Source: Panopea generosa (taxonomy: Eukaryota > Mollusca > Bivalvia > Adapedonta > Hiatellidae). From it: a stretch of DNA of 64,000 nucleotides. The stretch covers positions 248,001-312,000 of the forward strand of contig CM055900.1 of assembly GCA_029582155.1 (NCBI GenBank). Reading direction: 5' to 3'. Position 1 is the stretch's first letter; each line of letters opens with the position of its first letter. Both the position numbers and the translations under genes were made by a program. Shown here piece by piece: positions 1-64,000 of the stretch. The notes beneath the pieces were generated by a model that worked only from the letters and a program-made list of their open reading frames with translations, did no database searches and was not told the DNA's origin.

Positions 1-168
1 GCAATGCAATGAAACATAATTAATATAAGTTTAACAATATTTCATTTAGAATATACACTATATACTTACATTCAATATACACATTAAACAACAAATGAAA
101 GGGAATTAGAACAAATTTATAAGAGCATATAATGTATAACAATTGGACAAAAACACATTCAACCGATT

Positions 169-169
<1 letters not shown>
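1..169. other. AT-rich flank, no gene seen
   Basis: I see AT-rich sequence with no coding signal, RNA gene or repeat structure before the CT microsatellite begins. Confidence 0.5.
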
Positions 170-215
<46 letters not shown>

Positions 216-231
216 GTAACCTCTTATACGT

Positions 232-272
<41 letters not shown>

Positions 273-383
273 AAGCTCTTGTACGCGTCTTTCCCTCCCT
301 CTCTCCCTCTCTCTCTCTCTCTCTCTCATTGTAAGCTATTGTACGTGCTCTCTCTCTCTCTCTCATTGTTAGCTCTTGTATGT

Positions 384-430
<47 letters not shown>
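170..430. repeat. Compound CT microsatellite broken by a recurring spacer
   Basis: Runs of CT dinucleotides are interrupted by related spacers of about 20 bp containing CATTGTAAGCTCTTGTACGTG-like sequence at about 213-232, 267-290, 327-347 and 365-385. The spacers are copies of one another, so the block grew as CT-run-plus-spacer units rather than as one pure CT tract hit by mutations. It ends about 195 bp upstream of the start codon of the secreted-protein gene. A polypyrimidine/GAGA tract there could affect promoter chromatin, but that is inference. Open frames through it (Leu-Ser or Glu-Arg repeats) are artefacts. Confidence 0.95.
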
Positions 431-431
<1 letters not shown>

Positions 432-558
432 GCAATGCATCTTTCTGTTGTTTCTTCGATCTCAATGTTTAAATATTCTATCAAGCGTGAGTTTGGTAAT
501 GTAATTATATGATAGTGTGTTCATCACTTTGATAGTTCCCATGCTGATAACAGCCTGG

Positions 559-564
559 TATAAG
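559..564 (+). promoter_or_regulatory. Candidate TATA box
   Basis: TATAAG sits in the context ggtataagaac, 65 bp before the ATG at 624, which would place initiation near 590 with a short 5'UTR. The ATG has A at -3 (acaATGa), a good eukaryotic start context. Alternatively, ttaacattcag at 609-619 could be a 3' splice site, with a 5' exon further upstream. The sequence alone does not decide between these. Confidence 0.4.
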
Positions 565-623
565 AACAGTCCCTGAATGTATTCTGTGTCTGTTGCTTCG
601 CATACCATTTAACATTCAGTACA

Positions 624-1106
624 ATGAAGGGAGCTTTAACAGTAAGTGCACTTGTGGGATTTGCCGTGCTCGCGGTAACCAGCGCACACATGTGCTTGCT
701 CAGCCCTCGTCAGAGAGGCTCCATGATGCATATCAATACTCATGCTACAACCGATTGCATTCTTCTGGCATCCCCATGCGGAGGTCGGCCAATGGGATCA
801 GCCCAAGTGGATTTACGGGCTGGACAAAACTTTACCGTAGTCTTTCAGAAAAATGCTGATCACTGGGCAGAGCATACTCCTGGAGATTTTACTATACGAT
901 TCGGAATTGCAACAGCGGGTCACATGGCGTTTGATGACCTGGTCACGATTCCTGACATGGGCGAACCATCGTTGTCTATTTATACTAAAGATGTACATAT
1001 TCCGGACAATGCCCGAGGTCATTACGTGTTGAGTGTCGATTATCGCACCAATAATGCACACGCTCCAGCCCACTTCTACCAATGTAGTGATGTGTTTGTC
1101 GTCTAA
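624..1106 (+). CDS. Secreted histidine-brace (LPMO-like) copper protein, candidate
   Basis: The complete frame is 160 residues. Residues 1-21 form a signal peptide ending VTSA, and cleavage there leaves His22 as the mature N-terminus (HMCLLSP). An N-terminal His produced by signal cleavage is the hallmark of LPMOs and related copper proteins, where it forms the histidine brace. The C-terminus FYQCSDVFV (151-159) resembles the YQCADI-type ending of LPMO families, with Tyr152 a possible axial ligand. His80 or His84 in DHWAEH, or His150, could be the second brace histidine. Four mature cysteines (24, 45, 52, 154) allow two disulfides, and there is one N-glycosylation sequon at Asn69. The mature chain of 139 residues is short for a catalytic LPMO, so a copper-binding or copper-transport role like BIM1/X325 proteins is equally possible. 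No carbohydrate-binding module or membrane anchor is present. Family assignment is by pattern only. Confidence 0.8.
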   Translation: MKGALTVSALVGFAVLAVTSAHMCLLSPRQRGSMMHINTHATTDCILLASPCGGRPMGSAQVDLRAGQNFTVVFQKNADHWAEHTPGDFTIRFGIATAGHMAFDDLVTIPDMGEPSLSIYTKDVHIPDNARGHYVLSVDYRTNNAHAPAHFYQCSDVFVV

Positions 1107-1119
1107 GACAATTATTAAC

Positions 1120-1352
1120 GTAAGTATTTGTATTTTGAAAGTATTTCAAACCGGTAAAGATAGTACATAAATCATGCAGAATGGTTTTATCAAGGACTTA
1201 ATCACTTTGTGTTGTGCAACTATCATGAGACTGATTGTCCGAATTTAACTACATTCGTCAATTCTGAATTTCCCAATGAAAGCAACTTTTTAAGAACCAG
1301 TTATTTCTCCTATCTAAATGTGTAATCACTTTTTTTCTTTATTCATCCGCAG
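1120..1352 (+). other. Probable 3'UTR intron of the secreted-protein gene
   Basis: The stop codon (1104-1106) is followed 13 bases later by a near-perfect donor, AAC|GTAAGTAT, at 1120. A pyrimidine-rich acceptor, tttttttctttattcatccgcag, ends at 1352. The 233-bp intron would lie wholly in the 3'UTR. The stop is under 50 bases from the junction, so the transcript should escape nonsense-mediated decay. Confidence 0.65.
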
Positions 1353-1370
1353 CCAGAACGTTGCCTAGTT

Positions 1371-1376
1371 ATTAAA
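1371..1376 (+). terminator. Candidate polyadenylation signal
   Basis: ATTAAA lies 18 bases into the predicted last exon (starting 1353) and is followed by T/G-rich sequence from about 1385. It is the first plausible cleavage signal downstream of the stop codon, and it fits the spliced 3'UTR model. Confidence 0.45.
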
Positions 1377-1399
1377 GCAAGAATGGTATATATATTCAG

Positions 1400-3285
1400 T
1401 TTCATTTTGGGTCTTCCGTTACCAATAATTCAGAATGCCATTCAGTTATAATTCATGAACTATAAAATGTATTGGAAATCACGTTCCATCCCAATTCTTT
1501 TCAGGGTTCTCTGCAATTGAGCATGATCATGTTGAAAATGTATTTACGGATGCTGTATCTATTAACATTTTGTGGTCAGGTTCAAATATTTCCTAAACCA
1601 AATTGTTTGCAAATATTATTTTGTTTAAAAAATGGATTAATGTCCATAGCACAATAAAAGAAAATCTGCAGCATATGTTTTGCTCAAAACTTTCACTGGT
1701 TAAAGGTCTGCATTATAAGCAAAAATGATACATTGAGAAAATTGTATTATGGTGTGTTTTATTTTAATTCAGTTGTTTTAAGATACTCCGCCGACGATGC
1801 GATTAGATCCATCAAGTTCAAAATGACACAGAATTGACTAGGTAACTGACATCAAATTGTATTTTTCTAAAATACTGACTATTCAACACATGGTAGGAAT
1901 AAACAACTCACTGAAACATACGTATATAAAGCCCCAAAGAAATAAAAATGTCTCTACCTTCTACATCTGCAGATCCGGGGTATTCGAGGGAGATAATAGT
2001 GGCGTCAGACATTTAATTGTTGGAGTTCTTATAATTTTCTTATATATTTTCAGAGTTGTGAATCATCGATAGAAGAGACAGAAATAAATATTGCAAGATA
2101 ATTGTGTAAATTATAAATCTTAAAACGAATTGATATTATTAAAATGTAAATTTCTGATTGGCAATGTTTTGTGATATTATACCTTCCCATAGCTCTCTTT
2201 TTCAGAAGTCAAGGATATTTTAACGCTATTATAATACGATTCTAAATTTTACCTTATTAATGCATTAATTAACTGAGTTATAATTGAGGCAATATGGCAA
2301 TAACGTCTTAGTTCGTCTTACAGATATATGGAAAATATGCACAAACTGATTAATACTCGGCAAGTCCGGTCTCACCTTTGATCAATACAGTCCAAACTCA
2401 CATATTGCGATCACAAACTCGGTTTCAAGTTCAGCCCCCAACCCTGACTATGCAGGCCACTGGGATCTCAACTCGACCATTAATAACTCAATGCAACAAA
2501 TACAATTTCACTTCAACATTACAATTGTTTTCTTGAGCTGAGCTAATGGCATCTTATGGACAGGCATATGGGAGAATTCGTATTTGCCCAGTCGCGCTTG
2601 TCACTGTACTTGCTTTTTCGTATCGATCCAATTTATTTAATATTTATTCAGTTGGAGGTATTTCCTCGCTCACAAGGCGAACTCTGCAGATTTAAAATAA
2701 CTCTAGCCATTACGGTCTCAATTCGGCAAATTCGAGTGGGCCCTGACGTTATAAAACATTTTCATGCTCAATTCAAATTCGCGTACTCAAACACAAGTTC
2801 CAGGATTTATATAAAACATAAATTGAAGACCAAACACTTGACTTTGCCTGGAATTTGGAAGTAGTAATTCTGATTTGAAATAGAAATTTACATGTATTTA
2901 CATATAATTGCTGTTTTAACGAGTCATTTTTAAGTTGAGCATGAAATTTTGAATTAATCATGGATTAAAGTTTTATATCCTCCGAAGCAGATGTTAGACA
3001 TAGTGAGATAATAATTCATTCGAAGCAGTTTTCTTTAAACTTAGAATAAAAAAGTCGCTGTTCTAATTTTGACTTTATTTTTTATATCGTCTTAACAACT
3101 CGACAGTCTGTTACAATAAATGAAAATATCTTATATGAAATAAAGTTGACCTTATGAGGGCTGTTAATCAAACAAGTCGAGTATCCAATCAGTAATAGAT
3201 ATTGTTTCCATGGTCGGCATTTTCTTTAGACAAACTATGTAAACATTACATTGTAATGCATTGTATTTACATGAACAAACAATAC
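1400..3285. other. No gene recognised
   Basis: This is AT-rich sequence with scattered short open frames (for example about 2556-2864) that show no family resemblance and no codon signature. I found no inverted terminal repeats or tandem array. Confidence 0.5.
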
Positions 3286-3290
3286 GACGC

Positions 3291-3538
3291 GGCCAGTGGG
3301 CGGAGCGATAGTCGTTCTCGCAGCAAGTGGGCGGAGCGATAGCCGTTCTCGCGGCCAGTGGGCGGAGCGAAAGTCGTTTTCGCGGCAAGTGGGCGGAGCG
3401 ATAGTCGTTCTCGCGGCAAGTGGGCGGAGCGATAGTCGTTCTCGCGGCAAGTGAGCGGAGCGATAGTCGTTCTCGCGGCAAGTGGGCGGAGCGATAGTCG
3501 TTCTCGCGGCAAGTGGGCGGAGCGATAGTCTTTATCGC
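3291..3538. repeat. 31-bp GC/CpG-rich minisatellite, 8 copies
   Basis: Eight copies, each 31 bp, start at 3291, 3322, 3353, 3384, 3415, 3446, 3477 and 3508. The core is GTGGGCGGAGCGATAGTCG. Copies differ by one or a few substitutions (ggcc/ggca/agca at the start, one tttatcgc end) and keep exact length. The block is GC- and CpG-rich within very AT-rich DNA. Because 31 is not a multiple of three, reading through gives all three frames of the same unit, which explains the Arg/Pro-rich antisense frames. Confidence 0.97.
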
Positions 3539-4265
3539 GGCAGTTGTTTTGAGTGAAGTAGTACATTGATTTCTCCTTAATTGGTTAACCATGGTATACA
3601 CAACATACTATGCCAAGAGACACGTAACTACAGTTTTGTATAAATCTGGTTCATATTACAGAAATTATGCACTCGTTTCTTAAAGAGCATATATTTTACA
3701 GAATTTAGTGTTGAGTAACCTCAAGAAATATATTGTATGTTTGGCAATGAAATGACACCGGAACATCAATTAATGTTCATTAAAAATCCAATAACAATTT
3801 AAATGTGTTGTTAAATAGAAAATACAATTGAATTGTTCAAACGACAATCTTCAATCAATGCATATGGTGGTTAATATTCAAAACTTCACGTATAAGGACC
3901 ATTATCAATATATCATATGTCATAACTAGATGTCAATAAGGTGTTCATTACCTAAATAATAGTATGCAGAACGTATAAGAACTTCTGGAACAACCCTCGC
4001 ACATGCTTCCGAAATTGTTATCTTTGTATAGTTTGCATTGAGCAACACATTCGTTTGGCCTTATTTTGATATACTAATCATTCGTCAATGACCCGACTTA
4101 CAGTTCAGGAAACACAACTCTCGTAATTCCTTACTAATATTTTACATCTTATTATCGTTCTTTGTAAATTATTACAGTTGCGTTACTGTTATAATCAAAG
4201 AAGTCGTGTTTCTGTCTGAAATATGTTGGGTAGAAACATCAATATTTACATGTAACAGAAACTGT

Positions 4266-4336
4266 TGTGGTTTTTTTGTGTTGTTGTGGTTTTCTTTTTG
4301 TTTGTTTGTTTTTTTTTTGGGGAGGGGGGGGGGTTT
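4266..4336. repeat. T/G homopolymer tract with a long G run
   Basis: TTGTTGTGG-type and GTTT-type runs lead into ten T residues and then GGGG-A-GGGGGGGGGG. The G run could stack into quadruplex-like structure. It has no coding meaning. Confidence 0.85.
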
Positions 4337-4814
4337 TCCTTCTTGGTTTTCGTTCATTTTCATAAATATGGATATAATGGACAAATAACACCGCAAGACA
4401 TGTTCTTTTTCAACACAATATAATTTTTGCTGTTTTTAAATTTTTGGCATCTGTGATATTTGTTGTTAAAACGTTCCTATTGGTAAAACAGTTTTGGATA
4501 TGTACTCGATTTAAATTCGTGAATATATAGCAATATACCTCAACAATAAAAAACAAATTTCAGAATTTAAAATTGTACACTATTTTTGGGAATGCCGAAA
4601 GTAACATTTTGCTTATCTCTGCTTATCTGGAGAAGTTTCAACTGAATGCTTCAAACGAAATGATATTTTAGACATCTATTGTTTGACGTCAACTGGTTAT
4701 TACAAAAACGTAAAACAGACAAAATTCAAAGTTTTATGAGTTATCGACAGACTCATATACAAACAACGGAAATGTGCAGATTAAAATTGACGTTCAGTAT
4801 CGTTTCCCATCTGT

Positions 4815-4853
4815 ATACATGGAAAGTATACATGGAAAGTATACATGGAAAGT
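4815..4853. repeat. 13-bp direct triplication
   Basis: TACATGGAAAGTA occurs three times in perfect tandem at 4815, 4828 and 4841. It is a small, recent slippage product. Confidence 0.9.
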
Positions 4854-6214
4854 ATAGAATAAATTAGAGGCGACTGTTATATCTTAGGAAAAGAAACGAA
4901 AACACATGAGTCTGTGAAGAACTCGTTTTAAATTATGTAACAGGCCAGATTCCCAACCACCCCTAAATTCATGTTACCATGGTCAGTTACTATGAAACTT
5001 ATTTATCAAACACAGTCATGGAAAACGTACATATAGATTGTTGCAAGAAGTATGAAGTCGTAAAGTATATGTTGGTCATTGTCATGGTCTCTTGGAATCA
5101 TTTGAACAATCAAAAAATATTTTGACGACTGTCTCGCTTTATGATATAACAACCGAGTCACGCTGCGCACGCAAATATTAATAAATTGTAAGAACCTCGG
5201 TAGTGATTTTGTTACCGACTTTTCCTGCTGTCATTTCTTCAGTATGTATGTCCAATATCAATTATTTAGTAATGTACGTCCCCGGTTGGACCTGTAGTAT
5301 CTGTATTGTGTTAGATTATATACCAACATGATACATCAATTTTCTCTTGCTGACCTAATAATCGTTTCGGTATATATATAATGTCATCATCCGATTCAAA
5401 TACTTTGAAATGTTAAACAAGTTGTGATTGAAAGAATATATTGGAGAATGACAATTGCCCCTCTGACACACACATACCAATATATAAAATATTCCGACGC
5501 GTGATTACTACTGTTACGTTCCAGACATCTTGTCTAAGCTTTGTGTTAATGATGAATTGTACTATAGTGCCATAAGTTATAACTGGAGTGTGTTGCAAGA
5601 GTCAAAAGTCAATAAAAAACTGTTACTGGTCTAAATCGCCAGACACTTTTATATTTGTTTGAAGAATTATATGTGTTTTATTGTTTAGTTTAGTTATCAC
5701 GCAACAATTCTCCAGACCGGAAGTACAAACCTACGGGATCAATAAATGCTGCACTTAATATCGTTCACGTAATAACGTTGGAGCAAATTACTTTTATTTT
5801 TACCTGGCAAAAGAGTCAAAATGTCCGTTTAACCGCTTTTTCTCATGAACCCTACACGTCTTGTAATATTGACTACAATAAATATTGGTAATCCTGCTCG
5901 TTGTAATTCAACCTAAACACAAATTACAAGGAAGCGACGTTCTTAACATCAATATTGAAGTTTCCATTTGCTATTTCAACCAAGATGTGTTGAGGATGTA
6001 GATAAATTAACTCAACTTGGCTCGGTTGTTCAAAGCTCGGACAGCTTGAAATGGGTTTACTTTTGTTCTGAACGACTACGTATACAATATATTAAAAAGA
6101 ATGACGTCATTTCACAATATATGAAATAATAATTATCTACTGTCATGTCAACTCAGTATAAAGGGATTTGAAAATTCCACTTAACACGGGGATAAAGTAA
6201 CAAAGCGTTTACCA

Positions 6215-8215
6215 ACTCAGTCCTGTTGTTCGTAAGAGTACATCATATAGTCAGTCCTGCTGTTTAGGAGAGTACATCATATACTCAGTCCTGCTGTTTA
6301 GGCGAGTACATCATATACTCAGTCCTGCTGTTTAGGAGAATGCATCATATACTCAGTCCTGCTGTTTAGGAGTGTACATCATATTCTCAGTTCTGCTGTT
6401 TGGGATAGTACATCATATACTAAGTCCTGCTCTTTAGGAGAGTTCATCATATACCCAGTCCTGCTGTTTAGAAGAATGCATCATATACTAAATCCTGCTG
6501 TTTAGGAGTGTACATCATATACTCAGTCCTGATGTTTAGGAGAATGCATCATATACTCAGTCCTGCTGTTTAGGAGAGTACATCATATACTCAGTCCTGC
6601 TGTTTAGGAGAATGCATCATATACTCAGTCCTGCTGTTTAGGAGAATGCATCATATACTCAGTCCTTGTGTTTAGGAGTGTACATCATATACTCAGTCCT
6701 GTTGTTTGGGATAGTACATCATATACTCAGTCCTGCTGTTTAGGAGAGTACATCACATACTCAGTCCTGCTGTTTAGGAGTGTACATCATATACTCAGTC
6801 CTGCTGTTTAGGAGAATGCATCATATACTCAGTCCTGCTGTTTAAGAGTGTACATCATATACTCAGTCCTAATGTTTAGGAGAATGCATCATATACTCAG
6901 TCATGCTGTTTAGGAGAGTACATCATATACTCAGTCCTGCTGTTTAGGAGAGTATACCGTATACTTAGTCCTGTTGTTTAGGAGAGTTCATCATATACTC
7001 AGTCCTGATGTTTAGGAGAGTGCATCGTATACTCAGTCCTGCTGTTTAGGAGAGTGCATCATATACCCAGTCCTGCTGTTTAATAGAGTGCATCATATAC
7101 TCAGTTCTGCTGTTTAGGAGAGTGCATAATATACCCAGTCCTGGTGTTTAATATAGTACATCATATACTCAGTTCTGCTGTTTAGGAGAGTGCATGATAT
7201 ACCCAGTCCTGCTGTTTAATAGAGTGCATCATATACTCAGTTCTGCTGTTTAGGAGAGTGCATGATATACCCAGTCCTGGTGTTTAATAGAGTACATCAT
7301 ACACTCGGTCCTGCTGTTTAGGATAGTGCATCATATACTCAGTCCTGCAGTTTAGGAGAGTGCATCATATACTCGGTCCTACTGTATAGGAGAGTACATC
7401 ATATACTCAGTCCTGCTCTTATGGAGAGTACATCATATATTCAGTCCTGCTCTTATGGAGAGTACATCATATACTTGATCCTGCTGTTTAGGAGAGTGCA
7501 TCATATACTCGGTCCTGCTGTTTGGGAGAGTACATCATAAACTCGGTCCTGCTCATATGGAGAGTACATCATATACTCGGTCCTGCTGTTTGAGAGAGTA
7601 AATCATATACTCGGTCCTGCTGTTTGGGAGAACGCATAATATACTTGGCCCTGCTTTTATTGAGAGTGCATCATATACACGGTCCTGCTGTTTGGGAGAG
7701 AACATCATATACTTAGTCCCGCTGTTAGGGAGAGTACATCATATACTCAGTCTTGCTGTTTAGGATAGTACATCATATGCTCTGTCCTGCTGTTTGGGAG
7801 AGTACATCATATATTTGGTCCTGGTGTTTGAGAGAGTACATCATATACTCAGTCCTGCTGTTTGGGAGAGTACATCATATATTCAGTCCTGCTGTTTAGG
7901 ATAATACATCATATACTCGGTCCTGCTGTTTAGGATAGTACATCATATACTCGGTCCTGCTGTTTGGGAGAGTACATCATATATTCGTTCCTGCTGTTTG
8001 AGAGAGTACATCATATACTCGGTCCTGCTGTTTAGGATAGTACATCATATACTCGGTCCTGCTGTTTGGGAGAGTACATCATATATTCGGTCCTGCTGTT
8101 TGAGAGAGTACATCATAGACTCGGTCCTGTTGTTTGGGAGAGTACATCATATTCTCGGTCCTGCTGTTTGGGAGAGTATATCATTTACTCGGTCCTGCTG
8201 TTTGGGAGAGTACAT
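6215..8215. repeat. 34-bp satellite array, about 59 copies
   Basis: The core is CAGTCCTGCTGTTTAGGAG followed by AGTACATCATAT. Units on the left carry CAG...TAGG and alternate AGTACATC with AATGCATC. Units on the right mostly carry CGG...TGGG. A 68-bp dimer repeats exactly from 7,065 (starts 7065, 7133, 7201, 7269), and a 102-bp trimer repeats from 7,915 (starts 7915, 8017, 8119). The frame at 7,998-8,345 is an artefact of the array. Confidence 0.98.
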
Positions 8216-9090
8216 CTATATGCGCACGATTAATCACAACTTCATTCTCTGTTTATTTTCAAAAAGATATTTAAACATAGTCTTCTATAAAGTCTTTATT
8301 AAAATTGTTTTTCTTAGAAGTTTTGTAGGTGATAGTTATATTTGAAAATGCTAGTTTTACAATTCCAATATCGAAATAACATTTGTTAATAAATATATTT
8401 AGATCATATCACGTGGAAACACACACACACATACACACACACACACGCACGCACGCACGCACACACACACACACACACTCTATATATATATACATATACT
8501 TTCATATAACAGTGTTCGAGTGCTGAAATTAAATGAGGATGACAACATTCAACTATGTGTCAAAGACAATCTAACAGATAAAGCACATTTTATATATTTT
8601 GCTAGGTTAAAAAGAGTATTTCTATTATCTGACTGTTATAATTCTATGAATCGAAACATACTAGGTCTCTGAAAAAAATAGTGATCGATCCGATGTTCTC
8701 TCGTTAACAACACTCACTACTGGTTCTGCTCAGGTAAAGGACTCGAGATGTAATATAATCTGTGAGCTTTCTTTGCACTCAAGTTAGAATTAAGTTGTAT
8801 AAACGTGTATAGAATTTTCTATATTGGACTGAAGAGTGTTCCGAATAATGAAACATTGTGCAATTCTTGGGGCTTACGTTTTACAATAACCAGCAACGTG
8901 CGCATTAAGGATATTGTTGCAGTTACAAAGTTCATAGTTGATAGTTAACTTATAATGCTACAATGATATAATGTAAAGACCGCAATTATATGCAAGTAAA
9001 TTATTGATACAAAGTACACCACAAATTCTATATACAGTTATAATAATGTTTGAAAAAGAATATTCTTCAAGATAATGATTATGAATGTGC
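8216..9090. other. Spacer with CA/TA microsatellite, no gene
   Basis: This stretch links the 34-bp array to the next A1/A2 anchor. A compound (CA)n/(CG-CA)n/(TA)n microsatellite lies at about 8,419-8,494. I recognise no gene in it. Confidence 0.7.
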
Positions 9091-10290
9091 CTCTGTTTAT
9101 ACGTATTTGACGTCATAATCATTTGCAAATTTAACCAGAACACATTTTATCCAAAAGTACGCCCATAACCTTAATATAACCGTTCATGGGTATGCGTTCT
9201 TGGGAAATTCTACATTAGATTTAATGGAGGAATACAACACAACTATAGTTGTTACAGAATCAATACAACCGGTATATTTCAGAACAGAGTCTGTTATATT
9301 GCGATGGAAGTATTTTATATATAATAACCATAACGTACTGAAGGATTTAAGGATTAAAAAAAGAACAGTTTTGATATTTCATTAGACTTCTTTGATGTCC
9401 TTCAAATCTAATACATGATCGTGGGGCATTGGTATCCAAGCTGGTACTCTTAGTTCTGCCAATAAAAACTTTTCACCTGAACATCAAATTTTGTCTATAT
9501 ATTAAATTGAGACCGGTTGTACTATGAATAAAAATATATAATTTTCATCTGCAATGCTGAAGCTGGTCATAATAATACTATGGATATTATATTTTACTGG
9601 ATATTTTCAAATATAACCAGTCTACAAAAGCTGTAAGACCACATGTTCATGCATGAATACACACTCACAACGTTAGCTGTGGTGTTTATGCAATGGTTTG
9701 TAATGCATTTAATATTCATATAAAAACTTGTCTAAAATGTGTACACTCATGTAAAAGCTTGTCTCAAATGTTTATACTTTTGAACGATTTCACATGCCTC
9801 CTTCCAAAATATAAACTAAATTATTTGACTAAATACATACTGCTTTAAACTTCTTACTTGCATCATGTAGACATGTAATGTTCACAAAAAATGCTTAGTC
9901 ATTGGGATCATCATGTTTCCAAATCAGACGTAGTTTTTAACGCTTGTATTTGAAATTTAAATTAACGTAAACTATTTCTGTTAAAATACATATATTCATG
10001 AAATTCCGTAATTTCAACGAAACAGTCTTAAGCAATTACGATACGTTTTCTAGCGTATTTCCAAAAAGCTGAAACGTGAAAGGAACCAATTATGTCTATG
10101 TAACAATCCATTTCTTGAACTATACTTAAATAATTAGTTTTTACACCCACTAGTTAAATGTATATTAGTTTAGTTGTATATGAGCTTATTTTTGTAAAAT
10201 TGTCAACATGTAGAAAAAGGATTCCCAATGCTACTTATTCATTATTCAGAAAGGTACCTGTTTATACGATATTTTATTCTCGAATACCGT

Positions 10291-10842
10291 GTTATCAGAT
10301 GTGATAACAACACTAACCGAACACCGGGATTTTAAGATATTAAATGTAAAATCAACACTGTACAAACGCTGTGTTTCTAAATTATCAGATGTAGTTACAA
10401 CACTGTACAAACGCCGTGTTTCTAAGATATCAGATGTATTTACAACACTGAACAAACGCCGTGTTTGTAAATTATCAGATGTAGTTAAAATACTGTGCAA
10501 ACGCCGTGTTTCTTAGTTATCAGATGTAGTTACAATACTGTACAAACGCCGTGTTTCTAAGTTATCAGATGTAGTTACAACACTGCACGAACGCCGTGTT
10601 TCTAAGTTATCAGATGCAGTTACAGCACTGAACGAACGCCGTGTTTTTAAGTTATCAGAGGTAGTTACAACACTGTACAAACGCCGTGTTTCTTAGTTAT
10701 CAGATGTAGTTACAACACTGTACAAACGCTGTGTTTCTAAGTTATCAGATGTAGTTACAACACTGTACAAACGCCGCGTTTCTTAGTTATCAGATGTAGT
10801 TACAACACTGTACAAATGCCGTGTTTCTTAGTTATCAGATGT
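10291..10842. repeat. 45-bp tandem array, about 12 copies
   Basis: The unit begins GTTATCAGATGTAGTTACAA and ends CGCCGTGTTTCTTAG or CTAAG. Early copies (10,291-10,380) are more diverged and later copies nearly uniform. The period is a multiple of three, so both strands stay open by chance for 75-84 codons. Decayed relatives of the unit lie at the matching position of A2 (21,513-21,720), so the seed predates the duplication and expanded mainly in A1. Confidence 0.95.
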
Positions 10843-10845
10843 ATA

Positions 10846-11880
10846 CAATGCTCAACAGTCCGTCTACCCCTTCCTACATATCTAACATGATCCCCGTGAC
10901 AGTAAGTAATGCTGCAACCTACGGCCTACGCAATTGTGATCACATTAGGAACGTTTCCTTCAATACCAAACACTTCTCTGCATCTTTCCTCCCTCCACTA
11001 TATCAGAATGGAACAAACTACCTCCTGCCTCCCGGTCTTCTGCTTCCGTTCTATTTCAAGCACGCTCTGAATATTAACAAGAAGACTGTTTCAAAATTTT
11101 ATTACGATGGTTGAAAGAGCATCTGTTTTCCAAAAATATTGTAGAAAGCCCTACCTGTGTCTGTGCAGAAATTGAGGTACGAACATTTTTTTTTTCACAT
11201 GCCCTTTATATCAACGCCAAAGAATTCTATTCCATGACGTCCTTCGTCCTATTACTCGCTTAGACCTAAACACACTACTGTTCGGCAACGACACTCTTTC
11301 TGATGATGTCAATCGTAAAATATTTCACCATGTCCAAACATACATTTTGAAGACCAAGTGTTTTATTAATTGAATTTAACTATCATTTATTCCATAAGAG
11401 TGACCCACAACATCTCAATAGGCATCGTGTGATCACACCTCTCCTTTCCTTCTTCTATCTATATACTTTATCTCCCCCTTTCCACTTTATTTTTTTTTTT
11501 TTTTTTTTTTTAAATAATCTAAGCTATACACGGTATTGGTAAGTATTGATCAATGCTAGTATACACAAGAGTCAGTAGTTAAAGCGTAGCAAACGCCGCA
11601 GCCTATATACATACCTTATAATCTACATCTGTATTCCCAACGATAAAGTTACTTGCACATATTTATTATTTTCATTTTAAGCGCTACTTATAATCAGTTT
11701 GTCTAGTAGTTAATTTGTTTCTTTGCATTTGTAACCCCATTGTATATTCATTGCAAGATATTCAGAAGAGAGACTTTGTATAGGCTAGAAATAGCTTTCT
11801 TCTCAATTGTATTGTTATGTATCGCTGTATATTTGCTTATATGTATATGTAATATGTTGATAACGAATAAATATTGTTTA
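10846..11880 (+). mobile_element. 5'-truncated, frameshifted non-LTR retrotransposon tail
   Basis: The translated remnant starts near MLNSP and contains PSYISNM, YGLRN (10,920-10,934) and a SFLPP...NYLLPPGL stretch. This is the C-terminal end typical of animal LINE reverse transcriptases. A zinc-knuckle-like CVCAEIE (about 11,156) is followed by CPLYQRQR in another frame. The shift falls in the T run at about 11,188-11,197, and the frame then runs to a stop at about 11,370. A 3'UTR with a 21-T run (11,491-11,511) and AATAAA (11,866-11,871) follows. The element abuts the 45-bp array and I see no counterpart in A2, so it probably inserted after the duplication. Confidence 0.85.
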
Positions 11881-12829
11881 AACTAGTACTTCGCAAAAGT
11901 TTGGCTATTGGTATTGGGTGTATTAAGGTTTTTTTTGTTTTATTTGGTTGGGGTATGGGTATTGGGAGAAGTTATATTTTGACATTAAAATCTACAATAT
12001 TAGTACCCACACAAATTTCCTATTTTTGTATTGACTATAATTATAAAGTATTGGTAAAGTTTGACAAAGTGACTTTCAACGTCAAAACCAAATCCACAAA
12101 ACGATTATTTAAGGTGAAACTTTTATTCTTCCCGTCATAGGTGAGTCAGCGGTCGGGGAGGACCACCCCCGTTATACTGTAGAAATAGCGATAAAGTATA
12201 AATATTGAAAACTTGCAGTAAATGTGTCAAGTATATGTGATGTAAAAATGTTCTTCAATTTTAAACAATATATTTTATTTAATAAACCATTAAATTCTGT
12301 GATTAAGAGATTCATCTTCAAGAGCTTATTATAATCAATTATAGTTTAGTATATTATCTTTATATATTAATTCACTGAGTATTTGTTTGATAATGGAACC
12401 GACATAAATTGTTATTTTGCCGTTTAATTCAGGTTTGAACGAATTTGGTAAATACCGAGTTGTTTCTATAATTAACAGTGTCAGTAAAGAAGCTTAAATA
12501 TTTAAAGCAGTCCTACTTGCTATTACAAATAATAGGTTCAATTAGAGAGAAGTTCAATGCTAGAATGCACTGCCGATATACCTGAACGCGATAAGATAAA
12601 ACATGACTCGGTCAGAATTAAACAAATGATTGCTTAAATAAAACCCTCTTCAAAAGCGGATAAGTAGGTAAAATAATTATTTTATTGACCTCACAACAGA
12701 TCCTAGCAAGCTTACATAATGTATAATGTTGACTAGAATGTGAAACCAACTTCAATTTATGTGAGGTTTGGTTAGTTTTTATTTGCTTTCTCGTGTGTCT
12801 AATTAATATCATTTAAAATATTTAATTTA

Positions 12830-14300
12830 CCCATCCACTATTACCCCCAAATAGTTTCTTTCCAGTGAAGTACAAACATAGCTTGAGCTAAAATTCAGAT
12901 TATGGTCTGAATAACCAGTCATGGCTGTGTGAAAAGAAGGACAGGTCTGTATAACACTATACTTTAATCCTCGGACGATATTGCTTAACAGGATTCCTAT
13001 GAAGCCATTGCTGCATTAGTAGACAAAGTTTAGTCCGTATCCACGTTCTACATGTGTATGATTAAACTCCTTCCATGTGTTTCCTGGAAAGTATATGTGA
13101 TAGATTAAGATTTTCGTCATTGCATTGTCATGGTCAGAATATTTCACATCAAATTACAGCCGATGTAAAGGTCAGCTTTACATTTTGAGATTACCAAATC
13201 TAAGTTTTCTCAAGTCTATAAAATGTGTACCCCGATAATTAAAATAACAAAACAAACAAAAGTAAACTGATACACAACTTTAAAAAAAAATCAAACACAA
13301 AGACTATATGATAACCATTAATTAACCGATATATATATTGTAGTTTTCTATCATCTTTCTTTATAAAAGTTATTAAAACAATTCTTAGGAGAGTCATTAA
13401 TTAGAACTTAAGATAATATTTAATACACTAAAATAAATAACATAGAATTATCATGAACGGCCTGCATGAGTATTCAACTAAAAAGATCAGCACCATGTGT
13501 CTTTAAATTTCACAACTAATGCTGTTAAACATGGCGATGACCCAATCGGAGCACACGGTGTAAGATTTAAAGATACGATAATGGCGGCCAAAACGCATTC
13601 ATATGAAGTTGAGACCAATATCGTGTTTGAGATCGGTTAAATAAACGCTACTGTTATCATGGGTCGATGTGTTAAATGTTTACATTTACCTTCTTGTAAG
13701 TAATATGTCGATTGTTTAGAATTTAAAGTCGTTAAACCTTCCAAGAGGTTCCGTTGGAAATTTCCAGCAGATAAAATCGGTTTCCACGGTTGCACGTCTC
13801 GAGAGACGCACGTCGTACTACAATGACTACTTGTTTATCTTTCCTGTATCATCTCTGCTTCAGCCAATAACTCATTCGAAGACTTCAAGTATAAGCAGAT
13901 GTCAAAATACTTTAACCGAAAGCCAAATGTTATGAGTGACGTTTGCCCCTTTTGTTCACTCTGACCAATACATCATAGTAGCTTACATTAAATTCAGACG
14001 ATCGATTACATATGCACACCTCCCAGACAGTTTTATTAAAGACAATTGCGCGGTTTTATCGAAGAATAAAGGTTCAAAACGTGTATAATACCTATATTGA
14101 AGCATGTTTCTATTGCCTACAATCAAGCACGAGCTAATACTTGTCTAATTGATCAGACACATTTATAGATGTTTTAAGAATTGTAGTTGCCAAGTTTATA
14201 GTTAGGTTATCACGCTGTAATTCTCCAAAGACCAGGAGAACATCCATATTGGATAAAAAGGGCACTACCAATTCAGTATACTGTCACAAGTATATCCCTA
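12830..14300. repeat. Best-conserved A block, A1 copy
   Basis: It aligns with 27,126-28,560. The strongest part, about 14,010-14,290 against 28,271-28,550, is nearly identical over 280 bp while neighbouring sequence shows many changes and indels. The block contains gcacgtctcgagagacgc at about 13,793-13,810, a 6-bp stem (CGTCTC/GAGACG) kept in A2 with a changed loop (GG for GA). An antisense frame open in A2 (27,126-27,446) has an in-frame stop here, so protein coding is not supported. Confidence 0.8.
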
Positions 14301-16160
14301 TAAGATATGGTTATATTATATCTTTCTGTTTATACTCACTTAGCATCAGAACTGCGGTAATAATAGAATAAAAATAAATAACGATTTATGTATTTGAACT
14401 TTAAAAGTGTTTTTCTCCCATGTGTATACATGCACATGATAGAATAAAAAAGACAACCGCTATATGTCGTGAGCAGAGTATAATGCTAAATATAAACATT
14501 TTATGTAGAGATTAACGTCATTTCCAACATACTACATGTTATATATGGCATACCATTATATTGGTGGATGCATATACGAGACACAGAGTAGAACAAATAG
14601 ATAACAAATTATTTTACATAAAAAAATTTTTCCTCCAAGCTATTTTCGACCGCAACCCTGCAGTGATGAGCCTTTACTTTAAATGATATTGAAACGGAAA
14701 CGAAGACATTTTAGCCATAGAGGATTTTATATGAATTGGTTATAAACAAATAAAAATATGTTGAGATTTAATTATATGGTATATAATATATTAAAGTACC
14801 TCTTACTCTATAAAACAACACCATTCGTTATTTAAATGACATATTTTTGTTCCAGACAATTGAGCATAGAGCATATCAAAATTACATTATTTATCGATTA
14901 TCTTATTGATTGAGTTTAACATCATATTATATGTAATTACAAGCCAAGGTCGAAACAATTACGACAATAAATTTTACACCATTGAGTAATTATAACAGAT
15001 ATGCAATATAAAGTACTTCATTCAAATAAACAATTATTGTTTTTCAATACCAATTTCCAAATAGTCCCTAAAAATGAGTTATACCACAGATGCCTGTTAT
15101 ATAGACTAATTTATATGATAATTTTCAATTAGTCATAATTATGTTAAAGACGATTGCTATAGTTTTTGTCACATTTTTCCAATGGATAGACTTTTATAAA
15201 ACTTCCTAGTAATTAAGTTTATTTTATGTTCATGCAATATCTGAAATAAAACAGACATGTTGTCGTACATATAGTTTGGTATTACCCCGTCCTGGACAGT
15301 TGGCAAAAGAATGAAGATTTAACAAGTAATGGGGAAAAGATATTCAAAGTTGTTTACATCAAGTATTTAATTAAAACTTTACATGTATGCATGAATATGA
15401 TATTAATTTTCATGGAAATGGTAATTATAAGTTTGAATGTAACTATTTAGGGTTTTTTAAAACAAAGTCATTTCGACAGAGTGCCAATTGTTTTTCTATT
15501 TTGTAATAAAAATATAACGTTTTTTATATATATTTGATATTGTGTATGGACAAATTTTGCTTAAAAGCACATAAAATACTTTCTGATACCTATACTAATG
15601 ACAGTCAAAATAAAATATACACTTTACCGCGTTATTTGAGAAAACATAGCTCTTAAAGTATGCCATCGTTAAATAAACTGCAGTTGCAAATATTAATGCG
15701 TTTATACATATTTATATAACAATTTAGATTTTTATTACATTTAATATTCAGGTTAAATTGCTATCAACAATTATTTTATACCAGTATGCATATTTCATTT
15801 ATTGAACACAATATAAGAGACCAATTTTAGGAATATCCATAAATGATTGTGCCATCCGAAATGGGATCAGTTGTAGTATAGCGGTAAGTAGTGACTCTGG
15901 CCTGTCTCGACAAAATTGCTTCCTTTTGTGCGCGGAGTTGGTGGGCATGAAAAACTAAAACAATATTCCTTAACTTAAAAGTTGTCCAACACACTATAAA
16001 AACAAAATTTAAACACTCGTTCTTAAAATGTTTATACACTTGGGGAAAAATGTCGCATATCTTTAATTTCACATCAAAACAAACTGCATTAAATCATTTC
16101 ACTTACTGAGTGATGCCGTATACATATTTCTTTATTGATCTATCATCTTAACATGGGATG
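14300..16160. other. AT-rich A1 interior, no gene
   Basis: This is very AT-rich DNA with only weak, gapped similarity to 28,560-29,740 in A2. It has no supported gene, array or inverted repeat. The 81-codon antisense frame at 15,827-16,072 shows no recognisable family. Confidence 0.5.
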
Positions 16161-16419
16161 GAAACAATATGGACATTTCTCTTATTCCGCTGGGTGTGTC
16201 CATCGCCCACTCCACCGGTGGGGGGAAACGTTGATAGGTGCATTAATTTCATATTTAAAAAACAACGGAACACGCGTGGTAACACAATTTTAAAAAGGGC
16301 CGTTATTTGAGTTTATGTTTTTCTGAACATGTTTTATTGAATCATGAACTGGCACTCCCATACCTAAATATTACCGCATTAGAAGTAGAAATATAAATAT
16401 TATTCAATAACATGAATTA

Positions 16420-16660
16420 CAAAGCTTATTTCACATCTCCTGACGTCAAAATATACTTTTAGAATAAATTTAACCGCCTTGAGATAGATGTGCCATCAAG
16501 TCATTCTATCACCCAAAGATGAATTATAAACATTAAAAGTATTAGTAACAGTAAAATGGTAAAAACTGTTATAAAGCTCATTTTAGCTCTTTTTACGTCA
16601 AAATGTATTTTAAGAATACATTTAACCGTCTTGAGATCGTTTAACATCCAATTGTGACTT
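16420..16660. repeat. Local tandem duplication of about 150 bp within A1
   Basis: The segment acaaagcttatttca...taaccgccttgagat (about 16,420-16,490) recurs at about 16,573-16,645 with substitutions. A2 has only a single copy (30,022-30,090), so the duplication is private to A1 or one copy was lost in A2. Confidence 0.8.
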
Positions 16661-17864
16661 ATCTAGAGTGATCAATTCTCACTATTGTGTGAACTTATCG
16701 TGGCTTGTAAATAACTTACAGTAACGAGTTTTTATTTCCAATGAAATTCAGAACAAAATGACGTCACTGGATTGCGTACGTGTTATTAAATGCGTCTCTG
16801 TGGGACACTACAATCAAATGGGTAATTTTATCTGTATATCACACTAGTGTTCATCCAGGTCATCAACAGATGAGAAATTGTGTTGAAATGTAAATATAGT
16901 CATTCTAGAATGATATACAGCAAAGTATATTGTCAGTTTTAATTGGCAGCGAATATTTATGATGACTTAGTAGTGTTAATGGATCTTCAAAGATATAATG
17001 GTACAAACAATTAGGTTATAGAACGTGGAATCTTATGGTGTCCTTTAACAATTTACAAGATAGAGGGCGTACTGGGAATTAAGACCTTTGACGTTGATAG
17101 TTCATAAGGTATAATTTACAATTTTAAGATATAAAAAAAACATACGTGCTGTGCGAAATGATCAGGATATGTAAGAAACGATCACACAAATCATTTCAAT
17201 CACTATTCATAATAAATTGACCATCAATTACTCATTTGTACTACAAAGAAAGAAGAATACGACTATTTGATTTAATTCTCGCTGTTTTACAACAAATACA
17301 CAGGCATACATTCATTGTATTAATATAAACTATGATTTATTATAAAGTGCCACTAATAAGTCAGGGTTATGAGATATTATGTCAATTAAAGCAAACAAAC
17401 GCACAGTTCACACATATATGAGCAGTCATATAACTTGAGTTCAAATAAAGACGGAGTTTCGATGGGCACTCCACCAAAATGTAAGTCCATCAGTGGTGAT
17501 TGTATTACTGATGTTTCAAATCGTGACCCTTTTTGTCCTTTCTTCTGTATTTAGGTTTATACCAATTATTTAGTTATGCTACGACCCCTGTTCACCGTCT
17601 GATTCAAATACTTTGAAACGTTAAACAAGTTTTGATTGAAAGAATATATTGGAGAATGACAATTGCACCTCTGACACACAAATATCAATGTATAAAGATT
17701 CCGACGAGTGATTACTACTGTTACGTTCTATACATCTTGTCTAAGCTTTATGTTAAAGATAAATGGTTAAACAGTTTGATAAATAAATATTGCACTTCAT
17801 ATCATTTTCGTAATAACCTTGTAGCAAATTTCTTTTTTAACCTGACCAAGGGTTAGTGTTAGCT

Positions 17865-19572
17865 TTGGGCAGCGTAGTGGATTCAGTGTTGGACAGCATA
17901 GTGGATTCAGTGTTGGGCAGTGTAGGGGATACAGTGTTGGACAGTGTAGTGGATGCAGAATTGGGCAGTGTAGTGGATACAGTGTTGGGAAGCGTAGTGG
18001 ATACAGTGTTGGGCAGCGTAGGGGATACAGTGTTGGACAGCATAGTGGATTCAGTGTTGGGCAGTGTAGGGGATACAGTGTTGGGCAGCGTAGTGGATTC
18101 AGTGTTGGACAGCATAGTGGATACAGTGTTGGGCAGTGTAGGGGATACAGTGTTGGGAAGCGTAGTGGATGCAGTGTTGGGAAGCGTAGTGGATGCAGTG
18201 TTGGGCAGCGTAGGGGATACAGTGTTGGACAGCATAGTGGATTCAGTGTTGGGCAGTGTAGGGGATACAGTGTTGGGCAGCGTAGTGGATTCAGTGTTGG
18301 ACAGCATAGTGGATACAGTGTTGGGCAGTGTAGGGGATACAGTGTTGGGCAGTGTAGTGGATACAGTGTTGGGAAGCGTAGTGGATGCAGTGTTGAGCAG
18401 CGTAGTGGATTCAGTGTTGACAGCATAGTGGATTCAGTGTTGGGCAGTGTAGGGGATGCAATGTTGGGCAGCGTAGTTGATACACTGTTAGGCAGTGTAT
18501 TGAATAGAGTGTTTAACAGTGTAGTGGATACGGTGTTGGGCAGTATAGTGGATAGATTGTTGGGCCGTGTAGTGTATATGGTGTTGGGCAGTGTATTGGA
18601 TAGAGTGTTTGACAGTGTATTGGATACAGTGTTGGGCAGTGTAGCGGATACAGTGTTGGACAGTGTAGTGTATACGGTGATGGGCAGTCTAACGGATACC
18701 GTGTTGGGCAGTGAATTGGATACGGTGTTGGGCAGTGTAGTGGATAGTGTGTTGAACAGTGTAGTGTATAGAGTGTTTGGCAGTGTAGTGGATACGGTGT
18801 TTGGCAGTGAAGTGGATAGTGTGTTAGACAGTGTTATGGATACAGTGTTGGGCAGTGTAGTGGATACGGTATTTGGCAATATAATGGATACAATGTTGGG
18901 CAATGTAGAGGTTACGTTGTTGGGCAGTGTTGTGGATATGGTGTTAAGCAGTGTTGTCGATACGGTGTTGGGGCAGTGTACTGGATACAGAGTTGGGGCA
19001 GTGAAGTGGATACAGTGTTGGGCAATTGTGTGGATACGGTGTTGGACATTGTTTTGGACAGAATGTTGTGCAGTGAAGTGGAAACGGTGTTGGACAGTGT
19101 AGTGAATACGGTGTTTGACAGTGTAGTGGAAACGGTGTTTTGAGTGTTGTGGATACGGTGTTGGACAGTGTAGTGGATACAGTGTTTGGCAGTGTAGTGG
19201 ATACTGTGTTGGACAGTGTAGTGGATACGGCGTTGGGCAGTGTAGTGGATACGGCGTTGGGCAGTGTAGTGGATACGGCGTTGGGCAGTGTAGTGGATAC
19301 GGCGTTTGGCAGTGTAGTGGATGCAGTGTTGGGCAGTGTAGTGGATACTGTGTTGGACAGTGTAGTGGATACGGTGTTGGGTAGTGTAGTGGATACGGCG
19401 TTGGGCAGTGTAGTTGATGTAGTGTTGGGCAGTGTAGTGAACATTGTGTTGGACAGTGTTGTGGATACAGTGTTGGATAGTGTAGTGGATACGGCGTTGG
19501 GCAGTGTAGTTGATACAATATTGGGCAGTGAAGTGAATAGTGATGGGCAGTGTATTGGACACAGTGTTGGGG
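17865..19572. repeat. 24-bp satellite array, about 71 copies
   Basis: The unit is built on TTGGGCAGTGTAGTGGATAC plus AGTG. A higher-order repeat of 192 bp (eight units) is present: 18,014-18,205 is repeated at 18,206-18,397, the first six units are identical and the last two differ. Units to the right of about 18,480 are more varied (gttt, aatggat and similar variants). Because the period is eight codons, all frames stay open for long stretches on both strands, including a 599-codon antisense frame of eight-residue repeats. I regard these as non-coding. Confidence 0.97.
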
Positions 19573-21512
19573 ACCATACATTCTATATAAAGTCATACTA
19601 GTGTTTTAAAACGAATATTCGCTAATATAATGACAATGTTTATTTCTCTGTTTATACGATTTTGGTGTCATAATCATTTGGAAATTAACCAGATAATTCA
19701 TCCAAAAGTAGTCCCCCAACCTAAATATGACCGTTCATTGATATTCGTTCTTAGAGCATTATATAATAAGATTTTAAGTTGGTAATTTACGACAAAAAGG
19801 TAAATGTTATTTAATCGATATAGCCGTTATATCTGAGAACAGATAATTCGTTTGTTACGTTGCGATGGAAATATTTTATATATAGTAATAAACGCACTTA
19901 AGGATTAATAGAACAATGATGATATTTCATTAGACTTTGTTAATGTATTTGAAATCTGCAACTTGATCGTGTAACAATGCTATCTACGCTGATACTTTTG
20001 TTCCATATCAACATAAACTAACTCGGAAAGCGCAGTGTTTTCGATAATGAATTTATATCTAAATTATTACAACATTCTTAATTAAAACTTTAATGATCAT
20101 TATATAAACGCAATATATGCTTCAAAACATAGTTCAGACGATACTCCCTTATCTTATAGCATAAAACCTAGAATCTGCCGAACTCGACCCTTAGCTTCGA
20201 CTCCAATCCTAACTGCCTATCAAAACCCCAACTCAACCAGCCTGTATCTAAGACCACACTATTAGATTTTTCAGTCCATTTGCACAGTAGAGTGACAGGT
20301 AATATAATTAAACATTTATATTTTTAAACCTGGGTTCGCAATATTCTTGACAGACCATCACTCATCATATATGACCATTTAACCTCTTATTAGAATGCGG
20401 ATAATTAGCTAAGTATATACATGTAAATGATATTATATTTTCCAATTCACTAACGTAATGTTTACCCAATAATACTCGATTAAACTAATATTAAAAAGAT
20501 AAATATTGAGTGACTCTAAAATACTTGATGCTTGCTCTGCCAATTTAAAACTGTTTTTCATCAGAGCATCAAGTACATTTGTCTATATATGAATCGATTG
20601 TACTATGAATGTAAATATACAATTTGCAAAAGCAAATTGAATGTTAAAGTTAATCATATGTATTTATCATATTGGCACTGTTTGGTATCTTTCCAATATA
20701 ACCAGTCTACACATTTTAAAGCTATAAGAACACATGTACATGCATGAAAATGCACTAACAACGTTAGGTGTTATGTTTATGCAATGAGTTATAATGCAGT
20801 TAAAAGACATTTAATAAACTGCAAAAAATATTTACACTTTTAAACGTAATGCGCATTTTGTGTCGTTTTCGTATGCCTCTTTTCAAAAACATAAACAAAA
20901 TTATTGGACAGAATACATGCCTTTGGTGTATTGAAACTTCTTACCTGCATCATATAGATATATAAAAGTGTTGCGTAAGAGATCATTATAATTGCCCTTC
21001 GGAAAAGATCATTATGTTTTCAAATCAGACCTAGTTTTTAACGTTTGTTTTTGAAATGTAGATAAAAAGAATTATTACTGTTAAAATACATGTATCCATG
21101 TAATTTCGAAATTTCAGTGGAACTTAAGTGTGCAATTACATTATATCTTCTAGCGTGATTAAAATGTCCGATACGTGTAAGGAACCAATTATGTTGAAGT
21201 AAAAATCCATTTCCAAAAGTTTACAATACTTAAATAATTAGTTTTACCACTCACTATCTGTGTATATTAGTTGAGTTGTATATGAGTTGATTTTTGTAAA
21301 ATAGTTGAAATGCACAAAAATCACCCACACGATATTTATTTATCATTCAGCAAGGTAGGATATTTAATCTATAATATACTAGAATGTTTGAAACATATGG
21401 TAATGGTTAGGATCGTAGTAGTTTACTCGAGTTTTATTGAATCTGTTCCTGGGAAAATGAAGCATGCCACACATTCACGACCGAGCACCAGCTTAAACGT
21501 TATTTACTTAAT
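19573..21512. other. A2 anchor region, no gene
   Basis: This matches A1 at about 9,060-10,290. For example the block around cataatcatttg (19,668) pairs with 9,113, and the block around ttgtatatgag (21,270) pairs with 10,168. Both copies lack open frames of note and share the same non-coding character. Confidence 0.7.
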
Positions 21513-21720
21513 GAACGTAGTGTTTCTAAGTTATCAGATATAATAACAACACTAAACGAACTCCATGTTATCAGATGTAATAATAACACTCTTCTGAATG
21601 AACGCCATGTTTTGGTTATCATATGTTATAACAACACTCGTCTGAACGAACGATATCTGTCTGGTTATCAAAAGAAATGACAACATTTAAAGAACGTCAG
21701 ATGTAAGAGCAACACTAAAT
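21513..21720. repeat. Decayed relics of the 45-bp unit
   Basis: Three to five degenerate units with gtttctaagttatcagat, aacaacact and gaacgccatgttt occupy the position that corresponds to the 45-bp array of A1. Spacing is irregular, as in an array that never expanded or has eroded. Confidence 0.75.
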
Positions 21721-21890
21721 CAGAACATGAAGCGATTGTCATTCGTCCGGGACGATATACTTTAAATTATTTTCAAAGTTTAACGCTCTGTTTGTAATTT
21801 TTGGTAGTATATAGAACACAAATATCTGATAAAATTATATGATAGCCGAATAAAGAAAAGGGTAGATTGAATTCATTGGGTATGTGCAAA

Positions 21891-22214
21891 ATGAATAATG
21901 GAACATACAATTCCCCTCAAGCCGTCTCCTAGCACTGGCTTAAGATGAATAATGGAACATACAATAACCCTCAAGCCGCCTCCTAGCACTGGCTTAAGAT
22001 AAATAATGGAACAAACAATACCCCTCAAGCCGCCTCCTAGCACTGGCTTAAGATGAATAATGGAAGATACAATACCCCTCAAGCCGCCTCCTAGCACTGG
22101 CTTAAGATGAATAATGGAACATACAATACCCCTCAAGCCGCCTCCTAGCACTGGCTTAAGATGAATAATGGAGCATACAATAACCCTCAAGCCGCCTCTT
22201 AGCACTGGTTAAAG
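21891..22214. repeat. 54-bp tandem array, exactly 6 copies
   Basis: Each unit contains ATGAATAATGGAACATACAA and GCCGCCTCCTAGCACTGGC. The copies are close to identical (ttcccc, aaccct and acccct variants), indicating recent growth. It is absent from A1. The antisense frame is open only because 54 is a multiple of three. Confidence 0.95.
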
Positions 22215-22439
22215 CAGTATTCTTTTTTCACGCAATTCTTAACAAGTCCCATGACTCCATAGAAACAGAAATAGTAACAATAAATCATGTCAAACACGTT
22301 GAAACATGGACAGTTTTAGTTATTTTATATACAATTATTTTGCTTACTTATTTATTCTAACCATTGCTTATTTGAAAATTATCTAAATAAAGATATGAAA
22401 TGAAATTGCAAATCGAACTATTGCCTTGGTTAGGGTTAA

Positions 22440-22800
22440 TCATTGTGAAATGACGTCACTCATATAAAAGTATTGAAAATCAAGTCGATCTCTATTGAAC
22501 ATTGCCAGAGGAGATATAATAATAATACCATAAAATAGTACCGTTATAAGACATTAAGAAATAATAAATAATGTTGATATGCATAATACCGTTATTCTAG
22601 AATATTCAACAGTTATATTCGTTATCAATTTGAATTGGCAGCGACTATTTATGGTCGCCCTGTAGTGTCAGTTGATCTTCACAAAAAGCAATTGAGCAAA
22701 CAATGAGGTATATTAATCGGAGAGAAGTGTAATTGACATGATAGAGAGCGTACTGGGAATCGCAATATATGACGTAAATGGCTCGTAAGGTATTGTTAAT
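22440..22800. repeat. Extra copy of the A-unit terminal block
   Basis: The sequence around ttggcagcgactatttatgg (22,636) and gagagcgtactgggaat (22,743) matches the end blocks of A1 (16,935-17,080) and A2 (30,390-30,530). This third, more diverged copy lies inside A2. Confidence 0.7.
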
Positions 22801-23149
22801 GCTTTATATAATATAGACAACATATAAACTCTTTGATATGAGTACTCTAGAGATGTTATAAAAGGGTTAAAATGCTTTTTGATATTTTGCTGTTTTATTA
22901 ACATTCCATAATCCAATAATTGTCTACTTTTACCACTACATTTCATCAAATGATACTTTGGCTGCCAAAGACGTCAGTAGTAATAATTCAAAGATTGATA
23001 TTAGAGACAGCTTAACATATACACACATTACACTGTTTTGATCACGTCTAATTCGGTTTTGATATTACCAGTGACTATTATAAGGGATCCTCATCATATC
23101 TCTAAAAATATATTATCTTTTAACCACTCCCATGCCGAAGGTTTGTGAC

Positions 23150-23880
23150 AATAATAATAATAATAATAGTATTATTATTATTATTATAATAATAATTATA
23201 ATGATAATAATGTCTTTATTTAGTGAAGATAAACACATTAAATTGTATATACACAATAAATCTTATTTCAATGAGGCCTTCTGAATAACACATTTAAAAT
23301 CAATACTATCAAGATAATAATGTTTTACATCAACATTATTTAATTTAAAGCAGATACCTGCTAAAATCAATACATTGTTAACAATGACAAAGTTCAATAT
23401 TTTATTTTCATACGAAAGATGTTTTAGTAATCAGACATTCTTTGTACACATATTTAAAAGTAGTAACGTTATTCAGGTTTTTGCTTGCTGAAGGTTTATT
23501 GTTCCAGATTTCCATAGCAGAATAAGAAAATTCACGTTTGAGAAGTTCAGTTTTAGCCTTTGGAGGCATATTATCCTTGTTTGAAATTGAGCGTAGATTA
23601 TAGCGAGTGATAATGGGTATCTTAATAAGGATACATATATATATATATATGAAGGTACTAAATTATTAATTGCTTTAAATACAAAAATGCCAATATAATA
23701 TTTTATCCTGTCAGGAAATGATAACCAGGTTCTTTAAAAGTTCAATAGAAGGTGTTTTATATGGCGCATCCAATAATAGTCTAGCAGCTTTCATCTGTAT
23801 TTTGAGTATTTTATTAGTACTAAAAAGTGTACAAGTACCCACAAATTGTCGAGCAAAATAGTCCAGTTAATACTGAATAT
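23150..23880 (-). mobile_element. Antisense LINE 3' end with an ATT-repeat tail
   Basis: Read on the minus strand, the remnant shows FARQFVGTC, MKAARLLLDAPY, ITRYNLRSIS, PPKAKTELLKREFSYSAMEI and WNNKPSA, the C-terminal region of a CR1/L2-like animal reverse transcriptase. It is broken by stops around 23,690-23,740. The protein ends near 23,405. The 3'UTR then contains AATAAAG and finishes in an (ATT)n/(TAA)n run at about 23,150-23,205, the expected tail of such an element. It is absent from the corresponding part of A1. Confidence 0.85.
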
Positions 23881-23889
23881 TCGCATTGT

Positions 23890-25900
23890 AGAATAAAAGT
23901 TTCATGTCAAGATTTTAGAATTTAGATATACGTCTAAATAGATATTATTTTGAATTAAGTTTATCACATATTTTACTGAATTATGATATAACGTCGTATA
24001 ACAATATAGTGACACAGAAACTGACTTATATTTCTATTATTCAAAATCAGCCCCCTGTCATATTTAATAAATGTTATATACAACAACCCTTAGATATTGT
24101 TCTAAGTTTTATGGGAAATATATAATATTGTAGCATTGCCAAAGTTTATTTCTGACCTCAGAATACATTTGAGTATACATGTATATGGTATTTGCTGAAC
24201 AATAACATGAGATGATTCGGAATAAAGTACCTATTACAAATTACATAAGATATATATTTCTTCATAGCATTACAGTATCGATGTCGAGGTGACAAACATA
24301 ACAATTAATTAACAAGCATCTACTCGTAAATTTGTTATTCATATATTCGCTAAAGCCACAAACCGATTTTACATTGTATAATTCTGAATGAAATATTTTA
24401 CATAATTGTCTTAAAACCGTTGCATTTTAACTACTTTAAGTCAAACTCGTAGTTTATAGCAAAGAAACAATACATGTCAATTTGAACAGTTTGCTGATTA
24501 AATAATTGCATCTATCTAATGGGTCTTTACACTCTATTGTATTCCATTAGCCAATTTGCCTAATTAAATGGTCAGCTTTGTTATTATTTGGATATCTGAT
24601 CCGCTGTGTATATCGCCTTTTTGCGCTAGACGAATTAATGTTCTGAAAAATTCTACAGACACCACTTCTCTTTGTATGTCATTTAATGTGTTGTTATACA
24701 TGACAGCATACAATCACTGTTGGAATAAACCATTGAAACATTCATTTATCAAATGCAGGAAATAAAATATGACTTCATGTTGAATTACGATGAAATTATT
24801 CAAAATTGCTGACTGAATCATCAAAATAATGTTCCAACCGAAACTACTACGTCACACGCACCTGCTACGGAAATGAATATTTTTCCACTGTGATCAATTT
24901 GTAGCGGTTTGTATTTTATGTAAAATACTGTTAAAAGGTAACGAAACTTAAGAATATATTATTTATGTTGGAGCTTGGTAGATAGTAATTAGTTTATAAT
25001 TCTTCATATGCCTGCGAACACACAGCATAAAGTAACTTATTATGGATTTGCGTTAGGTTTTACATACAGGATGATTGGCCAAACGCGACGGACATCTGTC
25101 TATCATAGTATGTGTATTTTTTATTTATATTTTAATTGTATTTTTTAAATTAAATACTATAAATATCCCACATTCCCAGACAACATTCTCCTATTTGTTT
25201 TGCCTGGAAATTAGAGAAGAATAACAGCTCAAATACAAGCACTTGCGCCAGGTGATTAGTATATAATGCACGTAGTACTTTGTGTGTGTGCTTGTTTTGT
25301 TTGTTGTTTTTGTTGGTGTTGTTTTCAGTGTGTGAAGGATGTTCTTTTAATATAATTTCAATATAGCAATATTAACATAGAGGATAAAAAACTCCGAAAA
25401 CATTCTGCTTTTTTATAAGACTGTATTAGGATGTACTTGGTTTTGGTGTTTATGTGATGTGTGTGTGTGTGTGTTTTATGGAGAGAGGTTATATTGTAAC
25501 ACTATTCCTATAACAAACAATATGAACATAGAATATGTATTTCACACACACATTTCCTATTTCATATGACTAGAAGTATAGAGCTGAATTATGTGTAAAG
25601 ATTGAAGTAGTCATTTTCAATCGTTAACAACAAATCAAAATATTGACTGTTTAAAGCAACAACATAAAGATGCGTTTTTGCCGTGATCCTGCCTACCAAC
25701 ACAAAATAACAACTACCCGAACCTTTTTATCTAATTTGGAAGCATTTGTGTATCATGAATTTAAATCTGACAAAAAGGCACCAACCCATATATAAAATAC
25801 TGGTTCGGAGCAAAGCATACATACATTTTTAAGGAGCTGTCCAAAATCTATGATTGTATCTTTAAATATGCTCATATCGGCACGAAAATCTTAAAACGGT
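23890..25900. other. A2-private AT-rich stretch, no gene
   Basis: No counterpart in A1 was apparent and I recognise no coding sequence. Short GT-rich tracts occur at about 25,278-25,330 and 25,458-25,474. The 65-codon frame at 24,568-24,765 has no recognised family. Confidence 0.5.
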
Positions 25901-27125
25901 CAAGTGGAAAACTCAAATACGACAGTCTCCGTGTACGTTTATGATTTTGCTATTGTTTCGTTTTGGCTAGCGCCCGTGAGCGATTAATATCGATGATATC
26001 GCATCAGCTGCTTCCGAAACAATATAATCTCTCAAACTATAATAATTGAATTCCATTTATCATCTAAATGATCAAAGAAAAAAAAATTTACAAACAAAAT
26101 CGAAATCTCTGTATCGAAATCGAAAACTGTACACGCAGTTAAATCATGTACAAAACTGCCGAGCTTTCCGTTATACGAGTTACTGCTCTGATCAGAGACA
26201 TATGTATATATTAATTAAGTCACGGATCAGATCGTTTATGAGACTTACATATTTATTTCAAATTTTGTCATGTGCAATTATAGATTTATGTGGTACTTCT
26301 TTAAAAGGACGTATAAATCATCTATATTTAAACTTCCAACCACTTTAAGGTGATCCATTCATTCTCCCCGTTATAGGTAAGACATCGGTCGGGAGAACCA
26401 CCCCGCCCCCAGCATTTGCCCGTCACAGTCTACAAACAATTTTATATTATAAACATTGAAAACAGGAGTAAAGTGTAAAGTACATGTGATGCAACACGTT
26501 TTTACATTTTTTTACTATTTAATAAACCACACGATTCAATGGTTAAGAGATCATTCTTAAAGATCTGAAATTAATATAGTTTAGTACGTGGTATTTATAT
26601 AATGTACTAATTCACTCTGTATTCATACAGTATGATAATAAGACCGAGTAAAATCGAGCTAGAAATCGGCCTGAGGTACTAATAGGTAGGTTTATATGGT
26701 TTTATTGCACAAAACGATATATATAAAATACATTATAATGTAAGTATCGCGTTTACCTGCTGAGGTAAGTTAGAAGTCTTCCCAAATGAAGTCAATTTTG
26801 AGAGGCATAAGAATTTATTTTTAAAAAAAGTCATGTTTGCGTTTACAAATAACAGGTTCAATCAGAAAGAGTTTAAATAATAGAATGTACTGCAGATACC
26901 ATACTTGAACAAGATACAAACATGAGTAGGCCAGAATTAAACAAACAAACAATATGTAACACATTATTTCATTGTTACCAACATAGAGAATAAATAAATG
27001 TTGGTTAAATGTGTGGCTCAGAATGTACTTCAATTCACATAGGATTTGGTTAGTTTAAACTTGCGTTTCGCTGTGTCTGTTATTTCTCTTCAAGAAAATA
27101 TTTAATATAGATTGAAATATTTGAT

Positions 27126-28560
27126 TTACACATCCACTCCCACCCCCAAAATTGTTTCTTTCCAGTGGAGTACAAACATAACATAAAAAATAGTCAGATA
27201 GTGGTCTGCATCACCAGTCATGGCTGTGTGAAAAGTAGGGTAGATCAGCATACCATTATACTTTAATCCTCGGACAATACAGCTAAACAGGATTGCTACG
27301 AAGCCATTTCTGCATAAATAGACAAAGGTTAGCCCGTTTCCAAGTTCTACATGTGTATGATCAAACTCCTTCCATGTGTTTCCTGGTAAGTATATATGAT
27401 AAATTAAGATTTTCGTCATTGCATTGTCATGGTCAGAATATTTCACATCAAATTACAGCCGATGTAAAGGATCAGTTTTACCTTTTGGGATTACCAAAAT
27501 ATAAGTTTTCTTAAGTCTATCAAATATGTACACCGACAATTAAAATAACAAAACAAACAAAAGCAAACTGATACATAACTTTAAAGAAACACTCACACAC
27601 AAAAACTATGGAATAACCATTAATTAACCGATATATATTGTAGTTTTCTGTCGTTTTTCTTTATAATGGTATTAAACTAATTTTCTTATCATGTGTAACT
27701 AAAGATGATATGTATCGCGCTAAATAAGTAATACAGAGTTATCATAAACGGCCTGCATGTGTATTCAACTATAAAGATCAGCACCGTGTGTCTTTAAGCT
27801 GTTACTGACGACGGTGATGACTAATTTAGGAACACACTTAGTTAAATTTAAAGATTCGATAACGGTGGATAAAACGCATTCAAATGAAATTGAGCCCAAA
27901 ATCGTGATTGAATTCGATTTGATAAATACTATTATCATCATGGGTTGATGTGTTCATTGTTAAATTTTACTTTCTTGTTCATAATATGACGATCGTTTGG
28001 AATTTAAAGCGAAACCTTCCGTTGGAAACTTCCAGTAGATAAGTCGTTCCGCGGTTGCACGTCTCGGGAGACGCACGTCGTACTACAATTACTACTTGTT
28101 TATCTTACCTATATCATCTCTGCTTCGGCCAGTAACTCATTCGACGACTTCAAGTATGAGGAAATGTCAAAAAGCTTTTACTGAAAGCCAAATGTTATGA
28201 GTAACGTTTGCCCCTTTTGTTCACTCTGACCAATATATCATAGTAGCTTACATTAGATTCAGACGAACGATTACATATGCACACCTCCCAGACAGTTTTA
28301 TTAAAGGCAACTGCGCGGTTTTATCGAAGAATAAAGGTTCAAAACGTGTATAATACCTATATTGGAGCATGTTTTTATTGCCAACAATCAAGCACGAGCT
28401 AATACTTGTCTAATTGATCAGACACATTTATAGATGTTTTAAGAATTGTAGTTGCCAAGTTCATAGATAGGTTATGACGTTATAATTCTCCAAAGACCAG
28501 GAGAACATCCATATTGGATAAAAGGGCACTACCAATTTGATATACTGTCATAATCGCTTA
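27126..28560. repeat. Best-conserved A block, A2 copy
   Basis: This is the partner of 12,830-14,300. An antisense frame of 106 codons (27,126-27,446) aligns collinearly with A1, where a stop interrupts it at the VYLC position. Differences are spread over all codon positions, so I do not call a gene. The final 280 bp (28,271-28,550) is almost identical to A1. Confidence 0.8.
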
Positions 28561-30949
28561 TGAAAAAGTATATCCGTATATCTGTTTATACTCACTTAGC
28601 ACTGTGCACTGTGGAAGTATTAGAACGATTTATGAACGATTTGGCAGATATTTATTTTTGAAAGACGAGTTTTCTCTAGTAATACATTAAAATTAAATCA
28701 AGTAATGCATTTAGTTACCCATTTTAACTAAATCAATGCAATCATTTAATTGACCTTTGAAAATATGAATGAAATATGGATCGCAGGAAACTGGGCACGC
28801 AAACTCAATAGTATTTTCGTCAGCATGAACAAAAGAACTGGCAACTTTTTTGCGTTCAGAAAAGGTCCATACGATAATATTTCTGTAGTTCTGAGCACTT
28901 ATGTAGTATTTTGCGTGAAATAATAAGGTAAATCGATAGTATAGACTGATGTAATTCCTTCTTTAAAAGACACAGTTTTATTCCAGACATTTGAGCATAG
29001 ATCATATTGAAATAACATAACATATCGATAATTTACTTGATTGATTATAACATAATAATATATGTCATTTCAATCAAAACTCAGAACATATACGACAGTA
29101 AGCTTTAAATCAGAGAGCAATTTTAATAAACATTAAAACATATTTTTATGTGCACAAATGTGCAAATAAACAATTATATCTGTAAAACCAGTTCTCTTAT
29201 TTTCCCTAAATAAATCGTTTTACCACTGAGTCTTGTAATATACGTAGACTGGTTTATACACGTTAACATACATTAAACTATTCATCTTATTGAGTGATGC
29301 CGTTGACATAGTACAGTTGTAGGACCATATCTACAAAATTACAAGCAAATAGAAAAACTTATTGCAATATACAAAAACAACCTTGAGTCACACGAAAATA
29401 AATGGGGAAGACATGTAAACTATAATAACGAAAACTATACTGCATACAGCTTCTCATCTTCTCATCTGTAAATTTTCACTTGTCTTATCTTTGCTCTTTC
29501 TCTACTTTCTTTTACCCGTTTTTAATATTTCCTTTCTAATTAACCCTTAAAATATAACTTATTAGACATCGTATGCCTGTTATAATATCTAAAGTTATTA
29601 AGTAATGTGTTAAATTTCAAAATTACATAGATTGTATTGGTACATAAACAGTTTTCGTATATCATTGTATTGTGTCTTACATGAAATAAAATATATTTAT
29701 CACCAAAAAAAGAAGATAAAAAAGGAATATCATCCTGGTCTGGAATGGAAATTAGACAATCAATTTGGAATTTGTCTAATTCCCCTGGGTGTGCCCACCG
29801 CCCCTACCTCTGTAGAGGAATGTTGCTTTATGATATGTTTCAAAACACTAGAACACGCGTGGTAGCATAATTTTAAAAAGGACAGTTATATGATTTGTTG
29901 ATTTATCTGAATTTGTTTTGTTGAATCATGAACTGGCACAATAAGATTACGTCAACGTATATGTGTTATCATGTCACTCCCATTACCTACAGTTTTATAA
30001 GTATCATTCAATGTTATGGATTACAAAGCTCATTTTAGATCCCTTGACGTCAACATATATTTTAAGAATAAATTTAACCGCCTTGAGATCGATTAACATT
30101 CAATTGTGACTTATTTAGAGTTATTTGTTCTCACCATAGTGTGAACTAATTATGGCTTGAACAAAAAATTCCAGTATAGAACTTTTATTTCCAGTGAACT
30201 TCAGACTAATATGACGTTACTAGTATACATATATGTTATTAAATGTCTCTCTGTGGGACAATACCATGGAAAGGGAATTGTATTCGTATCTCACACTAGT
30301 GTTCTTTCAGGTCATTAACAGACGCGAAAGTATGTTGAAATGTAAATACGGTCATTCGAGAATGATCTACAGCAAAACATGTTTTCAGTTTGAATTGTCA
30401 GGGGGTATTTATGATGACGTGGACGTGTTAATGGATCTTCAAAGATATAATGGAACAAACAATTAGGCTAAAGAATGTGGAATGGTTCAGCGCTCTTAAA
30501 CAATTTACATAATGTAGGGCGTTACTGGGAATTAAAACATTTCACGTTTATCGTTCATAAGTTATTATTTATGATTTGAAAATATAAAAAAAACTTACGG
30601 AATGTGTTAAATGATCCAGATAATTTGTAAAAGATCAAACACATCTGGCCATTAACTATTTATAATAAATTGACCATCAATTATTCATGTATACTGCAAA
30701 TTAAGACGTTATTAGGATATAGGGGTCTCGCCCATTTACAAACAAATAAACAGGCATATATACATACATTATATTGATATATACTATGATTTAATAATAA
30801 CGAGCTCCTCCTAAGTAAAGGTTATGATATACTATGTCATTTTAAGCAAACAAACGCACAGTTCTGCAAACATATGACAATAAAAACAATAAAACAATTG
30901 CCATTTAAACTACTACATTATACATTATTTACATCAAAGTTGTCAAAAA

Positions 30950-33900
30950 ACAATATGTTCATATATGTATAAAAGCATTAAGCCTTGGTGGTCTTAACGC
31001 AAATAAACTTTTTGTCATTTTCATTCTACCGAGAAGGAAATAAATATCAAATTTAAAAATCGAAAAGTATTTTTATCATTTTATTTTATATTTCGTTTTC
31101 AATTTGAATATATTATTGTGGTGCTTCTGTTTTTTACGAATATTAAAAAATAAATCAAATTTGTTTCTTAATGTCCTGATTCAGAATCACAAACTCATTT
31201 TATTTTAAACATTAGAGGTTTTAAACAGAAATTTCACTAATATTGATACGATAATAAATAACAATGAACTATTTACCAAAAAGATTTTTTATGAACGCGT
31301 ATATAATACCAGCAAAATAATCGATTAAACTACGCTTAACAACTCATCTCAAAAATGTGTAGTAAGATCTGAAAACAATAACAAAGACCATCTTCCTTAC
31401 AACTTGGTCTTATTCGTAATTAAATAGTAACACGAATGTGCTGTTGTTGTAAGTAAACACAACAGAATATAAACAATGAGACTATAAATGTTAAATTTTC
31501 CCAATTGTGAAAATAGGTATATATTTATCCATCGGAAGATTATCGTAAAAAAATGATATTGTTTTGTTAGTATCTGACGAACTTAAGACACTGTGATGAT
31601 GAATTAGATTTGTTGGATAGTACATTGAAATTCTTATTAACATTACCATTTTAAAAGTAACTTTTCTTTCAGGATTCTATCATCACATTGTTCTTACGTG
31701 GCATTCCGACTATGTCTTGCAATAATATATTGTCGGAGATGAAATATACATTTATAAGGGATCACATATAATTCCATTTACGACTTCTCGTATTGTGGTT
31801 TGATGATAAGAGCAGACTGTGTCACAAACCATGGCATCAATGTTTTGATTCCGACTCAAAATGTCAAAAATGTCAGATTCAAATAACATATTTTTTAATA
31901 ACCAAATTACTATATTTATTTGAAGAAACACACAGTGTTATGTTTATTTAACGGAAATATCACAGGATCACAGTTCCTACCCAAAATTGTATCTTTATCG
32001 TGTTTAACAAAGATAACAAAGATGTAAGATGTATTTTGAGTGTGAGCCCGATTCTTAACTCAAAGTATTGATGGACGTAAGACCTGGTTATCTCCCCTGC
32101 CATAGTATTACCATTGATCGTTCAGATCTGTTCACACTGGTATTATACTTTATTGTTATTAACAGTACAAGCATTGTTTGTTTTATGATGTGTTGGGAAC
32201 AGTATTCTCTAAATGCTATATTTTCGGTTGCACACATGTTTTCTCGTTGGGTGTATACGAATTATTGACATGTCCGTATGACGACTAAACTTTTAAGTTA
32301 ATATAACTATAGTAAAGACATTTTGAAACCTGTTTAACCGGTCTTTATACCGCTTACGGTAATTACTGATGTATATGTCATAATATGCTTGGAAAACCAT
32401 TATTAGCCGAAACTGTTGCTTAGTTAAGCTTGTTTTGTTTCATTGCAGTAAAGTGTATGAATCTAATAGTTTGATTAACAGTAATAATGTTCACATGACT
32501 ATAATATGCTCTGCTATCAATTTTCCTTTTATTGATGATATACTTTTGAGACATGTTATATCTTGAATTGTTTATTTTATAACCTTCCATTTGTTATTCC
32601 CTAGTTGGAAAGCTAGTAAAGCTTAAAAACTAATTATCAAGCACAACTCCAATAGAATGTATTTCAACATTTATTGTTAGGAAAATGATTAATACATGGC
32701 AGAAAAAGGTCATATTTGTTATGAGTCAAATGTCTCAACTTTTGGGAGTAACGTAAATGTATGTAAATCTCAACTATTATAAACTTTAGAAAATGAAAAT
32801 ACTTTTATAGTTCTTGGTGTTTGGGTTTATTCTTCAATTTACAAAAAGAAAGTATTTTTATATATAAAGTTTTGGTAGTAAAACGTTTTTTTATGCTAGC
32901 TTCAATCCATGGATCGTTAGTTCGAACCACCGCCTGGCCATAGTCTCTGTAATAATAAGGGGTTATAAACTTTGTTCTACGACAATGAGAATGGTCAAAT
33001 TGCCAATTTCCCTGCAGTATGGTCTAACAGCCCAATGCAGGAAATAAAGCTGCCAAAATACTCTGCAAGATACTGAGATTGATAAATACGCTGCAAAATG
33101 GTCACATTTCACTATTCTCTTGCAATATGGTCGAAGTTTTCAAATACCATGCAGGAATGGCCTAAACGCTATTTACCCTGCATTATTGTCAGGGATTGGA
33201 AATAGCAAAAGAAAAACTACGAATATAATGATATTGAATAATGATATTGATAATTCTAATTAATGTTTTTTGTATGTATTGTTACAGAAGTTTCCATCTT
33301 GAACGCATATTTACATGTTTTTGCACATCTAAATATCATCTCTATCAATCATGTTATTTTGCCCTAAACAAATCTTTATCTTGCAGTACGATTAAAGTTT
33401 TATTGTTTTCAAAATTGTATTCATTAAATGCTTAAAGAATGAACAGTATAATCATATACAAATAATTTTAATATTACAAAGTATAAATGAAACACATGGA
33501 ATCATGACGACATAGATTACACACGTATACATTATTGGTTAAAATGATTGCATTAACAAGGTGGTAAACTAATCAATCAATTAATTCCAATCTTTCATGA
33601 TTGCTTCGTTTAAACATACGTTAAAAACGTATCGAAAGTCAATTAAATATGCATAAAGCACTCGAACAAGCTGTAGTCTGTAGAAGAAACATATTAAATT
33701 AAATTTATCAAAATTGCTGAACCATTATTGGTATATCTTAATGTTTTAAGTTTTCGATACATTTTCTTTACATCTGTTGAGTTAAATCACACTTTTTGGA
33801 ATGATTAAATGATCGAGCGAATATATTTATATATAAGTGAATAAATTAAATGTGTAATGTAATTAATGCAATCAGGCACTGTAATCACAAAACATCTCAA

Positions 33901-35243
33901 CTTCAGTATACGCCCAATCTCACATATCGTTTTCATTTCACATAACTATTACTGAATAGCATTACATCACTGTCAGTAAGTGTTATTACATTGATATCAA
34001 TAACCCTGGTCTTCAACCATTTATATAGTATTGTTAATAAAACAATTCTGAAATATGGGCTTAAGTGCTTAATCACGTTATGGATACGGGAACAGATCTT
34101 TTTGCATATAAACATAAAACGAGAGTCCTGTTTGATTTAAATCGGTAGATTATGGTAATTCTTGAAATTGAATTGAATTTCTGGTCCTTTGTGATCACTG
34201 AGCTCGATCAGTGTTGTTTAGAAACGGAAAACTGTTTATCCAAGTACCAGGAGAAGGAGCGTTCAACATTACTCATGACACAATAAAACCAAGTCGGCTA
34301 CATATTTCCTTGTTGCTTTCTGAGCGCTTCCATTGAATCGTTAACATTAATCGACTTTAACTTCTTTCATAACAAAATAGGTGCTGCGAATAAACATTCT
34401 GAAAACGAGCTTATATCAAATGTTTGATAGTAAGGTAAAACAGATGCACCTGGATTTGACGACCAGCTTTCAAGTGGAGTGGAAGTTTCGCGTTTTAAAA
34501 AGCAAGGTCGCCAAACTTGTGTTCATTGAATAAGTATCATTTATATATTTCATACGCAGATAAACTTCTACAATTATTTATGGCAACAAGTCGAAGATTT
34601 TCGGTGGCGTCCAACTTCAAAATTGCTGTACACCATCTAGCATTAAAAACAAGCTGGTAATAGTCCAGATGTCTTGTGCATAATATGGATTGTATCTCTT
34701 TAAATAGTTATACCATGTATAAATTGTATATTTAATACATTTACTAAAGCGAGGATGTTGTGAAACGATAATTTGACTTATTATTGCAGACTTCTCATTT
34801 TATTGAAGGTTGTATGTTCACTACACCAGCTTGTAGCTCGAAGCTTATCTGTGTATTAATACGACCGGATTTATGTGAATATTTCATCATTTAAAACGCT
34901 AAACACTTCAGTTAATTTTAGTTAATATTTAGTGATATTATTTTTTGGTGAATTAGTTACAAAATAAGCAGGAATAAAATTGTTTGATATGCATTTAGTA
35001 ATCCATTGTATGGACGATTGAAATTTGTTAAGTCTTGATAAGGAATATGCATCAAACAATTGCTCCATATCATAGTTAACTTCGTACAATGTAGAGGTTA
35101 ACTGTAAAAACACAAAGAACTTGTTGAAAGCGTTTTACATATATGGATGTCACGCTCTATTTTTGTAAGATATGTTTAGCAATATATATTTTTTATAATG
35201 TATGTTTTACTTAATACCTAATGCTAGCCTTTTAATGTATGTT
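30950..35243. repeat. Copy X1, left part
   Basis: Blocks match the other X copies: 31,170-31,270 with 49,825-49,915 (gtcctgatt...), 31,400-31,480 with 40,735-40,800 and 49,290-49,340, 32,330-32,700 with 51,870-52,250, 33,884-33,920 with 41,697-41,730, 34,160-34,270 with 41,975-42,070, and 34,790-34,920 with 44,132-44,268. No intact gene is visible. A run of CCTGCAxxATGGTC-like short repeats lies at about 33,000-33,180. Confidence 0.75.
32905..32965 (+). mobile_element. tRNA-related SINE remnant (B-box-like)
   Basis: gatcgttagttcgaaccacc carries a TTCGA B-box-like core. The following tctctgtaataat and ctttgttcta segments recur at 52,490-52,550 in X3. The shared position implies insertion before the X copies separated. 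No cloverleaf can be folded, so it is not a functional tRNA. Confidence 0.4.
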
Positions 35244-36689
35244 TAGTTCGGCAGATACAGCACGGAACCTTGCACGGAAGTGTATAGTAAATGTTTTTGG
35301 TGATTATGGTAGTTTAAGCATTGCCTATCAAAATTAAGCTTGATAACATCTTATCATCATTGAGCATTTTGAAATATTCAAGATGGCCGCCAATATGGCG
35401 ACAAATGAATTGAAAATTAGGTTTTCCGCACATTTTAGTTTTAAAAGTGTAAATAGAATGTTTTCAATTAATTGATTTTATTAAGTAAATATGTCACTAC
35501 CATCTAAAATATAAAACTTACACAATTGACAATATATGCGAATAAAATATTCTTGAATAATGTCGGATATTGTCCACATTTCCCACTACAGCGATATAGG
35601 CATATATACAGCTGTAACAGTTGTAATACCTTGGTGCAGTCTATCTATGTTCTTATCAAACTACATATTTTGTAATTAGTAATAACTTTCACGTGGAATA
35701 GAAAAAAGGTAAACTTTATGTTCATGTTAATGATAAATATACAGTTGTCGGTCATAATGAACATGCTATTATTTGCTTGGGTAGCGAACGTGTTGAATGG
35801 AAAGAAGTTCCCTGAGAATGTCATATCATTATTTAAGCAGTTGAGCTGTTTATGCGGAACATTTTAATAATAAGAGTTGGAAACTGATCTAACAATTTCG
35901 CCGAGAGAAGCAAAACAACGAAGTAATGGGTAGATGATGTAATAAAACCTTGTTTATAATGATTATGTACATCCGAGCTGAGAGAAAAGCTGACAACTTT
36001 GCATTTGGTAGCAGTTAAGCTTATGATGCTATATTTTTTCGAAGCTAGCCATATATGAATTACGCACGGTATGGAGTCTACAACCTCAGGTCCATGGAAA
36101 GTCCTTCATAATTTTATGAAGAATGATATGCTTATTGAAACCACAATCGTGAGATATAAAATGACAAGAGGGGAATATTTGGGATTATTCTGAAGTCAGA
36201 ACCCTAACCCTATTTAATTTGATTTATTTGTTATAATATATATGCCATAAATACAAAGATACATCAAGCACATTAACATACAATATTACAGAAGCATTAA
36301 CATGTATTTTAAATAATATATCAAACTAGTTATCTATTTAATATAATATATATCAGCTATCACAGATTAATATTTCATCTTGTTACACAAGTAGACAATT
36401 TAGTTAAAATATTGATTAATAATTTTGAGACATATATATTTCACAGGATAATCCATAAAGTTTTACAACTTATTTCCAATGGGGCCCTTTTAAGAATACT
36501 GTCATGGATAAAAATATTGGCATTTATTACAAAACTTATGTTCATCTCTGTTTCATATCACAGAAATTATACTTTGTTATTTATCAAGTACATGTATAAT
36601 TAAAGTATGTATCACAGCTATAAATCAACATTAATAACAATAAACAGCTTTTTAATAAATAAATAAATTTCTTCATTTCTTTTTTAAAT

Positions 36690-37430
36690 TAGAATGTTAT
36701 GCTTTTTTCTATTTTTCCTTAATAGTATGGGGTAATTGATTCCAATCCAGAGTGCCATTATAAAAGAAAGTTGATTTTGTAAAACTATTAACATATGGCA
36801 CAATCAAATTAAATGCATTTCCTCTAGTTGCATAGACAGCTTGCAAACGTTTCTTTAAGATAATACGGACATGAATTGTTAAAACTCTTATGAACTTGAT
36901 TCGATCTGTATTGTCTATTTCTATTTTCAATGCTAAGTATTCCAAGATCTTTAAAATCCGACGGCGGACAAAGAAGCTCTACTATCATAGCTGTATATAA
37001 ATCTAATCATTTTATTTGGAACAACTTGTTACTTTTTCTTAAACGTTTTTTGTAAGACCACTATACCATGAAGAACATGCATAATCAAAATGACATTGTA
37101 TTAAAGAATTACAAAGAGTCTTCCCAAGGGATAAATTTAAGTAGTGTTTATGTCTATATATCTATTTTTTTTCTAGAATTAACCTTTTAAACAATATTGT
37201 TCACAATGGATGTAGCAGACAAATCATTATCCAATATTGCACCGAGATATTTGACTGATGTTTGTGCTTGTATGGTGTGACCATTACAAAGCACTGAAAA
37301 TTGTTTTACTTTAGCAAGCCTGCGATTTGGCACAAATAATATACATTCTGTCTTGCCAAGATTAAATGACAGTTTATTGTCTATTAACCACTTATTATAA
37401 TTCATTGCCTAAAACTAATGACGTTAGGAT
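36690..37430 (-). mobile_element. LINE reverse transcriptase fragment, antisense and deleted
   Basis: On the minus strand, NKWLIDNKLSFNLGKTECIL (about 37,340-37,400) is followed by VKYLGAILDNDLS (about 37,220), then TLCNSLIQCHFDYACSSWYSG (about 37,055-37,116) in another frame. The C-terminal FTKSTFFYNGTLDWNQLP lies at about 36,730-36,790. This is the thumb and C-terminal region of an animal non-LTR reverse transcriptase. The stretch between 36,950 and 37,050 is shortened and the frame is broken several times. It appears nested inside the TIR element. Confidence 0.8.
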
Positions 37431-37599
37431 CTTTATGTGAGAAAAGAATTCATAGAAACTAAGATGTTTACCTAGATTTCGACAGATATTCGCCATTCAG
37501 CACAAAAAGTATCACATGCTCTAGTACAGACATGCAGGGACTCAACCTTAGTATGCCAATTCCAGCTCAGAAAATAGTTTTAAAAGTAACAGAAACGAC

Positions 37600-38010
37600 G
37601 CCAACTGATAGCATTCATGTGGAACCGTGAAAGACATACACACGCTCATAAGCTTGTTACATATATCGGAGAAAATGATATACCAGTTGAGATAAATAAG
37701 TATATTGTTATTAAATGGGATGACATTAAAATCACACACGAGGAGGCAGATAATATCCCTTGCACAAGTGATCATAACAGCACATATGAACAGAGGCATA
37801 ACAGCAATTTCAAATGATACTGATGTATTTGTACTTTAACCTCATCATTATCTTCAGGAAACTCTAATAAATCTGTGCTGAAGGGGATCGCATGTCAAGG
37901 AACTGTAAACATAAATATAACGACCATGGGCTGTCTGGTTGCAATAACATGGTTAGGTATTATGGTATCGGAAAATGAAAAGTTTTAAAACATATGAGGC
38001 TTCAGTAGTC
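37600..38010 (+). pseudogene. Remnant of a transposon protein with HEEAD/DTDV/GC...GIGK motifs
   Basis: The reading passes through NDIPVEINKYIVIK and THEEADNI (about 37,670-37,755). After a frame change come AHMNRGITAISNDTDVFVL (about 37,780-37,838) and, further on, GLSGCNNMVRYYGIGK (about 37,928-37,973). I recall an uncharacterised transposon-associated animal protein type with HEEAD, DTDV and GCDT...GKGK in this order. The GCDT position reads GCNN here. Stops and frameshifts separate the pieces. The recall of the family is from memory and unverified. Confidence 0.6.
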
Positions 38011-38399
38011 ACTAAAGTTTGTATGCATACTTTAAATACTTTACCACTAATAACAGATTCGGTAATTTGTTTGAAATGCAAAAACAGCTCACATATAGGT
38101 ATGTATATGGAAACAAGCATTGGATTCTGACCAACAAAGCTTTGCTACCAAAGCACTTTCCTAAGAAAGTTCCAACAGAGCATTTTCTCCTGCAGAATAA
38201 TTGAAAATGATCAAATGTGAACACCCGATATCATAAAATGACATTCAGACATTCTGGATATTCAAATAAATCAAATGGCAGTATTTTTAAAGACCATGGC
38301 TTTTAGTTGCAACTGTATTTGTAACCTAAACACCAAACACATCAAGCGTATGAATATGTTTATACTTTATAGTAATTTCCATCTTAAATGCATTTCCAA

Positions 38400-38965
38400 C
38401 AAATTGGCAACCATTTTGAACGCCATCTTGTTAATTTTAAAATACTCAATGATGACAAAATGTAATCCAACATAAAATCAAAGAACTATATATAGACTTT
38501 CATTTTAGCAATAAACTATTGCTATACACTGTCATGTGTGAATAATTTTTACCTAACAGTAGTTCTCATTCAAATATTGCATTTCGATTAAATTATACAG
38601 TTTCATGTATGAATAATTTCATACCTAATAGTAATTTTCAACTAAATATATCATTTGGAGCAAATTGGAGGCCACTTTGGGTACATTGTACCATCTTGTT
38701 TGTTTCGAAATGCCCAATTATGACAAAATATCATCTCAGTTTATCATTTTAACATCAAACACATCAAAAGTGTCCTTAAGAATAATACATAATAGTAATT
38801 ATCATCCAAATATTGGAATTCGAGCAAATTGGCGGCCATTTTGGACGCCATCTTGTTAATTTCAAAATGCTCAATGGTAACAAAGTGTCATCCGACATAA
38901 AATCAAAGAACTATATATAGACTACCATTTTAGCAAAAAAAAATACTATACACTGTCATGCAAGG
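38400..38965. repeat. Subterminal direct repeats of the TIR element
   Basis: A segment of about 130 bp (38,408-38,536, with gccatcttgttaattt and caaagaactatatatagac) recurs at 38,833-38,960 with few changes. A shorter, weaker relative (caaattggaggccactttgg) lies at about 38,661-38,705. Subterminal repeats of this kind are usual transposase-binding sites, but that role is inferred here. Confidence 0.8.
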
Positions 38966-39000
38966 TTCCGTGAAAGTATCCCGGATTATCTGCCGGACTA

Positions 39001-39940
39001 GTTTACTTATATATTGATAACTACATATGTAAGAAAAGTGCAGCAGTTGCTGAAGGAAGAAAGGGAGATCCCTGATTCATTCTGTGGTTTTCACTCCAAC
39101 AATAAAATTGAATGACATATTTAAAATGTGTTGAAAAATACCACAAATCTAGTTAACATTTAGTCCTTTTGCAAATATAATTGATAGGGGTATACGGTTA
39201 AAACGGTACTGAAATATTCATTTTGTAACTTTTATCTTATAAGTAAATATTATATATTAATTTTTTTCTTCACCAAAATCACATGTTTAAAATAAAGACA
39301 GATATTGATATTAGATATATAATGAAGTTTGCCATTTTATCACTTTTATCATCCAAAATAACATTGGCTATAACAAGCATTGCATAATGTTTTTGAATTG
39401 TAAATAAGCAAGCAATGCAAAACGGGTTTTTACATAAACCGTTTGCCTGCATCGATTATTAATTATGACTTGATTAACGTTATTTTAAAGTGTGTCATTA
39501 CGCCAACGTTAGTGTTTGGTTAGATTACATAACTACATATAACTATATTACAAATACTATTATACATGGTTGTCTGGTTGAAATATACTTGCATATGTTA
39601 AATAAATCTCCCCTTCATATCATATAGTAACATATATTTTCAAAATATAGATTGTTATTGATGTTTGTGGTATGGAGTGTTCTCGTGATTTACGTGCGAC
39701 GCTTAAACATGTGTGTCCAAACGTTGTATAACAAAGTCAATATATTTTCACAATTTATTAAATCTTACAGTTTTCAAGTTATTTACTAATATCAAGATTA
39801 AAAAATTAAGATAAAGGGTTGCAAATCAGCAAAAGGAACAAGAACATAACTCTTCTTTGATTCGTTTCGTAAGTAAATAACAAATAATGGGTGTCAAAAG
39901 TACTAGTCAGTGCTGTGTTTTTCTTTCTACATAGTTTTTC
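39001..39940. repeat. Copy X1, right part after the transposon
   Basis: X1 resumes after the transposon: gaaatattcatttt (39,211) and aagtttgccatt (39,325) match 44,778 and 44,880 of X2. Later sequence up to 39,940 is AT-rich with no gene. Confidence 0.55.
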
Positions 39941-39952
39941 TGGGGGTGGAAT

Positions 39953-40151
39953 TTACCAACCATGCTTAAGAGTATTCTTAGAATAAAATTTGCAAAACCA
40001 CGCTTACGGACCAAGCATGTAGTGACGCCTAATGTAAAGTCAAATAAACTCTCACAATTATTCTATTTGTCATGATAAACTAGATATCTAGTGTTGAACA
40101 TTTCAATTTTCAAATTCAAGTCTAAGAATATTCTCATGAATGGTTGGTGAA
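39953..40151. mobile_element. MITE-like inverted-repeat element, about 200 bp
   Basis: The left end ttaccaaccatgcttaagag continues with tattcttaga, and the reverse complement of the right end reads ttcaccaaccattcatgaga continuing with atattcttaga. The match is about 30 bp with a few differences. The interior has no coding sequence. Short size, AT-rich flanks and terminal inverted repeats fit a non-autonomous DNA transposon. Confidence 0.75.
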
Positions 40152-40159
40152 TACGACTC

Positions 40160-43100
40160 CTGATGGTATAAAGCAGTACTTCGTTAAAGTTTTATTTTTC
40201 ATATTAAAATAACCGAATTTAAATAAATTGTGACTTACTGCATCTAGAAATAAATACACCGGTAAAGTTTCGAACACTAAGTATTATGGTTCTCTTATTT
40301 TTATCTTACATTATTGTTTTGTTGATGATTAGTTTATTAACTTGACTTTTATAGATATTAAATAACATAGACCACTAAGCTGGATGTGCATTCATCCCGA
40401 TTCGTAATTATTCAGAATAAGGTAATGTATATAACTGGAAATGAAACGTTCACAACGAATCCCGCACAAAAGCATAAACATAAGGGAATCATTTCATTTT
40501 AAATTTAAAACAATTGAATTCTAAATAGAAATCTTATCAAAATTGAAATAATGATTATAACGAACAAGTTAACAAGATTTTCTGTGAGGATTATGCATTA
40601 AAAAACAGCAAATGTGTCAATTAAACAACACTTAAAAGGCTCCCTATCAAGTTTTTTACAGGTTCTGAGAGCAGTAACAAACATATGATGTTGCACCTAA
40701 CATCGTTTTAAGACACAACTTATCTGATTGTATTCGTAATTAAATTGTAGCGCGAATGTGCTATTTAAAGTTCTAAGTGAACACAACGGGAACAATAAAA
40801 CTCTCTATGCAGTTTTGCATTTTCCAAGAGCCAAATGTCGATTAGACCAATTACTGAATTTGAAATATACTACTGCGATAAATTTGTGTATTTTTGTTGC
40901 CTTTATCATTTTACTGGAATCTATTAGATGGTTTTACAGTTTCAAATTGAAACGAAGTAAATTGTTCCTGTTTTTCTCAAAGTGCTTTTTTTAAGATTTG
41001 TTGTTTTTTTTTTGTTATAATAAAATAACCTAAATTTGAATGGAATGTGATAAATATACAAATAAAAATCGATTTTTTCGATACACATTAATTAGATTAG
41101 TGTGAAGTTCGTACAGTGTGTTCGTTTTTGTTAGGATATAGGCTTAAAGTACCAAACTAACTTAACTATTGTTTTCACTTAGCTGCGTAAGTATATATTA
41201 CACCGTTCATAAAACATCCTTCTGGTACGCATATTAACATATTTATACACATCTAATAATCAACTCCATCGACCATGTTGTTTCACTCTAATACAAATCT
41301 TCCATGAACGATATGGCATTATTTGTTAAAATCGTTATGTTTAACATCCAGGTGAATAACTAATCAATCGTTAACTTCATTATATTATCATTATTTATGA
41401 TTGCGATATTTAAAACATACGTAAAAAACAACGGTTGAGTAATTGGTTGAGATGATCAATTACTAAAGACATAAGCCACTGACACAAGTCGTTTTCGGAA
41501 GTAGAAACATAAATCAAATTTACCAAAATTGCCAAACCATTATATGTGCATTTGTGTTTCCACTTTTAAGGTGAAATGTTCTCAATTTCAGATAAACCAG
41601 AGCATTTTGAATAGTTAAATGATTTAGCGAATAAATTATAAATAAATATCAAATGTGTAATTTAATAAGATTATAAATGCAATTAGTCCCTGTATTCACA
41701 AAACATCTCAACTTCAGTATACACTCAAATAACCTTTTCAATAACCAATACTTATTCCTGAACAGCTTTAACATCGATGTTTCTTATGCATTGCTATGTG
41801 GAATATTTGTCTTTAAACATTGATGAGTTTACTCATGAAGTTTTGAAATATGAATTTAAGTGCAAACTCATTTGAAGATGTTTTGTAAATGCAGGATCTG
41901 GTCATTTTACATATATACATAAAACGGCAGTACTGTTTTATCTTAATTGGATAGAATGTGTTCATTTACGAAAATGACTTTCGGGTCCTTTGTGACCAAT
42001 TAACTCATTCAGTGTTGTTAAAAAACGGATAATTGCATTTTGGGTACTTCGAGTTCATTAAGCTCATTCAACAAAGGCAGTCCGCCTACGTTAGTACCAG
42101 TACATTACCGCTCACGAATTAGTCTCACTAACACTGTGTTTACTATATACATTTGCTGTGTTTTTTTTAGGATAATATTTTTTGATATTGAAATACTGAA
42201 AAAAAATCCGAACCGACCTACCCAATTTTTAAAACTAGTAAAAGGAGACAGTTATTAACATTAGTTTATTGTTGACATTTCCTAACTAATAAAATTTAAT
42301 TAGTGGACATATTCACAACAGGCAAGTGTACATTTAAAATGATTTTATTTAGAGTGAAACCTCTGTATCACATTGACGAAGGAGCTGTGCTGTAGTTTCT
42401 GATTAATGCAAAGAAACACGATGGCAGTCATTTTACATGTGATGATAAAGTAATGCCGTTGGTCATACGTCACATAATCGATCGGAAGGACGTTGTTGTT
42501 GTTGTATCAATATCTATTAACTCTACATTCTCTTGTCATCGGTCAATTTTCTTGCTTCTTTCCGTTAAATCTGTCGCTGACTTATTGATTATCATTTCTT
42601 GCTATGCAATTGCTTAATCGTCTGAGTAAAACATCTTAAGAAAGTCAAACTTGATGTTAAATTGATATTGTTTCTATCAAACTAACACAAACCTTTGAAA
42701 CTAAAAAACGTTTTAGACTTTAGGTGACCACATGCGAGGGGTGATCAAAATGTACGTGAGTTATTGTAGCGGTATGCTCCATTTATTGCATAATTGAAGA
42801 TGAGGTAGTTTAATAAATGTACAAAATTACATTCTGCGTTCATCAGTAGATAATTTAGTCAACACCGCGAACGCGGAGCAATGCGATGACGTTCTTGACG
42901 TTCATCTGAGTGAACGAGAGTAGTTCTATCATTGATGTAAAACGCCTACTTTTCAATGGATATTTCATCTAAAATTTTAATGTTTACCTTACTGTATCTA
43001 CAATACCACTGTTGGGCAATATTGAATAAATAAACATTTGCAATATTTAATGTGCTTATTTATAGACAAAACATACATGTTCGGCTATTAATACTGATAG

Positions 43101-45000
43101 ACACCTCTCGGCCATTTAGCATCTCGATATCAATGCGTTATTTCAATTAATCAAAAAAACAAAATAACTGAGGAATAATTGCAAAATTCATTGGAGCAAG
43201 ATTATATAATAGTCCATTCAGAACCGTTATTTACTTGTTACGCACCTATTTTGGATAACATATTCTTCAACTGACGTCAAAAGCGCTTGCCCAATAATTG
43301 GTCATGTGCCTCTACGTTGATAGTCCATAATGTATTTCCGGTGGTCTTTAAACGTTAGTGTCACTTGAAAATAGGTAATATGTTTTCATATTCTTCTCCT
43401 ACATCTTTTTCATTGTCTGCGTTGAAGTCATACACAAAACTTTATAACTGGACCTGTTTCCGTAGATTCGGATGACGTAATAGATATGTCGTATATTTAA
43501 ACAGAATACATTTTAACAATATAGCAATGTTACGTAGAAACGAAATTAAAGGTATGCATATCATTTGCGATCAGAAACAGTGATTAGTTATTGATATTTT
43601 AACAAAATAAAATGTAAGTTATCTTTACACTTAAAAATACTCATTTATTAGTGTTCAGTCCAATTTCCAACAATCAGCTGGTTATGATGTTATTCTGGGC
43701 GTAAGTGTGCAAACAAAGTTACCCAGCTCAATATACTTCTTCCATTCAATTATATGTAAATTAAGTTGCTCGCCAAAATTGACCAGTTCAAAGCGCGAGG
43801 ATAAATTACTATCTCATGACTTCACATTTGTTTCTGACACGTGCTTGCGTGCTGTGATGTTTAGTCCACCTTCTTAGGAAAGAAATAAGTCTGAATACTC
43901 CCATAAGAGCAGTATAGATTTTTAAACTGAAAGTGTACTTGTAGTGGACATGAACATTCCCTAGATCATATGAAAATGAATTTTGAAAACTTACAGCGTT
44001 CTATGTAGTTTGCTATATCATTTGAGATAATATAGACAAACCCGCCAGTAATAAAACGAAATATGTACGTATACATATAACAGCATATAAAACCTATACG
44101 TGCGCAGGGTTATTTGCATAAATGTTTGTCTCTCGAGATCTCATTTTATTGACGGTTTTATGTTCACTGCACCAGCCTGTATATGAATGCATGCCTGTTT
44201 GTTTATATGACCGGAAGGATGTGAATATTTCATCATTTATCTTGTAAAATATTTCAGTTAAAGTATTTGTGACAGTTTTAGGCGTAAGCAGGAAAGAATT
44301 AGTTAAAACAGCATTTCGGTAAAAACACTTTATGGACTCTTTACAAATATACATATTTCGAATAAAATAGTTGATATAATGTAGTGGTTAATTGTAAAAA
44401 TCAAAAGGATATTGATTGTGAACGCGTTTTTAACGTATGGATGGAATGCTCGAAATAATGTTTTTATAAGGTATGTTATATTTATATACGTTTATTCATA
44501 AAATGTATTTTACTTATATATTTTCTTATATAATTTGTATTTATAACGTTTATTACTATTGATATTAGCTATATAAGGAATAGCTAACTTAATGTTAGCT
44601 TTTCAGCTATGCCTTACTTATATATATAATTATTAAGTTAACTTAATTTATTGATTGTATGTGTTTTATCAGCTTATGAGTAACTTTGGGAATGGTGGTG
44701 GTGTTGTTTAGATGTATTCTGGGACCTTGATGTCATATATTAACTGTTATGTGTTGAAAAAAGTGCAATTGTAAAAATATTCATTTTAACTTTAATCACA
44801 ACCATTTATTTCCAGTTTCTTTACTGATTTGAAAGTTTCTCAAAAAAGCAATAGATACATCTATTTCGGTCTATATACTAAGTTTGCCATTAAAGCACGT
44901 TCATATCATTAATAATCTAGATCTAATTTAACATTAAACATAACAGGCAAGTGCAATGCGTTGCTGTTTAATTGTTGATAATCCATTTCTAGCAGTGTAT
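40160..45000. repeat. Copy X2
   Basis: It shares blocks with X1 and X3 (see X1). Examples are aagttttatttttcatatta (40,189) with 49,618, gtgaacacaac (40,776) with 49,310, and the LKLKRSKLFLFFS-encoding segment near 40,945-40,985 with 49,550-49,588. The segment at 44,590-44,630 resembles the sequence flanking the transposon in X1 without the transposon. No intact gene is seen. Confidence 0.7.
42735..42762 (+). mobile_element. Possible solo mariner-like terminal sequence
   Basis: GAGGGGTGATCAAAATGTACG resembles terminal repeats of mariner-type elements (gaggggtg..caaaa). No matching opposite end or transposase was found nearby, so this is a weak call. Confidence 0.25.
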
Positions 45001-45047
45001 TTTGCAACACTGTTTGCCGGTGTAACGTTGTAAACTGACCCCCATAG

Positions 45048-45072
45048 AATAATGACCAGGAGGGTCATTATT
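45048..45072. repeat. Perfect 10-bp hairpin in a gaccc-rich repeat
   Basis: AATAATGACC, a five-base AGGAG loop and GGTCATTATT form a perfect stem-loop. Nearby lie tgacccccatagaa, gaccctcacatagaa and a self-complementary tatataatattatatataa. This looks like the edge of an interspersed element ending near 45,190. The short cctaaccctaaccc at 45,177-45,190 is too brief to call telomeric. Confidence 0.7.
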
Positions 45073-45235
45073 TTATATAATATTATATATAATATTATGA
45101 CTCCCCCACACGTAGAAAAATGACCCTCACATAGAATTGTGACCCTCTATAAAAAAAAGACCCCGTAACCCAAATCCTAACCCTAACCCATCTAAGGTAC
45201 ATTTACAACATAATAATCCCCCGCCGATATGCATC

Positions 45236-45740
45236 GGATGAGAATATGGTAATGGCACCCGTCCGTGTGTGCGTCCGTGCGTGCGTCCGTGCGTGCGTCC
45301 ATGCAACATTTTTGTGACCGCAACTCCTCATTCATTATTGGACGGAATTGATTCAAACTTTCAGGGATTACTACTACCGATGTCTAGTTGTGCAGGAAGA
45401 ATTTTTTTTGGATTTGCTTCCACCTGTTCGGGAGTTATGGCCCTTTGTTACTTTTTTCTTATATATATATATATTGCAAATTTTTGTGAACGCAACTACT
45501 CATTCATTATTGGATGTAATCGATTCAAACTTTCAGGGATTACTACTTCTAATGCTAAGTTGTGGAGGAAGAAACAAATCTTGGATTTGCTCAACCTGTT
45601 CTGGAGTTATGGTCCTTTTCTCAAATGGCATCGGCGGATAGATATGGCTGTCATTCGACTGCAGCCCTTGTTTTTTTTTCTAAAAAGTGGTCCTGGCTTT
45701 CCTGGTTTCTTTAAAAACACATTTCAACTTTATATATAAG
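45236..45740. repeat. Interspersed repeat with two internal units of about 175 bp
   Basis: A (GTCCGTGCGTGC)n run at 45,260-45,300 leads into a segment (gcaac..ttttgtga, actcattcattattgga, gattcaaactttcagggat) that recurs from 45,472 with substitutions. Both strands are open for up to 156 codons. The reading is repeat-derived and has no recognisable domain. I know similar segments as dispersed repeats in molluscs, from memory only. Confidence 0.75.
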
Positions 45741-45814
45741 TGACGGGTATCGTAACAGAAACTTAGTTAACATATTGTGCAATTGCTTTGATTGTTATAA
45801 AGGGGTATAATTAT

Positions 45815-46180
45815 TGCTCAAGACGTGTTACTTAAAAGCTCTTGAAAAGTGACAAAAATCACCCAAACCTCTAGGGGAATGACTATATTTCAATATTATA
45901 CTGAAATTCGAACAACATCTTATTGTCATGGGCGTCACAGGTCATAAAACATGGGACTTCCCCACAACCGATTTGCATATTTTATGCCTTATATTGATAT
46001 AATTGTTGACTTTTTCTACTTAAAAACGCCTGAAAAGTGACAAAAATACCCAAAATCCAAAGAAGGATGTATCTTCAACAATATACTGAAATTTGAATAA
46101 TTTCTAACGACGAGGAACGTCACAGGTAATAAAACCACTGGGCTACCCCACACCCGTTTCGTCTATTTTTGGAGGTATAT
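45815..46180. repeat. Diverged tandem duplication of about 195 bp
   Basis: The order cttgaaaagtgacaaaaatc, atactgaaattcgaa, ggcgtcacagg and aaaac..tgggac at 45,840-45,960 is repeated at 46,030-46,150. The two copies differ at many positions and by small indels. Confidence 0.75.
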
Positions 46181-46564
46181 ATGAGTGACATATAGGCGAC
46201 ATAATGAAGGTTAAGGGTATTTGACATCACTTTCAAGGGTGGCATAAAACATTGTGCTTTTCCACGTATAAATTGCCTTTTTACAATCTTGCACTCCAGA
46301 AAATGAACTATTTTACCGTCAATAGCATTTTTTCGTAATGAGCCTGCGAGCCCATGCTATTACGAAATTAATGCAACATGTAGGATGCAATAACAAAATG
46401 ATGTTTCCTCTAAAATTTCGGACAAAACCACCATTCACTATAAGTTCCAGAATGCTTACACTACGTTCTACAGAGGTAAATTAATAATTATATATATGTA
46501 TGCGTAACATAATTATACATTATACCTTGCATATAATGCGATGTCACAAAATTACGAGGCTGTT

Positions 46565-46930
46565 AAAGGTACTATCTCACCGAATCTTTGAAAAATCTTG
46601 GAAAAAAAAAACTTAAGCTTGTTGAAATACTTGAAGCATGAAACTTTTATAGGTAACAAAAAGATTTAGATCTAAAACATGTTCTTAACAAAAAGTCATG
46701 CACCTTTAAAGCAGGAGTTTCGTGATCTATGTTCTAAGGGTGTTCTACCGTGTACCTTGAAAGTTGCAGGGGTTCAAAGTTGCAAAAGGATTCCTTTATG
46801 TATTCCCCTTCCATTAGGTCATCTGTTTCTATTGGCAAAGGTTTAATACGGCGAAACAATATCCCTTTGGTGAGACCTATCCGCTTTAATAAGCAAGCAC
46901 GCTACCATTGAGCCACCGAGGCTCACAAAA
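46565..46930 (-). mobile_element. tRNA-derived SINE-like element
   Basis: On the minus strand it starts gcctcggtggctcaatggta (46,923 downward), a good tRNA-type head with an A box. The B box is degenerate or partly lost (near 46,870). A body of about 300 bp follows and ends at cggtgagatagtacc (46,582-46,568). The minus strand head ggtctcacc and tail ggtgagata are inverted relatives. Confidence 0.55.
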
Positions 46931-47095
46931 GTGATAAGTATTTAAAAGAGGATGCGTAATTAATCCTCAACCGGGATAGCTGGTTTTTAAGATGCGTTGT
47001 AAATGAAAACCTTTTTAAATTTCATTTTTCAATAGATGTACGTTTATTTCTAAGCGGGGCCTCTAAGTAATACTGATGTTGTGTCAGCTGTAGAC

Positions 47096-47113
47096 GCAGC
47101 AGCAACAGCAGCA

Positions 47114-47144
<31 letters not shown>

Positions 47145-47160
47145 GAAACAACAACAACAA
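47096..47160. repeat. CAG/CAA trinucleotide microsatellite
   Basis: A run of GCAGCAACAGCAG-type triplets passes into AACAACAACAAC. It lies in non-coding DNA, not in a glutamine-coding exon that I can support. Confidence 0.95.
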
Positions 47161-47544
47161 ATATAAGCAATAGAAACACGACAGTGACTTGAATTGATAT
47201 AGAGTATGTTAGTAATAGGTTAAGTGGGGGTCAATATTTTATAGATATTGAATTAATAATATATTTTTTGAAATATGTTAGTACAAGATTTTCATTGTAA
47301 GAATATTTTGCATGAACTTGTCAATTGCTACATATTAGACTATATTATCACTACATGCATTACAAATACTTTTAATCATTTGATGATTGGCTATGTGAAC
47401 TTGGTGATGGCTAATTCTAGTTGTTTCATCACATAGAATATGTTGTTAAAATAATATATATACCAAAATACATGTATATGTTGTTGCATATACCTTAATC
47501 TTGCTTAATAATAAAGAAATCTATATTTTTAAACATATATTGTT

Positions 47545-48552
47545 ATCTAATAGCTCACCTGAGCCTGGTGTCCGTCGTCTGTCGTTCGTCGTCCGTCGTC
47601 TGACGTCTATCGTCCGTCGTTAACGGGGCAAGTTTAATTAGTAAAAATTTAAAAATCTTCTTGTCAGAAACTACTTGCTCGATTTTAAATAATTTCACAG
47701 AAATGTTCCTTGGAGGACCCTCTAATAAGTTTGTTCAAGCCATCTTGATTCGTCAAAAACATGGCCGCCAGGGGACGGGGTTGGTTTACTAAATAAGCTA
47801 TAGTAAAAACTTAAAAAAGCTTCTTGTCAGGAACCACTGGGCCAATTTTAATAGAACTTCACAGAAATGTTACTTAGTTGACCTTCTACCAAGTGTGTTC
47901 AAGCCATCTTGATTCGTCTAAAAACATGGCCGCCAGGGGGCGGGGCATGTTTAATTAGTCAATATTTTTAAAAAATCTTCTTGTCAGAAACTACTGACTC
48001 GATTTTGAAATAATTTCACATTTCATCTTCAACAAGTTTGTTCAAACCGTAGTGATTCCTAAAATACATGGTGCCAGTGGGGTGGGTTAGTTTACTATAC
48101 AAACTATAGTAAAATCTTAAAAATCTTCTTGTCAATGACCCTTTAGCAAGTTTGTTTAAGCCGTTTTGAATTGTTAAAAATTTCGACCGCCACAGTGAGG
48201 TGCTAGTTTACTATATAGGCAGCTATAGTAAAAACTTCAAAAGTCTTCTTGTCAGAATCTACTGACCTGATTTCGATGTAGTTTCACTGACATTTACCAT
48301 GGGTGAACCTCTACCAAGTTTGTTCCAGCCATTGCGATTCGTCAAAAAACATAGTCGCCGGGAGGGGAGGCTATTGTTATCGCACAACTCTTCTACGCAT
48401 CTGTTACATCTTCAAAACAAATCAAAATTTTAACTACTCGCCCATCTCGTTTTTCTGGAATTTTTGAATGTACATGTATTATATTATCTACTTGAGTTGG
48501 GTGACTCAAGGTCACACAGATGAGCGCTATAGGGCCATCTTGGCCCTCTTGT
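47545..48552. mobile_element. Non-autonomous interspersed element with internal repeats
   Basis: A (CGTCCGT)-rich head at 47,570-47,620 is followed by about five diverged units of 120-160 bp, each with aaaatcttcttgtcag and tttcacagaaatgtt or catggccgccagg (units near 47,645, 47,805, 47,965, 48,115 and 48,235). The right end, agggccatcttggccct at 48,530-48,546, is a 7-bp palindromic stem followed by cttgttt, an ending I know as common in mollusc repeats. The left end is truncated at tagctcacctgag. Confidence 0.8.
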
Positions 48553-50489
48553 TTATGTTACATGAACTGTTTTGTTATTTTTCTTGCGAATAATTGTTTT
48601 TGGTCCAAGTTTTTTGTTCCGTTTATGATATTCAATAAAGATTAATATAGACTAATCTATGCTAAGAGGAGTATCTATAACTTGCCGTAAGCCTACTATA
48701 TCTGACGGTATAGAGCAGTATGACGTTAAAGGCGATATGTTGCCGATTACTAATAAACTTGAATTGATATGATATTAATAATTGTTCAAGTTATATTTCC
48801 TAATGTTACAATAACTGAAAACATAAATTGTGGTTGTCTGGTTCTTTTATTTATTATGTATCCTTAAATATTCTTATGTTGATAATTTGGTTTTTATCTT
48901 GATTTGTACGCATATAAAATAATACGGAACGAGTCGTTGAATGTACATTTATCTTGATCCGTTATCACTAAAAATAAGAAAATATATCAGCAGGATATGA
49001 AACATTTAAAAAGCACCACTACAACAATAACATAAACTTAACGGAATATTTTCATTTTAACCTTTGGCAGATTACATGCTAAATATATATCTTATCAAAA
49101 TTGCAATGACGTGAAACATAAACAATTAACAAGAAGAACTGTCTAAGGCGAATGTACATTCAACAAGAGCAGGTAAAACAATTAGACAACGACACACATA
49201 CAAAGTTTTTACAGGTTCGGAGAGTAGTTACAAAGAGATGATGTTAAAATAAAGATTGTTTTAAGACATTTTTCTGATCAAATAGTAGAGCGGATGATTT
49301 ATTATTATAAGTGAACACAACAGGAATATCAACAATAAATCTATTCATGCAGCTTTAAATTTTCCCAGCGGCAATCGTAGATTAGATTAAGTAGATCTGG
49401 ATTATTTGCAACAGCAGTGTGCCTTAATGTGGTTTTGGTTCCTGACCAGATACCAAATTTAACATATACTACGGTGATGAATTAAACTTGATAGACATGC
49501 GCATTGTTATTGGCATTATTATTGTTTTATGTATCAGTTTGTTCCGTCATTTGAAATTGAAACGAAGTAAATTGTTTCTGTTCTTCTCATAGTGTCTGTA
49601 TTAGGTAAAAAAAATAAAGTTTTATTTTTTCTTATATTAAAATACCCGATTTTTTTTGGTTTAAAAGATGGGTTTTTTTTAAAAGAAATAAAAAAATAAT
49701 AAAAATATATATATATATATTGGAGATATTAGTGTAGTGCTCTTTTATTTCAAACGTTGTTATATAACAAAAAGTAAGCAAAACGAAAACAAAATCAAAT
49801 CCAATTCTTTTCTTGATGAACGTCCTGATTTGTAATCACCCAGTCAATTTATTTTACAATTAAGTTATTTTGGACAGAAACTGATACAAGGATAACTATG
49901 AACACTTTCCCCAAAGTAACATTTTATAAAATTTAATGTGCATTCGACAACAGCAGATGAACCGATTAATGATGTTGGCTCGTAAAATGAAAGTACAAAA
50001 TTATATCTTTATAAAAATGCAGATGAGATTGATAACGAAAAAGGTATGTCGCCGTTCTCATTTTAGAGCTATTCAACTTGTTATTTATATATACGTCAAA
50101 ATATAATATTTTGATAAAAAAAAAGTCATTCGGATATCACTATGTTATATGTATGAAACTGATGTTAAATTTACAATCATAATACAAATGAATAACACAT
50201 AATATAGTATTCCAAAGACTACACTTGGAACTGGGTTTTTTTCTTACATGTTCATTCTTTAGGGACTATTCTTTGGCTATTCCTACCTACCACTTTATAC
50301 GCTTTTATACGTGTTTTAACAATCACATATATATCATATAAATTTGGGTAATGATAGTTTTTGTATTTATTTTTACGTTTTTCCAATGTAAATACTTTCA
50401 TAACGTATACAGAAATTCAAAGCTTTTAGTGTTGTCCAAGGAACTACTTGTCATGTTAACTGAAATATTTTCTATATACATGTAGGAGT

Positions 50490-51354
50490 TATTCTGAAGT
50501 TCGTTATGTACCTATTTCCTATTTTGTTGTTATTCTGTATTCTGAAACTCGTTATACCTGAAATATTTCCTATTTAGGTGTAATTCTGTATTCTGAAACT
50601 CGTTATACCTGAACTATTTCGTATTTAGGTATAATTCTGTATTCTGAAATTCGTTATACATGAAACATTTCCTATTTTGTTGTTATTCTGTATTCTGAAA
50701 CTCGTTATACCTGAAATATTTCCAATTTAGGTGTTATTTCGCATTCTGAAACTCGTTATACCTGAAATATTTCTATTTTGTTGTAATTCTGTATTCTGAA
50801 GCTCGTTATACCTGATTTTTTTCCAATTTTGTTGTAATTCAGTATTCTGAAACTCGTTTTACCTGAAATATTTCCTATTGTGTTGTTATTCTGTATTCTG
50901 AAACTCGTTACACCTGAAATATTTCCTATTTTGTTGTTATTCTGTATTCTGAAGCTCGTTATACCTGAAATATTTCCTATTTTGTTGTTATTCTGTATTC
51001 TGAAATTCGTTTTACCTGAAACATTTCCTATTTTGTTGTTATTCTGTATTCTGAAACTCGTTATACCTGAAATGTTTCCTATTTTGTTGTTATTCTGTAT
51101 TCTGAAACTCGTTTTACCTGGAATATTTCCTATTTAGGTGTTATTCTGAAACTCGTTATACCTGAAATATTTCCTATATTGTTGTTATTCTGTATTCTGA
51201 AGCTCGTTATACCTGGAATATTTCCTATATAGGTGTTATTCTGAAACTCGTTATACCTGAAATATTTCCTATATTGTTGCTATTCTGTATTCAGAAACTC
51301 GTTAAACCTGAAATATTTCCTATTTTGCTGTTAATTGTGAAACTCGTTATATTT
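50490..51354. repeat. 51-bp tandem array, about 17 copies
   Basis: The unit contains TCTGTATTCTGAAACTCG, TTATACCTGAAATATTTCC and TATTTTGTTGTTAT. Several units are shortened (lacking TGTATT) near 51,140-51,260. An open frame of 85 codons with hydrophobic repeats is an artefact of the 17-codon period. Confidence 0.95.
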
Positions 51355-51400
51355 GATAACATCAGCAAATTAATACTGTTAAGTCCTATTTAGTTGTGCC

Positions 51401-51765
51401 AGTATTCTCTAAATGTAGCTACGTCTCTTGGTTTGCACATGTATTCTTGTAAACAGCATTGTGTGTGTTTTATGATGTAGTGGTAACAGTATTTTCTAAA
51501 TGCTACGTCTCTGGGTTTACACATGTATTCTAGTAAATATCATTGTGTGTGTTTTATGATGTAGTGGTAACAATATTTTCTAAATGCTACGTCTCTGAGT
51601 TTGTAACTGTATTCTAGTAAACAGCATTGTGTGTGTTTTATGATGTAGTGGTAACAGTATTTTCTAAATGCTACGTCTCTGAGTTTGTACATGTATTCTA
51701 GTAAACAGTATTGTGTGTGTTTTATGATGTAGTGGTAACAGTATTTTCTAAATTCTACGTATCCG
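51401..51765. repeat. 84-bp tandem array, about 4 copies
   Basis: Each unit contains AGTATTTTCTAAATGCTACG, TTGTACATGTATTCTAGTA and GTGTGTGTTTTATGATGTAG. X1 has one single-copy relative at 32,165-32,250, so the array expanded from an ancestral single segment after the X copies separated. Confidence 0.93.
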
Positions 51766-52439
51766 GATGCAGATGGTCATGTTTTCTCGTAAAGTACTCA
51801 ACATGTCCATATAATAAGCAATTCCTTTCCTCGCCTAAGTACTATAACCATGACAAAAATGAAGCCTGACTAACCGGTCTTTATACCGTTAAAGGGTGAT
51901 CACTGATGCATAGTCCATCATTTGCTAGGAAAACCAATATCGCATTATCTTAATATATTGGTTGTCATCGTTGTTTAATTTCGCTTGATTTGTTTTATTA
52001 TCTTATTTTCATACACAGGAATATAAGCTATACATTGTTCCACATTAATATACTTTAATTAGTATGTTCTGCTATCCGTTTTCCATGTATGAATAATAGA
52101 GTTTTGAGAAATGACATATTACGAATTGTTTATATGCCAGTATAACCTTCCATCTGTTATGCCCTATTTGGTTGGCCAGTAAGGATTGGAAACGTAATAT
52201 CAAGCGGAACTCTAATAGAATGTATTTTAACATTTACTGGTAGGAAAATTATACATGACAAGAAATAAGTTAGGAATAGGACAAATTCCTAATTTGGAGA
52301 AATAATATTAAACCTTTTAACTATCAAGAAAACTTTTTAAAGTCTGTAATTTTTTTTTTTTTAAAAGTTAAAAAGGTTTTAGTAAAACCAATTTTGGAGA
52401 TTTTGGATTCGATTTGTTCATGATTACGATCAGAAAGCT

Positions 52440-52540
52440 CAGCCTGTGACCTCTGGCTCTCAATTAAGGTGTCGTTAGTTCGAGTCTACGTCCGATCTCA
52501 GTTTCTGTAATAATTGGTCATGACTTTGTTCTATGGCTAT
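52440..52540 (+). mobile_element. tRNA-related SINE remnant, X3 copy
   Basis: gctcagcctgtgacctctgg and gtcgttagttcgagtctacg supply weak A-box-like and good B-box-like segments. The following tttctgtaataatt and ctttgttctatgg match the X1 copy at 32,905-33,000. Confidence 0.4.
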
Positions 52541-52790
52541 GAATCTCCCATCTCTGACTCTTTGGGGATGTCTGGAACTTGTGAATCACCTAGCAGATTC
52601 TGGGAATGACAATGTAGATACGCTGACCGTATATATAAACTAACAACACTTTTTTTCAACATAGCAATGTTCTGTTAAATAAACTAGCAGGAACAAAATT
52701 CAAATGATGTAAATCCAGAAATATGAGAGAGAGTCTTGTGTTGTTTACAAAAATATAGTCTAATAAAGCATTATTAAATTAATTACAATA

Positions 52791-52830
52791 CAGTAGAACT
52801 TCGATGGCTCGAACCCGACGGGACTGGAAA
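52791..52830 (+). mobile_element. Possible pogo/Tigger-like terminal sequence
   Basis: TA followed by CAGTAGAACTTCGATGGCTC and GAACCC resembles the terminal repeats of pogo/Tigger elements (cagtagaacctcg...ctcgaac). No opposite end or transposase was found within a few kilobases. Confidence 0.35.
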
Positions 52831-52839
52831 AATATTCAA

Positions 52840-54700
52840 GTATTGTTGTCAAGTATTGAACAAACGCTCTCCAATGATGCAATTCGTTTGAAGTGGAGTG
52901 TGTTTTGTTGTTGTTTTGGGGGTTAATGGAACACATATAAATATATCACGTATTACTAAGTCATTCCTTTTTGCATGTAAATAAACATATTCCCGTTTAA
53001 AAATTCAAAGGTTAAGATATTTTGCAGTAACTTGCAAAAGAAAAACTAAATGAAAATCATTATCAATTCAGTACGAAAATATTTTCAGTTCTCAATATTG
53101 GTATTTTTCATATATCATTACAATTTTATAATACATTTTATCTTTTGTTTTATTTCATACATCAACATTTTGCATTAGAAGTAGCCCACTTAAACGATTT
53201 TTATTACATATAGTAAACGGGTAAAAAAGCCAGGTGATTTTCAGAGCAAAATCATCAAACTATTGTAAGCGATATGTACAGTGTTTGTGTGTAAATGTAT
53301 TTAATTTATGATGTTGCCAATATGCTCATGATTAGTTCTATAAAACTGCAAGCATCGCTAAACAATAGTTTGATATTGTGGTAAACGTTTCTTTATCATT
53401 TCTGTTTATTTGAAACATTTCCAAACTAAAGTAGTGTTATGTACTACTAAGATATAATCATTGTTATACGTATATATAATTAATACCTTTAACTCAAAGG
53501 CACACAAAGCATTTGCCGAAGCATGTGTCTGACCAATAGAACATTATACTCAACAGGAAACAAGAAGCTATATCAAATATATGCCGAACGCCTGTTGTTA
53601 CATATAAATTTATTGATTGTGAGGTCAGAAAGATAATGTGTCAGACATGATCACGGTCACCATCCAACAGGTGGCATCACGGCTGTCACTTCTACTAAAC
53701 ATGTTACATCGTTGCTGGAGTGCTTATTCATCTTATAAGATGTAGAAGCCTTCTTATCGCGAACAGTAAATATACGACCAGTCAGATATTATAAACGTTA
53801 AATGCATTGTATTGCCACTAGGTGGCCCTTAGGCACTGGCATATCTCCCAGCGGCAAAACTGCTATCCACTGCACTACCGCCCCGAACTGTATCAAACTA
53901 TATGTATATATCTATGTGATATATTATTGTATTAAATTCGCAATTACCTAATATGTTTCAAAACGAGTGTAAATAATATATTAAAACGGATCTCCCTTGC
54001 AAGCACATAACAAAATCAAGAAAAGGAAAATGGCAGGCTGGGTTTTATTAGGTCATGAAGAGTATCAAATATGAAGCCAAACTCTCAGGCCTGAAAAAAG
54101 CGGACTAACCGGTATTCTATTTTCAAGCAACACGGATTATAAAACTATAAAAATAACAACCATAGTCAAAGTGCGGGGCGGAGACATTCGTTCAGATTTA
54201 ATTTAGGAAATATCTGTATGTCCATTACAGTATGACATGATTCGAAGGATCTGACCTTGCATTGCATTTATCATTATTTTAAGAATTATATGTATATTGC
54301 AAAAGACATAGAGCACATAACGTTTATACTTCTTAGTTTTAAAAGTTAAAAAAAAACGGTTCCGCATCCTTAGTTAGACGATCCAAACACCATGAATCGT
54401 TTCAGAATGTAAGATTATTTGATGGGGCTCAGATAGAAAACTCCAACCCGAGGGGAAACAGTTTAGGCGGGAACAAGACAAGGCTCTCCCGATTTGCCCA
54501 AAAAACATTATTAACCAAACGTCTTGAATAAGTTTTTTAATTAAATGCGTCATTTTTTTTTCGGTATTTTTTTATCGATTTATGAAATAATTTACGTCTT
54601 ATATATTACAATCTGCGCCATGGATTTTTCAAATCTTATATGCGGCACCAAATACCGGTAAAATAGCAGTTATCCTTATCCAGTATGCCAGAATATAGCA
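52840..54700. other. AT-rich stretch, no gene apart from a SINE-like head
   Basis: I recognise no coding sequence. The only structured item is the tRNA-like segment at 53,820-53,885, listed separately. Confidence 0.5.
53820..53885 (-). mobile_element. Possible tRNA-derived SINE head
   Basis: On the minus strand, ggggcggtagtgcagtggat followed by agcagttttgccgctgggag has an A-box-like TAGTGCAGTGG. The B box is not clear. Confidence 0.35.
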
Positions 54701-54714
54701 GTTGACTGCAATAG

Positions 54715-55315
54715 ATATTGAGATATTTTGCGATAGATAATGTGATATGTTGCGATAGATATTGCGATATTTTGCGGTAGATATTGCAATAGATATTGCG
54801 ATAGATATTGCAATATTTTGGGATAGATATTGTGATATTATAGGATAGATGTTGCGATACTTTGCGATATATATTGTGATATTTTGCGATGGATATTGCG
54901 ATATATTACAACAGATATTGCAAAGTTTTGTGATAAAAACTGTGATATTTTGCGATTGATATTGAGATATTTTAGGATAGATGTTGCGATACTTTGCGAT
55001 ATATATTGTGATATTTTGCGATATATATATATTGCGTTATTTCGCAACAGATATTAAAAAAAAAATGCGATATAAACTGTAATATTTTTCGACTGATATT
55101 GAGATATTTTAGAATAGATGTTGTGATACTTTGCAATATATATTGTGATATTTTGCGATTGATATTGAGTTATTTTGCGATAGATACGGCGATAAATATT
55201 GCGATATTTTGCGATATATATTGCGAAAGTTTGCAACAGACATTGCGATTTTTTGTGATATATATTGTGATATTTTGCAATAGATATAGAGATTCTTTGC
55301 AATTTATATTGCGGT
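54715..55315. repeat. 22-bp satellite with a 132-bp higher-order period
   Basis: Units are variants of GATATTTTGCGATAGATATT, partly shortened on the left by loss of an inner segment. The sub-block ggatagatgttgcgatactt recurs at 54,843 and 54,975 (132 bp, six units), and again, diverged, at 55,112. Antisense frames of 69-82 codons rich in Ile/Ser/Gln are artefacts. Confidence 0.93.
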
Positions 55316-55809
55316 AGTCCAACTGTGGACCGAAATGAATGTGAGTTCCATGTAACTTTCTTTGTCTGATTGTCCAGTCCTTAAACTTGATTTTGGACTA
55401 AAACAAATTGTATTGTGTGTAATAGTATACCGAGTGTATTCAAACAATACTGCAAAACAAATTCAGTGTTGCCATTTGGACATTAATAACACTGCCAATG
55501 CATATGCTTGCATATTCAGATATTGACATATAATGAACCGAGGTCGTTCCAAATATTGATATGTGAAAATGAGGCATAATAAGTATGGTTAGTATGTATG
55601 GCCTTGAAATATTCTACAAATATTTCAGAGCTTATATTTTTAGGACTACTAGATATCGTAGATTATTTCAGTGATTTCCAATATTGTTTAACATTTTTAA
55701 ACCATTAGACCATTTTTTTTCAAGCGGATGAGGACGTAATAATTATATTTTAATGAAACTCTGAAATACAAATAATGTTTGAGCTTTGCAGTCCCTGAAT
55801 TAAGTCATG

Positions 55810-57630
55810 GTCGTGCAGGTAGGGGTGGGGGTGCAGATATGGTCTTAATGAATTTTTATCCATGGAGTGAATTACGTAGCTCCATATATTATAATGTTAT
55901 TTAATAAAATCCTTGACAAAAGTTATTTCTTTGATAGCTTGAGTAATGGTTATATTATTCCTATCCATAAAAAAGGGTAGTTTAAGCGAGGTTGGGAATT
56001 TCAGAGGTATCACTTTGCTTAGTACCTAAGGAAAATTGTTAACTAGGATCCTTAATAACAGGCTAACCAAGTGGGCAGAGGAATACTACGTTTGTGTTGA
56101 ATCACAAGCTGGACTTAGATAAAAAAAAATGGGAACAACAGACACTTTTATTTCTTTTTACGGTATTATTAGCCATATGTTGAATAATTGTCTTCAGGTA
56201 GTTTGTGCTATGGTAGATTTTTCTAAATCTTTAGTTTATGTCGTTAGAAAAAATATTTGGTATAAACTAATTAAATTAGGGGTAAGAGGAAAGCTTTTGA
56301 ATATCATCAAATCAAAGTATAGAAATGTAAGGTCAAGGATAATATTTAATAACGCTTTAGGTGATAGTTTTGCATGTAATCTAGGCAAAAGGCAAGATGA
56401 AGGTTTGTCGCCGTTCCTGATTCAATGTACCTAAAGGACTTAGACGATGAATATCTTTAAAAGGAAGTGTCAGGGAAGATATAGGACTACTAAAATTATT
56501 CTTATTATTGTATACGAATGATATTATAAACTTCGCTCCAAACACTGGAGAGTTACGAAAAAGTCTTAAATTGCGATAGGTAGAAACTTAAATTAAACAC
56601 AGTAAAAACCAAGGTTATGATGTTTAGAAAAGATGGCATGGTATCGAGTAGCATGGAGCTTCATATTAACGATATAAAAGTGGTTTAGTCAGTAAATTCT
56701 CGTACTTAGGCATTGTTTTCACTACGGGTGGATTATTCAGCGAAGCTCAGAAATCTTTGGCCGGCCAATCCTAAAACGTTTTATTTAAGTTAATAAAATA
56801 CTTATATAAGTGTGTAAATATATCACAAAAGCATGTTCTCGAGTTGTATGATTAACTATACTCCTATATTGATTTATACAGGCGAAGTTGGGGTTATTCG
56901 AGCACATCAAATAGAACGGGTACATATATAATTTTGCAAATCGTTATTAGGGGTAAAATTATCGACACAAAATAACTTTATCTACAGCGAGTTAAGTAGA
57001 ACAAATTACTATGCAAGGCGAATATATATAATCATTAAATACTGGTTCAAAGTAATGAACAGTTATGATACATAAAATATTATCACCAAATATTATTACT
57101 AATTGGGTTTGGCTTATCAGAGATACTTTATGTAAATTAGAACTTTATTATGTGTGGTTAGCATAAGTAGTTGGTGATATAAATCTTTTTCTTTCAACAT
57201 TCAAACAAAGACTCAAAGATAATTATATTCAAAATTTGAATGAACGATTAAATAACTCCTCGCGGCCAACATTTCACAAGGCTTTTTCTGCTTTTAATTT
57301 TCAGTCATATTTAGAAATAGTGAACATTCCAAACTTTAGGAAAGCATTAACAAGACTTAGATTATCTGCACATAGGTTAGCAATAGAAACAGGACGATGG
57401 AAAAAACACAATAAAAACTCCTAGATAAAACAGAAAATACAGAATATGTAATATCTTTGAAGACGAATTCTATTTTATATTCTAATGCAGAGCATATAGT
57501 AACATAAGATGTCAGTACGTAAAGCCTTATTTTTCAGAAACCGCAGCATGTATAAGACTATCGAGTTATTACAATCTGATAACAAAACTTTAAAAATTTA
57601 GCAACATATAAATTCAAAGCTTTTGACATA
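55810..57630 (+). mobile_element. Dead LINE with reverse transcriptase and C-terminal region
   Basis: Pieces read in order over several frames: GYIIPIHKKG (about 55,950), WAEEYYV (about 56,075), then the longest open part (56,129-56,434) with MLNNCLQVVCAMVDFSKS, IWYKLIKLGVRG and a GLSPF block. The catalytic YADD box reads YTND (56,511-56,522), so the enzyme would be inactive even without the many stops. C-terminal pieces include NIITNW, FKQRLKDNYIQNLNERL (about 57,205) and RLRLSAHRLAIETGRWKK (about 57,355). A degenerate CNIFEDEFYFIF zinc-knuckle region lies at about 57,455, and the element ends near 57,630. It is highly degenerate and truncated upstream. Confidence 0.88.
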
Positions 57631-57959
57631 AGAAATTACATTCATTTTTGAAAATTAACAACTCTCTCCTGTTGTGAAAGCTACATAACTGTGTGTCGAT
57701 TTGATAAAAGTTGAACAGCAATCCAAACTAAGGCTTATGACCAAAAAAATATTATTGTTTGTTTAAGAATTAAGTTTAAAAAATAAAACATGTATTTGGG
57801 GAAATGTATCTTTACACAGGAATAGGTTTAAATATAGAGGTATATAAAGATATTTCATACGATTCGCGTACCATTGAACATATACATGTTTGTATTATAT
57901 AATTGTTATTATGTTATCTGTTTGTTCATGGTCATTTGTGACTAATGCATAAATTTATA

Positions 57960-58750
57960 TTTAGTGAAATTGAAGCCGTACTTAATTAAAGCCTGTAGGC
58001 TATTTCTCGGAGTACGTAAACATGCTGCTAATGTTGCTACCAAGGGGGACATGGGCTGGTTTTCAGCTAAATTAAACAAAAACTGGAAGTTGTTAGATTA
58101 TGGTTCCGACTGAGAAACATACCCACTAACAGAATAATGCACTATGTTCATAATCACTCCTGTAATATAAATAAACCATGGGAAAATATGTAACAAAACT
58201 GTTTAACTCTTTTGACTTAAATGACTGTATTTTTGTTGACAAACCCTGTGAAACTGTATAGTTTAAAGCGAGCAAAATTAAAATTCCAAAATATTGATAA
58301 AACAAAATGGTTAGATGCTCTGAAGAGAAATGGTAATGCAAATAATGGAAATAAACTCAGAACATATCGGTTGTATAAGACTGTTTTAAAACAGAAAATT
58401 ATGTTAAATTAAATATGAGCAGAGACCAACGTCGTATATTATCCAAATTTAGAAGTTGCAATCTCCTATAAGCTATTGAAACTGGTCGATACACTAGACC
58501 TAAAACTCCTGATAATGACCGTATGTGCAAATACTGTGACACTCATACAATTGAGGATGAAATACATTTTTGATAGATTGTACGTTTTACTCAGATTTAC
58601 GGTACGAATAGTTTCGCAAAGCTTTATACAAAAATCAAAATTTCAATGTTCACTCTTCCTGTGATAAACTTAATATATTAGTGAACAGTGATGCAGTAAA
58701 ATTTTGTCTTGCAAACACCTTACTTAGCATGTTCGAAAGAAAGAAACATG
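57960..58750 (+). mobile_element. Second LINE C-terminal fragment
   Basis: Translation over several frames gives KACRLFLGVRKHAANVATKG, GDMGWFSAK, LWFRLRNIPTNRIMHYVHNH, WLDALKRNG, NMSRDQRRILSKFRSCNLP, AIETGRYTRPKTP, MCKYCDTHTIEDEIHF and DCTFYSDLRYE. This C-terminal module of an animal LINE is of a different lineage from the fragment just upstream. At least five frameshifts or stops break it. It lies 330 bp after the other fragment in the same orientation. Confidence 0.85.
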
Positions 58751-58759
58751 CTACAAAGA

Positions 58760-59840
58760 TTCAATTTATTTTAATCATCAACAGTTTTTGTAAAAAGAGC
58801 ATTAGCAATATTGTATTATTATTTTTAAGGTATTTTATTCCTAATGTAGCAATAAATATATACTATATTATTGAAAATTATAGAAAAAGCATAGTGCAGC
58901 CAGTATTAATCAGTTCATTACGAATCTGATTCGTGGTGATACTCGATATTTTAAGACATTTCTTTTCAATGCCCTATTGCAATGTACAGACATATTATCA
59001 GAGAAGTAATAATTTATGATAAAAGTTGCATTGCTATTTTCTAAATGATAATGCAACAATTATTGCGATTAACATTGGCTGAGCTAATTTTTATTCGTGT
59101 TTCTAATTTGTAGAGCAAATGTTTGATTGAAAGTAATGTTCCCTGTGATATTCTCATATTTGTTTAATAACATTTAATTATTCAAGGCGAGTTATTTTCA
59201 TATAAAAATTTTCAAATCAAAATTAACAGTAATACATTTAAAACACAATTTAATAAATGATTTTTAAAAAATACGAAAGTAACCTGAAAATATAACATAA
59301 ATAAAGAGTAAATGTTTATTACATTTTTGATAATATTTAAGTTGGCTTTTTCAAAACTTACTTAAATAGATATAATGTCAATATAAGCATATGTTATTTG
59401 TTGTTGTTTAAGACGACACAATATTCCTGAGAAGTGCCTCAGAGTTTTCTCTTACATAATATATATATCTGAGAATTCGGAGTATATTTGTCGATAATGT
59501 TGCCCTTCCTTTATGTCCAATACGAAAAATTATATCGACTATCGAAACGGTCGAGTCGTCCAATACGTAAACAATATCCGGAATTTTCTGAAGTTTCCGG
59601 TTTGAAGTGTACAATAATGGTTTTTTTTATACAAGCACGTGGCACAAATGCTCTAAGCTCATTTGAATAGCTATTTTAGGCAGATAATAATAGTCAATAC
59701 TACATACATACCGACCAATTGACAGTAACGACATAACGACCTTTGCATATACGAAGTGGATTGTATCAACAGCAAGATACTGAACACATGACGCATATAA
59801 ATATAAAATAAAATGTTCAGGTGGATATTAAGCATTTATC
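58760..59840. other. No gene recognised
   Basis: AT-rich sequence after the second LINE fragment. Opposed frames of about 60-68 codons at 59,408-59,670 show no known family. Confidence 0.5.
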
Positions 59841-59845
59841 ATTTT

Positions 59846-60900
59846 ACGTACATGTGTAAAGCTTTGTGTCCACAGAAAGAGAGCATATGTACACACCGAC
59901 TAATGTGTTAATGTACATGTGCAGAGCGTCGTGTCCACAAAAAAGAGAGCGTATATACACAACGATTTATGTGTTAATGTACATGTGCAGACCGTTGTGT
60001 CCAAAAAAATAGAGCATATGTACACACCAACTAATGTGTTAATGTACATATGCAGAGCGTTGTGTCCACAGAAAGACGTCGTATGTACACACCGACTAAT
60101 GTGTTAATGTACATTTGCAGAGCACTGTGTCCACAGAAAGAGAGCGTATACGTACATACCGACTAATGCGTAAATGTACATATGCAGAGCGTTGTGTCCA
60201 AAAAAAGAGAGCATATGTACACACCGACTAATGTGTTAATGTACATATGCAGAGCGTTGTGTCCACAGAAAGTCGTCGTATGTACACACCGACTAATGTG
60301 TTAATGTATATTTGCAGAGCGTTGTTTCAACAGAATAAGAGCGTATGTACACACCGACTAATGTGTTGATGTACATGTGCAGAGCGTTGTGTCCATAGAA
60401 AGAGAGCGTATGTACACACCGACTAATGTGTTAATGTACATGTGCAGAGCGTTGTTTCAACATAATGAGAGCGTATGTACACACCGACTAATGTGTTGAT
60501 GTACATGTGCAGAGCGTTGTGTCCTATAGAAAGAGAGCGTATGTACACACCGACTTATGTGTTAATGTACATTTGCAGAGCGTTGTGTCCACAGAAAGAG
60601 AGCATATGTACACACCGACTAATGTGTTTATGTACATTTGCAGAGCGTTGTGTCCATAGAAAGAGAGCGTATGTACACACCGACTTATGTGTTTATGTAC
60701 ATTTGCAGAGCGTTGTGTCCACAGAAAGAGAGCGTATGTACATACCGACTTATGTGTTAATATACATGTGCAGAGCGTTGTGTCCACAGAAAAACGGCGT
60801 ATGTACATACGGACTAATGTGTTGATGTACATGTGCAGAGCGCTGAGTCCACAGAAAGACGGTGTATGTACATACGGACTAATGTGTTACTGTACATACA
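59846..60900. repeat. 65-bp tandem array, about 16 copies
   Basis: The unit contains GTGTTAATGTACATGTGCAG, AGCGTTGTGTCCACAGAAAG and CGTATGTACACACCGACTAA. Spacing alternates between 64 and 66 bp, so the frame shifts between copies. The Cys/His/Arg-rich frames on both strands are artefacts. Confidence 0.95.
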
Positions 60901-61281
60901 GATAAAACACAGTTATTCGCAAGTTGGGAGAAGATTTTAACATACCGTTCGTCACAAATGGTGTAGCAACCCTAAGAGAACGATTACTTAGACAACAAAT
61001 ATATCACCAAACCTCAACACCCGGTAAAACTCCACCACCGTTCGCCACAAATACAAAGCGTGTTGTAACCACCAGAAGAAAACTAGTACAGAACTAAGAA
61101 ATATACCAGTCAGTCTCAGAACACGATACAACACACACACCGTTCGCCACAAACACAAAGCTCGTTGTAACCACCAGAAGAGAACGAGTACAGAACTAAG
61201 AAATATATCAGTCAATCCCAGCACATGATACAACACATACACCGTTCGTCACAAATACTAAGCGCGTTGTAACCACCAGCA

Positions 61282-61517
61282 CCCAGTTGTTTAAAGCTTG
61301 GTTAGCTTAACCTTTGGATAAGTTAAATTTTCAAATCACAATATTTTTAGATTTTCAACTTTTTAGCTTATTATTTTATTAAACATTATGAAAGTATGCT
61401 ATTATGTTTCTAAAAATGCATTTAAACTGTCATAAAATCATTTAAGTATAGAAAATATTGAAGATACAAAATTTCACTTAACCAAAGGTTAAGCTAACCA
61501 AGCTTTGAACAACTGGG
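61282..61517. mobile_element. 236-bp MITE with 36-bp inverted repeats (one mismatch)
   Basis: The left end starts CCCAGTTGTTTAAAGCTTGG and runs to CCTTTGG (61,317). The right end, reverse complemented, starts CCCAGTTGTTCAAAGCTTGG and matches to the same point, with one difference in 36 positions. The right flank gggccc suggests the full terminus is GGGCCCAGTTG, slightly altered on the left. It is inserted between accaccag and agaag of a repeat unit, so the uninterrupted units show the empty site. The interior is AT-rich and non-coding. Confidence 0.92.
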
Positions 61518-61678
61518 CCCAGAAGGATACGAGTATAGAACTAACAAATATATCAGTCAATCCCAGCACATGATACAACACACACACCGTTCGTCACAAA
61601 TGCAAAGCTCGTTGTAACCGCCAGAAGAGAACGAGTACAGAACTAAGAAATATATCAGTCAATCACAGCAGACGATAC

Positions 61679-61681
<3 letters not shown>

Positions 61682-61724
<43 letters not shown>
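61682..61724. repeat. CA microsatellite
   Basis: An uninterrupted (AC)n run of about 43 bp has grown from the short acacacacac already present in each 106-bp unit. Confidence 0.97.
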
Positions 61725-61726
<2 letters not shown>

Positions 61727-62876
61727 GTTCGTCACAAATGCAAAGCGCGTTGTACGTGCAGTAATAGCATGAAAATAATCACAGAAAGTGCATAAACATA
61801 GCACTTAACATCCAAGTACAGAAACCAATCAGACGTATCCATTCGTCATAAATGTAAGGGGTGTTGTAGAAACGACAGACGAAGATAATGAAGATAATGC
61901 ATAAATATATCAATCAATTTGATATGTGTGTGGCACAGATATAAATCAGACGTACGAAATTCGTAGTAACGCATAGCGTATCGTAGAGACAACAGACTTA
62001 TGGGCAAAGAAAGCACATCCATATACCAATCAGTGGTACAGATACAAATCAGAAGTATGACATTAGTCACGAATACAAACCTAGTTTTAAGACGGCACAA
62101 GAATGAGCTCGGAACGCATATACAATATTACATTGGAAGAGACTATGTTTTTCCTCGGTTGTCTATATATACCATAATCACATAACCAGGAGCAGATGTT
62201 GACGATTATTGATTCAGTATATTAATATCCACACCCACCTACTCCGCATTAACAGACTGTCAATAAAGTATACCTGGGCTTGAGCAATTAATAAACACAC
62301 AATACACAAAGCTGTTTCCCCAGTCAATATAGTAATGTAATTAACGAGAGATATTACTTCAGTAAGCATATATTGGCGTTTCTGTTTATAAATAAACCAT
62401 CCGTTAAGCATTGTGGCAACATCAGCGAAAAGAAGGGAGCACTGCTTGAAGTTATTTGTAAAACTATATTTGCATAGATATATTGCATCGTATATGCGTA
62501 CAAGATGGGTTGTCTTGTGTCAACTTTCGGGTGCGATATGCGCAATAGATAAACGTGTGCTGTGTGTTCTATTCTGTTTTGATTGAAATGGAATAAGCAG
62601 TATGTTCTACTCTTTTAATTCAATAAATGTCTGGCATAATTGTAATTTTAAGCATAAATAAGGACGGTATGGATTATTAATCTGGTGCGAAGTAACGTTG
62701 TTTATTGTCATAAAGATGTAATTAAACTTGAAAGTATCGCTGAATTTGACTTGATTCATAAATGACGCAAATGGTTTAGTATAGTTAATCCGTAATCGTT
62801 CGAAAATCATCGATTCAGAGTAAGCGGTGAAGTTTAAAGTTAGTTTTATATAGACAATCTCGTGATATTCTCACAT

Positions 62877-62938
62877 GACGCAGTGGTCCTATGGATAATG
62901 TCCCGGAAGATCTAGGTTCGAATCTCGTGCCAAGTGTC
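62877..62938 (+). mobile_element. tRNA-like pol III head (SINE-like), not a complete tRNA
   Basis: gacgcagtggtcctatggat has an A-box-like TGGTCCTATGG, and aggttcgaatctcg matches the B box. A T-rich run (tttctttttg) follows at 62,941. The A-to-B distance is short and an anticodon stem cannot be formed. The T stem pairs poorly, so this is a truncated tRNA relic or SINE head rather than a gene. Confidence 0.45.
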
Positions 62939-62959
62939 AATTTCTTTTTGATAATTTTC

Positions 62960-64000
62960 CTAGCAACACTATGTGATTCCTTCAATATATATATTTATAA
63001 GTGTGCACATATCTAGCAATCGATCTAATACAGAAGGATTATCCCCCCAAACACACACACACACACACACCCATCCCAAGTATATACGATTGATATTTGT
63101 TTTACGATGATTTCCGTCAAATTAAAATTAAATGCATCAAAGGTCATGAGAATACACGAAAATGTTTGCCATTCATATAAATATCTTCAAATACTGGTTA
63201 TGCCGCTTTAGTTTATACGTACATGTGTATGTAGGTACATGTGTATGTAGCTATCGGATGTACATGTGTATGTAGGTATAGGACATAAGCGTCAACATTA
63301 GGTCACTGTATGGTTACTTCCTGTTTATCATTCGGAAAGCCTTTAAAATGGGTTCACATTTGACTTTGGTTTGGCTTAAGTGTTTTTAAGGCACTTTATT
63401 ATTTCATGGGAAACGATTAAAGTATAATCAAAGAACAATTAACCCATTGGTCATGTAAGGTCTTATTTAGGCGAAAAGTACCACACATGTTATCTTTACT
63501 TCGAGTCTAGTTATAGACGCGGTGTGTTGTGTGTAAATAAATCGTTTAATTATATCAAGCGGGTTTCTCCAAGTGACAGTTTATTAAATGTCACACTGAC
63601 AATTCTTGAAATATACATGCGTGACGATACACGTCCACATAACATTATATTTACACCAGGTCAATAAATACGAGAACAATGCTGACAATGGAGCAAATAT
63701 ATCGTTTATAGGGATACATCCGCTTGAAACACTAAACATTTTATAATATGGCAGTGTCTTCTTTTTTATTTTTAACTCTATTTCTTCTGCAATGTTAAGC
63801 CATATTGCCTCCAATCCTTCAAAACCTAACCGGTATGGTAAGTAAATGGGCTAGTGTTGGGATATAAATTTAGTTAAATAGCAACTGCCTTTTTCGACTA
63901 AGCTTTTTTCGCGCAGTAGTGTACCACTGTACCAAAAAGAGCTAAGTCACAATCTTTACAAAGCAACTTATCCTAGGTAAAATCAATCGCTACATCTACA
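62960..64000. other. Right flank, no gene; small repeats
   Basis: It holds a (CA)n run at about 63,050-63,071 and three copies of tacatgtgtatgtag at about 63,220-63,275. The antisense 76-codon frame at 63,584-63,814 has no recognised family. Confidence 0.5.

Follow-up and report, generated by a model that had tools for sequence, protein, structure and literature searches.

The nuclease of AcademX, a lineage of the Academ superfamily of DNA transposons, is of the XPG type; a literature search, for its part, found no paper joining XPG with Academ. Unnamed animal proteins with the motifs HEEAD, DTDV and GCD...GxGK are also widespread. In the accessible part of its description, AcademX is a DNA transposon with a nuclease and duplications of 3–4 bp, whereas AcademH has a helicase and duplications of 9–10 bp, and the author related this difference in duplication length to the helicase versus the nuclease (PMC10045372). 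Academ elements have been amplified in bivalves, where 100 curated families with a mean length of 5565 bp are given in the accessible part of a survey (PMC10294476).

The element considered here lies in a stretch of 64,000 nucleotides of the bivalve Panopea generosa, hereafter the window. It is most probably a dead, internally deleted, non-autonomous cut-and-paste copy of the Academ type, filed in the AcademX lineage by its described features. Its parts, and a segment further to the right that bears on its insertion site, are as follows (window coordinates, with the basis in brackets).

35241–35243, no strand: left target-site duplication, 3 bp, GTT (flank sequence).
35244–35257, plus strand: left terminal inverted repeat, TAGTTCGGCAGATA (13/14 inverted match, genome counts).
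35261–35406, plus strand: left subterminal region (inverted match to 38835–38972 and 38392–38475).
35955–36201, plus strand: putative decayed remnant of the transposase C-terminus, IRAERKAD..., with DMLIETT at 36124–36144 (frames, identity to the copy L025).
36202–37446, minus strand: nested LINE-like insert with RT-like frames (replaces sequence present in other copies).
37463–38240, plus strand: broken XPG/FEN1-like nuclease remnant (broken frames, genome matches).
37737–37751, plus strand: HEEAD, within the nuclease remnant.
37816–37836, plus strand: DTDVFVL, then TAA, within the nuclease remnant.
37931–37948, plus strand: LSGCNN, within the nuclease remnant.
37958–37975, plus strand: YYGIGK, within the nuclease remnant.
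38329–38960, plus strand: right-end subterminal repeat units, direct copies of 127, 60 and 45 nt (self-alignment).
38987–39000, minus strand: right terminal inverted repeat, TATCTGCCGGACTA (inverted match to the left end).
39001–39003, no strand: right target-site duplication, 3 bp, GTT (flank sequence).
44375–44910, plus strand: diverged paralogous segment without the element, with a candidate unoccupied site near 44587–44625 (flank alignment).

Relatives with open frames were found by a genome search with a generic nuclease query, from which the best 150 of 492 candidates were kept. Two of them, L069 and L070, carry transposase and nuclease in one frame without any stop, of 1487 and 1486 aa, respectively. 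Both end in TAGTC and have 3-bp duplications, and their inverted ends are about 135 bp long. The family to which they belong is less decayed than that of the window element. Their 98.8% identity over 6.2 kb, together with the length of their open frames, indicates that this family may have moved recently. Two further relatives, L071 and L072, are 38 and 41% identical to L069, and each has one in-frame stop that separates two long frames; the stretch fetched for L072 showed no TAGTC end. The end sequence TAGTCTGGTCGTCAAACAT occurs at 47 exact sites in the genome, against none for its reversed form. These sites form 23 inward pairs, about 5.6–6.2 kb apart, plus one single end, and 21 of the 23 pairs enclose a nuclease match among the best 150 of 492 candidates. 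Open frames of 1486–1487 aa without a stop are present in at least three copies of the TAGTCTGGTCGTCAAACAT family, frame lengths varying between copies; the identity between copies refers to the single pair L069/L070.

In these relatives, a transposase-like region is followed by an XPG/FEN1-type nuclease domain and then by a cysteine-rich C-terminal tail. Upstream of the nuclease, several acidic columns are invariant among the relatives, including those of DNxDHN, FDQP and DLxIE, and we infer that this region is a DDE transposase. The tail of the long L069 frame, which we take to resemble the CXC (TSO1-like) motif, gave no CXC-type Pfam match. The C-terminal third follows the FEN1/EXO1 motif order: the acidic motifs VFDG, DAD, DDTD and GCD...GxGK align in order with FEN1, EXO1 and XPG, at 16% identity in the alignment, and in contrast to these enzymes the nuclease is joined here to a transposase. 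Compared by hhalign with FEN1/EXO1, the nuclease profile gave a probability of 78, an E value of 1.8e-5 and a score of 43.9; the reversed profile scored 13.5, and the best of 60 column-shuffled decoys 18.6. The match of the nuclease profile excludes the N-terminal DGG motif. On these motifs, and on a profile probability that is moderate, the HEEAD...DTDVFVL...LSGC...YYGIGK remnant of the window is classed as an XPG/FEN1-type nuclease. With the nuclease alignment, a PDB profile search found no nuclease, and a Pfam search returned no XPG model among its matches.

Named families were sought for the remnant and its relatives and none was retained. The long protein of the relatives had nothing above the Pfam cut-off, the nearest model being DUF6589 in protein P0002 (E 0.013, below cut-off), for which no paper was found in a literature search. 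The window remnant had no Pfam match, NCBIfam returned nothing for either part, and the PHROGs search gave no match to the protein. A viral home was also considered and rejected, protein P0001 having had no match in one scan of viral contigs.

The likeness to AcademX lies in two described features, which are both observed here: a nuclease encoded by the element, recognized by the FEN1/EXO1 profile match above decoys, and a duplication of 3 bp in 12 of 13 copies, within the 3–4 bp given in the accessible description (PMC10045372). The 6.2 kb of L069 and L070 is moreover near the 5565-bp mean of the bivalve Academ families, as given in the accessible part of that survey (PMC10294476). The window copy differs from AcademX, which is known here by description, in being broken, in lacking most of the transposase and in carrying a LINE-like insert. 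AcademH belongs to the same superfamily but is set apart by its helicase and by duplications of 9–10 bp, against 3 bp here (PMC10045372, accessible part). The group might instead form a superfamily distinct from Academ, which would also combine a transposase with an XPG-like nuclease and have TAGTC ends. The Academ likeness does rest on description, and the curated libraries searched (Pfam, NCBIfam) leave the protein unnamed; such a separate superfamily is nonetheless unlikely, since the nuclease, the 3–4 bp duplications and the length of L069 all agree with what is described for AcademX and for curated bivalve Academ. The Academ-type assignment being retained, the window element appears as an old, broken and ordinary copy, a dead representative of a type already described, of which the ends and the duplication have been corrected and the ends are now exactly definable.

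The element occupies positions 35244–39000 of the window, TAGTTCGGCAGATA...TATCTGCCGGACTA. Its right end (38987–39000) reads TAGTCCGGCAGATA when inverted, and the terminal match amounts to 13 of 14 bp with the TA counted in. A previous sequence-only reading had placed inverted ends with TA flanks at 35246–38998, with inverted subterminal regions of about 180 bp and a broken HEEAD...YYGIGK protein inside. The inverted ends stand, but the TA belongs to the repeat; the subterminal regions do align in inverted orientation, with a score of 77 where none of 500 simple shuffles exceeded 27, but over about 135 bp; and the broken protein was found inside the element, at about 37463–38240. Genome-wide, GTYCGGCAGATA has 449 exact sites (212 + 237) and its reversed control 59; TA precedes 300 of the 449, against 13 in the control. 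Six exact ends on one strand lie within 170 kb on contig C5 (47.09–47.26 Mb), which is probably a local duplication.

This frequent TA is what would be expected of a TA-duplicating element, Tc1/mariner-like or of another TA group, carrying a captured nuclease fragment, and TA duplications are also reported for the fungal PHISTA and ESTA groups in the accessible part of PMC12730594. Such an origin is very improbable. Among the 13 copies with both flanks, the outer 3 bp, beyond the TA, form a direct repeat in 12, which is unexpected under TA duplication, and the transposase of L069, the relative with 1487 aa, has matches in sister copies. TA as the duplication was ruled out by this outer repeat: the TA forms the outermost part of the inverted repeat, and what is duplicated at the target site are the 3 bp just outside it, GTT at the window copy. 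Counted by distinct insertion sites, the repeat is present in 11 of 12, because L077 and L078 have common flanks; L074 is the single exception. The 13 copies comprise the window element, L073–L078, three pairs of loci each taken as one copy (L001/L002, L003/L004 and L079/L080), and L069, L070 and L071, which are members of other families; L072 was left out for want of a TAGTC end in its fetched stretch.

Protein remnant and inverted ends are parts of a single transposon family, and they co-occur in the part of the genome examined, which covers contigs C1–C3 and C4 up to 75.67 Mb (the first 100 of the 449 end sites). This region holds 38 protein matches from the best 150 of 549 candidates. An exact end lies within 4.5 kb of 22 of these 38 matches, as against 38 of 20,000 random positions. 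The ends adjoining protein matches point inward in 29 of 29 cases, and 7 of the 17 inward pairs less than 15 kb apart enclose a protein match among those listed. Decay or truncation may account for the 16 matches that have no exact end within 4.5 kb. Ends and remnant failing to travel together was the outcome looked for against the sequence-only reading, and it did not occur; its expectation that tying the protein to defined ends would point to a superfamily is borne out by this association and by the AcademX-like features. That the remnant, short, broken and without a Pfam name, is a host gene fragment captured by one transposon copy is extremely unlikely and was ruled out, given its relatives in the genome (at least 150 matches, the best 150 of 549 candidates) and the 22 of 38 that stand beside exact inward-facing ends.

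Traces of the transposase can also be recognized in the window family. Residues 770–920 of the L069 protein were compared by tblastn with 49 entries, i.e., 48 loci, several of them overlapping, and the window element; 21 of the 49, in 20 distinct places, matched with E<0.01. The window element itself gave no such match at E≤1. It is 83% identical, over element positions 173–956, to L025, which matches residues 784–914 of P0001 in a single alignment. The order in the window family, transposase tail then nuclease, is the order in L069–L072. The family formerly had both parts, and the window protein is the nuclease half of a larger transposase–nuclease protein.

The later acidic nuclease motifs persist in the window copy, in broken frames. 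The residue following DTDVFVL was compared in 35 copies, chosen by their likeness to the window nuclease remnant: it is a stop in 22, a tyrosine in 6 and another residue in 4, with a gap in 2 and 1 uncovered. L001/L002/L024 (one copy) and the repeats L064 and L067 were excluded before this count, and all carry the same stop. Since 22 of 35 copies stop at this very place, much of the window family probably spread after its nuclease was broken. This is most simply explained by a master copy in which the DTDVFVL stop was present before it was moved in trans; a recurrent change at one codon may be an alternative origin of the shared stop.

The insert between these two remnants had been named a nested LINE. 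It is indeed a repeat of a large and dispersed family, with at least 150 matches (of 1392 candidates) and frames of up to 767 aa, but the name finds no support in Pfam, which gave no match to the insert; the label LINE thus rests on the RT-like motifs. A comparison of the LINE fragment with phages gave no match and is weakly informative. The insert occupies element positions 956–2202, where other copies mostly have about 540–650 bp of different sequence, L019 (30 bp) and L017 (about 970 bp) being outliers. L010 has the same insert at the same place, with 83% identity, so that the insertion is not private to the window copy. Among the matches listed, insert and nuclease remnant also adjoin at C2:96.41 Mb and C16:18.03 Mb, oriented to each other as in the window, and these composites, with that of L010, imply that the composite was multiplied or duplicated after insertion. 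At the edge of the insert, positions 36200–36211 read AACCCTAACCCT, a telomere-like double unit.

The segment X2, at 44.6 kb, had been proposed as the unoccupied site, which holds for the flanks and not for the junction. Taken separately, both flanks of the element align to 44.33–44.96 kb better than all 300 shuffles, but the score of the 120 bp spanning the junction is reached by 49 of 300 shuffles. Searching the genome with the joined flanks revealed no other empty site; of nine matches, two are the window's own flanks, and seven cover just a small portion of the right flank. By these alignments, X2 is a diverged paralogue that lacks the element and in which the precise target is not readable; an exact empty site at X2 was set aside because the junction does not align beyond shuffles.

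More widely, window positions 32175–52252 contain colinear paralogous stretches of 67–78% identity, which suggests duplicated units, some of them about 8–9 kb apart; 33652–34234 pairs in this way with 41470–42035, and 34793–34915 with 44139–44261. A second colinear paralogous pair joins 12108–17421 and 26344–30877 (67–84% identity). Two tandem arrays are also present in the window, one of 24 bp (about 71 copies, 17865–19571) and one of 34 bp (59 copies, 6215–8221), and the bin 16001–20000 has a strong skew of G over C (0.335).

As to the mechanism, the long protein of the relatives, with its predicted DDE transposase, XPG/FEN1-type nuclease and cysteine-rich tail, would act on the TAGTC...GACTA ends. 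It would excise the element and then reinsert it with a 3-bp stagger. The transposase region would work by DDE chemistry, the nuclease might trim ends or flaps, and broken copies would be mobilized in trans. A broader and rather doubtful proposal is that those animal proteins, unnamed so far, in which the motifs HEEAD, DTDV and GCD...GxGK occur are the nuclease half of one large transposon group with TAGTC ends and 3-bp duplications, possibly distinct from described Academ. Its broken copies, the window element among them, would have spread with a nuclease that was dead by then, moved in trans by their relatives.

A protein family that neither Pfam nor NCBIfam names is now tied to exact transposon ends and to a duplication length, which helps annotators to assign sequences of this type to mobile DNA rather than to host genes. 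With 23 end pairs and at least three copies with open frames of 1486–1487 aa in the same genome, the group is open to direct experiment.
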